Shown here: piece after piece, positions 1-64,000 of the stretch
How the letters are laid out: each line of letters starts with the position of its first letter
Position numbering within the stretch: position 1 is the stretch's first letter
Origin: Mesostigma viride
Taxonomy: Eukaryota; Streptophyta; Mesostigmatophyceae; Mesostigmatales; Mesostigmataceae
DNA: 64,000 bases
Direction of reading: 5' to 3'
Assembly: GCA_009746045.1 (NCBI GenBank)
Contig: RPFO01000448.1
Span: forward strand, 2,752,882-2,816,881
Made by a program: the position numbers and the translations under genes
The notes under the pieces: model-generated
The model's input: only the letters and a program-made list of their open reading frames with translations
What the model was told of the DNA's origin: nothing
Database searches by the model: none

Positions 1-110
1 CCCATCATCCATCCATTCCATCCATCCATCCATCCATCCATCCATCCATCCATCCATCCATCCATCCATCCATCCATCCATCCATCCATCCATCCATCCA
101 TCCATCCATC
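1..110. repeat. (CCAT)n microsatellite
   Basis: Uninterrupted ATCC/CCAT tetranucleotide repeat after a slightly imperfect first few units. It abuts a LINE-tail motif at 112. Confidence 0.95.
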
Positions 111-111
111 G

Positions 112-275
112 GGGTTAATGCTCCGTGACTCCCCAACGGGAGGACGAGTTTAATTAATTAATTTATTATGGGATGGGGGGGGTCTCTGCCCCCTAGAGCT
201 GCCAACTGTGCACACTCAAGGGTTAAAAACACTCAGGTGCTCCCTGGCTCCCCAACTGGAGCACGTGTTTAATTA
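112..275 (+). repeat. Two copies of the dispersed LINE 3'-tail motif
   Basis: Two stretches (112-165 and 237-275) carry the pattern 'gct-ccGTGACTCCCcAACGGGAG-gACGAG' followed by an AT-rich TTAATTAA-type tail. The same pattern ends LINE-like elements at about 36.6, 39.8, 44.3, 45.4 and 61.1 kb. No coding sequence is attached here, so these are probably severely 5'-truncated insertions. Confidence 0.5.
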
Positions 276-960
276 TAATTTCACATACATGCAGCCATGG
301 TTGTCCGCAGGTTCCGAATAGATATTTTGAAAAGTTTGTCAGATGGTGCATCATGGTAATATAGGGTTGAAGCGATACCATCATTATATAAGCATCGACA
401 TGTGCACACGTGACTGGAAATATGTGGCAGCTAGGTTGCTATAGCCACAGCTGTGTGCGCAGCGCGATCAAGTCCAGGTTGTTTTGGCCTCACATTGCAT
501 GGCACAAGTTTGCATCAAAGATTTGCCGTACGCATATAGGTTGAGGACAACTAAGCAACTGACCCGGCCTGGCAGAGGTAAGCTTCGGGGTCGTACACTT
601 AATGTCTATTTTGCTCCTCTTGTTTGCTCACCAACGCGATCATGTCTTACTCTCCTCTTGAGCAGTTGCAATTGCACATGTGGCCTACCTCCATCACGGT
701 GAGAGAAGGATGGGTGACTCTGCCCCAGGTTCTTGTTGTGTAGCAATCACTGGGATGAAAACACAATAATGTCCTTAAATGGTGTTATATTGCTCCGCAA
801 GCTCCCCAGGGGGACCGCATGTAATGAATCAATTAATCAATCAACAGATGAACAGATGTCAGAAATCCATAGACAGGAATCCGCAGGAATGCAGGAATCC
901 AAAAGCGGGAAGTTTTAGGCTTGGATCAAATAGACTGGATGGCAACCCGCCTGTTTCCCC
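276..960. other. No recognisable feature
   Basis: I see no gene, repeat array or transposon end in this stretch. The short open frames have no coding character. Confidence 0.4.
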
Positions 961-966
961 CCAGGG

Positions 967-3673
967 TCACCGTACTCTGGATGACTTGAGCTTGTCAGCG
1001 ATTTTGTCCAGTGCCGCCTGGTCCATCCCATCCTTGAACCGAAAGTTGTCGGGGAGGAACTTGCCTGCTGTTGCACGCTGGTGGACCACCTCCAGCTGCA
1101 AAGGGACGATGACAGAATAAGAACAATGGTACAAGTACAAGCACACGTACAAGCGAGTTGGGGATTAAAAGGGACCAAGTTAACAGCGGACTGATTGTTT
1201 GCAAAGGTAACGCTGTACCTATACTACTGTGGTATTTCGAACTGCATTGAAAGGACATCTGATAGTAGCATGGTACCGGGAACTGGTACCAAGTACCCTA
1301 CCAGTTCCATGAATAGATCACGGCATAGACACAAGGTCTGATGCGGCAGCAAGAGCTCAAGACAGGAGCTTGTTCAGGGCCGAAATTTCCTTGGCCATTT
1401 CCTCACAATGCCACCGCTGCTTGACGAGGATGTGTATATGATGATGGGGCCCAGCGGCAAGCTCATCCCGGCCCACCTTCGTTACCTTGTTATCTCATTC
1501 TCGTCCAAGTCACCTCATTCTTTCTGGTCATCAGGACTAGCCCACCCAGCTCTTCCTCCCAACTCTTTCCCTCGTCGCGCATGCTCTAAGGCAAGAAGGC
1601 CATTGCTGGCAGTGCTTGTTTCACCCACATACATTCTCACGCTTGTGCCACCTACACGCACCGCCAAGGAAGCAACAATCGACAGAACCGGGCAGCTGCC
1701 AGGAAAGGAGCGGTAGGGACTAGGGTTCCTGTCCTTACGGCCACGGCCCCAAGCCACCAACAGGGTCCATTTTGACAGGCTATCGACTTGCACGGCAACC
1801 GCTCGTCAGGCGTTTAAATGTCATACTATTATCTATTAGGCTGTCACCCAAACATATACAGTTATCCCCGCGTTAAGTTACGATTCTAAGGTTACGGCCC
1901 CGCGTTAACTTACGACGCCCCAAATGTTGGCAGCGTGTACCTCGCCGCCCACCTTTTGCAACATATCTGGCCGCAAAAATGGACTTCGAGGGACTTTGAT
2001 GATGCAGCTGGATCGGGCTTGACGAGAGCTATCGCTTGCCGTATAAAAAGTCCGTCAGAGGAGGAGGGGGTGGGCTGCTAGCCTAAATCTACCGCTAAGG
2101 TTAAATCCCCGCGTTAAGTTACGACGCCGAGAATTTGGCGGCGATCGTAACTTAACGCGGGGATGACTGTATCCTGTTCATAAGGCCGTCACCCAAGATA
2201 GTCCTATTCGCAGGGCCATCACCCCTGACACAACAAATTTATCACTCCTGACCTGCTTCACGATGGCCTCCCTATTTGTGAGGAGATCAACGCCCACCTG
2301 CTTCAGGATGGCCTCCCTATTTGTGAGGCGATTGCCCTCACCTGCTTCAGGATGGCCTCCACCGTGCTCTCGTGGTCAAAAAAGTCACACCCGGCGTGCG
2401 CGAGCTTGCCCCCCAGGAACATGAAGTACATGGGCAGCGCTGCAAAGTGGTACCGCTCCATCATCATCCGCCCTTCCGCCATGTCGGCCTTGACCATGCT
2501 GCGGCAGTAGACAGGGAACCAAGCCGCATGCATCACAAGCATGACCAGGAAAGTTGTTTAGTACGTGTTGGCTTGACAATGCTGCCGCAAGAGAACAGGG
2601 TGTTGCGGCATAACCAGAATGAATTGCAAGCATAAACAGAATGGTCATTCAGCTCGCGCCAGCCTTGACCATGCTGCAACGATGAAGAGAAGACGGGTGA
2701 CGTCGCGAGAGCAGCCAGAAGTGAGCAGAGTGTGAGTCCAGGCGCACTAGCACACATGGCCAGAATGATCATACAGCTCATGCACACATCCCCGAAATGG
2801 TTGAGCATACCATCTTATAGTAAGCCTGTGCACACATGGCCATACCGCAAGCTCATGCCGATGACATCAGGAAAATTGCAAACTTGGGATGGCCAATATC
2901 TTGATCGATGATCACAAATACCTCAGCGACAGACCCCTGTTGCCCTGGGATGGATTCAGCGCACTCACAAATCTGCATGACATTTGAAGAAAGGCACACA
3001 TCTAGTCAACCGCTCCCATATCAACAAGTGCTCCCAATCAAGCAGCTGCTCCTGTGCTAGCAACTGCTCCTATGTTAGCAAGTGCTCCTGCCTCCATGCC
3101 AGCAATTACTCCCTCACTACCAACTGCTCCCATGCTAGCAAGTGCTCCCATGTTAGCAACTACTCTCTAGCTTTCTCTGACCCACTGACAGCTGTGTGCT
3201 GTTGTGCATCTCTTGCGAGTCCTGCTTGCTAGCTAGAATAGGCAGTGAGCGGTACCCAGCATGAAGGGAGGAATGTGATACAGTTTACGTATACACACCC
3301 CCAGCAGCCCCTTCAGCTGGGCACAGCGACCCCTCATGGGAGAGTAGCCATTGCAAAGCGTAGCCGAACATGGCTTAGGAAAACCTAGAGCAGATAAGCC
3401 ATGAGGACTAAATACAACACAAAGCTAACATACGAAACGAGACTTGTCGGGGAATGAGGAGCAATCAGGGTCGACACAATGGGACGATCATCTCAACAGG
3501 CCATTAGAGGCCCATGCAAAGTAGCTGCCACAGATCGCACCCTCACCGTGCACTAAATGTCGGTTTGGCCGCCGTGGTTGCCCCACCAGCAGCGGGCATC
3601 TCTGCCTCTTGCGCCTTTCTCCTCTCCTCCAGCAGCTGCTGCAGCTGGTAGTTGGCCTGTTGCAGCACTGATT
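967..3673 (-). CDS. Thioredoxin-like fold protein, partial, at least three exons
   Basis: Three minus-strand exons with GT-AG borders join in phase: 3673-3547, 2498-2342 and 1095-967 (stop TGA at 967-969). The first encodes a charged coiled-coil-like segment (QLQQLLEERRKAQEAEM) and an Ala/Thr-rich linker and ends in phase 2. The second (52 codons) begins with the one base needed and resembles the second half of a thioredoxin fold: an acidic helix, then an ALPMYFMFLGGKL strand-cis-Pro-strand stretch like the usual 'PT..F..G' segment. The third gives a lysine-rich helical C-terminus ending KSSRVR. The N-terminal half of the fold with a CxxC motif was not found, so an upstream or skipped exon is likely. 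A further coding-like stretch at 1356-1427 (HCEEMAKEISALNKLLS, then stop) could be an alternative last exon. Exon borders are copied in the introns. Function unknown. Confidence 0.45.
1859..2169. mobile_element. Tc1/mariner (pogo-like) MITE
   Basis: Inverted termini of about 26 bp with one mismatch: CAGTTATCCCCGCGTTAAG at the left and the complement of CAGTCATCCCCGCGTTAAG at the right. The element sits exactly between TA dinucleotides (857-858 of the second kilobase and 2170-2171), the target site of Tc1/mariner. The 311 bp hold no transposase, so it is non-autonomous. A subterminal copy of the CGCGTTAA-TTACGACGCC motif is present inside each end. Confidence 0.75.
2252..2680 (-). repeat. Intron copies of exon borders
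   Basis: The donor end of the thioredoxin-like exon (plus-strand 2341-2360) is repeated nearly exactly at 2297-2316 and 2252-2271, each with CAG|GT. Its acceptor end (about 2487-2508) is repeated at about 2570-2591 and 2660-2680, each keeping the AG. Five decoy or alternative splice sites thus surround one exon. Confidence 0.6.
3018..3175. repeat. Short tandem repeat, about 15-18 bp units
   Basis: Variants of 'gctcctatgttagcaa' repeat with drift about nine times. No gene is evident. Confidence 0.6.
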
Positions 3674-3679
3674 CTGCCA

Positions 3680-4160
3680 CACGGCATGGGCCAGACCTGC
3701 ATGCATGCCCCATGCATGAGCACGCATAATTACATGGGATCCACTAGAGTGAAAACGAATCACGTGACTCACGCATGAGCACAATGAGGCATCCCAATCG
3801 GACAAGGTACTGCCGCAACTGAAGTACCGTTTTTCTGCATCCGATTTCTGATCCTTGCACACAGCTGCCCACATGTGCTGTATCTGGTACTCCTCTCATG
3901 CCTTCTCTTCTTTGTAACAAAATAACTTCCTTTGTACTATCCTCTTTAAAACTTTCTTGGCTGCGTCGGGGGCACGCGGGACATATTAGGGCACAGCTGA
4001 GCAGTGACAACTACACAGCAGTTGGTACAGCTACATAGCAGATGGTACAGCTACGTAGCAGGTGTGCATGAGCAGTGGTGTATGGCAGATGGAAGATGCA
4101 TGGGACTTTGGAGGAGAAGGCAAAGCAGGCTCGAGGGCGACTAGCACTTATCCATTATCG
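3680..4160. other. Non-coding, no feature seen
   Basis: Possibly the 5' side of the thioredoxin-like gene. I could not identify a first exon or a promoter. Three short 'acagctac-tagcag' repeats occur near 4014-4065. Confidence 0.3.
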
Positions 4161-4164
4161 ATCA

Positions 4165-4577
4165 ATAGCAATCTCGAGCAATAATAACAAGTAGAGGGTG
4201 ATGGACCCACTCGAGCAATAATAACAAGTAGAGGGTGATAGACCCACTTTGTTAATAATAACAAGTAGAGGGCGATGGACCCACTCGAGCAATAATAACA
4301 AGCAGAGGGTGATGGACCCACTCGAGCAATAATAACAAGCAGAGGGTGATGGACCCACTCGAGCAATAATAACAAGTAGAGGGAGATGGACCCATTCGAG
4401 CAATAACACAGAGTAGAGGGTGATGGACCCACTCGAACAATAAGACCAAGTAGAGGGTGATGGACCCACTCGAGCAATCAGAACAAGTAGAGGGTGATGG
4501 ACCCACTCGAGCAATCAGAGCAAGTAGAGGAGATGGACCCACTCGAGCAATAAGACCAAGTAGAGGGTGATGGACAC
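4165..4577. repeat. Minisatellite, 37-38-bp unit
   Basis: About eleven copies of a unit containing ACTCGAGCAATAA, AACAAGTAGAGGGTGATGGA and CCC. The unit length is not a multiple of three, so the open frames across it are incidental. Confidence 0.9.
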
Positions 4578-4580
4578 ATT

Positions 4581-6525
4581 CTTTGAACCAGTTTCTTCTA
4601 TACGTGAATGCGGGAACAAGAGGCCATGAGCGGCTTATAGGTCGCAGTGTTTACTCGTAGCTGTTTGGCTAGAGCTTTTGTGATTAGTAGATGCAATATA
4701 GTGCATGGTTGAAAAATGAATTAAATAAAATGTGCGTTCCGCGCTTGGGTTGATTATACCCGGGCGGAACGGGGCGTGAGGTGCAGTGCCCCTGAAAAGA
4801 ACAACCTACGCATTATTTAATACTAGCCGTGCAGATTCGGGATATTCTACCCCCGGTCTGTACGGTTAGCGTCTTACTAGCATCCACTAAACATAAGGGT
4901 TTAATGACGTCAGTTAGCTAGGGATAAGGGAGGTTTTGCGACTAAAGCCGCTCTGGCTGGTTTTGTCGGCCTCTTTCTTTGCTCGTTGTCGTTGCGGCGG
5001 CAGCCGCAGCTATGGGTGCTGCGGAGCAAAATCCCAAAAGCACTGGTTGCACTGGCCACTTGGCCAGTGGTGAGACTTCCAGTTGTTAACCGGCCAGGCG
5101 TAGTTCCTCGCCCGGTTAACTAAAAGAAAAGAAAAAGATTACCTCCGGTCCGCACCTTTTCCCCAGCTTGGGGTCTTTGGTGGGCCGGATGCCGTGACAG
5201 GTGCTCAACTGTCGCTTGGTCGGCCCAGTGCGCGAGCTGGTGCTCCGTACCTGGGGATGCTTGCACCCCGGGTTGGAGCCGGATGGCTGGCACTGGCGAC
5301 CCGTGTCTCGGTCCGCGGCCTGCGGCTTTTTCTTCGGAAATTGCTGCTGGCCAGCAAACTTTGCAATTGCCTTCCGCCGAGGGGGGGGTGGTTGGGGCTG
5401 GGGACGGCGATGGGAAAAGCGTCTAAGCTAGAAATTTTTTCCCCACACATAGAAACCTCGGGGGGAATGCGGTCTTGGCTGAACGGACTCTCGTTCAGCC
5501 AGGTGCCTGGGGCTGTGGCCTCGGGCATCCGGGCTGGCGGGGCCTGGGCTAGGTCCACGTTTTTTCTCGAAGCACCCCGGGTCTATGGGGAGACGGCCAT
5601 AGCGGTACCGACTCGGGGCCCCGAGAGGGGTCATGATAGGCTGGCCGTGCGCAATCGCAGTGCAAATGCGCTGGGCCTTTTTGGGCCTGGCCATGCATCC
5701 ACAGCCGCCGGGCACACGCCTCCCGATGTGGGGGGCTCCCGTTTTGCGGCAGGGCGGTCACTTGTGACAACGAGCAAGGTGGAGTGCGGCTTCAAGGGAA
5801 AGCCAGGGCGGGGGTGATTGGGCAACGTACTTCATGAAGGGCCTTGAACGGCGTGCCTCCGGGCATGTCAATTAGTGTCACATGTATGCTTCCACTTATT
5901 GTTTTAATGAAGATGCTGGTTTTTGTGGGAGCTACGTGGGACATGAATCGGGGTTCTTTGAACGGAGTTTCTTCTATACGTGAATGCGGGAACAAGAGGC
6001 CGCTGGATGAGCGGCTTATAGGTCGCAGTGTTTACTCGTAGCTGTTTGGCTAGAGCTTTTGTGATTAGTAGATGCAATATAGTGCATGGTTGAAAAATGA
6101 ATTAAATAAAATGTGCGTTCCGCGCTTGGGTTGATTATACCCGGGCGGAACGGGGCGTGAGGTGCAGTGCCCCTGAAAAGAACAACCTACGCATTATTTA
6201 ATACTAGCCGTGCAGATTCGGGATATTCTACCCCGGTCTGTACGGTTAGCGTCTTACTAGCATCCACTAAACATAAGGGTTTAATGACGTCAGTTAGCTA
6301 GGGATAAGGGAGGTTTTGCGACTAAAAGCCGCTCTGGCTGGTTTTGTCGGCCTCTTTCTTTGCTCCCCACCCACCCACCCTTGTCTTGGTTGCCTCTAGG
6401 GCAACGTACTTCATGAAGGGCCTTGAACGGCGTGCCTCCGGGCATGTCAATTAGTGTCACATGTATGCTTCCACTTATTGTTTTAATGAAGATGCTGGTT
6501 TTTGTGGGAGCTACGTGGGACATGA
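4581..6525. repeat. Long direct repeats, LTR-like or from tandem duplication
   Basis: A stretch of about 400 bp at 4581-4984 recurs at 5958-6365 in the same orientation, nearly identical (small indels, including a missing 8-bp piece in the first copy). A second 127-bp direct repeat, 5820-5946 and 6397-6525, flanks the second copy. The 830-bp GC-rich core (4985-5819) has open frames but no domain I recognise. Either a short terminal-repeat retroelement or a tandem duplication of the 5820-6396 segment would explain it. No primer-binding site or polypurine tract was confirmed. Confidence 0.55.
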
Positions 6526-6714
6526 AATGTTATTTGGGAGGACAAGAAAGTTGGTTTTTGAGGTGTGTGTATCTTACGGTTTTGCGATGGAGGAAACCTC
6601 TAACAATCCTGATGCTCTCGTGATCGTGTTTTGTTTATGTGATATCTGTCAAGGCAGAAAGGAGAGGAGTCGCCCGTTGCTGAGAAGCTGAGGACAACTG
6701 TACTGGAAAGGTAT

Positions 6715-8490
6715 GTGGACAAGGACAACTGTGGGTGTGGGGGGAACAGCTTGGTGGACACTTTCTGACTGGTCCGTAAGGCCTCTACCCGAAGGGGGTT
6801 GTGAGCCAACGGCCGTTGGAATTGGAAAAACATTATCATATGCTTTTTATTCGTTTGATAGGGTGGCAAGCAGCCAGGATGTGTCTTTCATGCAGCTTAG
6901 TGGTGGCTATTACCATTTTTCTTCCAAGAAAGGCCTCCAAAAAATCTAGCTGAGCATAAACATGGGCTTCACTGGTTCGTAAGGCATCCACCCTTCCCAG
7001 AGGGGGTTGTGAGCCAACGGCCGTTGGAATTGGAAAAACATTATCATGTGCATTTCATTCGTTTCATTGGGTGGCAATAAGGCAGGATGTGTCTTTCATG
7101 CAGCTTAGTGATGGCTATTTACCATTTTTCTTCCAAGAAAGGCCTCCAAAAATCTAGCTGAGCATAAAGATGTGGTTGAATGGTTCGTAAGGCATCCACC
7201 CTTCCCAGAGGGGGTTGTGAGCCAACGGCCGTTGGACATGTGCATTTCATTCCTTTGAGTGGGTTGGCAATCAGCCAGGATGTATCTTTCATTCAGCTTT
7301 GTGGTGGCTATTACCATTTTTCTTCCAAGAAAGGCCTCCAAAAATCTAGCTGAGCATAAAGATGTGGTTGAATGGTTCATAAGGCATCCACCCTTCCCAC
7401 AGGGGGTTGTGAGCAAACGGCCGTTGGAATTGGAAAAACAATAAAATGTGCATTTCATTCGTTTCATTTGGTGGCAATAATGCAGGATGTGTCTTTCATG
7501 CAGCTTAGTGATTGTTATTACCATTTTTCTTCCAAGAAAGGCCTCCAAAAATCTAGCTGAGCATAAAGATGTGGTTGAATGGTTCGTAAGGCATCCACCC
7601 TTCCCACAGGGGGGTTGTGAGCCAACGGCCGTTGGACTCGAAAAACATTACCATGTGCATTTCATTCGTTTAATTGGGTGGCAATAAGGCAGGATGTGTC
7701 TTTTATGCAGCTTAGTGGTGGCTATTTACCATTTTTCTCCTAGAAAGGCCTCCAAAAAATCTAGCTGAGCATAAAGATGGGGCTTGACTGGTTCGTAAGG
7801 CATCCACCCTTCCCACAGGGGGGTTGTGAGCCAACGGCCGTTGGAATTGGAAAAACATTATCATGTGCATTTCATTCTTTTCATTTGGTGGCAGTAAGGC
7901 AGGATGTGTCTTTCATGCAGCTTAGTGATGGTTATTACCATGTGCCTTCCAAGAAAGGCCTCCAAAAATCTAGCTGAGCATAAAGATGTGGTTGGATGGT
8001 TCGTAAGGCATCCACCCTTCCCACAGGGGGTTGTGAGCCAACGGCCGTTAGACTTGAAAAACATTACCATGTGCATTTCATTCGTTTCATTTGGTGGCAG
8101 TAAGGCAGGATGTGTCTTTTATGCAGCTTAGTGGTGGCTATTTACCATTTTTCTCCTAGAAAGGCCTCCAAAAAATCTAGCTGAGCATAAAGATGGGGCT
8201 TGACTGGTTCGTAAGGCATCCACCCTTCCCACAGGGGGTTGTGAGCCAACGGCCGTTGGAATTGGAAAAACATTATCATGTGCATTTCATTCTTTTCATT
8301 TGGTGGCAGTAAGGCAGGATCTGTCTTTCATGCAGCTTAGTAATGGTTATTACCATGTGCCTTCCAAGAAAGGCCTCCAAAAATCTAGCTGAGCATAAAG
8401 ATGTGGTTGAATGGTTCGTAAGGCATCCACCCTTCCCACAGGGGGGTTGTGAGCCAACGGCCGTTAGACTTGAAAAACATTACTTACGTA
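6715..8490. repeat. 208-bp tandem array carrying the 14-bp palindrome
   Basis: Nine units, each with CCAACGGCCGTTGG or a one-base variant, at 6806, 7014, 7222, 7414, 7622, 7831, 8038, 8246 and 8454. Spacing is 207-209 bp except one of 192. Each unit also contains 'tgcagcttagtg', 'aaggcctccaaaaatctag' and 'ggcatccacccttccca'. No gene lies inside. The array ends about 50 bp before gene 1. Confidence 0.9.
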
Positions 8491-8521
8491 TTACGCACGT
8501 GCCAATTGGCGCAGGGGAGGG

Positions 8522-9391
8522 ATGGCGGAGACGGGCGAGCTGGAATCTTCGACCCGCGCTGCGATTGCCTGCGTGGCAGCAAACGTACTTAACCGGGCTC
8601 GCGAGATCCACGGATGGGTACGGCAGCACGAGAAGCGCCTGGGTCGCCAGTTTGCGGTTTTGGTCGTGTATGACTCGTTCGCCTCAGTAGGACGACAGAT
8701 TAATCTCCAGTTGCTGGACATGTACTTCGCCTTGGCTGGCGGATTCTACAAGCCCACGCCGGCGGATCGGGTTCCACTCAATCGAGACGTCGAGTTTCGA
8801 CTTCTGGTGTCGTATGTCGGAAAGGTTGGGTGGGACCAGTGGGAGAAAGACCAGTGGGGGAAATTTCCAGACGCGAGTGAGGCGCAGCCGAGATTGACCG
8901 TATCGGCGAGAGTAGAGGGGGGGGGTTTGAAGGTTTCCATTTTACATTCGGGAATTCCGAGTACGTGAAATTGACGTTTTCACGGATGATCGTTCTCCCG
9001 GGGGTGGGAGGGCCGATGCTCGGCTCGCTTCCAAAGTGTTGCTCGAATCAGGCGTGCTCTGTGATGGAGGGTGTCCACCGCAAGTGCGGGGGTTGTCGAG
9101 ACGTCCGGTATTGTGCTGCCGAATGCCAGCGTGCGGACTGGGAGGAACACAAGAAGTGGTGTACCAAGTATCGTGAGGCGAGAAAGTCTCTCAGCACTAT
9201 GCACGGCGACGTTACAGACAGCTGGTCTGGTGTCAATTTGGCCGGACTTGTAATTCGGATGGGGGGTGAAGTGCATTTCAAGTTCAAAGGTGAAATGTTC
9301 AAGGTTTTTTGATGGGACTGAATCGTACCCAAGGGCGATTTGTGAGGCGATGTCCGCGCTGGGGGAACAGTACCCCTGTTCGACTGCGTGA
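8522..9391 (+). CDS. MYND zinc-finger protein (gene 1), frame broken twice
   Basis: The ATG at 8522 opens a soluble protein. The frame is lost at a G9 run (8917-8925), continues one frame over through a MYND finger (about 9036-9163), and returns to the first frame at a T6 run (9305-9310), ending at TGA 9389-9391. The finger shows KCGGCRDVRYCAAECQ and then DWEEHKKWC, matching the MYND pattern of seven Cys and one His; MYND fingers usually bind proline-rich partner proteins. The N-terminal part (for example RQFAVLVVYDSF) is unassigned. The two breaks cancel, which fits either two homopolymer sequencing indels or an old decaying copy. The last codons and the 320 bp after them match the end of gene 2, so the two are a duplicated pair at least at their 3' ends. 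A TGTAA signal lies near 9525. Confidence 0.65.
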
Positions 9392-9440
9392 GGGGAATGG
9401 ATTCTGCGACTGAAGGCATTTTGGGTGTGATTTTCTTGCG

Positions 9441-9656
9441 CCAACGGCCGTTGGAACTTGCAAATTAGCGTTTGATTTTCTTCGCACCCGGAAGTAGGGT
9501 GTGGTTTGCCACGTGGCACCATGGATGTAATTAATAAATGCATAATAAAACATTTTTCGTGCGCCAACGGCCGTTGGAGACTGAAAACTAGTGTGTGCTT
9601 TGTGCGCGTAATAAATCTTAAAATTCTTGTTGTTTTTTCAAGCCAACGGCCGTTGA
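9441..9656 (+). promoter_or_regulatory. Three palindromes between genes 1 and 2
   Basis: CCAACGGCCGTTGG at 9441-9454 and 9564-9577, and the variant ending TTGA at 9643-9656. Between the first two lies ATGTAATTAATAAATGC, a likely poly(A) region for gene 1. The TTGA variant ends 40 bp before the start codon of gene 2. A role as a dimeric-protein binding site or an RNA hairpin is inference. Confidence 0.5.
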
Positions 9657-9717
9657 CGGTGAGAAATGTATATCAAACGGTGTCGGTGGGTTGCAGATGA
9701 CGTTCTACAGGACGGAG

Positions 9718-10805
9718 TTAGGTTAATATTGTGCGGAAACCTTTTTGCCACTTGGGCTACTCAGGTTCCGCACAATATTACCGGCGATAACCACTCGCCG
9801 GACACTCAAGTTCACGACGTCGTGAACTTGAGTGTCCGGCGAGTGGTTATCGCCGGTAATATTGTGCGGAACCTGAGTAGCCCAAGTGGCAAAAAGGTTT
9901 CCGCACAATATTAACCTAACTAAAACCTAGCCTCTTGGGGCGAGGACGAATCACTAGGCTCGGAACACCCGTATGCATGAATATGATCGAATATAAGCAT
10001 CTCGTTGGTGCAAATATCGATATGAATATGATCGAATATGAGCATCTCCTTGGTGCGCATATGATTAGAGCCGGGTGCCAAATCGGAACGAATTATTCCC
10101 CCAAATAATCCGCTTCCGAGTGGATTCGAACCTGCGCCCCGCAAGGATCCAGGTCTTAGTTAGGTTAATATTGTGCGGAAACCTTTTTGCCACTTGGGCT
10201 ACTCAGGTTCCGCACAATATTACCGGCGATAACCACTCGCCGGACACTCAAGTTCACGACGTCGTGAACTTGAGTGTCCGGCGAGTGGTTATCGCCGGTA
10301 ATATTGTGCGGAACCTGAGTAGCCCAAGTGGCAAAAAGGTTTCCGCACAATATTAACCTAACTAAGACCTGGATCCTTGCGGGGCGCAGGTTCGAATCCA
10401 CTCGGAAGCGGATTATTTGGGGGAATAACTCGTTCCGATTTGGCACCCGGCTCTAATCATATGCGCACCAAGGAGATGCTCATATTCGATCATATTCATA
10501 TCGATATTTGCACCAACGAGATGCTTATATTCGATCATATTCATGCATACGGGTGTTCCGAGCCTAGTGATTCGTCCTCGCCCCAAGAGGCTAGGTTTTA
10601 GTTAGGTTAATATTGTGCGGAAACCTTTTTGCCACTTGGGCTACTCAGGTTCCGCACAATATTACCGGCGATAACCACTCGCCGGACACTCAAGTTCACG
10701 ACGTCGTGAACTTGAGTGTCCGGCGAGTGGTTATCGCCGGTAATATTGTGCGGAACCTGAGTAGCCCAAGTGGCAAAAAGGTTTCCGCACAATATTAACC
10801 TAACT
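9718..10805. mobile_element. 1,088-bp nested palindromic insertion with 7-bp target duplication
   Basis: Three copies of a perfect 204-bp palindrome (about 9717-9920, 10159-10362, 10601-10804; each GTTAGGTTAAT...ATTAACCTAAC) are separated by a 238-bp segment and its reverse complement. The whole is therefore one palindrome centred near 10261, with only one mismatch noticed between the arms. GACGGAG flanks it directly on both sides (9711-9717, 10806-10812), a 7-bp target-site duplication. It carries no transposase. The 61-93-residue open frames inside it are by-products of the symmetry. The spacer contains GGTTCGAATCC, a perfect tRNA B-box. Confidence 0.85.
10383..10402 (+). other. tRNA-like B-box inside the palindromic element
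   Basis: GGTTCGAATCC follows 'gcggggcgca', as in the T arm of tRNA-Leu or tRNA-Ser, but the stem after it does not pair properly. The mirror copy lies near 10120-10140 on the minus strand. This suggests the 238-bp spacer derives from a tRNA or a tRNA-headed SINE, not a working tRNA. Confidence 0.35.
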
Positions 10806-10812
10806 GACGGAG

Positions 10813-11409
10813 GGGGGCGAGTGGATCAACTTGGAAGACAGGCTTCTGGGAGTGGTTAAGAGCGCGCTCAGGCTTCTGCCGGACATTAAGCTGGATTTTA
10901 TGCCCAAGGAGGGTGAAAGGTCTCTTTTGAGACCGGATGTCGCGAAGGCCGCGGCTCTTGTTTTCAATATCGAGGGTCGGGGACTCCCAAAGCCGACCGT
11001 AGAGCCATTTGAGGAGGTGCTTGTGAGGTGTGGTGCTATAAGGCCCTATGATCCATCAATACCCAGCCCAATTTGTTTTCAGTCGATCGATGCTGATGGT
11101 AATGAAAGTTGGATACCGATGGCGCGGCCATATGATAGGGGAGAAGGGTTTAAGGGTTTAGGGGAGGTGGGACGGTTCGAATGGGTCATCTTGAAGGACG
11201 GCAAGTACTTCAAGCATCACACTGACCTGATCATCGACCGGCTGTTCGTGTCTGCTGGAGATTGCATGTTCTGGTTGAGGGAATACGTGCATGAGTGGGG
11301 ACCCGACGGTGTTGACGAGTTTGAGAAAGCGGTTCGTGAGGTGATGTACGCGTTGGGGCAGGAGTACAAGTTCGAGTGCGTGACTGACGCGAATCGATTA
11401 TGCGACTGA
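10813..11409 (+). CDS. Gene 2 of the palindrome island, main part; 5' end split off by insertion
   Basis: Codons 1-7 lie at 9697-9717 (MTFYRTE), directly after TTGCAG. The 1,088-bp palindrome interrupts, and the frame resumes at 10813 with GGEWINLEDRLLGVV. Excising the element and one target copy gives one open frame of 205 residues ending at TGA 11407-11409 (NRLCD). The protein is soluble, with no signal peptide or membrane segment and no family I recognise. The C-terminal helix (REVMYALGQEYKFEC) matches the C-terminus of gene 1. The first palindrome after it begins 26 bp past the stop, and TGTAA lies near 11491. Unless the insertion is spliced out, the allele should be disrupted. Confidence 0.7.
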   Translation, partial: GGEWINLEDRLLGVVKSALRLLPDIKLDFMPKEGERSLLRPDVAKAAALVFNIEGRGLPKPTVEPFEEVLVRCGAIRPYDPSIPSPICFQSIDADGNESWIPMARPYDRGEGFKGLGEVGRFEWVILKDGKYFKHHTDLIIDRLFVSAGDCMFWLREYVHEWGPDGVDEFEKAVREVMYALGQEYKFECVTDANRLCD

Positions 11410-11434
11410 AGTGTTGGGTGTGATTTTCTTTGCG

Positions 11435-11625
11435 CCAACGGCCGTTGGCAGCTGGAAAGTTGGGTGTGATTCGCCACGTGGCACTATGGATGTAATCAAT
11501 AAATGCATAATAAAAATTTTTTTCGTGCATTTTTCGTGCGCCAACGGCCGTTGGAGACTGGAAAATGGTGTGATTTTCGTGCGAGTAATAAATCATTCTT
11601 GTTGTTTCAAGCCAACGGCCGTTGA
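11435..11625 (+). promoter_or_regulatory. Three palindromes between genes 2 and 3
   Basis: CCAACGGCCGTTGG at 11435-11448 and 11541-11554, and the TTGA variant at 11612-11625. The order, spacing and intervening TGTAA/AATAAA-like stretch repeat what is seen between genes 1 and 2. The start codon of gene 3 follows the last palindrome by 39 bp. Confidence 0.5.
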
Positions 11626-11664
11626 CGGTGAGAAATGTGTATCAAACGGTGTTGGTGGTCGCAG

Positions 11665-12447
11665 ATGGCGGTCAAATGCACGGTTGCGTGGTGCCAGGAA
11701 GCGAGAGCAGGAGGGGATGACTTGTGCGTGCGTCATGTCAGCGTGCGAACGGGAATGGCAGGGAGGGTGAAGGATTTGTTTGCAAAAAAGGGGGGATGTA
11801 TCGCCCGGGATTGCCAGCTTCCATTCGGGACGGATTGCATGCCTTTTTGTGATGGACACGCCAAGTTGTCAGGGGAGATGCAAGAGGTGATCAAAGGAGG
11901 CTTGTTGTTTGTGAATGGCGAGTCCAGTGCTGGTGAAGGACCTCTTGTCCTGAGTTTTGAGGTGGACGGTGCTGGAAGTCTGGAAAGAATGGCGGTCCGG
12001 TCGCGGGAATGGATGTTGAATCACCCTGACTTTGACTCGTATGCCTACTGCCAAGGTTTCGGGGACGCCGTTTTTACATGGATGCTGTGCTCGGAGGATG
12101 ACGTGCATGCGATTGTTTCGCATGACGACTTGGATATCGCAGGCGCCATGGGCGCAGACCTGTTGTTGTATTTCATGATTGGATGGGGTTGCGGATTTTT
12201 GGAAGGTGATTGGTGGGTCCCGCACCTCGCAAGGCTTACTTTTGCGGTCGGCGAATTGCCTGTACCTGTTGAAGTGTCAAAAACTCGTGTGGAGATGGCT
12301 GCCGTTCTGGCATCGGGGGTTAAGCGCCAAGCCCGATTTGCCATGACCGTTGTTGCTGATGCTGAGGGGGAGGAAATTGAAAAGGTCGTGGAAAGGGTCG
12401 TCCTGGCCTCTGCTTTGGTGGAGAGAGCAAGGAATGCATGCGACTAG
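11665..12447 (+). CDS. Double zinc-finger protein (gene 3)
   Basis: The start ATG 11665 directly follows GCAG and is at the same place relative to the palindrome as in gene 2. The 260-residue protein opens with two finger-like motifs: C5-x4-C10-x10-C21-x2-H24 and C45-x4-C50-x11-C62-x2-H65. The Cys/His spacing resembles small treble-clef or knuckle fingers that bind nucleic acid or protein. The rest is a helical, acidic, soluble region (for example YAYCQGFGDAVFTWML) of unknown family. It ends RNACD-stop, like the CD ending of gene 2. A palindrome follows the stop by 13 bp. Genes 3, 5 and 6 share the N-terminal finger design, so they look like one expanded family. Confidence 0.75.
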   Translation: MAVKCTVAWCQEARAGGDDLCVRHVSVRTGMAGRVKDLFAKKGGCIARDCQLPFGTDCMPFCDGHAKLSGEMQEVIKGGLLFVNGESSAGEGPLVLSFEVDGAGSLERMAVRSREWMLNHPDFDSYAYCQGFGDAVFTWMLCSEDDVHAIVSHDDLDIAGAMGADLLLYFMIGWGCGFLEGDWWVPHLARLTFAVGELPVPVEVSKTRVEMAAVLASGVKRQARFAMTVVADAEGEEIEKVVERVVLASALVERARNACD

Positions 12448-12460
12448 GTGTTTTTGGTCG

Positions 12461-12474
12461 CCAACGGCCGTTGG
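12461..12474 (+). promoter_or_regulatory. Palindrome CCAACGGCCGTTGG between genes 3 and 4
   Basis: A single perfect copy, 13 bp after the stop of gene 3 and 44 bp before the start of gene 4. It is the shortest intergenic gap in the island. Confidence 0.5.
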
Positions 12475-12518
12475 ACTTGCAAAATGTCCTGTGAGCTGAG
12501 TCCGTTTCTTAACTTGCC

Positions 12519-12863
12519 ATGGACGTCGGTTGTGCAGGGGCAGGGTGTAGGATGGAGTGCGGAAAAGAAGGAAAGGAAGGGGGGGAGACTACAAAGGAAA
12601 ACCTGATAGAGATTGTGGAGGCCGAACTGGAAGACCTGCCCGATCTGGTTCTCGAAGAGGACGGGCAATTGCACGCTGAACGTCTTGATGGCGTGGGCAT
12701 GATGATGTCGGAGGTTGATGGGTATGGTGGAATTGCTAAAGGTGTATTGCGTAAATTGAGGCGTGAGGAGGATGTGGGGACTCCGGCTCATGTTTTGGTC
12801 AGTTTTATGAACGACAATTGGGGTCGAATGCAACCCACTAAAGATGGGGAGGATGTTGACTAG
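12519..12863 (+). CDS. Small acidic protein (gene 4)
   Basis: A 114-residue frame starting MDVGCAGAGCRMECGKEG and ending GEDVD-stop. It has a short Cys cluster at the N-terminus (C5-x4-C10-x3-C14), perhaps a reduced finger, then an acidic helix (EIVEAELEDLPDLVLEE) and a C-terminal part with PAHVLVSFMNDNWG. It has the same strand and palindrome-flanked setting as its neighbours, and TGTAA with AATAAA lies just after the stop (about 12883-12900). No family recognised. Confidence 0.6.
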   Translation: MDVGCAGAGCRMECGKEGKEGGETTKENLIEIVEAELEDLPDLVLEEDGQLHAERLDGVGMMMSEVDGYGGIAKGVLRKLRREEDVGTPAHVLVSFMNDNWGRMQPTKDGEDVD

Positions 12864-12955
12864 AATGTGATTTTAGGATGAATGTAAATTTATTTAATAA
12901 AGAAGAATCATTTGGAAAAAATCGCCTGATGGTGTCAAGTTTTGTGCGTCTAAGG

Positions 12956-13004
12956 CCAACGGCCGTTGGGGTGTGTGGAATTTAACAGGGCCAACGGCCG
13001 TTGA
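12956..13004 (+). promoter_or_regulatory. Two palindromes before gene 5
   Basis: CCAACGGCCGTTGG at 12956-12969 and the TTGA variant at 12991-13004. Again the variant ending TTGA is the copy nearest the start codon (54 bp). Confidence 0.5.
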
Positions 13005-13057
13005 CCCTGCTGAATGCGTGCGTTTGCGGGTGGTGTAAAAAATATCGATGTGCACAG

Positions 13058-13642
13058 ATGACCTCATTCGATGACCCCATTCGATGCGAACATCCGGATT
13101 GTCAATGGGAAGGAGTGCCGACGGAAAGCGAGTGGTTCTGTCCCAAGCATTCTGACGTATGGGGGGCGTTGTTTGCCGAAATCGAGAGCGGGCTGATGAC
13201 GATTGACCGTCACATCGTGACGAAAAAGTGGAAGCCTTGGCCCAACAACATGGTTTTGGTCTTGTACTATGTTGACAAGAAGCCTCGATTCATGCTGCGT
13301 GATGCAGAGTGGGTGATAGAGGAGGTGGGACAGATGCGACCTGGAGAGGGGATAGGCGGTAAGGACAAGCCGCCAAGGCATGTGTGGGCTTACATGGGAG
13401 ACCATCCCGACTGTCCAACGGCCAAAGTGTGGCATGATATGGGAAGGGACCTGGCCACGGAGTCCGCGTATGAGTGCGCGCGACTCGTGACAGCGCTCTT
13501 GAAGGGGGAGGTGAAAGACCTGATGCGCAAGGGGGGGTTGGTAGAGCAGATTAGACAGCAGATTAGACGTGTGTGTGATTTTGATGAGGAGATTGATGAG
13601 AAGCCGGCAAAGAGGGGCAGGATGGACAGAATTGCTCAGTAA
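13058..13642 (+). CDS. Zinc-finger protein (gene 5)
   Basis: I chose ATG 13058, directly after CACAG, giving 194 residues. An in-frame extension upstream would have to start on a non-ATG codon in the palindrome. One finger lies at the N-terminus: C10-x4-C15-x12-C28-x2-H31. A mid-region with NNMVLVLYYVDKKPRF and HVWAYMGDHPDCP follows, and the C-terminus is basic (EKPAKRGRMDR) and could be a nuclear localisation signal. TGTAA occurs near 13684. Unknown family, related to genes 3 and 6 by finger design. Confidence 0.7.
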   Translation: MTSFDDPIRCEHPDCQWEGVPTESEWFCPKHSDVWGALFAEIESGLMTIDRHIVTKKWKPWPNNMVLVLYYVDKKPRFMLRDAEWVIEEVGQMRPGEGIGGKDKPPRHVWAYMGDHPDCPTAKVWHDMGRDLATESAYECARLVTALLKGEVKDLMRKGGLVEQIRQQIRRVCDFDEEIDEKPAKRGRMDRIAQ

Positions 13643-13865
13643 GAAAGAGAGGGAGAAAATATGATTTGATTAATCTGATGCGTGTAATTGAAACTAATTT
13701 ATTTTGTCTCATAAAACTTCTTTGAACGGACCTTTGAACCAACAATTATTGCACAACAAGACTAGATTGAGAATTGTGTGAGAAAGACGCCAGAGGGGGT
13801 TCTGACGGTCCTTATTGCCCCTGTTATACAATGGCTGCTGTATGGGACTCATGGCAATTGCGCAG

Positions 13866-14654
13866 ATGGCAACGAAATGCAAAATCTGTACGGAGCCCGT
13901 AAGGGTCGAGGGACTGTGCGCGGAACATTACAAGTTCCTACAAGCGCACGACCTCGAGTACCAAAATGCCAAGGATCCATACGGGGGGTGTGGATTTCTT
14001 AGATGTGATAGACCACTGGAGGGATTGGATGTGTATTGCAAGACACATCTACCTTTTGCCGAGAAGTTGGAGGACGTGTGCGCTCGTGGGATCGCATACG
14101 TAGCAAGTTTGCAGATGTTGATGGGGAAGACCGGAATGACACGCTCGGTCCTCCACTTCACGGCAACGCACACTGGGGAACGGAAAGTTGAGCTGGTGCG
14201 CCTCGACAGGCAGGGACTCGAGATTTCGGCAGAGGGGGACAGCGCGTACGGGTTTGCTCATGGGCAAAACGTTACCATGGGGGATTCCTTGCAGGGTGTG
14301 GCGCGTGAATGCGCGTACACCTTGATGATGAATAATGGATTTGTGGAAGCACAAAGACTGCACAAGGATATTTTGGAGGCTCTTCTTGCCGCAGAGCCGG
14401 TGAGACTGCCGACGCTCCCGAGGCCTGAGGAGCGGGACCGTTTGATCAGGATGGTGGTGAAGGCGGATATAGATGCAGATGTGGAGGCCGCAAAGGCGAA
14501 GGCAGAGGAAGCGCGTCGTGCAAAGGAGGAATCGGATCAAGAACTGTTGGAGAAGATGCAGAGCTCCAACAAAATTTTGCATCGTTTGGGGATGGCGGAC
14601 GTCGCTTATGAATACGAGTCCGGGAAGGGGAAGAAACAAACGAGGAAAAGATAA
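13866..14654 (+). CDS. Double zinc-finger protein (gene 6)
   Basis: ATG 13866 follows GCGCAG; in-frame ATGs at 13842 and 13851 are alternatives. The 262-residue protein has two fingers: C5-x2-C8-x9-C18-x2-H21 and C42-x4-C47-x10-C58-x2-H61. A globular region (FTATHTGERKVELVRLDRQG) comes next, then a long Ala/Glu/Lys coiled coil (about residues 200-235) and a Lys/Arg tail (GKGKKQTRKR). The basic tail suggests nuclear location. This is the one gene of the cluster without a clear palindrome directly upstream. Family unknown. Confidence 0.7.
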   Translation: MATKCKICTEPVRVEGLCAEHYKFLQAHDLEYQNAKDPYGGCGFLRCDRPLEGLDVYCKTHLPFAEKLEDVCARGIAYVASLQMLMGKTGMTRSVLHFTATHTGERKVELVRLDRQGLEISAEGDSAYGFAHGQNVTMGDSLQGVARECAYTLMMNNGFVEAQRLHKDILEALLAAEPVRLPTLPRPEERDRLIRMVVKADIDADVEAAKAKAEEARRAKEESDQELLEKMQSSNKILHRLGMADVAYEYESGKGKKQTRKR

Positions 14655-14876
14655 TAATGGGAATGGTCGCCCACTGTTCTTGTCACAGAAATGCTTTTGT
14701 TAATGCTGGCGAACTTGGGACGGTCGTCCGTATTTCAACATTTCCTTGCCTTTAAAATTGATTGATGGGTAAATAATAATACTGAGCAAGCCTTCCATTT
14801 TATGTGTCTGTGGTCATACAATTTCGTTATTGTTTCAACCCTTGCAACGATGCATGTAAGTCTCAACCTTGGTGTC

Positions 14877-15400
<524 letters not shown>

Positions 15401-15427
15401 TCATTGAATTGAACAAAAAAAATTCTC

Positions 15428-15725
15428 TTATTGCCCCAATCATGGCTATTCTCTTAATGCCCTATCATGGCTATTTGTTTGTGTATGTTTTGCCCATGTT
15501 ATTACATTAATGGCATGATGTTGTGGATTGCTAGCTCTATCTATGATGGTTGTTCGTTTGTGTATGCTTTGCCCATGTTGTTACAGTAATGGCATGATGT
15601 TGTGGATTGCTAGCTCAATCTATGATGGTTGTTCGTTTGTGTATGCTTTGCCCATGTTGTTACAGTAATGGCATGATTTTGTGGATTGCTCAACCTATGA
15701 GGGTTGTTCGTTTGTGTATGTTTTG
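15428..15725. repeat. Tandem repeat, about 80-bp unit
   Basis: Four drifting copies containing 'atgatggttgttcgtttgtg', 'tatgctttgcccatg' and 'taatggcatgatgttgtgga'. Confidence 0.8.
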
Positions 15726-15736
15726 CGCGCAGATCA

Positions 15737-15830
15737 CAATGGATTGCACCATCTGCCGCAGCAAGCGAAGCCCCCTTACTGGTTCCAAGATCTTATCCTA
15801 CTGGATGCCAAGCAGGCTGGCGAAGGGTAT
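15737..15830 (+). CDS. Possible small exon with a CxxC motif
   Basis: After CGCGCAG the sequence reads MDCTICRSKRSPLTG... up to a possible donor at GCGAAGG|GTATCC. The CxxC start is like gene 6, so it could be an upstream exon of the gene that continues at 16381, or a truncated relative. Left as weak. Confidence 0.25.
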
Positions 15831-16380
15831 CCCAGTACGTACTTTGAAACTTGATGCCGCAAAACAACTACAACTTCGTTTTAACCCTTTAGCCGTTTTG
15901 AGTGATATTTACAGCGGACATTACATTTTTGTTGCTACGGGATGAGAATTGAGCTTTGTAATGCTAACAGGTGTCACAAACCAAACTGTCCGCTATTTGT
16001 AGTGGGCATTTATTGTTAGAGCTTGCAGCTGGGTCCCTGCTCCTCCACATGCAACCTTGGTGTTCATGAGCCCTTTACTAGCTTCCTTTCTGTCAGGGGG
16101 TGCTATATTTGGCACCCATAGGACATTGCAATATGACCAATGACATGACCCCCAAGGTGGTGAATATATGTGTGTGCTTGTGTCCTATAATGGACCATAA
16201 CTAACTATTAGGTTGGTTTGTGGACATTATCATGGAAAGTGACAATTGCCCGGTTTTTATAGCGGGCAGTTGGACACGGTTTTAAGGGTTGACCTATGAG
16301 CTTTGTCAGATGTGTGTGCTGCACCGCACCGCTTGCTAACATATTCGGCGGATTTTTTCTTTGTCGTCTGCGTGTCACAG

Positions 16381-16680
16381 CGTGCTTGTACGCACAACCA
16401 CCCGCCTTCCCCTCCGCCGGCGCCCCCGCCGCCGGGCTCTCCGCCGCCACCGGTGTTGCCCCCTGCGGCCGCCGGCCCTTCCGCGCCGTCGGAAGCTGCA
16501 GCGGCAGCACAGCAAATGCCCCCTCCCCCCGCACCATCGTCGGGGCAAGAGGCGCGCGGCGTTCATGCAGCAAAGTCGGCGAAGGAGCGGAGGAAATCGG
16601 CGGCTTCTGGGTCATCGGGTTCCGATGCCGCGACGGCAGCAACTGGAAAAGCAACCCACAAGACACTGCCAGCTGCCCGG
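16381..16680 (+). CDS. Exon A of an unrecognised large gene
   Basis: It is bounded by CGTGTCACAG| and |GTAGGTG, both in phase 0, and gives exactly 100 codons. It encodes a Pro/Ala-rich disordered segment followed by a basic Ser/Ala/Lys stretch (AKSAKERRKSAASGSSGS). It joins in phase to exon B at 21816, where GRPSRQRTEEERRRW continues the basic character. If this is right, the intron is 5.1 kb and holds the whole CCTTGT satellite and a palindrome array. Upstream exons were not identified with confidence. Confidence 0.5.
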
Positions 16681-16721
16681 GTAGGTGTTACGCACAAAGA
16701 TGGGATTTTCTTGCGCCATCC

Positions 16722-21187
<4,466 letters not shown>

Positions 21188-21202
21188 CTTGCTTGATTTT
21201 CT

Positions 21203-21775
21203 TGCGCCAACGGCCGTTGCAATTTGGAAATTAGGGTGTTATTTTTTTTTTGCCCAACGGCCGTCGGAACCTTGAAATTAGGGTGTGATTTTCATGCGCC
21301 AACGGCCGTTGGAACCTGTAAATTAGGGTGTGATTTTCATGCGCCAACGGCCGTTGGAACCTGTAAATTAGGGTGTGATTTTCATGCGCCAACGGCCGTT
21401 GGAACCTGGAAATTAGGGTGTGATTTTTCTGTCGCCAACGGCCGTTGGAACCTGGAAATTAGGGTGTCATTTTTCTTGCGCCAACGGCCGTTGGAACCTG
21501 GAAATTAGGGTGTGATTTTTCTCGCGCCAACGGCCGTTGGAACCTGGAAATTAGGGTGTCATTTTTCTCGCGCCAACGGCCGTTGGAACCTGGAAATTAG
21601 GGTGTGATTTTTCTTTCGCCAACGGCCGTTGGAACCTGGAAATTAGGGTGTGATTTTCATGCGCCAACGGCCGTTGGAACCTGTAAATTAGGGTGTGATT
21701 TTCATGCGCCAACGGCCGTTGGAACCTGGAAATTAGGGTGTTATTTTTCCGGCGACGGCCGTTGGAACATAGTAC
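21203..21775 (+). repeat. Array of ~45-bp palindrome repeats, first
   Basis: About thirteen units of 'gcgCCAACGGCCGTTGG' plus 'aacctggaaattagggtgtg' plus 'atttttctt'. The spacer between palindromes is almost constant, unlike CRISPR spacers. It lies inside the proposed intron between exons A and B and ends about 40 bp before the acceptor. Confidence 0.95.
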
Positions 21776-21815
21776 TGACCTTCCGGCTATCTGTATGTTT
21801 TTTGCATGTGATCAG

Positions 21816-22937
21816 GGGCGTCCGTCAAGGCAGAGAACGGAGGAAGAGCGGAGGAGGTGGGCTTACAAGATTGAACATGGGGTGGCGGAAAGGCATCTCA
21901 CAACATTTTTTGAGGACTGGCGCCAACGAGCTCCGGGCACCGACTTATGGTCGGGGATTGTGAAGACCTTTGAGAGGAAGGGGCTGCTGACGACACGTGC
22001 TGGAAATGCGAAGCCCAGCATTTTGGACTCCTGGGAGCCAGCGCCATCCTCTCATGTGCACGACAAGAACCTAACTGACAGCATACAGGCGGCGTTTCAT
22101 CTGCGGCAGAAGTTTCGTCTAGTGCCAGACGATGTCGACATCGTGGGGGGGTCCGCGATTGCGACTCAAGTACGGGTCTTTACGGACAACTTGTGCCAAC
22201 TCCCGGAACTAATGAGGCATCGGACGGTGACGGTGCGGAATTGTAAGGGGCTCGCGCCGTGGTTCGTGGGGGCCGGCACAAGTCTGACGAAGGCAAAATG
22301 TGCCGTGCTGATCTTCCGGTTTGCGTGGCAGGTGCTGGCAGACCAGGAGCCCGATTCTTACAATGCCTGGCTGGAAGAGAATCCAGGGTTTTCTGACAAA
22401 ATTAAAAAACTGACGGGGGAGGACAGTGACCGTGCCGTGCAGAGGTTCGGATACTTTCGTTCGCCAACGGCCGAGGAAGGGAGGGCCATTCTCCGGACGC
22501 ACTCCAAGAAGGATATGGCGGCCGCGTGCTCGCAGGATTTGATCACCATGGACTTGAATACGTCCGAGTGGTCAGATGCATCTGACCGTGAGGCAGTACT
22601 TGAGCTCACGAACACCGCGTTGGGCTACATGCTCGCGTACGACAAGCCTTTCGTGTTTGCGCAGTTTGCCGTGCTGGACGGCAACCACTACACGCAGATG
22701 TTGAAGTCCGTGATTTTTGAGGGCTCAGACGAGCAAGTGAGGACTGCGATAGCTGGCGAGATTGCCGGTAAACAAAAGGGCAAGTACGTGGAGACAACCG
22801 AGGAGGCGTTTGATTTGTGGAGGGGGTTGGTGAGGGACGCGGACAAGTTCATGTACACCAATCTGGACGTGCTCAAGGGCTGGGAGGTGGAGGGGGAAGC
22901 ACTGATCCCGCCCATGAAGGACATGCGGACGCAAAAG
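21816..22937 (+). CDS. Exon B of the unrecognised large gene
   Basis: Bounded by TGTGATCAG| and CAAAAG|GTAAAT, phase 0 on both sides, 374 codons. The start is basic (GRPSRQRTEEERRRWAYK). A mostly helical soluble domain follows: FFEDWRQRAPGTDLW, KAKCAVLIFRFAWQVL, NTALGYMLAYDKPFVFAQFA, DADKFMYTNLDVLKGWEV. I recognise no family. Without splicing, the frame would run on to a TAG at 22977 after 13 intron-like codons. The palindrome core appears in degraded form in the exon (22460-22475), as if sequence moved between repeat and exon. Confidence 0.6.
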
Positions 22938-22992
22938 GTAAATATAACGGATCGGGTGTGGGAACGTTGTAGGCACTAGATGTGATTTTTGT

Positions 22993-23556
22993 TCGCCAAC
23001 GGCCGTTGGAACCTGGAAATTAGTGTGTGATTTTTCTTTCGCCAACGGCCGTTGGAACCTGGAAATTTTGTTGATATTTTTCTTGCGCCAACGGCCGTTG
23101 GAACCTGGAAATTCGGTCGACATTTTTCTTGCGCCAACGGCCGTTGGAACCTGGAAATTAGGGTGTGATTTTTCTTGCGCCAACGGCCGTTGGAACCTGG
23201 ATATTAGGGTGTGATTTTTCTTGCGCCAACGGCCGTTGGAACCTGGAAATTAGTGTGTGATTTTTCTTGCGCCAACGGCCGTTGGAACCTGGAAATTAGG
23301 GTGTCATTTTTCTCGCGCCAACGGCCGTTGGAACCTGGAAATTAGTGTGTGATTTTTCTTTCGCCAACGGCCGTTGGAACCTGGAAATTTGGTTGATACT
23401 TTTCTTGCGCCAACGGCCGTTGGAACCTGGAAATTCGGTCGACATTTTTCTTGCGCCAACGGCCGTTGGAACCTGGAAATTAGGGTGTGATTTTTCTTGC
23501 GCCAACGGCCGTTGGAAACTGGAAATTAGGGTGTGATTTTTGTTCGGGAACGGCCG
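22993..23556 (+). repeat. Array of ~45-bp palindrome repeats, second, with higher order
   Basis: About thirteen units of the same type as at 21203. The spacer variants run in a set order (agtgtg; gttgat; cggtcgac; agggtg), and this four-unit block recurs seven units later, so the array grew by duplicating several units at once. It is located inside the proposed intron between exons B and C. Confidence 0.95.
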
Positions 23557-23645
23557 ATCTTCCAAAGTGTAAGGACAAAATGTCAGGTCGTGTGTTGTAT
23601 GACCGTTTTTTGTCTCAAACACTGATTCACATTTCATGCATGCAG

Positions 23646-25939
23646 GGGAGAGAGGCGCATCGGAGGGTTGCCCTGATCGGAGGGGGGCTGAATGCAGAAG
23701 ACGAGGCCGTTTCCAAAAAGTCGAGGGGGACGGCGCTGCTGGAAGTGCACAACTATTTCAAGACGCACATGGAGGAATCCTGGGATAAGCCGGAGGTGCC
23801 CCTTCAGGACCAGAAAGAAATATGGAATTTGATTCATGGGGTTTCAAGCAGCACTGAGAAGGCAAGGAAGGACGGGGAGGGGGAGGAGGGTGGTGAGGAG
23901 CGGGTTGGAGGGCGATTGAACGAGGGTGGGTTGTCCGAATCGGAGAAAACCCAAGTCTACGACTTCATCTCGGCTGTGAAGGATGAAACGGTCGCTCCGA
24001 ACGACGACAGTAGATGTGGAATGCCGATTGAGGACAAGCTGGCCAAGGAGCTTGCAGAGTTTCTGGACATCGTGGCAGCGGACAAGCTGGACGGGGAGGG
24101 AAGGGTGATGAGGAAGGGGGGGGGATCAAACAGGAAGGGTGGAGGAGTCTAGCCCGCTTTCGATTCTGGCCGTCTATCATGGCAACCGTGAAGGCCAAAC
24201 ACGTTCCTCCTCAGTGCTTGTATGACCTGACATACATGGCCAAGATCTTCTGCGAGGTGATGGTCCAGCTTTTCATGATCTACAACCGCGATTTGGGGAA
24301 ATACCCCGAACCACGCGACCTCGGCTGGTTGCCGATGCAGCCTTCGGAATCCGACAGCGCCCTTCAGAGGGTGGCCGATACGGTCGCTGTAGCTGCCAAG
24401 AGACTAAGGGCGGTTATCAGGCCAACGGGGAGGGACGATTCCACCTTCCCACTTGCACTGCTGGAGAGGACGGATTTTGGGACGACCCACAAGGAGGAAA
24501 CGAAATGGTGGGTCCTGATTGCGCCCGAACCCCCAACCGAACAGGCTGTGGTGCCCCAACCCGTACAGCCTGTGGCGGGGGCTGTGGTGGTGACGGGGGC
24601 TGTGCCGGAGGAAGGCCAAGCCGAACATGCCGAGGCAGAGGACGTCCAGTCGGGTCGCCAAAAAAAGGTGGGGGAGAAGCGGGAACCCCCGCGGAAGTTT
24701 GGGTCGGAGGAGCTGGCATCCGAAATCGAGCAGCAGGGCCCGTGGATTTCTAAGAAAATTTACGGGTCTGACGGGGAAACGACCTGTGAGTTCATGATGA
24801 AGACTTTCGCGTGGGAGAAAAGCGATGGGCCGACACGGTTGGCTCAAGTGGTACTTAATGCAATGGAGGGGTTCGAATTTGTTGTGAAGAGGAAGGGGGG
24901 GGTGAACCAGCCGGATATCAAGAATGGGATATGGCTGCTGAATTTGGAACACCACGCGAAGCTGTGGAATGATGAGGAATTGTTGAAGGGTCGAACGGGT
25001 GCGTGGGTGGAGAAAAGGGACTGGAAGGCGGCGAAGGATTGTGGAGATTTCAATGGTGTGAAGGACGCCTGGTCGTCGTACCTAGGCGATTTCACGGGAT
25101 TCTTCAACCCACCCGTGATCTTCATTGGGTCAAAGGAGCAGGTGGATGGGTTTAAGGTCCTTCTGAAGGTACTTGGGAAGCGGCCTGAGGGGGAGGATAT
25201 TTCCAATCCCAACGGCCGTTCGGGCAAGGAAATTGCGGGTGCAGCCCAGAAGCGTCCGCTGGAGACGGCAGGCGCTGGCACCAAAAAGAAACGCCGGAAG
25301 CGCGCCGCCTCGGAGACCCCCTCGGCCGAAGACGTCTCAATGGGGGATGATGAGGATGTCGGGTCACATGGGGGTGATGATGGGGAGGAGGTTGGTGATG
25401 ATGGTGCCGGCGATGATGAGGGGGGCGGGAATGAGGGTGGTGATAAGGGGGGCGGGTCGAAGGACGGAGAGGGGGGGGTTCGAAGGGCGGAGAGGGGGGC
25501 GGGTCGAAGGGCGGAGAGGGGGGGGGTCGAAGGACGGAGAGGGGGGCGGGTCAAAGGGCGGAGAGGGGGGCGGGTCGAAGGGCGGAGAGGGGGGGGGTCG
25601 AAGGACGGAGAGGGGGGCGGGTCGAAGGGCGGAGAGGGGGGGGGTCGAAGGGCGGAGAGGGGGGGGGTCGAAGGACGGAGAGGGGGGCGGGTCGAAGGGC
25701 GGAGAGGGGGGCGGGTCAAAGGGCGGAGAGGGGGGCGGAGAGAAGGGCGGAGAGGGGGGCGGGTCGACCGGCGCATCGGGGGAAGGGGGGAAGGAGGGGG
25801 GGGAGGGGAGGGAGGCTCGAAGGGGAATTCGGGGGCGTCTGGGGGGGGATGTTGGGGCGTGCCGTCGACTACTGCAAAAAGCTCCTTTCGCCTGGCGGGC
25901 ACGTTCGATCAAGAGCAACGGCTAGTCATCTGTCAAAGG
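23646..25939 (+). CDS. Exon C of the unrecognised large gene, frame broken in G runs
   Basis: The acceptor GCATGCAG| at phase 0 joins exon B to GREAHRRVALIGGG. The frame closes with TAG 24150-24152 shortly after a G9 run (24116-24124). One frame over, the sequence reads on without a stop through MATVKAKHVPPQCL (24179) for about 590 codons, so a one-base homopolymer error or mutation is likely; otherwise these are two genes, 23646-24152 and 24179-25948. The second part has a coiled, Pro-rich linker, a domain with TTCEFMMKTFAWEKS and GIWLLNLEHHAKLWN, a bipartite-like basic signal (KKKRRKRAAS, near 25290) and a Gly/Arg/Glu minisatellite tail. The donor is AAAGG|GTAAGT at 25940. No known family. 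Confidence 0.55.
25437..25800. repeat. G-rich coding minisatellite, ~23-bp unit
   Basis: Units of 'gggtcgaagggcggagag' plus G5-G8 repeat some fifteen times. The unit is not a multiple of three, so the protein cycles through Gly/Arg/Glu/Lys mixtures. The G-rich strand could form quadruplexes, and frame slippage here is very likely. Confidence 0.9.
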
Positions 25940-26058
25940 GTAAGTTAATCTGAGTGAATATGGTCGGTTAAATTATGATGTTTGCATATTCCCAAGTTTG
26001 ATTTGCGATTGTAATGATAACTAATTGCGCCGCTCGTCATTGCTTGTCCCACCCACAG

Positions 26059-26875
26059 GTGACGAGTCTGAAGAGGAGCCGCCAAAGGATGACGCGCATG
26101 GCGGCCCACCCAAAGGGTTTGAGGAAGATTCGGAAGAATCGGAAGAATCGGAACCTGAGGAGGAAGCGCCACAAAGACGTGTCACAGTTACCGCAACCCA
26201 GCCCAAGCCACTAGACAAGAAAGTGCCACCACCAAGTTGGCAGACGTGGATGGAGAATCTGGAAGGTGGGGGGGGGGGAAACGGGTCGTGCCCCGCTCGC
26301 CTGTTGGATGTCCGGTTTCGGTATTGTGCAAGCACGGCGGTGAATTTTGCCAGTATCGGAAGAACCAATCCCAGCGCCTTGATACGTTGTGGAAGCCCAC
26401 GTGGGCTGCTGATTCGGTGGCTAAACTCAATGCAGACCCAATGAAGCTGGCACACATGCCTGATTTCCACGTCGACACGTTCCTGGTGCATGGAGTCGTT
26501 CGAAAGGTGGATAAAACGGGCGTGTGGTACGTTAAATTTTGGGCAGAAGGGTGTGACGAAAAGGGAATCTGGATTAATGGGGAGCAGGGGACGATGCCCG
26601 CGGCAATTTTCAAGGTACAACAAGACGAGATGCGGAACTGTTTCAAGCCACCTGAGGGAACGTATTTGGAGTGGTGGATGGACAAGGGGTACCTGGCGAC
26701 CAGATCTTCCCCAGCGACCAGATCTTCCCCACGACTCCAAGAGAAGGGGGGAGACCAAGCCGCAGGGCAGGGCAAACGAAAACCTCAAGGGAAGGCTGGC
26801 GCAGATGTGCGGGAGGGGGGTGTAAAGAAGCCCAGCGGACGGGGTGTAAAGAAACGCCTGTTAGTAGGTAGTTAG
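26059..26875 (+). CDS. Exon D (last) of the unrecognised large gene
   Basis: It follows a 119-bp intron with GTAAGT and CCCACAG. It begins with a strongly acidic run (GDESEEEPPKDDAHG, EESEESEPEEEAPQR), loses frame at a G11 run (26268-26278) and continues one frame over with GCPVSVLCKHGGEFCQYRK, FHVDTFLVHGVVRKVDKTGV and WYVKFWAEGCDEKGIWI. It ends in a basic tail (VKKPSGRGVKKRLLVGS) at TAG 26873-26875. The acidic-then-basic layout and the GVVRKVDKTGVWYVKFWAEG segment (reminiscent of small beta-barrel reader domains) would fit a chromatin or nucleic-acid protein, but that is only a guess. Confidence 0.5.
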
Positions 26876-26879
26876 ATAG

Positions 26880-28185
26880 CTTGATCTGAACTCGTGTACA
26901 TTTGTAAAGATCGATCTGTACATCTGTCTCCAGAGCATTCACTTGAATATTCAAAGTTCAAGTGGGAATTACTGGTTGGGTTGTGCACAGGCTTGTGCAC
27001 AATTTTGGCAATAATTATAATTCGTTCTATAAATAGAACTAGCGGGGTCGTGGAGAGGGTTGTGCAATTGTAAATAATCTACAACTTGTCTCACTTGCTT
27101 ACCCTCCGAGTGCATGACACTATGACAAAAACAGCCAATTTTACCCCGACTTGAATAAATTTTAATAAATGTTAATAAATTTTAATAAATTTAAGCAATC
27201 TAGTAATGAAAAGTGCACGCGGAAAGCGCACCAGTGACCAAATTGCATGAAATGGTAATGATTTCATGTGGAAACGCATTCACAATGAGCATCAATTGTC
27301 ATGTATTTGTTGAAATGGCGTCTCCTCAAGTAATAAAATTTGGCATGGGTATTGTAGATTGATTGTGGGCCCCCCCTATAATATCGGCGCGAAATTGATG
27401 GAATCCGATCAGTGCGCGCGTCTAAATTTCATCGCGTGGCTCAGTGCTGATCCATTATTGGCAATATACGATTTCAAAACCTCAACCAAGGTTGCCACAG
27501 GACATTTATTTATCTATGTCCATCATTCTAGTTGTCTCGTTTATTATTGATTCGCCCTGGACCGAGCTTCATACAGGGTTACTAAAGTGCCAAGGGCGCA
27601 GCCAATTGCAGCCCTGAGCAGTTTCCTACAGACATGGCCTCTGAGCCCTAGAATCGTGCCAAACCGTAACCATCTTGCCTGTAAACCACCCAGCCATTGC
27701 CATGCCATTCAACCACCATGCAAGCTTCAACCAGATGCCTTACACCTTGGCCAGCCGACACAGGTCTTGAGCGAGCCCAACACCGGTTTCTGGTTACCGC
27801 AGTTACTGCGTGCCCTCGCTCCGCACTCCGCGTTTCCTCGCTCCACCATCCGCGTTTATGCTGTGGCCCGAAACACGCATCCAACAAACCCTTTGCAGGC
27901 TGTTTGTGGCCCGCGCAGCCCTCCAAATCACCGGTGCTTGCCCCCGCACAAGCTTCCTGTTTCCCCAGCACAGGCTTATCTCTGGTCCCCCCCTACTCGA
28001 GCGCAACGTGTCCTCGGCCTCGTCGGTGCTTGGCGCCGCACATGCTCCGTCCCTCACGGCACAGGGTATCCCTGGACACCCTGGACACCGCTCTAGTTTT
28101 CCTCCTCCCATATTGTAGCGGAAATCTGGAAAGGGTCCTGCATTCATACCGTAGTCGCATACTAAACTCAGTTCCTCTCCTCTCA
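26880..28185. other. Intergenic, AT-rich then GC-rich, no gene seen
   Basis: Contains a short (TTTTAATAAA)-like repeat at 27150-27192 and a TATAAATA at about 27027. From 27580 the sequence is GC-richer and open, but without domains; it is likely the 3' flank of the FLU-like gene. Confidence 0.35.
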
Positions 28186-28190
28186 TGCGC

Positions 28191-30957
28191 CTAGTCCTCG
28201 GCCTCGTCAGTCCTGAGCTGCGCAATGTAGAGGTCGTAGTACTTGCCCGCTTGCTCAAAGTCCTGCAGCTCCGCGTACATGTCGGCGATCGCGCCATATG
28301 CATCTGCGTCGCCGATGCTGTTGCCCACTGCCTTGGACAGCTCCAGCACCGCCTTCTTGTACTCGATGCCCTTGGCGTACTCACCCAGGCGCTGGTACGC
28401 CGCGCCTGATGAGAGGGGGGGGGGGGGGGGGAGAGGGTGCAGCGATGGAAGGAAAGAGGGAGGAAGGGAGATGACACAAAATGGGTTTGGTTAAGAAGCT
28501 GGTTCGCCTGAACGGCCAGGCGGGCGGGGGGCGGGGTGGGGTGGGGAGAGAAAATGGAAATGGGGAAGGAAGAGGGAAGGAAGCAAGCGAAGGACAGAAA
28601 GATGGGGAGAGGAACAGGAAGGGGGGAATAAGGTTCATCTGCTTACGTGCCATGAAGCCCCCCCCACAAAACTAAAGATAAAATCAACTGCCATGCGGCA
28701 CGGTGAGGGGATCATGCGGTAGGCAGCATGCATACATTGTAAGAACACAAGAGTAAGCACTTCAATCACAAAGAAAATAGCCCACACAAATGATTCGAAA
28801 ATAGCACACACATATCATCAAACACAGCCCACACAAACCATTCAAAACAAAGCCCACACATGGCCTGAGATTACAAACGCCTGATCGCTTGTATCACACA
28901 GGGGAAGCTTAGGGAGAAAAGGGGAAGGGGCTCCTTGCCGATGTGCCACATGGCGCGCCGCTGGCATGCCAGTGGTGGCAAATCAATTATATTTACAAGT
29001 GGTGGCACACGTGACGTACACATGGGGAAAGGGAGGAGATGCGGGGAGAGGAAGGCAGGGGGGCTCCTGTACTCACCGATGCCCCGTGTGGCGCGCCGCT
29101 CGGCAACCTTGTCGTTGAGCTCGACCGCCATCGCGCACGCCTCGGTGAAGAGGGCGACCGCACGCTGGTGGGGGGGAGGGGGGGGGGGAGTGAGCACAGA
29201 CGGGGAGCAGGCAAAAACCACACGTGGGGGTGGAGAAGTAAGAACAACACGCACACAGACACGCACACGCAAAGACACACACACATGCACACACACAAAC
29301 ATGAATACACATGGGGGGCAAACTTTTACGACAACCGAGGAGGGAGGACCAACGTGTCATCAGGTCCCCACAGGGAGATGCACAGCCACATCAAGCCAGC
29401 CAGCAGCTTGTTCCGTTTGACAAGACAAGCACTGGTACGTATATGTTGCTATACCGGGGCGGGTGGGGTGGAGGGAAAGAGCACTACCGTGTTGCTTAAT
29501 AACCTGCTCTTTGGGGGAAAAAAGAACTTGAGATCATTTGTGTTTCCTTCCCTCTTCTTTACCCCGTGTGAACAGGACAGCACCGAATCCATCTCTACAA
29601 AAAAATTGACTGCAAGTAGCTGCGCCATCAGCAATCCGCTAGCGGCCGCCCCAACAGCAGCACAGCTGCACCGCACGATGAGATCGCAAGGCACCCAACC
29701 CACAAAGGCAATCGCATGTTTAGGGTGCAAGATTTGGATGTACTTTACACTAATTGGCCAGGCGCTCACCCACCTTGGCAAGCGTGACGAGATGACAGGG
29801 GAAAACGACAAGACATTTTTCTCTCCGCTCCTGCTTGACAGGGCTGAGAGAGGGGGAAAAATGTCTCCCGCCTAGGCCGTACGTTAGGGGTCAGTGTTAG
29901 ATGCTCATAAATAAGCATTTCATAGCCGCCGCCCACCTTCGTCCGTTTGCAGCTCCTGCTTGGCAAGGCAGCCTACCACCTAGGCATCCAAATGTTCAGG
30001 GCTTGGAGTCAAATTTTATAACGTTATAGAAATAACTTGGCTAGGCAGCCACCCACCTTGGGGTCCGTCTGCAGCTCCTGCTTGGCCAGCCGCAGCTTTT
30101 CGCTCATGGCCTTCGCGCGTGTGTTGACCACAGGGGGCGCCGCATCCGCCGCGGGCGCAGCAGCGGCCGCCGCAGCAGGGGCCACGGCAACGGGCTCTGC
30201 CCGCTGCGGCGGCGCGTAGGTGAGCGAGGGCGCGTACACCTCAGTGCGCGCCTGCTTGCGGAGGCTCAGGTTGATCTGGCGCAGCTGCGCGTTCATGCGC
30301 TCCAACTCCTCCTTGCGTTGCCGCGCAAGGGTTCCTGGGGGGGGCGGGACGGGGGGGACAGGGGGCGGATGGCAGCAGGGAAGCGACCGATAGCGTGTTT
30401 GGATGGTCTTGGAGAAGCGGCATGGGTGCATGCGTGGGTCGAGAGAGCCCATTGCAGCAGGGGCAGTGTTTGCCCTATGATGGCTTCTTTTATGTTGGAT
30501 GGTGGGGGACGGGACGGGGGCACGTGCATGGATGCATCCGTACATGCATGCTTCCTTGCCAAGTCATAATCAGAAGTCGATCATGAAAGCGAATAGGTTG
30601 GGTAGCCATCACGCCAATTTTGTTGAGGGGGTGGGCGAGAAGTTTTGTTGAAATACCAGCTGCCAGAGAATGGACATCAGGTTAGTCAGAAATGGGCTAG
30701 GTCAGCGGAAGGCCGAGGCATTACTCACCACCTACTCCTGCGCCCAGCAACGCGATTGTCTCGGTCACGATCAACAGGGTTACTAGCCGGTCGTCTGAAA
30801 ACAGCCCTTGTTTTTCTGCGCACTCCGCGGCCAGCGCACTGCCCACAGGCAACAAGGCCACGGCGCCTGCACATAGTAATGCTGCGGACGTGCGAAGAGC
30901 GCTCTGCAAGAGTGACGGCTGCATCCGGGAGGTGAACGTGCACGGACGTAAGCGCAT
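28191..30957 (-). CDS. FLU: FLU-like TPR protein, four exons
   Basis: Minus-strand exons 30957-30729, 30334-30057, 29164-29077 and 28405-28191 join in phase (1, 0, 1) and give about 268 residues from ATG 30957; ATG 30924 is an alternative start. Exon 1 holds an Arg/Ser-rich leader and a hydrophobic stretch (AALLCAGAVALLPVGSALAA), then a second hydrophobic helix (VTLLIVTETIALLGAGVGG). Exon 2 starts a coiled coil, RQRKEELERMNAQLRQINLS, typical of FLU, then an Ala-rich linker. Exons 3-4 form TPR helices ending in YGAIADMYAELQDFEQAGKY, a near-signature of FLU. In plants FLU sits on the thylakoid membrane and restrains glutamyl-tRNA reductase, limiting protochlorophyllide build-up in the dark. Helix A of the first TPR seems missing, so a short exon may lie in intron 2. 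Confidence 0.8.
28927..29970 (-). repeat. Intron copies of FLU-like exon ends
   Basis: The donor end of exon 2 (plus-strand 30048-30095) is echoed at 29924-29970, including 'gtccgt-tgcagctcctgcttgg' and a usable GTGGGC donor, and weakly at 29765-29783. The end of exon 3 is echoed at 28931-28970 (GGCGCGCCGCT core) without a donor. Confidence 0.5.
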
Positions 30958-31089
30958 ACAGTGGAAAGGACTGTCAGCGCTGGTTATCATAAAAATTGTG
31001 AAGATAAATGCGGATGCGCCGCGATGTTTCAGAGAGATATCTCCACCAGGAGGATTGTCAGCAGGCGAGTAACGATGATTGCACAAAAA

Positions 31090-31829
31090 AACACGGGAGT
31101 ATCATATGACAGTCAATTAGCAGAGATATAGCGAACTCGTGGCGGGACCAGGGTAATGCACAGTTTGGAGGGAGACGGCCATGAATGAAACAAAAATGCA
31201 ATGGCATCACCGTACCGGCTCAGGCCTGCCGTCTGTGCTAGCTCGGCTGACATTTAGGGTTTGGTTATGATGCCCTGCGTTCGAGCATTTTGCTAGGGTA
31301 ACCAGCCGTTGGCCGTGTGGTCGCCCTGCTGTACGAACAAGTCTATCCGAGCGTAAACTGTTCACATTATTACTTGTCAAGCTTGCCGGTAAAGGTGACC
31401 GAATGGAGCACTCCAGAGAAGCTGTTCGCGCTTGGATTGCTTCCATTTCTAAGGCAATTAATGATCAGAAATACAGGCTCTGTCTTCTTACTTCACCGTT
31501 TAGCTATGGCGAGTTTCTATTTCGGCAAACCGCTGTTAAAAATGTGTGATATTCCCAGCACGCGCGTGGGTGACGTAGGGCACACTCGGAGCATGCACTG
31601 CGCCCGAGCCGCCCGCCCTTGCAAGCCTCACAACGCAATCGCGTTTGTTACATCAGACAGCGCGGGTTGGCCTCTAGATAGATTTGTCGTACACAGTTTC
31701 ATACGGACTCAATCCTAAAAATACGGTCATCTGTGGTGGGCAGCCAGTCGGCCACAGTCGTAAAGAACACCGTACACAGTTAGCCTTCGGCATTCAGCAA
31801 CCATTGTAAAGCATAGATGAAGATTCGAT
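31090..31829. other. No gene seen
   Basis: Upstream side of the FLU-like gene; the promoter should lie here, but I see no TATA box or motif I would defend. The frame at 31317-31718 has no domain. Confidence 0.3.
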
Positions 31830-32339
31830 TTAGGCACGACTCACATGAGGCTCGGTGAACTCCGTCGGTGAACTCTTTGTGAACTGGGTCGACGGCCGGG
31901 TCGCCACCGGCGCTTCACCGGCCCTTCACTTCGAGTTCACGCACTCACATGGGTCGCAACGACGTAGTGAACTGCTCCCCAGTGAACTCGTTTGTGAACT
32001 GGCGGAGGCGCGGGAAGACAGCCCAGATTTCGCGGGAAAGGGCGCAAACGTCAAGCAAGTGCATGATGCATCCTTGCATGCTGGCTAATAACATGCACGT
32101 CTTGTCCAGCTGTAAACCACTAACTTCTGCACCACTAATTTGATACAGTGCTGCAGAAATATGATAAAAACGCGCCGGTGACCTGTCGTGCATGTCGCTT
32201 TTCCAGCTACCTGTCTGCGTTCGAACGCAGACAGGTAGCTTTCTTTGCAAGTTTTTCCAGGTGTTGGTGCCAGTGCTTCTCTGTCGATATTGTTTCAAAG
32301 CCGGTTTGTTTATTGGCTGGGGACGACCCCAGAGCCGCC

Positions 32340-32638
32340 CGCCGTCACATGCACAAAACATGCCATATCTCGCTGGAGGCGTTCGGTTATTTACTGGAGA
32401 AAATCGGCCCGATCAGCGAGCCGAATCTCCAGACAATGGCGGGCGCGGGCTCCGGTTGGACGTGGTAAGACCCGAGCAAATGCTCATTGGTGCATTAGAG
32501 TGGCTTTCTCATAGCTGCGACTATGGTACCTTGGAGCGTGCATATGGCATCGCTTCAAACACGTGGTCCAAAAATGGGGAACGCCCTGGCATTCTACGAG
32601 AACTTGAAGATGCTTTCAACAGCAAACAGCAAGCGTAG
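32340..32638 (+). pseudogene. Harbinger-like transposase N-terminal remnant
   Basis: Two frames together read ISLEAFGYLLEKIGPISEP and then PEQMLIGALEWLSHSCDYG / TLERAYGIASNTWSK. This matches the helical region before the DDE domain of Harbinger transposases (a 'YLL..IGP' helix, then 'L...L.WL..G..Y..L...FGIS.ST'). A frame break lies near 32455. The catalytic DDE part was not found. Confidence 0.5.
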
Positions 32639-32734
32639 GTTCCGGTTGGACGCCTATGGTAACCTGGACTGTGTATACGTCGTCGCTCCAAACGCAATGC
32701 CCTGCCCACCCATACGTGCATGTGCACGTGTGGC

Positions 32735-34007
<1,273 letters not shown>

Positions 34008-34255
34008 TTTTCATGGATGGGCATCTGGTTTCCCATATCAGAGTGGGCATAAGCAAGAGTTTTTTTTAGAACTGAACTCCTTACTTCATTTGGCAAATGT
34101 GAGTCAACATTTCAGAATTATAATAATGGAAATTCCATTAGCTTACCGTATGATGCTACACATGTTCATAGTGGTCAATTACGTGAGCTCCTTGAGCTAG
34201 TCACACGCACTGGGGGTACTGTGGTTGTTAAGACCTCACTTGGACATGTGCAATG

Positions 34256-34752
34256 GGCCGGGCCCACTTCAAATGTTCCGAAAAGTGTGACACTTTTGGT
34301 CGTTTTTTTGACTTTTTCGACGATCGTCACTCTGCAGAGTGATTCGTCGTGCGAAATCGTGCGAAATTGTGCGAAATTTGCTGAAATCGTGTGAAATTTG
34401 CTGAAATCGTGCGAATTTGTGCGAAATTTGCTGAAATTGTGCGAAATTTCATGTGAAAAATGTCGACGGTAAAAAATTTTGATGTGCACAACGTGTGTGA
34501 ATTCATGCGAAATTTTGTCAAACGTCACTCCCCAAAACGACCCTTGGTTGAAATCCATGCGAAATTGTGCGAAATCATGCAAAATTGTGCGAAATCGTGC
34601 GAAATCGTGCGAAAATGTGTGAAAATTTTGCGAAAATCACGCGAAAATCACGCGAACTCGTGCGAAATTTTATTTTTTTTTTGCGAAAAACGACCAAAAG
34701 TGTCACACACTTGGCTTGGACGGCGGAACATTTGAAGTGGGCCCGGCCAATG
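34256..34752. mobile_element. MITE with long inverted ends, nested in the Harbinger element
   Basis: The left end GGGCCGGGCCCACTTCAAAT and the complementary right end at about 34750 share around 45 alignable bases, including GTGACACTTTTGGTCGTTTT. The interior is a GTGCGAAAT-type short repeat array. It has no coding capacity. AAT may be the target duplication. Confidence 0.65.
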
Positions 34753-36319
34753 TCTTGAATTGGTTGCTCATTGAGTGAGACATAATGTTGGACGTATTGT
34801 GGCTGCTTAACAATAACTTTGTGCACGCGTAATTCTTTAATCATGACTAATGTCAGGCGCGTTGCAATTATAAAGGGAGGCATGCAACTATGCAATGTGC
34901 GAACATATTAATTCCATTTAGGGTTATTGCAGTTCAAAAGGAGTGGTGCCGTCGCAAACCGTGTAGATCCCGCTCTGAATGTTAGCCAGCCATAGTTGTA
35001 ACTTACAAGGCTGCACATTTCCACCTCCATTTGTTTCCATCGTTGTGAATGACTCGACTAACACGGATGAGTCAACAGCAGGCTCGAGATATCAACAGCA
35101 TGGTCCGGGATCTCCATATTTCTGGCCTGCGCTAGTTGCTTTAGTGATAGTCTTTACATTGTCATCAAGTGAGTGAGACAACAAACATGACAATTGCCTG
35201 GGGCCAGCAGATAAATGTCCAAAATTATTTCAATGAGCAATAAAAGTGATTACTACAAGTAGTCAAGGAAGTGTTATCGCACAGCAAATTTGAAGCAATA
35301 TCTTATGAATCACGTTCCATAGTGGCCATCATGATCGCACACACAAAAAGAGCATGCCCCTGAAAGAAAAGAGATCGGACTCAACGGACCTTACAAGTTG
35401 ACCTTTCTTACCAACCAGTGTGCCTAGAACGTGAAGCGTGGGGCGGCCAGCAACGAAAGATTGTTCATGCAGACGGACCGCCCATGCTATTGCCGGGCGC
35501 ATCAGTGTGTATGTCAATGAGACAACAGCGCAGGCCAGAGATCTGGAGAATCCGGACCAAGGTAGCTCGAGCCTGCCGTTATGTTATCCGCGTTTTCGAG
35601 TCGTGCACGATGATGGATATGAACCAGTGTGTGTGTGTGGCCATCAACACCAATTGCCGCCATCCATATCGTCATCAGGGCGTTGTGAGTTTCACGTTTG
35701 CTTTGTCGCTCATATTTCGCTTTGCCTTCGGCTTAGGCGAGCTCGCCTTGTCATCTCCAAAGAGTATGCAATGCCGCACAAGAAGACCGACATTTATTAC
35801 TGCGCCAACTATCGTCCTCAAGATTGCCAGCATCTCCAAAGATCACCAAAGCCGCAACCAGATCGAGTGCGGCGCTGTGCCCTTCGCGTGCAATGCTCTG
35901 CTCTTCTACAGCCGTGGGGCTCGGAGCATTTGGGTTAATGTCGTCGCTAATAGCAGGCTTCGGGTCACCTTTCGCGAGGGTAACCCGTTGTAGCCATTCC
36001 TGAAAAAGCTCGTCGGTGTCCCTCATGGCTGGCGACTCCCGAGCACCTGCCACCTTCCCGCGCATGTTGCACGTCTGGCATTTTCATGGGCTTGCTTCGC
36101 GCCAACGCACGCTGTCCACCACAAGTTCACAAAGAGTTCACGAGGAGTTCACGGGGAGTTCACGGGGAGTTCACAACTTCGGACTTCGGGGAGATTGTGA
36201 ACTCGTCCTGTGAACTCGTGAACTCCTCGGGACCCAAAATTAGCTCGGCCCCGGTCGGCCCAGTTCACAAAAGAGTTCACAAAGAGTTCACCGCCTCATG
36301 TGAGTCGTGCCTTACGTTG

Positions 36320-37180
36320 ATTCAAAGAATTCAGTATTACCAGAACTCAAGAGGTACCAGGGAAGAATCAGAGAAGAACCGGCAGGAACTCCCAAAAAGT
36401 CCTTGGCAAAGGGAATCCCATAGTAATTCAACCTTGTGCCCAAGGTCATACTTCCAGTAATAATTTTTAGTTATAACTGGCAATGCGAGAAGCCGAGAAA
36501 CGTTTTGGCGCAGTTGACAGAGGTCTGGCTATGGGCAACATGATTGTAATATTCGGAAAAGTCAGGACTGGATAAGTAATATTTGGCAACAAAGCAACCC
36601 CGATGAGCGTCTCACTAATCTCATCTAGCACGAGTTTAATTAATTTATTAATCAATTAATTATTTATTTATTTAATAGCAGTAGTAGTGTAGAATAGTAA
36701 GGCTTCAGTTACACAACGTGGCCTTGTCCATGTACGCCTATTCAGTTACTTCTGCCACCTGAGTCGCCTTGTTCTGCATGGCAGTCCGTCAAAAGAAGGG
36801 AGAGGGAGTGGATGCGGTGTTCAAACTGAGCTGGGACCACTAGGTCGGCCAGCAAGATCTGGGTGTAGTTCATGGCAGGTTTACTGACCTAGCTTCCTAG
36901 GAACTAATGTCCTTGGCCGGGCCAGGCCATGTCAAGATATCAGATAGTGCCGCCCTGGTTGGCCAAGCCGCGGCTGGGGGCTGGCCAGACCAAAGGCGGT
37001 GTCGACCTGGCTGGTAGTGCTAGCAAGATGTATGCTATCCTACGCTGCCTAATCTCGTCCGAAATACGAGGCATCCCCTGATACCGGCAAAGACTCTATA
37101 ATGACCTATGCTTGGAAAACCCTACATTCAGGACCTGTCGGAGCATCCTATAAACCGTGCCGTCGAGCTTAGCCGCCAGT
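36320..37180. other. Repeat debris without a gene
   Basis: It holds a LINE-tail motif (GCACGAGTTTAATTAATT and AT-rich tail, 36628-36680) and a stretch at 36775-36915 that recurs at 62175-62320 ('atgcggtgttcaaactgagc', 'tgggaccac', 'aggtcggccagca'). Confidence 0.5.
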
Positions 37181-37184
37181 CAGT

Positions 37185-37360
37185 CCGTGAGTGTCCACGC
37201 CTGGCATCGGCGCCATACGTAAGCACCGTGAGGACGAGGACCTTGAAGAGCATGCGCTTGCGGTGCTCGCCCAGGCCCTTCGAGCGCCAGTAGGTGTACA
37301 TGTTGAGCGAACGGAGCCTGGCCCAGGCCAGGCCGATGCGGATGTCAACATCGTCAGTCG
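37185..37360 (-). pseudogene. LINE reverse-transcriptase thumb fragment
   Basis: The minus strand reads DIRIGLAWARLRSLNMYTYW and KRMLFKVLVLTVLTYGADA, the conserved region after the RT catalytic core in non-LTR elements. It parallels HRISLAWHAIYTNTGRALW and LFAVLVHPVLTYGAETW in the plus-strand copy at 38.5 kb. Confidence 0.6.
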
Positions 37361-37879
37361 GCGGTGTCGGGGAGCATGCTCCCCAGCAGTTTGAAGCGCT
37401 ATAGCCATTAGCCTAGCCATAACAATCTTCCACCCCATTGTCGTCAGAAAGCAACAAACGTGAAAACGCTAGCTGCCCAAATCTGCAAGATTCCGCGGAA
37501 CACAGAAAGTATGAAAGCCTAGAAGCTACCAGCAAGGAATCGAAATAGGACCTTTAACATGATTTCGCGGCTGTGTGAGTCTTCTGATCCGAAGGCATCT
37601 CACTTAACGTTTCGAAACAGCCCAACTGCAAAAAACCTCTTTACCAGAGAGGGGTGCCAATATGTCCTAGATATTGCAGAATCTATCACGGACCTACGCG
37701 ATATTCTAGTATCGCCGTTCGAAGTAGGCAGGTTGACCACGGCTGGAATCTGGTTGTAGTGTGACGTACAAACCTAGAGGACGTAGCCGAAACTAACTAA
37801 TATCAACCGATCTTACATTATCGTCAGAAAGCAACAAACCAGTTCCACCCCATGCCAGGCCCTTCCACCCCATGCCCGC

Positions 37880-38843
37880 CTTAATTGTGGAAGAACTGCA
37901 TCGCCTTCAGCCTGGTGAGTCCCCTCTGCACCTTGTGCCGGTGGACTTCATCAAAGCCTTCGATTCGGTTTTCTGGCCTGCGCTGTGGGACATCCTCGCT
38001 CTGTTCCGGATCCCCCCCCCCTGAATGCTGTCATCCGCAACCTGTATGGAGGGTCCACCTTTTCGGTGCGCACTTCCTATGGGACCACGCCACCATGCCC
38101 TTTACAGAAGGGAGTGTGGCAGGGCTGCGTGCTGTCGCCCTACCTGTTCGCTATTGTGGTCGAATACGTGATGATTCAGGCGCGCAAGCGGTTTGCCCGC
38201 ATTGTGGGTAGGGAACCAGGGGTGCAGGCCGACAACCGTTTCTGGCATGGCGGCGCGGAAACGGAGATTCGGCTGGCGGACATCATCTATATGCAGACGA
38301 CACCAAGTGCTCTCTTCGAGGGCACTGAGCACGTGCAGATGTGGCTTGACTGCCTGGCAATCGAGGCCCGTGCGGTGGGGCTTGAGCTATATGTCAGCAA
38401 GAAGACAGAGGAGGCTCTAGCGATAGTAGGGCTCACTCAGCCACCGCCCGAGCTCTTTCGATCTCCTTAAGTGACGGCTCTCGAGTCCTGTATCGGGACC
38501 GCGTATGTCAAGTTGCTGGGCAGCCTACTCGATCCCAGCTGCGAGGCCGACGTAGACCACCGTATCTCCCTCGCCTGGCACGCAATTTACACCAATACCG
38601 GCCGGGCCCTGTGGCGCAAGCCCTTGGGCAAGATTGAGAAACAGGACCTGTTTGCAGTCCTGGTCCACCCTGTTCTTACGTACGGGGCCGAGACGTGGAC
38701 ACTCACAGCCGACGTACCTTGCCAGAAAGCTGGACGGCGCGGTCACGTCAACATGCTGCGATCCATTTTTCGTGTAGGATACGCTGCTCATGTTCGCAAT
38801 GAGAACCTGTACCTTGGCATGCCATACATCACAAGCACCATTA
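37880..38843 (+). pseudogene. LINE ORF2 reverse transcriptase, left part
   Basis: RT motifs in order: VDFIKAFDSVFW (motif A, about 37941), QGCVLSPYLFAIVVEYV (motif B, about 38120), YADDTK one frame over (motif C, about 38290), and LFAVLVHPVLTYGAETW in the thumb. Frame breaks occur at a C run near 38011-38020 and just before YADD. It stops at 38843 where a 6.1-kb element is inserted; the end of the same LINE continues at 44920. Confidence 0.8.
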
Positions 38844-39756
38844 ACCCGTGTTTTTTCAATTAGTACGCGATATATATCGCGTTGTAAGCTTTTTTTAGAA
38901 CGCGTATAGCACCTAAGGAAAATTTTTTTCATGGTCATGTATATACTTTCCTGAAAGCCCATAAATCAAATCATTTTTGAGCTACTCAGACCTACAACAT
39001 GAGCACTGATTCATTAGAGAGATACACTTGTTTGAATACAGGGGGGTCTGGCCATGACCGCGATTTGTTGACCCTAGGTCACAAGTCATGTGCTTATTCA
39101 CAAATGGTTCATGAAAAAAATCTGGCTTCTTGCACGAGCTATCTATGGGCAACATATGCAGGCTTTGTGGAACAAAACTCAGGCCCATTGGGCCGCTGGA
39201 GCTATTTTTCATTTGCTGCCATCACAAATATACAACGCAGTACAACAACGCAGTGGGAAAAATGAGAGCCCTTCACAACATGACGCAACGACACGAGCCC
39301 CATAAACGGGGCCATAGTGAGCTTGGAGGGTCAAAACGTTGAAAATAGGTGTTGTGATAAGTTATACAGCATCAAACATGCATGCATCAAACATCATGAC
39401 TGGATGACCTAATATGACTGAATCAGGCAGCCATAGCCAAAGCATCATCCACTCTCACAACGTGTTGAGCACGTACATGCCTTGTGGGAACGGAGGTGCT
39501 GGGTTTGAATCATTCCATAACGCGTGCAATACTGAAATTAAGAATTAAGAGGCACGTGTAATGCAAGGCTTGGATAGGTTGAGCCGATCCATGAGCTTAC
39601 ATGCAGGCAAAGATGACGCTGGAATGCATGCTAGCAAATGGTGGCAAGATGCTAACAACACACATAATTATACACCATGATTATGGGCACCTACGGCTGA
39701 TCTTCTTGCACAATCAACACAGTATAAACCATCAACATCCAATCCTCACGATATAT

Positions 39757-40479
39757 TAATTAATTAATTAATTAAACTCGTGCTCCCGTTGGGGAGTCAC
39801 GGAGCACCGAAGTGCTTTTAATCCCTGTGTGTGCACTACAGGAGAAAGGGCAGAGACCCCCAGTCTCCTTCATGCCAAAGGCATGCCACAGCTGCAATCG
39901 GGCGCGGCTAGCGAAAAGGACAGGCTAACGATCCGGCAAACTGTGGGTGCAATAAGACCCATGTGAGCATATCATAGCAAGGCAAGTAATCTGAACATAG
40001 CCAGGGCGTAGCATGGCTGTACTAGGACTAGGCTAAGGCTATGGCTGGTTGTGTACCGTGCGTTGGCGGCACGTGACTAGGTGTGTTGGCACAGCTAGGC
40101 ATGGCTGCCTTAGCGGCAGTGACGCCAATGGTTACAAGCTAGGGCTATTGCTATTCTAGCCCGCTGGGGGCGTCCACATCTTGTGGTTGATCATCAGGTC
40201 CCCGCCCCTCCAGTACACCTTGGGCTTCTGGGGGTCCTGCTTATGGCGGAGGTATTCCGGCCACAGGTCGCGTCGCTGCTGTTGCTGAGCGGGGGTGAGG
40301 TCGTCATCCAGCGTCCAGGTGAGGTCGTGCAACCGCTTGCGACGAGAGAGGAACCGCTGCTTATCCTCAGGGGAGGGGAAGGTGAGTAGGACTGGTGGGG
40401 GGGCCGCCTTGTCCCGTGAGTGGGGACACGATATATGCACGGCTTGACGACGTATACAGCACCTAAAATTATACTGCAA
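39757..40479 (-). mobile_element. ORF1-only LINE copy, minus strand
   Basis: The minus strand encodes the end of a LINE ORF1-like protein (PPPVLLTFPSPEDKQRFL; TWTLDDDLTPAQQQQRRDLW; YWRGGDLMINHKMW, stop at 40156). About 400 bp of non-coding sequence follow, then the tail with CTCCGTGACTCCC and TTAATTAATTAA repeats (39757-39790). No ORF2 lies between ORF1 and the tail. Confidence 0.65.
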
Positions 40480-40769
40480 TATTGCAACCTAGCTGCTATG
40501 GCTGACATGCAAGCAACGTCGAGTACTGAGTAGGATGGCGGTCTTAGAGAGGCTGGGCAGAGATCGGTAGAACTGGAAAACTGGCAGAAACTCGGTAGAA
40601 ACACGATATACATACGCCTGCAAGCACTATTGAGCCGGTGGCAGAGGCCATTTCCAGGAAAATACAGCATACCGTAGCAATAGCCACGGTCACGCCTTAC
40701 GCTATTTGCAGGCACCATCACGCACGTACGCTGATATATCAATTGTCCCGACGCCATTACGCAATATTA

Positions 40770-43700
40770 TGACGAGCAAACGCTCCTCGACGCAACGCAG
40801 TTTGGCGGATGCGCTCGGCCATGAAAATACGTCTGCAGCTCAGGCTGCAGCTTCGCCCTCAGGTCCGGCAGGCAGCGGTGACACTAGTCGCGCACTGGTG
40901 CTCGCCCCGAACCCTCCCGGGCTTAATGCCTCGCCATCGGCATTGCCTGACCCTAAACGCGCAGCCGCCCAGCCGACAAAACAGGAGGGTTTTCACGCCC
41001 CACAGAACCGCGCTTTCGGCCCCAACCTTTCAAGGTCGACGGCCACGACTGGACCAACATGTCCCCGGCAACTGCTCTGCATTGCATCTCAGTCTGGAGG
41101 GACTTCGCCTCGCTTTACGACCTGTGCCTCCATCTCCACGACATCAATCGCCTCCTCCTCCCGGACGGCAAATTTTGGTTTAACACCGACACTTTGCTCG
41201 GGTGCGCCCGCCCCCAACGCCAGCACACCATTCTCAACTCCCTTCTCATGCGCTCTGACGGCGAGATCTGGGCTCCATCCATCTCCGCCCCCACACTCCG
41301 TTAAATCCTTACGGAAGCCTTTCAGCAGCACGTGACCCGGCCCCCTTGCTGCCGACGTCGCAGCAATCGGCGGCACGCTGGCTGCTGAACTTCCTCACAT
41401 TTCCACCACCGCCGCCTCCACCTCCACTGCCAAGTTCCGCCTCCACTGCATGCCGACATCAAAGCCCAGCTCCTCGACCTCGACCAACGCCTTCAAGCCA
41501 CCGCCAGTCCGCCACCGCCCTTGAGTGCTTGCATGACACCGCCGGCCTCACCGCCCAGGCGGTGAAGGACATCGCCGCCCAGCCGGCACCTGCTGGCCCG
41601 GCCGGCGATGCTCCCTCCACCTGGGCGGACTTGCTTAAGCATCACACCACCTCCACCACCTAGCTCCACCATCACGGCACAACTCGATCAAGCAACAAGC
41701 CCTCGACCTTCGCGAGGAAGCTGACATTGCCAGGCGCAGCCACAATGTCATCGTCAAGCACTTCGACCAGCCGGCAGGTGAGACCTCCATGAGCCTTCTT
41801 GAGGCATTTAAGCGCGACATTTTTGCCCCCTTGCTACTCACAGTTGGTGAGCTGGACATGTCTGCTGTCCGCCTCCCCCGCGCGCGGGGGAAGGCTGGCC
41901 CGGCACCCGTGCTCCTCACCTTTAAGTACATGGCGGACAAGCTGTCGTTCCTTAACCCCTAAATGGTCTTGCTGCCGATTTTCCGCCAAAAAGTGACTTA
42001 CAGCCGATTTGTCGGCACCTACTCGGGGGACCAGTTTGCGAGAATACTAATGGGAATTAGGAAACGTTTAGCTGAGAAGAATGAAAGTTTATAAGTTTCT
42101 CCAGAACATGATACTAGGGTTTGCTATATTTTCACCAAGTTTAACAGGTGTTCCAGACCGTCAAAGTACAAGGGGTCAGGGTACTTTTTCACGTACAACG
42201 TGCATTCCGGAAAACGACGACCTGGCCATGGCGGCTTGCGCCCACGCATGGCATTTACGTTTGCGTTCGAATTTTCTGGCCAAACTTAGGATATTGATTT
42301 TATACGTCCTAAAGATCATACAGGCCAATTTTTGGTTCGCGGGAATGCCATTTGATAGGTGTCGGCAGCGTTCTTGCTGGAAAAAACTGCGATCAGGCCG
42401 GACGATAGAAACGTTGACAGCAATACCTTTCCGGCGTATTTTAAAGGATATATCGGTTTCTTTGTACTTTTTATGATACATATTAGTCGTAAACGTGCAA
42501 GGGTGGCCAGAAATCGCCGAATCCAGCGACCATGCTGCACAACTTTGGTGTGCCGAAATGCGCCATTTTGCGGCCACCGCCTGGGCCAAGGTAACGCCAT
42601 CCATGCCTGGTAAAGCTTAAGCATCGTTTTCCTATCGATGTTTGACGTTTATATATACGTTCTAGCTTGTGTAGCACATTCTTTTTGCATTATTCATGCT
42701 CTTTCTTGACCCTGGCCTGGCCCCTTTCTAAAACACCCTTCTTAGATGCTTCCCTCAGTCAGTTGACCTGCCACAGGGTGATGGTGATAAGTTTTAGAGG
42801 CTGTATGGGTTTGAATACCTCCATATATGTTTGTTATACATTTCCCACACACATATTGCATGAGTGTGAGGCAGTTGGCTGGTCTCTGTGGCATCATCAA
42901 GCATGTAACCGGTGAGTAGAAGCTTCCCATTGTCAGCATGTGCCACCAGGTGTGCTGGCCATCACCTGGAAAGCTATAGCAGCGTAGGCCTAGTTTATCC
43001 TTGCTAGGGCAGGCTGAAATAGGCTTAAAATCACTAGTTTGTTGGTGGCTGCCTCCTAGAATGCATGCCTTGCGTAGGGTATCCGTACCACGTTACCTAC
43101 GTGCATGGACAAGGTGGCACCTGCACATAGGTGCCATGTAAGGGCAGTGTGATGATGCAGTTATGTTTCCCCATAGTTGTGGAAGGGAAATGTATTGTTT
43201 GGCATGGTTGGGGGCCATATTAGTAGGTATTAGTAGGTAGTATGCCCACTCCTACCCCCTTGGTTGCTTTTTACCAACGGTACCCCTATGGGCTGTACTG
43301 GGTGTAACTGCTGGTATACCCACCCAAATGATGACCCCAATGGCTCAAACTGTTCAGCTACTAATTGTTTATCATCCCTGAAGTGGTAGGTGCCTAGCTC
43401 TTACAACATAATTCAAAATGCACATTCTACCAAAAATGAAAACGCTCGTCTTGACCCCCCTGACTTTGACGGCAGTTATACATGGCCTACGATGAATATA
43501 TGTGAGGTTGTGATATATCATGGCTTAGGGCAACTCATGGACATGCTTGCCCCCCAAGGACAGCCATTGGATATTGCTAGGTTGTACAGGGGCTGGTTTA
43601 CAAAATAGGTGAGTTACTGCCGATTTATCGGCAGCATTTCCGCCCATTTAGGGGTTAAATGCCGCAAGACGGAGACTCGCTTCACGCTGGATGACGACTT

Positions 43701-44305
43701 GACCCTGGCCCAGCAACAGCGGCGACGCGAGCTATGGCCGACCTACCTTCAGCTCCGGCAGAGCGCAGGGGGGAAGCCGGTACTACTGGAGGGGGGCGGT
43801 CATCCACGTTGACCACAAGCCCTGCATGGCATGCAGGCCCCTCGTGCCACCTCAGACTAAGGAATATATACCAGTAGTGTAGCTTAGTCAGGCTTAGCCT
43901 AGCATGTGGCCCACGCGCATGTGCGCCCATAATGGCCCCCCATGGATGATGCCTTCAGAATTTAGCCACGCCATGCCTATAATGGGACCCCAATGGATGT
44001 TGCATTAAGAATTTAGCCATGTTGTGCCTACGCAGAGAGATAGATGCTCTCTGTCGAGACGCCATGCCCTAGCTCTTGTATAGCCATGATCTTCCTCCCC
44101 CATGCCGGGATCCCCTTAGCTGGGTTGAACCCGAGACAGCATGGTGATGCCGGTGTCCTTGAGACACCTAGAGAGAGAGCAAGTGTTGACTACATTCCAC
44201 TCTTGCAGGAAGTAGCCCAGAATGTATTAAAAGCCATATGCCCCTTCTCCGGGATATGTGCTACATGTACTCCCAATGGAGTTATTAATTAATTAATTAT
44301 GTTAT
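40770..44305 (+). mobile_element. ORF1-only LINE copy, plus strand, split by a TTAA element
   Basis: Starts with a Ser/Ala/Pro-rich ORF1 region (MTSKRSSTQRSLADALGHEN), continues in other frames (HCISVWRDFASLYDLCLHLH; RRSHNVIVKHFDQPAGE, an RRM-like ORF1 segment; AGPAPVLLTFKYMADKLSFL) to 41955, and resumes at 43655 with KCRKTETRFTLDDDLTLAQQ. About 490 bp of 3' sequence and a TTAATTAATTAA tail end it near 44300. It has several frameshifts and no ORF2. Confidence 0.65.
41956..43654. mobile_element. piggyBac-like TTAA element, non-autonomous
   Basis: TTAA flanks both sides (41952-41955, 43655-43658). The ends are CCCCTAAATGG and its exact complement, with subterminal GCCGATTTGTCGGC / GCCGATTTATCGGC hairpins. 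Removing it plus one TTAA restores the LINE ORF1 frame (DKLSFLKCRKTE), matching DKMEFLKCRKRL in the copy at 61.7 kb. No transposase domain was recognised in its 1,699 bp. Confidence 0.8.
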
Positions 44306-44919
44306 TGTACGGAGTAATGTTACTAAATAATTAATCATGCCCGGAGCTACCCAATAAAAGTCTGCACAAATCTCGGTTTAGCCGAGAGTCCGGGCGTTCG
44401 GAATGAATAAACATGTGTTAGGAGTCAAAAGACCATGGAAATACCAAGCATGGTGCCGCAGCAGACCCGAGTCTTGACGTAATAATATGTATGCCGGTTT
44501 CCAGGGTTTCCGCATGAAAGTTGGGTGAGAAACTGGAAAAAACTACGTTTCCTTTGCCCCAGCACCTCAACAAACTAGTAGAAACCTAATTATCAACCTT
44601 TGAACGCATCATCATGGTCGTGCCACCCAACATCCAGTGAAATTCGTGCGAAAAGTGGCGAGATCTACCTGCCGCCATTGCCGTCCCGTGAAAATGCCTG
44701 ATTTCAGTGGTACATATTTGTTTGCAGCTGTCACAAAAAAAATACCAAAAATACCAGGATTCTTTTTTGAATTCTATGAGATGTTTCTGACCTATGTTGA
44801 AAGTTTCAGACCAAAAATCGCATGCTTAATAGGTTTGCCACGTGTCAGATTACAACGCGATACATCGCGTTCTAACCCTACAACGCGATGTATCGCGTTG
44901 TAAAATTAAAAACACGGGT

Positions 44920-45440
44920 GCCTGCAGCTAGTGGGGCACTTACTTAGCTCGCACCAACCAGGTACGTAGACACATCACGCGGTCCCCCCGCGGGACAGCC
45001 GGGACTGCGCCCAGCTCTGACATGGGCTGCAGCCTGGCCGGCACCTCCTTACGTGGGCCGGGCCCCATAATGCTAGATGCGCCGCAAAGGCACGCACCTT
45101 CAAAGAACAGCTAGTACTGAGGACATGGGGGGCCTAGGCCTCTCCGTGCTTTGGAACAAGATGATGGACAAGGTCAAGTGGGCCCAGGTCATAGAGGACA
45201 ACACCCCCCCCCCATCGCGGGGAAGCGCCCACGTTTGCAAACACGCGGGAAGCACGCTAGACAGGACCCCTAGGGTAGAGAGCTTAGAATAATAGATTTG
45301 GCTTGATGTTGTAGATAGACTACACCGGTAGGATTGTGTGTCCCCATCCACTCCATTCATCCGGGTTAATGCTCCGTGACTCCCGGCCAACGGGAGCACG
45401 AGTCTAATTAATTAATTAATTAATTAATTAATTAATGCCA
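44920..45440 (+). pseudogene. LINE ORF2 C-terminal end and 3' tail
   Basis: Right-hand continuation of the LINE cut at 38843. It reads CLQLVGHLLSS, then GGLGLSVLWNKMMDKVKWAQ in another frame, as in LINE C-termini, and ends with CTCCGTGACTCCCGGCCAAC and a (TTAA)n tail at 45403-45436. Confidence 0.55.
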
Positions 45441-46530
45441 GGCCTTTTAAGGTAGGATACATCATGGTGGTGCACGTGCACTTTGTGCACCCAGAGCAGG
45501 TGTAGCTTACACCCTGCCCTTGCAGGCAGTAGCCCAGAATGTATTAAAAACCTGTTAAAAGACATATGCCCCATCTCAGGGATATGTGCTACATGTACTC
45601 CCTACGGAGATATATGTTCCAATTGATTAATGCATTGCCCAAGCGCCGGCCCACGCGCCAGTGCCTGTTTGGGCAAGCCCCCCCCCCCGCCCCAGGAGGA
45701 AGGGGCGCCTTACTGAATTATAGAGTACGGAGTTATAGGATTTTTGTAGATTAGATTATAGAGTTAGCTTAGCGCTAGTTTTTCGCGGCTCGGTGATCCC
45801 ACCCACCCCCATCAGCCATGGAATGCGTGCTACATGATCTCCCACGGAGTCAAGTTATATAATTTAATTCAATATTTTAATGATAAATAATCAATTATGG
45901 TTATAACATACAAATATATGGATGACTGTAGGTGTAAGTTGGCGATGCCATGGTAACCGGAGACGTCCGTCCTATAGTCAGCAAAATTGGTGCGAGAGGT
46001 CCCCAGTTCGATTCCGGTCGGATTCATTTGCAGATCGCGTTTTCCGCGTTTTCCGCGGCCTGGCACTGAACGCAAAGGTTTTCACCTTTGCGGAGTGTCT
46101 GATCAGAATATAGTTGGACAATTTACTATCGGTTTCCTTGCAGTGGTATTCAAAAGGCATTATCAGAATCATGGATTAAGTACAACCTGCTAACACTTGA
46201 TACTATCACCTGGTTGACACAAGCAGTTTGACAATGCCTGGTCCTTTGGTCCCAACGTAATCACAATCAGCAGTGTGAGTGCCCATTGATCGTATTATAT
46301 ACCCTAGACCAAAAATAATTGATCATCAGCACTTGTGGGCTTAAACACCACCATGTTGATGAATCTACCCATCCCAAGAGCCCGGCTAACTGCCACGCGA
46401 TCCATGCCAGACCCCCACTACCTTGCCATAGGAAGGCCCAATAGAAGGATTCGTCCCCAAACATTAAGGTGAATTATTCGATGGGGACCAGGGGCATGGA
46501 CCACAGCTGCCCGCACGGCCCCGACCGCCC
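45441..46530. other. Repeat remnants, no gene
   Basis: 45500-45620 and 45815-45880 carry further LINE-tail motifs (GTGCTACATGTACTCCCTAC; GTGCTACATGATCTCCCACG). 45961-46022 looks like a shortened tRNA (CAGTTCGATTCC B-box-like, partly pairing acceptor ends, no anticodon arm), perhaps a SINE head. The rest is featureless. Confidence 0.35.
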
Positions 46531-46531
46531 C

Positions 46532-49500
46532 TCAGCTGCCCTGCAAACACAGAATGTTGTTCGCCATGGCCATCCTATACAGGAACCGCTCCAACTCAAG
46601 CCCGTGCGCCTCGCTGGCCGACCACTCCTCCCCCCCATCCTCCTCCACCCCAAACCCGTACAAGTCCACCCGCGTGCACAGCTCCGACTGGACCAACGCA
46701 AGCGCAGCTGAGAACCCAGGGCTCGCCTGCAGGGTCCCCTGGAAGATCACGTCCGTGTCGGCCGTGGCCACGGGGACCTCGTACTTGGCCAGCTTCTGGT
46801 ACAGCTCCGCGTAGTTCAGCGACCGCGTGATCGCCTGCAGCGAGAGGAAGGGGACGGGGGGCAGCTCCCCCCGCCCGGCTGCGTACCGCGCCGCAAACGG
46901 GGCGTCAAACTTAAGCGTGCCCAGCGGCATGCGCTGCTGCTTCCCGCCGCTATATAAATAGAACCGCGATGGTGGCACGTAGCGCTCAGGGGGGCCGAAC
47001 TGGGCCGTCGGCCACTCCGCCGTCTCCGGCGACGGCAGCTCCGTGACAAACTGGACCGACATCCTCGAACCGGCCCACGGCTCATGCCCAGGCGCCGGCA
47101 TCGGGCCGACCCGGATCACCGTGTCGTGGGCGTCGATCTCAGCGCCCTGGCGGGAGCCAGGGACCCCCCGCACGACCGCACACGTCCCAAGCGAACGCGA
47201 GCTGAGGTCGACCCCGTGGTAGCCCGCGCCTAGCTCCCCACATGCGCGCCGCGTGGCCTCGCACGACATGCTTCCTTCACCGGTATACCCGCCGGGACGG
47301 AGCAACAGATAGGCCGATCTAAGGTCCCCCTCGGTCATACCCTTGGGCTCAAAGGACCGCTGGCTGACGCGCCGCCCGGCCACAGAGGTGCGCCTCGAGC
47401 GGCGGCCGAACGCGCGCGCATCATTGAGTGATTTGGGCTGGGAGAGCTTCTGCTGTGGGCTGAACAGCCCCTCGCCCCCCCTACTTGACGGGGCAACATC
47501 GTCGGGGGCATGATGCTCAGGCAGGTCCATCAGCCAGCTGTGCTCCCGGTTGGGCACGCCGACCACCTCCGGCACATGGTGGTCCCCGAAGAAACTGGCA
47601 GCCGCCACGTCTGCCGCCGAACCATCCGCCGCCGCAAAGGAGTCCAATGGGACCACCCTAGGAGTATCCAACCCAACCCCTCCCGAGGGGGCAACATAGC
47701 CGCCACCGCCACTGCTGCCACTGTCGCCACTGCCGCCACCGCCGCCGGTGCTGCTGATGGTCATCGTGATGCTGGGGCTGGTGGTGCTTGTGGCAGGCAC
47801 AGGGAATGTTGCCGCGACAGAGGGGGTGTTGACGATGGGCGGCGCTATGGTGGGGGGAATTACAATCTCGGGTTGTGTGGGAATTGCCTCTGCTGTAGGG
47901 GTTACCGCTACAGTGACCACTGGGGTGCTGGCCTGCGACGGCTGGGTAGCAGCCCCCTTATTTTGGTCTCGATCGCTACCGGCCATCCCACTACTGTCAT
48001 TATCATCACTTCCCTCCTCTCCCTCCTCTTCCTCCTCCTCCTCCCTCCCTGCGACGGAGTGGATCGCCGCGGCTTGCGGCACCGCTTTCGGGCCGCCGCC
48101 ACCACCCCTGCCGACCCCAAACTTCTTACGCAGTCCCGACCCAGGGACATGCTTTGAGAGCCGATCCATGAGACCCCCCGCAACGCCTAGGGCCCCCCCC
48201 CCACTTTCCCCTCCACCCCTACCTGCATCCGCTGCCGTGGGTGGGCTCTTGAGCCAGTTCCCAAACACGCCCAATAACTTACGGCTCCGATATAGATTCA
48301 CCTCGCCCACATCGGCCCCCTCACCGGCGGGCGCGGCCTCTCCCCCAAGCCGGTCAATGATGCCATTTACCGCTTCCAGCATCGCCTGCAAATGCTCTGA
48401 CGAGTCATCCCCGCCACTGGCACCCGCCCCGGGGGACCCAAGCACCTGCATCAATGACGCGAGCGATGCCGCCCCTCCTACTGATGCCGCTGCTGATGCT
48501 GGCATCTGCCCCATTCCGCCCATTCCACCCATTCCGCCCATTCCGCCCATTCCGCCCATTCCGCCCATTCCGCCCATTCCGCCCATTCCGCCCATTCCGC
48601 CCATTCTGCCCATTCCGCCCATTTCGCTCATTCCGCCCATTCCGCCCATTTCGCCCACACCGCCCTGGCTCCCCCCAAGGCCACCCAGGCCAGCCCACAC
48701 ACTGCCCTGGACCCCGCCAGCACCACCCTGATTCCCCCCCGCGCCGCCCGGGCCTTCCCCCGCGCCCCCCTGGCCCACCCCCGCGCCATCCCATGCCAGA
48801 CCACCCTGCGCCACGACCGGGCTGCTCTGGCCTCCGGAACCCTCGCCCTCGCCCTTGCCCGCACCCTCGCACACCGTCCGAATGACGCACATGCGCGGCA
48901 CACTGAACTGGGTATCGCTCAACACCACCCCGACCATCGTGTTGGACACGATCCCGGGGGGGGGGATGACCACGCGGCAGGTGGTCGGGAGCTGGTAGCC
49001 ACCCCCACCGGCGCCTGGCCCCCCACCCGTACTATCGCCACCACTACCACCCGTCGCAACCCCCGCGTCCTCGTACAGATCGGACGTGTCTTCGGCGTCG
49101 CTGTCCCAATCCTTGTCCAACGCGGCCTCGATGATGCCAGGGTCACCACCACCGTCCGCAACACCCTCACCGCCGCCCTTGACCCGGGCGGGCGGGTTAG
49201 AACCGCCGCTTGGGCCCCCGCCAGCCCCCGCGTCAGAAAACCCGGACGACTCCCACACGGGCGTGTCCGTGGTTATGGGGCTGCCCTGGGGGGCGCCCAG
49301 GGTCCCTGGCCGCGACACGCCCTCTGTAGACCGTGCGGCCTCCGCGGCAGGCACCACCGGCGACGGCCTGCCTTCCGACAGAGCAGATGATCTGACTTCC
49401 GATACAGCAGAGCCGACAGGGGTTGGCGCCGACAGGGGTTGGAAGGCACCCTGAGGTGGATTGGCAGCAGGGAGGTTGCCGGTGCCGCTCGCTGTGACAT

Positions 49501-52500
49501 TATTCCACCAGCCGTCAGCACCGGTGGGACCGACAGGGGTTGTAGCCACGTCTGCTGGCAAGGACCCTGCCGCCCCAACCTCGAGACTATACCCCGTCCC
49601 TGCCCACCCAAACGCTCCGTGCAGTGCCTGCTGCGATGCCTGTTGCGGCGCACCTGCGATGCCTGTTGCTGTACTTGAGGCGCCAGTTGCAGCCGCCCCC
49701 GGCATGGGACCACCCTGCACACCGCCCGGGCCACCCTGGCCGCCGCCCTGGCCTGGACCAAACACGTTCCCCTGCCCTTGCCCCGTTACCTGCCCCATGT
49801 CCAGCCTCACCCCGACCCCCTGGCCAAACCCGGCCTGGCCCACCCCCTGGCCCACCCCCTGCCCGCTCCTCAGCTGCTCCAGCTTCTCCTCCAGACCCTG
49901 CAGCCGCTCTCGCAGCATCGCCTCGCGCTGCTGGCTCAGCAGCTCCTTGGCCATGTCCGCCTGCTGGTGCTGCATAGACATCATCAGCAGCTGCCCCTGC
50001 AGGTGCTGCTGCGCAGCCAGGACGTCCGCACCCGGCCCCAGCCCCCCCAGGCCCCCCAGGCCCAGGCCTGCCTGCGGGTAAAACCCCAGACCGCCCAGGT
50101 TCGCCACCGGTTGCTGGTAAGGCCCCCCCTGCAACGCCCCTGGGAGGTACGCGCCCACCCCCGGCCCCGGCTGCTGCCCCGCGTTGGCGTTCACATTATG
50201 ACCACCGGAAATGCTGGCCCCCGCCAGTGCCGCCGACAGTGCCGCTTGCTTCTCCTTCTCAGCCCTCAACTGCTCCACGAGCGACGACATCTCGCGCACC
50301 AACGCTGCAGACTGCGCGTCCTGGGTCCCTGGTGCGCTTGGGGTCGCACCTGCCCCTCCCCCTCCCCCCGCCCCTACCGGTGGCATGCGATCTTTCTTCG
50401 CCCCCTGAGACCACGCCACCTCGCCCGGCTGGCCCGGCTCCATGACCTCCGACTCGTCCTGCACCAAGAACGGCTGCTGCAGCTGCTGTTGCTGTGGCTG
50501 CCCCATCCGGCTATTCGCCTTCTGGTTCCGGCTATTCGCAGGGTCCAGGTTTCTGTTCACGGCCTGGTTCTTGCTGTTCGTCCCCGCCTGCTCGTCCGCC
50601 TCCCACATCCGCTCTAACTGCTCCAAGCGGGCATCCGCCTCATCCTCCTGCGCCTGCTGCAACAACTCCAAAAGCTGCGCCACCTGCTCCTCCGACTGCG
50701 CGGTCGGCGTGACGCTCCCCCCCCTGCCCTCCCCCACCCCTTGCTGCTGCTGCATTAATGCTGACTGCCGCTTGGACATTTTCTTTTCGTCCTTGCCAAA
50801 ACCCACCCCCCTGTCGCGCAGAAGCTGCCGCTGCGTGGGCGCTGCGCCCCTGCCCGGCGACAGCAAGCTCGCCAGGTAACCCTGGAAATCATCCAGGGGG
50901 GTGGAGGACGCTGCGGCTCCCCCTGGCCCCCTGGCCCCCGTCAACCCAACCCCCCCCTCCATGGCCTGCCCCTTACTTCTCTGTTTGAACGCCGCGAAGT
51001 CGCGCAGGACCACGTCGGCCATCGCATCCATAGGCACATTGTCGCCCTTGCTGGCGGATGCCCCCGCTGCCAGCAACGTCTGCAGCACCGTCGGCAGCTG
51101 GACGGTGTCCACCTTTAATCCGCCTGAACGTTGTGTAGCACGCGCGCTCGTCGGCCCCACGACCAACGCCCCCTCGTCAACGGCCCCCGCAATTATATCC
51201 CCCGATCCCGCCATACCGTCATTATTTCTCACGGCATCGCGCACCGACCTTTTGCCTGCGGCCGTTTGGGCGAGGCCAACCCCGCCCGCCTCCCCCTGCA
51301 CCTGTGCGGCCACCTGCTCCAGCAGGCGCGTCACCTGGCCCTTTGCGCGGCGTGTCTTGGCCGCGAGCGCGCGCGCATCTCCCCGGTCCCCTGCCGACAT
51401 GATCACCGCCGCGCCGCCGCCGCCCGTCGATGCATGGCTGCCGTCACCCGCCACCCCCAGCACAGCTTGCCATCGGGCGCTGATGGGACTCCCCCCCTGC
51501 ACTGAAAGGGTCCCGTCCCCGCCACTGGTCACCACCGAGAAGGGCGAGTCATCATTGCCCCCCCCATCACTCACAACGTTGCCACCGGAATCCCCCCCAT
51601 CACTCACAACGTTGCCACCGGAATCTCCGCTCCCCCTAGGGGCGCCAGCATTTTTGTCCCCACTGCTGCTACTGCTGCTGCTGCCTCCCTGCTCGCTGCC
51701 TGCCCCCCTGTTGTTCTTACCGCTGCTGGCATCGGCACGGATCTCCATCGCCGCGAGCCGCTCCACGATCTTCTCCATCACGCTCGCCGCCACCTCCAGC
51801 TGCGACGCGAGCGAGGGAGGGCCCGCATCCTTGCTGCCGGAACCAGCCTCGTTGCCAGAATCCTGGGAAACCTCGCTGCTAGAGGTAGGATCTTGGCCAA
51901 CCTCTCGGCTAGAGGGAGCATCTTGGGTAGCCTCTCGGCTAGACCTTTTTCTACTGGCGGACGGGCGGTCCCGCGCGGGAGACTCGCTGGCATCAGAAGC
52001 AGGGCGGGCGCGGGCGCGGGCGGGCGAACCAGGGGGCGCGTCCTGGGTGGGAGTCCCTGACCGGGGGGCACGGGAGGCGCGGGAGGCATCTGACCGGGCA
52101 CGGGGCTGTACCTCGGGGTCATTGGGCCGCTCCAGCTGCGACGCGAGCAAGGGAGGGCCCGCATCCTCGCTGCCGGAACCAGCCTCGTTGCCAGAATCCT
52201 GGGAAACCTGGCTGCTAGAGGTAGGATCTTGGCCAACCTCGCGGCTAGAGGGAGCATCTTGGGTAGCCTCTCGGCTAGACCTTTTTCTACTGGCGGACGG
52301 GCGGTCCCGCGCGGGAGACTCGCTGGCATCAGAAGCAGGGCGGGCGCGGGCGCGGGCGGGCGAACCAGGGGGCGCGTCCTGGGTGGGAGTCCCTGACCGG
52401 GGGGCACGGGAGGCGCGGGAGGCATCTGACCGGGCACGGGGCTGTACCTCGGGGTCATTGGGCCGCTTAAACTCTGGCTCGGATGCCCGCCGGGCGCTGG

Positions 52501-53098
52501 CGTCGTGAACTCGCTGCTGCCGTCGTTGGAGGGCGGCTCGACCCTGGCCGGTCTCCTGGCCGTCCTCGACGTCCACGTCGAACACGGAGTCACGGATGCG
52601 GGTTGCCGAGGTCCGCCTGGCGGAGGGGGCTCGGCCGGTCTTGTCGGAAGAGTAGGGTTTCTTGCTAGTCGGCTTATTGGAGACTGTTTCTCTTGTAACG
52701 TCCCGGCCGCCATCTGGACGTGTCTGAGCCTGTCGGCTCGGCCGCGAGGGTCTCTCTCTCGGCGAGGGCGCCGAAACGTAGACGTCCTCTCCACCACTGT
52801 CTCGTTCTGCAGAGGTTATGGTGTATGGTATCTTCAGAGAAGCGTCGACTCCACTTCCTTGTCGGTTGCCCTTCCATTCGCTGGCAGGCCCTGACTTAAT
52901 CGTGACAAAGGCATTGCTGTCACCGGCAGAGCCTGCATTGGCAGAAGACTCGTCGACAGAGTCCGAAAATAGAAGAGGCTGCTCATCCCTGTCCACCTGG
53001 ACATAGCCGAACAGAATTTGCGGCAATGTACCAAGGATGAACAAAAGGTACAATGCACGCAATGCCGCAACTTGGCGATGGGTGCCCATTGAACTCAT
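46532..53098 (-). CDS. Giant type II membrane protein with C-terminal GT29 sialyltransferase-like domain
   Basis: One intronless frame of 2,188 residues. A short cytosolic start is followed by a signal anchor (ALRALYLLFILGTLPQILFG, about residues 12-32), as in Golgi glycosyltransferases. The next ~1,900 residues are low complexity: Ser/Arg/Asp-rich, a 112-residue tandem duplication, Gln/Leu coiled coils, and Gly-Met-Gly repeats. The C-terminal ~230 residues show the GT29 motifs: L motif GTCAVVRGVPGSRQGAEIDA then HDTVIRV (about 1970-1990), S motif SPGFSAALALVQSELC and VDLYGFG (about 2125-2150), and a His-x4-Glu motif (HGLELE, about 2163). GT29 enzymes transfer sialic acid or related sugars from CMP-donors. 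Which sugar an alga would use is unknown. Length is many times the usual 300-600 residues. Confidence 0.85.
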   Translation of the reverse strand: MSSMGTHRQVAALRALYLLFILGTLPQILFGYVQVDRDEQPLLFSDSVDESSANAGSAGDSNAFVTIKSGPASEWKGNRQGSGVDASLKIPYTITSAERDSGGEDVYVSAPSPRERPSRPSRQAQTRPDGGRDVTRETVSNKPTSKKPYSSDKTGRAPSARRTSATRIRDSVFDVDVEDGQETGQGRAALQRRQQRVHDASARRASEPEFKRPNDPEVQPRARSDASRASRAPRSGTPTQDAPPGSPARARARPASDASESPARDRPSASRKRSSREATQDAPSSREVGQDPTSSSQVSQDSGNEAGSGSEDAGPPLLASQLERPNDPEVQPRARSDASRASRAPRSGTPTQDAPPGSPARARARPASDASESPARDRPSASRKRSSREATQDAPSSREVGQDPTSSSEVSQDSGNEAGSGSKDAGPPSLASQLEVAASVMEKIVERLAAMEIRADASSGKNNRGAGSEQGGSSSSSSSGDKNAGAPRGSGDSGGNVVSDGGDSGGNVVSDGGGNDDSPFSVVTSGGDGTLSVQGGSPISARWQAVLGVAGDGSHASTGGGGAAVIMSAGDRGDARALAAKTRRAKGQVTRLLEQVAAQVQGEAGGVGLAQTAAGKRSVRDAVRNNDGMAGSGDIIAGAVDEGALVVGPTSARATQRSGGLKVDTVQLPTVLQTLLAAGASASKGDNVPMDAMADVVLRDFAAFKQRSKGQAMEGGVGLTGARGPGGAAASSTPLDDFQGYLASLLSPGRGAAPTQRQLLRDRGVGFGKDEKKMSKRQSALMQQQQGVGEGRGGSVTPTAQSEEQVAQLLELLQQAQEDEADARLEQLERMWEADEQAGTNSKNQAVNRNLDPANSRNQKANSRMGQPQQQQLQQPFLVQDESEVMEPGQPGEVAWSQGAKKDRMPPVGAGGGGGAGATPSAPGTQDAQSAALVREMSSLVEQLRAEKEKQAALSAALAGASISGGHNVNANAGQQPGPGVGAYLPGALQGGPYQQPVANLGGLGFYPQAGLGLGGLGGLGPGADVLAAQQHLQGQLLMMSMQHQQADMAKELLSQQREAMLRERLQGLEEKLEQLRSGQGVGQGVGQAGFGQGVGVRLDMGQVTGQGQGNVFGPGQGGGQGGPGGVQGGPMPGAAATGASSTATGIAGAPQQASQQALHGAFGWAGTGYSLEVGAAGSLPADVATTPVGPTGADGWWNNVTASGTGNLPAANPPQGAFQPLSAPTPVGSAVSEVRSSALSEGRPSPVVPAAEAARSTEGVSRPGTLGAPQGSPITTDTPVWESSGFSDAGAGGGPSGGSNPPARVKGGGEGVADGGGDPGIIEAALDKDWDSDAEDTSDLYEDAGVATGGSGGDSTGGGPGAGGGGYQLPTTCRVVIPPPGIVSNTMVGVVLSDTQFSVPRMCVIRTVCEGAGKGEGEGSGGQSSPVVAQGGLAWDGAGVGQGGAGEGPGGAGGNQGGAGGVQGSVWAGLGGLGGSQGGVGEMGGMGGMSEMGGMGRMGGMGGMGGMGGMGGMGGMGGMGGMGGMGGMGQMPASAAASVGGAASLASLMQVLGSPGAGASGGDDSSEHLQAMLEAVNGIIDRLGGEAAPAGEGADVGEVNLYRSRKLLGVFGNWLKSPPTAADAGRGGGESGGGALGVAGGLMDRLSKHVPGSGLRKKFGVGRGGGGGPKAVPQAAAIHSVAGREEEEEEEGEEGSDDNDSSGMAGSDRDQNKGAATQPSQASTPVVTVAVTPTAEAIPTQPEIVIPPTIAPPIVNTPSVAATFPVPATSTTSPSITMTISSTGGGGGSGDSGSSGGGGYVAPSGGVGLDTPRVVPLDSFAAADGSAADVAAASFFGDHHVPEVVGVPNREHSWLMDLPEHHAPDDVAPSSRGGEGLFSPQQKLSQPKSLNDARAFGRRSRRTSVAGRRVSQRSFEPKGMTEGDLRSAYLLLRPGGYTGEGSMSCEATRRACGELGAGYHGVDLSSRSLGTCAVVRGVPGSRQGAEIDAHDTVIRVGPMPAPGHEPWAGSRMSVQFVTELPSPETAEWPTAQFGPPERYVPPSRFYLYSGGKQQRMPLGTLKFDAPFAARYAAGRGELPPVPFLSLQAITRSLNYAELYQKLAKYEVPVATADTDVIFQGTLQASPGFSAALALVQSELCTRVDLYGFGVEEDGGEEWSASEAHGLELERFLYRMAMANNILCLQGS
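48490..48655 (-). repeat. Gly-Gly-Met coding repeat in the GT29 gene
   Basis: A 9-bp unit (CCCATTCCG on the plus strand) repeats about sixteen times in frame, giving a Gly-Met-Gly run of the protein. Confidence 0.9.
51794..52466 (-). repeat. 336-bp in-frame tandem duplication in the GT29 gene
   Basis: 51794-52129 and 52130-52465 are nearly identical (a handful of substitutions). 336 bp is 112 codons, so the reading frame is kept. The repeated peptide begins RPNDPEVQPRARSDASRA. Confidence 0.9.
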
Positions 53099-53998
53099 TC
53101 ACATCTGGTCTTAACCTCCAACATGAGTACAAGCCGGATTCGGCTGTTTTCCATATGTCCAGCGGTTTAACTAAGACCGACCGGTCACTGTCATCATGTT
53201 CAGAAGCAACCACATCGCCAGCATCCATAGCCAGCGAACATCATTCTGTTGTCACCCTTCGCGGTGCAAATCTTGTGCGGCTTCATCAGCGAAATTTGAT
53301 CAGATTGCCGTCCGTTTGCTGACAGATCCAATCATACGGCAATTGCGAGTATCCTACGAAATTTGGTGACGGACGAAAGCTTTTCCCAAAGAATATTGGC
53401 AGGCCGTCCTCTCTACTATAGCTAAATCTGAAGGAAGCAGGTACGGCCCAGGACGAAACAGAAATGACTCTCGTGTAAGCGGAACCACCCACACTCTCGT
53501 GTTTACTGTATGATTCATGACCTCTGAATTCGGATCAATGACCCAGGGTCATAAAACCGCTACGTGCTTCCTTCGATGCAGCTAGGTGGCAAACGACAGT
53601 ATTCACTATTCAGGCCATGGACAGGCCCGTTTGACGTTGTAAAGTTGTAACTAGACTAGTAACAGGACTCGCACATATTTTATCCAACATCGTCCCAAGA
53701 AAACAAGGCTGTGACACAACTGCACACCCCTCACAACCGCAGAATTTTCACTGCGGCATTTTCAAAGGAAGAGTCTACCTGCTTTTGTTTTAAAGTGGCT
53801 TGGTCTTTGTAAAACCCGTCTGGCGATTTGTTTCCTCAGGGACTGTTGATCCGGATTACTTATTCAACTCGGTGATTGCTCCTTGGCTCAATTGATAGTG
53901 GTGCACCAAATTTATCACAGAAACGCTCCAAACTGGGCAGGTCGACGCGAGGCGTGTGATGGACTAGTCACTAACAGTGAATCTAAAGCGCTCGCAGC
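53099..53998. other. Divergent intergenic region
   Basis: It lies between the divergently oriented GT29 and methyltransferase genes, so promoters of both should lie here. I see no convincing TATA box or shared motif. Confidence 0.4.
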
Positions 53999-56900
53999 AT
54001 GGTTTCCTCACGCTTTACGGTTTGCGGCGCGGCCATAGTCGCAACAGTCGCGTGGAAGTGGCTGCGCAGAACGCGTCGAGACTTTGCGGGGCTTGACGGT
54101 AGGCATCCCGATCGAGTAGAGTCAAATGTTCTGCTCCTTCGAAGATTCTTGCACCGGGAGTGTCTTCGAAATGTAGAAACCCGGTCCTCACCTGGTGTCG
54201 TTAAGAGCTTGCATCTAGAAGGGACATTCGAGCTCTCTTGCTCCTTAGAATCCACCTTGTGTTCCTTGTAATTTTACCCACAACTACTGCCTTCCCGTTA
54301 CAGGAATGGTCTCGTTCAGTAGCCGGATGATCGCTGCGGCGCGCGCCTTGGAATCAGAGTCGGAAGAAGCCATCATCTATGATCCCTTGGCAGAGGAACT
54401 GGCAGGGCCCACGGCCATGAAGCAGGCGCGGCAGCGCGTCACAGAAAGGAGCCGTGCGGGTAAGGCGGCCCGGTACGGAGACTCGTCCATGCCAACATAA
54501 GCGCCCTTGGCAATTTAAGAGTACTGCCTCTTGTATTACCTCTTACGTCGCGGCATGCCCATTTTTTTTTCTGACAGAATCGGAAGCAAAATGTTTAGAA
54601 ACGCTCGTTGTGCGTGAAGCTCTGGCTCATCTTCGTGCCACGTCATCTCCGCCATTCATCCTTCTGCCCGATCTTGCCTTCCGTATTCCTGTTCTTATGT
54701 AAATTGTCCTTTCCTCATCACCATTCATCCCCTTGTCGGACACCGGTGCCCACCCTTCCATCATCACATGACTGCGTTACCCCGTTTCTGTTTGTCACCC
54801 TGTATTTCACCCTGTTCATGCAGGTCACCCCATTTAGGTGCTTGCCACCCATTAAGACAACACCAGTCCTCGGCATTATCTTCGCCCTGCGCTTTTGTCG
54901 CATTGATGTGTTGTCTCATTGATATGTTGTCTCATCGATGTGTCGTCTCATTGATGTGTTGTCTCATTGATATGTTGTCTCATTGATATGTTGTCTCATT
55001 GATGTGTTGTCTCATTGATGTGTTGTCTCATTGATGTGTTGTCTCATTGATGTGTTGTCTCATTGATGTGTTGTCTCATTGATATGTTGTCTCAGTGATG
55101 TGTTGTCTCATTGATGTGTTGTCTCATTGATATGTTGTCTCATTGATGTGTTGTCTCATTGATGTGTTGTCTCATTGATGAGTTGTCTCATTGATGTGTT
55201 GTCTCATTGATATCCCCTTGCTCCTCACCGGTTAATCCCATCAAATGGACAGCAGCCCTGTAGCACATACCGTTGCCCCCCCCCCCCCCCGTTCATCCAA
55301 TCAGACAATCCCACCCCTTCTTTCATCATCACCCCATCAACCCACCCACCCCTGACCACGTCATCCCACTGCTCGCCCCCCTACCCCATCCTCCCCAACT
55401 ACCAACTACCAACCACCAACCACCACCACCACCACCACCACCACCACCACCACCACCACCACCACCACCACCACCACCACCACCACCACCACCACCACCA
55501 CCACCACCACCACCACCACCACCACCACCACCACCACCACCACCGCCGCCGCCGCCGCCGCCGCCGCCACCAGGCGAGAAGCGTCGCGCCGGCATCGCCA
55601 TCCGCACGCGGTACCTGGACGATGCGCTCGTGGAGGCGGTCACTGTGCAACTGACGCCGTCCTGTGCTACAGTGACCACTACCACAGTGCACGAGGATGA
55701 TGTGACTGCTGCCACTGGGGGTGGCGACAGTGGTTCCCAGGGGCATGTTGGGGCATCAGAACAGGCAGCAGGGAAGGAAGCATCGCCGCCCCCTCTGCCC
55801 AGCCAGGTGGTCATCCTGGGTGCAGGGATGGACTCCAGGGTGTACCGGCTGCCCCGCCCCCCCAACTGCCTTCCCAGAGAGCGCACAGCGGCCAATAAGG
55901 TCTCAGGGGGAGCCGGGGCGGTAGCGGGTGCTAGCGGATACGCGGCAGCAAACGGTGGCGCCGTGGGCGGCGATACTTTCAAAGAATTGGGTGGTGCGAC
56001 CGATGATGGTGCTACGAAGACAGGTTTGCCGGATGCCAGAGTGAGTTTTTCAGTCGTAAAAAATGCTGAGGTGGCGTTCCACCCGATCGCGGACCTGTTT
56101 GAGGTTGACCAAGCGGACGTGCTGCGTGCCAAGGAGGCCACGTATGAGCGGCTAAGGGAGAAGGGGGTCATGCCCCCACTCTCGCTGGCGCAACGACGGA
56201 CGGTCATCGCGGCCAACGTGGAGGAGGTGGACACCCTGGAGGCGCGCCTGGTGGGGGGCGGCGTGCGGTTTGCGGAGCCGGTCGTGTGGCTGCTGGAGGG
56301 CCTGTTGGTGTAAGTGCGGGAAAAGTATCAACAGTTTAGTAGTATAAACAGTAGTACCAGTAGTTTTGTCAGTATAAACAGTAGCGCCTGTATAGCTGTC
56401 AATTATTTGTGAGCATTAATTAGTAACATAACTCCGTTGGTAGTACATGTAGCACATATCCCGGAGAAGGGGCATATGGCTTTTAATACATTCTGGGCTA
56501 CTTCCTGCAAGAGTGGAATGTAAGCAACACTTGCTCTAGGTGCCTCAAGGACACCGGCACCACCATGCTGTCTCGGGTTCAACCCAGCTAAGGGGATCCC
56601 GGCATGGGGGAGGAAGATTGTGAGCATCTAAGGAAGAATCTTCCTCCCCTGTCTATTGTACGTGTGTTTATCATCATATGTGTGTCCCCCCTCCCCCCCC
56701 CGGTTGGTCCTTGTTCTTTGGGGCTCTGCCCTACCCTGTTTTCAGTGGGACATGAGCACCTGTCAGTGTCTAAGGGTGGAAAGGCCACCCGTCGCAAGGG
56801 TGGAGACGACCGCTGTCACGACCGGGGTAGTTGTGATGGGGGACCGGTTGGCTGATGCGTGCATTGCCCTCCCCTGCTGGTGTCAGTGTGCTCCGGGTTC

Positions 56901-59738
56901 TGCCCAGCCGTGTGAATGGCGGTGTTTCCCTACCGGTTCATGTAATTTTGTGGGGGGCGCTGCCCTCCCCTGTTGTCTGAATGACTAATAACTAATAACT
57001 GTGCCTAGACCCCCTGTTGTGTTCACAACTAATAACTGTGCGTAGACCCCCTGTTGTCATCATAACTAATAATGTTGCTTAGACCCGCTCTGTTGTGTTC
57101 ATAACTGATAATTGTGCTCAGACCCCTTGTCGGCACAACTGTGCTTAGACCCCCTCTTGTTGTAAGTGCGTCTCGGGAGGGTCTCCCCCCTGTGCATGTG
57201 TGTGTTCCCCTTTTCGTGGGTGTATGGGTGTCCACTCTTCCCTCCGATCGGTTCCCGTTTGATCAGTCTCCCAGTCATCGTCGGTGGGATGTAGGGCTCT
57301 CGCCACCCCTATGGCTGTGCGCGTGTCACCACCTGCCCGGCTGAAAGCGTTTTCAAAGTTTTAGCCAGTCCCTAACCTGTGGGTGTAGGGCGTGCTTTGC
57401 CCAGTTTCTGCTGGTGCATGTGTGAATGGGATTTTACCTTTCCTTTCAAAATTTAGAGACACTCATGCCTATCAGCTCCAGGTCCATTCATAACTCCCTT
57501 CAAATGTCAGGTACTGACATCGTGAGCCGAAACATAAGCCTGTCACATATGGCAGTCGGTGGCATGTCTAGTGCTGCGGTGCTTGCTTCGTCCGTCCCTG
57601 CTATGCTTCGTCCGTACGCGCTGTCCATGGGCCGTGTCTGCCATCCTGGTATCTGATATGCCATGCGCTGCATGCTGTGCTTGCATTTGTTGCCATACCT
57701 TACACGCTTGCATTCCCTGCTACCCCTTGCATGCGGCACTCTCAAATCCCCCAGGTACCTCGAACCGGACAATGTCGCCCGCTTGGCACGCAAGATGGCT
57801 GAGCTCTCGGCACCTGGCAGCGTGTTGCTGGCATCCCTGGTACGCACCACCTAGCTAGCATATGTCAAGGAAACAACCAGCGCAGGCCAGAAATCACATG
57901 TGCCCTGATCTTCATATGTGTGCCCTCGCGCACACCGTCACCGTTCTTGTCAAGGTTATTGATGGTTCCAATGTGAGCCGAAACCAACCCCGTCCCCCTC
58001 CATGTTTTGCTGCACACTGTCACCGTTCTTGTCAAGGTTATTGATGGTTCCAATATGAGCCGAAACCAACCCCGTCCCCCTCCATGTTTTGCTGCACACC
58101 GTCACCGTTCTTGTCAAGGTTATTGATGGTTCCAATGTGAGCCGAAACCAACCCCGTCCCCCTCCATGTTTTGCTGCACACCGTCACCGTTCTTGTCAAG
58201 GTTATTGATGGTTCCAATGTGAGCCGAAACCAACCCCGTCCCCCTCCATGTTTTGCTGCGGTGTTTGCCTTGGGTGGGGTTTGAGTGGTAGGGTCCCTGG
58301 GCATGGGGAGACCCTGCTGCATCGCGTCCTACTGCAACAGTCAGTTGAGCCTGAGGGTGAAAATTAAGGATGAGGTGAAGGATGAGATAAGGAAGGAAGT
58401 TAAGGATGGCATGATGAGACGATGATTTAAATGATGGCCCAGCCTCTAAATCTTCGCATGACAACTGCTCCCATGGGTCCCGGTGTATAGCTAAATGGCT
58501 GCTTAGTCAAGAAGTTAGAAGGGGGTGGTTTATAAGAGTGTGGTCGGTCATGGCTCACCATTATTAGTGCCATGTGGACGTGCGAGTGCGTTTATCTTTT
58601 TTTGCAGACCGGCTTGCAATAATGGGGATGAACATCCTGTGATCTGCTATCCATGGAATCATCGTGAACGTCCCGAAGGATATATCCCAGGTTTGTGAGC
58701 ATCTGTAGAAAAAGGCCATGCAGTGCCTTACCATTTCTTCCCGGCTTTCATGCCTCAAGAAACATTCCAACTTTTTCCCCGCCTTTGCGAACTTTTTTTG
58801 CAATGGCATGTTGTCGTTACGCAGGTAAACGAGACGTGTGTGACGCGAGCGGTCGCCAACGCATCCAAGGGGTCGCTCATGGAGCACTGGAAGTGGGGGG
58901 TGAACGAACCATTCAAGTATTTCTCGCAGCTGGGATGGCACGTGCTCTCAGTGGTGCAGGTGGGTCTGTCTCTTGTCAAAGGTCATCCTGCACTTTCTAC
59001 TCCCTTGAATCTTTATCTGTTTTCCAGTGTGGGGTGTGGAGTGGATTAAACAAGGCTATACCTGATGCTAAGAACTAGCAAGGCCAAAGGACGAGATCCC
59101 GGTTGCACGGTGCAGATAGGAGGTTCTACTCCACGGCCCTAGTTGCACCAATGGAGCCACATGCACGATGACTAATGGAAAGAAGGCCGTTGTCGGCTAT
59201 AGAAACATGGGTCAGCCCTACTTCTGAAAGAAATCTGATGAAACGTGCAGGTTGTGTCTGTAGTAGCTCCAAGACCAGGCACCATAGCTCTTCTTTTGTT
59301 TTTCGTTACTGTCTGCTGAGTATTTTTTCCGTATCAATGACAATCGGCACGATTAACGGGGGCGGACCCTGCCGTTAAGGTCTTTTTGCCAGGAAATGTG
59401 CTCTTGTCCAAATTTCTTGCTGTGACGATCCGAACTGAAGAGATATCCCCACACATTTCTAAAAACGTGCTTGATGGCATGTCTATTTCAGAAGCTGCTA
59501 GGATTCCCGGTATTTCGAAAACTGCTAGATGATTCCTGTCACAGCTGTGAGGTTGAATAACGGAGTTGCCTCCCTGGCGCGAATGTCTGCTGTCCGATGT
59601 TGAATATCAATGATCTCTCACGTGCTTCAGTATGGAGCTCCTGAGGCCAACTACGGGCGATACGAGAAGAAGGAGATTCTGCCTCTGGAGGACAACTCCG
59701 TCGGGCGAGCTATGCTGCTCAGGGCTGTGAAGCTGTGA
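53999..59738 (+). CDS. SAM-dependent O-methyltransferase (LCMT/TIGR00027-like), six exons
   Basis: Exons 53999-54098, 54304-54459, 55574-56309, 57755-57839, 58825-58959 and 59631-59738 have GT-AG borders and join in phase (1, 1, 2, 0, 0) into about 430 residues. The N-terminus has a hydrophobic segment (VCGAAIVATVAW). The fold is clear: FSSRMIAAARALESESEEAI and IYDPLAEELAG, TRYLDDALVEAV, the SAM-binding VVILGAGMDSRVYRLPRP, the acidic loop DLFEVDQADVLRAKE, RTVIAANVEEV, and WLLEGLLVYLEP spanning exons 3-4, as in the leucine carboxyl methyltransferase / Ppm2 / TIGR00027 superfamily. The substrate cannot be told. Two Ala/Gly-rich insertions in exon 3 interrupt the domain. TGTAA lies near 59832. 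Confidence 0.8.
54905..55215. repeat. Minisatellite in intron 2 of the methyltransferase gene
   Basis: About nineteen copies of TTGTCTCATTGATGTG with A/G variants at one site. Confidence 0.95.
55413..55572. repeat. (ACC)n(GCC)n trinucleotide run up to a splice acceptor
   Basis: About 45 ACC/CCA units, then seven GCC units, ending CACCAG|GCGAG at the acceptor of exon 3. The usual polypyrimidine tract is replaced by the repeat. Confidence 0.9.
56400..56635 (-). repeat. Dispersed LINE/SINE-like element in intron 3
   Basis: It is the reverse complement of 44085-44292, sharing 'gatccccttagctgggttg', 'cagcatggtg' and 'cattccactcttgcaggaag', and the GCTACATGTACT tail motif. It is the 3' region shared with the ORF1-only LINE copy. 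Confidence 0.75.
57925..58258. repeat. 82-bp tandem repeat in intron 4
   Basis: Four copies with a step of exactly 82 bp (marker GTTCTTGTCAAGGTTATTGA at 57943, 58025, 58107, 58189). Confidence 0.95.
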
Positions 59739-59744
59739 GCTTGT

Positions 59745-61070
59745 GAAATTTTGTGTGCATGCTTCGGGCAGTACAGCATGGGCAGGACGAAGTCCAGGCT
59801 GAGGAAAGACTGTCTAGTCCACAGTTCTGCTGTAATGTATACGATTCAAGTGCAGGACCAGCGCTAGGGCATGACGCAGCCAGGGCTGAAATTCTTATTT
59901 ATCAAATAAGGCAATTATCAAGTGCGAAATTTAATAGATCTATGGAGTGATACAACTATTCCTGGACGAATGGTGTGCCCGTTCCGACGTCGTTCAATGA
60001 CTATATTATTTATCTGGTCGAGCTAGCTAGAAGAAACGCGAGAAGACGCGCATGGAATTCCGTGTACGTGGCTGTCGGTCATGCAGGCAGTTGGTTGGGA
60101 CCGTTGGGGAGCTGTATATATAGATGGGGCCGCCCTCTAGATATTCCCCAATGTAACCACCGGCACGACATTACCGTGCTGGACTACGATGGGCAGGGTT
60201 GCCACCTGCTCGTTGATTGTATCGATCTCCGTGGCTCGGCCGCTTTCCGGTCGCCACATGTATCCTCCGGGCGGCTGTTGATACCGGCGCTGCTGCCGCT
60301 GTGCATGGCCAAGAGCGACAAGTTTTCCTCCTATATGCATGGCCATGGCACTAGCTGTACGTGGGGCCCCACCGGGTCATCCCCTTAGTCCTTGAGGAGT
60401 TTGGGGCCATGGGCCCGCCCCAAGACGGCGGAGTTTTTTCGCATGCCCCGCGTGGTCTGCCCAGACATGCATGGTCCTCGGATTGGCGGCAGCGCCTGAT
60501 CCCTTGACCTCACTTTCACGGTGGCTGACATGTGTTATTCCGCCGGCCGCGCCCGGGCCGACTTTGTTACGACCCAGGCGGTGTAGGTTACTTCAGTGTT
60601 ACTTCCCTGGCCGGCCTGGTGGGCTGGCCGCAGATCTAGGTGTTGCTGTGTGTCGTAGTTTTAAAATTGGTGTTTTCGTTAGTTGTACCTTGTGCCGCCA
60701 GGCTTGATCCTTGCATGCCCGTGTCGGATTCTTATTATTGCATGTCTTGCTCAAGGGTTCTTCTTTTGGGGGGTTAATTTCCTTCTGTACGTTGCATGCC
60801 ATTTTCACCTCCGTAATTTATCCTTCTCCGTGCATGTTCACATATATAGCAGACTAAATTAACTAGGTGCGCTAATAAAAACTCGAAATTTCTGCATATA
60901 TCATACTGAACGACTCGAAAGCGCGGACAAGATAACGGCAGGCTCGAGCTACCATGGTCGATCCAGATTCTCCCGATTTCTAGCCTGCACTGGTTGTCTC
61001 CTTGATGTATGGATCGACCACTCTCTAGTAAATTTTTGTTTGCCGTGCAACGTGCGTTGGGTGGTAGGGG
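59745..61070 (+). other. Mostly featureless; possible LINE C-terminal remnant
   Basis: 60150-60225 reads HRHDITVLDYDGQGCHLLVD, loosely like the 'DI.V.D..G...LVD' end of some non-LTR ORF2 proteins. 60940-61020 resembles 35070-35140 (GGCAGGCTCGAGCTACCATG versus GCAGGCTCGAGATATCAACA), another dispersed repeat. No intact gene. Confidence 0.3.
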
Positions 61071-61074
61071 ATTA

Positions 61075-61882
61075 ATTAATTAATTAATTAAAATCATAGC
61101 TCCGTGGGGAGCATATGTAACACATAGCCCTGAGAAAGGGGCATCTATGGGTTTGTAATACAATCAGGGCGACAACCTGCAGGTGTAGGATGTACGACTA
61201 TCACCTGCTCTGGGTGCACTAGGTGCACCTGCACCTCCATGATGGTTCATGCCTCCTAAACAAGCACAGGCACCCAGGGGGGGCTTGAGGAGAGGGCCTA
61301 GAAGGCCTGCATGACATATGGGGTGGAAGGTATGTGGCTAGGCTATGGCTAGGGTACACATGGCCTCTCAGCAGGGAGTAACTCCCTGCATGGGCAAAGC
61401 ATGACTCGAAATTGCTACGGCTATTGCAAGGGCGGGTGTGGGCCCGTCACGTAGGCATACATGGCCACGTCACTAAGCTTTCTAGTCTACACTATACTGC
61501 TATATATTCCCTAGGCTGGGGTGGCTGGGGTGGCTGGGGCGGCAGGGGTCGCCTGCCAGGGCTTGTGGGCGACGTAGATGTCCGCCCCCTTCCAGTAGAC
61601 CGGCTTCTGCCCCGCCGTCTGCCGAAGCTGGAGGTAGGTCGGCCATAACTCCCGTCGCCGTTGTTGCTGCGTCAAGGTCAAGTCGTCGTCCAGCGTGTAG
61701 GCGGTCCCCCCAAGCCGCTTGCGACACTTGAGGAACTCCATCTTATCCGCCATGGTGTCAAAGGTGAGGAGCAAGGGGGAGGGGCCGGCCTTACCCCGCG
61801 AGCGGGGAAGGCGGGTCACCCCCCGCGGCTTGCCCTTACCAGTGATAGCCATGGGGACAAGGATTTTGTTCTCAAACGCCAT
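61075..61882 (-). mobile_element. ORF1-only LINE copy, minus strand
   Basis: A 123-residue ORF1 C-terminal frame (61882-61511): MAFENKILVPMAITG, PSPLLLTFDTMADKMEFLKC, AYTLDDDLTLTQQQRRRELW, KPVYWKGADIYVAHKPW. About 410 bp of 3' sequence and a TTAATTAATTAATTAA tail at 61075-61093 follow. Same layout as the copies at 39.8 and 44.3 kb. Confidence 0.7.
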
Positions 61883-61911
61883 GGCAAGGGTCTCGGGTAG
61901 GGGATAGCCTG

Positions 61912-62330
61912 CCTATTAAAATTAAATTAAATTAAATTATATGACATGACTCCGTTGGGAGATCATGTAGCACATATTCCTTGCTGGATGGGCGGAGGTG
62001 GGCGAAGTCGCGTAATCGAACTAATTCCTAACTCTACTAAGCTATCTAGCCTAGAAAATCCTATAGCTACACTACTCAGCAAAACGCCCCTTCCGCTTGG
62101 GGGGAGGGGGCTTGCCCACAGGGGCTGGCGTGTGAGCCTGGACAATCTTCTGCCACCGCTTCTTGTTCTGATGCATCGCATGCAGTCCAAAGAAGAGAGA
62201 GGGGGTGAATGCGGTGTTCAAACTGAGCTGGGACCACTGCAACTAGGTCGGCCAGCAGCATCTGGATGTAGTTCATGGCAGGCTTACCTAGCTTTCTAGG
62301 AATCAGTCCTTGGGGCCAGGTTCTTTGACC
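61912..62330 (-). repeat. 5'-truncated LINE-type insertion with tail
   Basis: On the minus strand it ends in GTGCTACATGATCTCCCAAC and an AATTTAATTTAATTT tail (61912-61990). The part at 62175-62320 matches 36775-36915. No coding region is kept. Confidence 0.5.
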
Positions 62331-62383
62331 CCAAGACCAGGCGAGCAAGTCGCGCCGCCCGCCTGGAGGGTGCCCTATGCGCG

Positions 62384-64000
62384 TTGAAAAGTACTATGTT
62401 ATCTCACGCCGCACACACGTCCCCGCCAGCCTCCCCCCAACCCCCTGCCGACACCGCCGGTCCCCGGCGCCCCCTGCTGGGCCAACGCCGGCACCACTCG
62501 CTGCGCATCGCAACCTACAATGTCCGCACCCTGCCCGGGGATGCCCCCCCGCGGGCCAACGAGCTTGTCCACTACTGCCGCCTATATGGCATTGATGTGC
62601 TTGGGGTCCAAGAGCACCGACGCTCCTTTGAGGGCCCCGTTCAGCGTGTCACCCTCGCACTACAATGGCAACTGCTGTGCGGCCCGGCGCATGCACCGGG
62701 GCAGGGAGGAGTGGGCCTGCTGTGCTCCCGGCCCCACCGCTGCCGCCCAGCTCGTGGACCACAAACTTTGCTCGAATCGGATCCTTCAGTGCACTTTCCG
62801 CTCCCTCATGAAGGACGGACCCCCATTATGCTCTCGGTAATTGTCGGATATGCCCCACATGCTGGGCACCCGGCCGAGGACTGCGCAGCGTTCTTCAACC
62901 AGTTGCTCGACATAGAGAAACAGATCCCACGTCAATACATCGTTGCCATCTTGGTGGATGCCAACGCGACCCTGCCCGTGGGCCGCGGGGGCTGCATGTA
63001 TGCGCCGCGCCTAACCGATAGCAATGCCAACACCCCCCTACTTGAGCAACTGCTCACTGAGGGGGACTTGACTGCTGCATGCCAATACGCTTTTTGCTAA
63101 ACCGCCTGATGCACTAGTGACCTTTGTGGGCACCATGCGCAGGGCGGCTGGCTCAATGCTCCCTCGGCGGCGATGTGTATGCTTGGACTACATACTTGTG
63201 CGCAAGTGCTGGCGCTCTAGCTTCCGTCATCGATGCCCGTACGCTGACCACCCCCAGTGTCGCATCGGATCATCGCATGGTCACCGCAACCTTGCGCCTA
63301 CGTCTTCAGGCCCCTGCGCGCCGCCGCCCCCGGCCCCGCCCTGACTGGACCTGCTTATTACGCCCCGTCCGTGGGCGCAGGGAGAAGTGGTCAGCGGATG
63401 AGTCTGATACGCCGCGATGCAATCAGGTCTGCCTTTGTGGACGCGCAACCTTTGATGTACCTGGACGCAGATCGCGGTGTAGATCTCACGCCACCCTACG
63501 AACTGTTCATGCGATCGGTGGAGCTTGGCTCTACTGTAAGCTTTTCCCCGAGCAACTGAACCCCGCGCCCGACCAGCCCCGCTCTACCTGCGCGACGCCC
63601 GGGTGGTTGCCGCCCGGCTGGCGCTAGCGCAGGCCCGCCGCCGCGGGGAGGACCTGTACCCGTACCAGGAACGGCTTACTCAAGCATATACTGCCGCACA
63701 TGCGGAGGAGGTGGAGACACTTGCCGCCGAAATCAATCGCCACACGGCCGCCAACCAGCACAAGGCGGCCTGGCGCTCTCTCGACCGTCTCACCGGACGC
63801 CGGGAAACGCAACGGGCTGACATCCCAGGCACCCCCAGTGAACGCCTTGAGATTTGGTTCAGCTCCCAGGCCAAACTATCAGGGGCCCCTGGCCCGCCCC
63901 CCCGCTTGACCCCGCTGCAGCTGCACGCCCTGCGGCCAGCCGAGGCGGCCCCATTGAGCCCCCGCAGGCGCCCACCAGCGAGACGGACTACCTGGTCCCA
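62384..64000 (+). pseudogene. LINE ORF2 5' part: endonuclease domain and linker, runs off the window
   Basis: An exonuclease-endonuclease-phosphatase domain with its motifs in order: RIATYNVRTLPG (62503), DVLGVQEHRR (62597), ILVDANATL (62948), LDYILVR (63184) and, one frame over, SDHRMVTATL (63257). A TAA at 63098-63100 and two frame changes break it. From 63600 the linker before RT reads LALAQARRRGEDLYPYQERL and HKAAWRSLDRLTGRRE. RT would lie beyond 64000. Because of the breaks, this copy cannot make a whole protein. Confidence 0.8.

Follow-up and report, generated by a model that had tools for sequence, protein, structure and literature searches.

Among the described mobile elements that come closest to the locus studied here are MITEs, which ordinarily have an imperfect or spaced stem, and foldback transposons (FB; Tetris, Tm1), which combine long inverted ends and a modular build with target duplications and many transposase-free copies. 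According to the available portions of the published reports, Tetris of Drosophila virilis makes duplications of 8–10 bp (PMC4079207) and Tm1 of Meloidogyne duplications of 9 bp, with internal tandem repeats in its inverted ends (PMC3169594). Template switching, in which one arm of an inverted repeat serves as template for the other and stems are perfected or kept perfect, has been proposed to make and maintain stems (PMC8794818, PMC7202029, PMC3820800); the cases covered in the available parts of these reports are RNA stems and short quasi-palindromes in E. coli and yeast. Here, we describe a nested palindrome in a genomic contig of Mesostigma viride that is probably a non-autonomous foldback/MITE-type DNA transposon of modular structure A(SA)n, moved in trans, whose mirror arms are renewed by copying from arm to arm. 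Its copies have exact ends, 5-bp duplications and empty sites, occur in solo, A-S-A, A-S-A-S'-A and longer forms, and include a hybrid, mirrored variants and breaks at the centre.

The window, the whole stretch of 64,000 nucleotides that we analysed, contains one copy of the element, arranged as follows.

9711 to 9715: left target duplication, GACGG, 5 bp; the single-copy joined site is matched elsewhere in the genome
9716 to 10805: whole element A-S-A-S'-A, 1090 bp, AGTTAGG...CCTAACT; the 1090-bp form is also present at other sites
9716 to 9921: left palindrome A, 206 bp, perfect
9922 to 10157, plus strand: spacer S (left arm), 236 bp
10158 to 10363: central palindrome A, 206 bp, perfect
10364 to 10599, minus strand: spacer S' (right arm), 236 bp, mirror of S except at 10429
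10600 to 10805: right palindrome A, 206 bp, perfect
10806 to 10810: right target duplication, GACGG, 5 bp
10804 to 11409, plus strand: continuation of the interrupted open frame, belonging to the target and not to the element; its first 7 bases are the element end plus the duplication

A preliminary description of this DNA had recognized the nested mirror symmetry, and its palindromic units, three in number and mutually identical, and its pair of mirror-image spacers are borne out. The dimensions it gave need correction, as each unit measures 206 bp rather than 204, both spacers 236 bp rather than 238, and the element 1090 bp rather than 1,088. The single giant palindrome it reported is present across the whole 1090 bp, but is not perfect, since A at 10092 faces C at 10429, the one mismatched pair. 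Inverted repeats make up most of the element, as in foldback elements, all 1090 bp lying within mirror arms, and we saw no transposase inside it, in line with the earlier view of a transposon-like, transposase-free insert. The family behaves like a foldback/MITE element and has the structure that defines one. It shares with foldback transposons the features listed above and differs from Tetris and Tm1, as far as the accessible accounts of these go, in its 5-bp duplication, its gapless palindrome and a perfect-palindrome end unit that is repeated in the centre. Like MITEs, its solo A-type units (175–208 bp) have inverted ends, a target duplication, many copies and no coding sequence that we could see; unlike MITEs, the mirror is gapless and units join via the spacer into larger mobile forms. 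The combination of short length, non-coding sequence, inverted ends, duplication and many copies is found in the solo units L221, L222 and L183, the window copy being a 1090-bp composite. Among the matches listed in a search of the open-access literature, seen in extract, we found no element of the same plan.

The duplication had been read as 7 bp, GACGGAG. We set it at 5 bp, GACGG, because other copies show 5 bp, and AG forms the first two bases of the element. A flush direct repeat borders the element at 45 of 61 parsed loci (41 of 57 without four duplicate loci), with a length of 5 bp in 44 and of 6 bp in one, which lies in a C-run (L137); at the remaining loci the element is cut short, interrupted, run together with another or clipped by the stretch fetched. 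Within the duplications there is a slight bias towards a symmetric pattern, in which the second base is C and the fourth G (0.51 each). Empty sites likewise fit a foldback element. When 45 joined-flank sites were queried among the fetched loci, gapless paralogous empty sites were found for nine separate insertions (L138, L139, L143, L147, L148, the L149 group, L165, L182 and L184), and empty sites with one or more gaps for five further ones. For the window, the joined site with a single GACGG was found at all 40 places scored out of 341 candidates in the genome, 195 of its 196 bases matching at 100%.

What does the element interrupt? The ATG at 9697 is in phase with the downstream frame (10804–11406), and 1090 + 5 is divisible by 3, so the claim that excision restores the frame is arithmetically right. 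That a gene is split is accurate insofar as an open frame is interrupted; given the matches at 40 of 40 scored places, however, this frame is part of a high-copy repeat. This is a warning that an interrupted gene may be one of many copies of a repeat. The downstream frame, 10804 to 11409, has no match in Pfam, PHROGs or NCBIfam, and the one protein searched for a viral origin of the target genes has no relative in viral contigs or phages.

A surviving host frame is also what an introner would leave, that is, a MITE-derived insertion that is spliced out. The sequence offers GT at 9717–9718, a branch-point-like CTAAC at the right end of the element and AG at 10811–10812, and introners with duplications and inverted ends exist (PMC9860276, in the part available). 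We nonetheless hold this reading to be highly improbable: splicing at the nearest GT-AG pair, judged by eye, would leave the product one base short of the empty site, no fewer than 14 of the 45 queried insertions and that of the window sit in repeated sequence, and 1090 bp exceeds the 30–654 nt range of median introner lengths in the accessible text (PMC9860276).

Several other features surround the target. An ORF with a MYND zinc finger lies just upstream of the insert at 8983–9309, and the intergenic stretches on either side of the interrupted gene are near copies of each other. In 6806–23515, the 14-bp palindrome CCAACGGCCGTTGG is present 34 times, against 0 in shuffles; many of these sites fall between ORFs of the same strand, next to them or within tandem repeats, and the high-copy empty site of the window lies inside this cluster. 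CCAACGGCCGTTGG was also found in 108 viral stretches, with a single site each among the matches listed, so that a viral source is not indicated by this motif; a literature search found no mention of it.

The preliminary description considered such an object rare. A search of the genome (440 Mb, 2,243 contigs) with the 26-base element end, allowing up to 3 mismatches, instead found 499 forward and 507 reverse matches, 1,006 in all, with 0 for the reversed control. The searches with unit and spacer that had been proposed as a check likewise returned many further copies: the 206-bp unit matches at 100% over its full length at 40 places, plus one half unit (40 of 680 candidates scored), and the 236-bp spacer at 100% at 41 places, one of them the window (40 of 329 candidates scored). 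The 61 parsed loci comprise the window, 16 sites from the unit search (L135–L150), 19 further sites from the spacer search (L158–L176), 20 further regions from the first 100 listed end matches (L177–L196) and 5 sites (L197–L201) picked from about 27 new ones for their closely spaced pair of spacers; the sample is weighted towards high-scoring matches. Beyond this genome, half of the element has no match in phage and plasmid collections, and neither a 21-mer in genome contigs nor a 25-mer in viral contigs found one. A 15-mer of the element occurs in 22 stretches of viral contigs, which we take as chance, as none matches A by BLAST over more than 21 bases, or S at all.

Two observations concern particular copies and their surroundings. 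L151 (4800–10000) and L152 (521–5715) form an inverted duplication, 99.8% identical, on one contig, which carries the same element insertion beside a satellite with a 173-bp period. L181 and L194 are old, diverged A-S copies on contig C69, and in L181 two A-S copies of the same make-up lie 3,624 bases apart, as if the element had been absorbed into a larger repeat.

Missed-adapter reads make giant palindromes, which is a reason to consider an assembly or foldback-read artefact. Such an artefact is unlikely because nine other fully palindromic full-length elements (eight of 1090 bp, one of 1082 bp) occupy separate sites, and because arm-specific variants exist. Many sites moreover have a 5-bp repeat and flanks that differ between left and right, and two families share a common plan; taken together, we give the artefact next to no credence. 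Nor is the mirror always intact. Among adjacent S/S' pairs that have a middle, leaving out one pair without any, the middle is exactly palindromic in 19 of 35 and not so in 16. The tip of the palindrome is lost in several elements (L141, L145, L146), and L135 has 103 bases at its centre, the last 16 of which match the end of S.

The element comes in several sizes. Family 1, to which the window copy belongs, includes a solo unit of 175 bp with a 5-bp repeat (L183), two units separated by 27 bp (L182), an A-S-A element of 648 bp with a 5-bp repeat (L165) and a longer form with three spacers in one direction (L159). A second, related family has 1821 + 1819 = 3,640 ends in the genome, with 0 for the reversed control, and follows the same plan with its own palindrome A' (206–208 bp) and its own 132-bp spacer, giving a size ladder of 206, 544, 882 and 1220 bp. 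We fetched 12 loci of this family, selected among the first 100 listed places so as to represent the size forms; nine have a 5-bp repeat, among them solo units of 206 bp (L221) and 208 bp (L222, within a C-run) and A-S-A elements of 544 bp (L219, L220, L225). Read by eye, L171 is a hybrid whose left arm, of family 1, meets a family-2 right arm at the dyad of the central unit, with GGAGG on both sides, which suggests that the same machinery serves the ends of both families.

The order of the modules is also constrained. S is followed by S' in 34 of 57 non-duplicate loci, 30 of them with a duplication, and the reverse two-spacer order occurs in none; in two of these loci (L163 and L171) one spacer is a mere fragment of a family-2 spacer. 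All four of the three-unit family-2 elements fetched obey the family-1 orientation rule, and in two-spacer copies the box-B-like end of the spacer (see below) faces the centre. Seven loci have two or more spacers in a single direction (L159, L172, L179, L181, L190, L192, L201), some of them old fragments or separate elements, and three have mixed orientations (L160, L170, L180). In L160, the right spacer has a copy of the opposite end where its inner end should be, as a template switch would give.

A ladder of A, A-S-A and A-S-A-S-A with a 5-bp duplication would also fit a TRIM element similar to Cassandra, in which A would serve as a short LTR and S as internal region, an integrase would make the duplication, and the solo, single and multi-unit forms would result from LTR recombination. 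LTRs generally need TG...CA ends, and those found here are AG...CT. A polypurine tract next to the right unit is absent from the two spacers tested: S contains no purine run of at least 8 on either strand, and the purine run of the family-2 spacer begins 16 bases in from the left end of that spacer instead of beside the right unit. The unit A is itself palindromic, and the two-spacer elements are mostly inverted, as the 34 of 57 loci above attest. In the available portion of the Cassandra report (PMC7215508), TRIM arrays resemble our element in having shared end units, multi-unit arrays with a shared LTR and polymerase III motifs. Our element departs from such arrays in having no TG...CA ends, in its mostly inverted rather than direct modules and in the absence of the Cassandra primer site, TGGTATCAGAGC, from both of our spacers. 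We consider a TRIM origin very unlikely, and return to the foldback/MITE-type transposon as the probable identity of the element.

How do the two arms stay alike? The two halves appear to evolve in concert, each being kept like the other by copying. In 32 two-arm elements, we counted 67 variant occurrences in both arms and 23 in one arm. Of the former, 52 represent the same 13 changes in S, carried by four elements of one subfamily (L184, L185, L197, L198), whereas 11 of the latter come from L199, whose arms derive from two subfamilies. Variants unique to one sampled element number three in both arms (L145, L146, L189) and eight in one arm, and in L140 one A is changed in both halves, with no such change in the other units of that element. 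The summed differences between arms are 23, against a mean of 136 (minimum 47) when left and right arms were randomly re-paired 10,000 times, and 10 against 29.3 (minimum 18) in the 27 elements with few changes; as re-pairing ignores relatedness, these comparisons are descriptive and are by themselves no proof of copying.

More telling is the comparison of the two families. Their half-units share 77 of 109 alignment columns, with 20 mismatches and 12 gap columns (about 29% differ), and align with a score of 39, against a maximum of 10.5 in 500 shuffles. Among the fetched loci, exact palindromes account for 93 of 118 complete units in family 1 and for 16 of 26 in family 2; the remaining 25 of 118 and 10 of 26, respectively, are inexact, those of family 2 with 1–5 mismatched pairs. 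Half-units that differ by about 29% between families yet are so often exact mirrors imply that changes have been written twice, at mirror positions, many times. This divergence beside exact palindromes is the strongest point for arm copying. The copying, if real, is not instant, as one-arm variants and inexact units are common.

The arms may also be alike from youth, one palindromic master having spread recently with no need for arm-to-arm copying. The many identical copies, including A at 100% identity at 40 places (40 of 680 candidates scored), and the excess of one-arm over mirrored variants among those found in a single element (8 versus 3) are in keeping with this, and mirrored variants may partly descend from a master copy that was already mirrored. 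Against youth as the whole explanation, which we judge rather unlikely, stand the two families, about 71% alike and both rich in exact mirror units, the presence of all 13 subfamily changes in both arms of L184, L185, L197 and L198 (L199 being mixed), and the fact that some single-element variants are mirrored. Arm copying is our preferred reading, and it would resemble the template switching described for inverted repeats, although here it would act on mobile palindromes of 206 bp to 1 kb (PMC8794818, PMC7202029, PMC3820800, as far as these are available).

A third level of symmetry lies within the A unit, and a short motif recurs near the inner ends of the spacers.

9724 to 9780: third-level hairpin in the left half of A, TAATATTGTGCGGAA...TTCCGCACAATATTA, from folding of the half-unit
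9781 to 9801: second small hairpin, CCGGCGATAACCACTCGCCGG, in the half-unit, also from folding
10122 to 10132, minus strand: box-B-like GGTTCGAATCC, left arm
10389 to 10399, plus strand: box-B-like GGTTCGAATCC, right arm

The inner fold that had been noticed within each arm is real in the hairpin at 9724–9780, as judged by folding the half-unit against shuffles: the 103-nt half-unit of the window folds better than 200 of 200 shuffles. That of family 2 folds more weakly, 2 of 200 shuffles folding equally well versus 0 of 200 for the window, and also has a small hairpin like that at 9781–9801. Across seven sequences from related families, the third-level hairpin is mostly kept; of its 15 predicted pairs, 3 have changes in both partners and 2 are broken, in two sequences each.

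The motif GGTTCGAATCC, which we take to be similar to an RNA polymerase III box B, occurs in the window just in its two mirror copies, versus 0.05 expected, and is also present in the family-2 spacer. A tRNA-derived SINE would carry a recognizable tRNA gene with boxes A and B, and we find the box-B-like motif alone: ARAGORN detects no tRNA in the window, and Rfam none up to E = 1 on two element loci. At the gathering score, Rfam has no match in the window; with a loose E-value, the two loci give 23 matches, all under their gathering scores, to 21 microRNA-precursor models, one snoRNA and one tmRNA.

What moves the element, and how might its symmetry be renewed? The two outer ends of A would act as terminal inverted repeats, so that one A, or the stretch between two A units, could move as a unit. 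A transposase supplied in trans would cut at the outermost A ends and paste into staggered 5-bp sites. The arms would be renewed by copying one from the other, most likely through a polymerase template switch inside a hairpin or cruciform, or alternatively through replication of a hairpin-ended intermediate. Of the two origins suggested in the preliminary description, hairpin-capped replication fits as one of several mechanisms compatible with the evidence for arm copying, whereas the insertion of foldback elements into each other finds no support, as the sequences bordering the central unit, GTCTT and AAGAC, are mirror images and not a direct repeat.

More speculatively, the palindrome could be how the element lives, every cycle leading through a hairpin (a single strand or a capped end) from which both arms are regenerated by copying. 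We find this doubtful; if true, it would account for the mirrors at three nested levels, the mirrored variants, the arm swap at the dyad of L171 and the box-B end of the spacer that faces the centre.

The search for an autonomous partner, which covered hAT matches and two long elements, found none. The hAT superfamily makes an 8-bp duplication, in contrast to the 5 bp found here, and at the 12 of 68 hAT matches tested no linked ends were seen, element ends being absent up to about 700 bp downstream of the hAT domains. In L177 and L178, 8-kb gaps between half units hold ORFs that look retrotransposon-like by eye (gag-like zinc knuckles, copia-like RT/RNase H), and we regard these interiors as nested insertions rather than as the partner.

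With 1,006 and 3,640 ends, the two diverged families, many of whose units are still exact mirrors, occur in one genome. They provide a countable, naturally occurring eukaryotic record of how arms copy one another and how palindromes break at their centres, and lend themselves to testing how foldback elements gain and keep symmetry.

Finally, the window contains further features. Minus-strand ORFs at 14860–15400 resemble, by eye, a fragment of a chlorophyte plastid rpoB in this nuclear contig. Two tandem arrays are present, about 743 copies of the hexamer TCCTTG at 16719–21185 and 291 copies of CTCA at 32842–34001. A minus-strand open frame of 2188 codons extends over 46535–53098, with a sialyltransferase (GT29) domain near its end.
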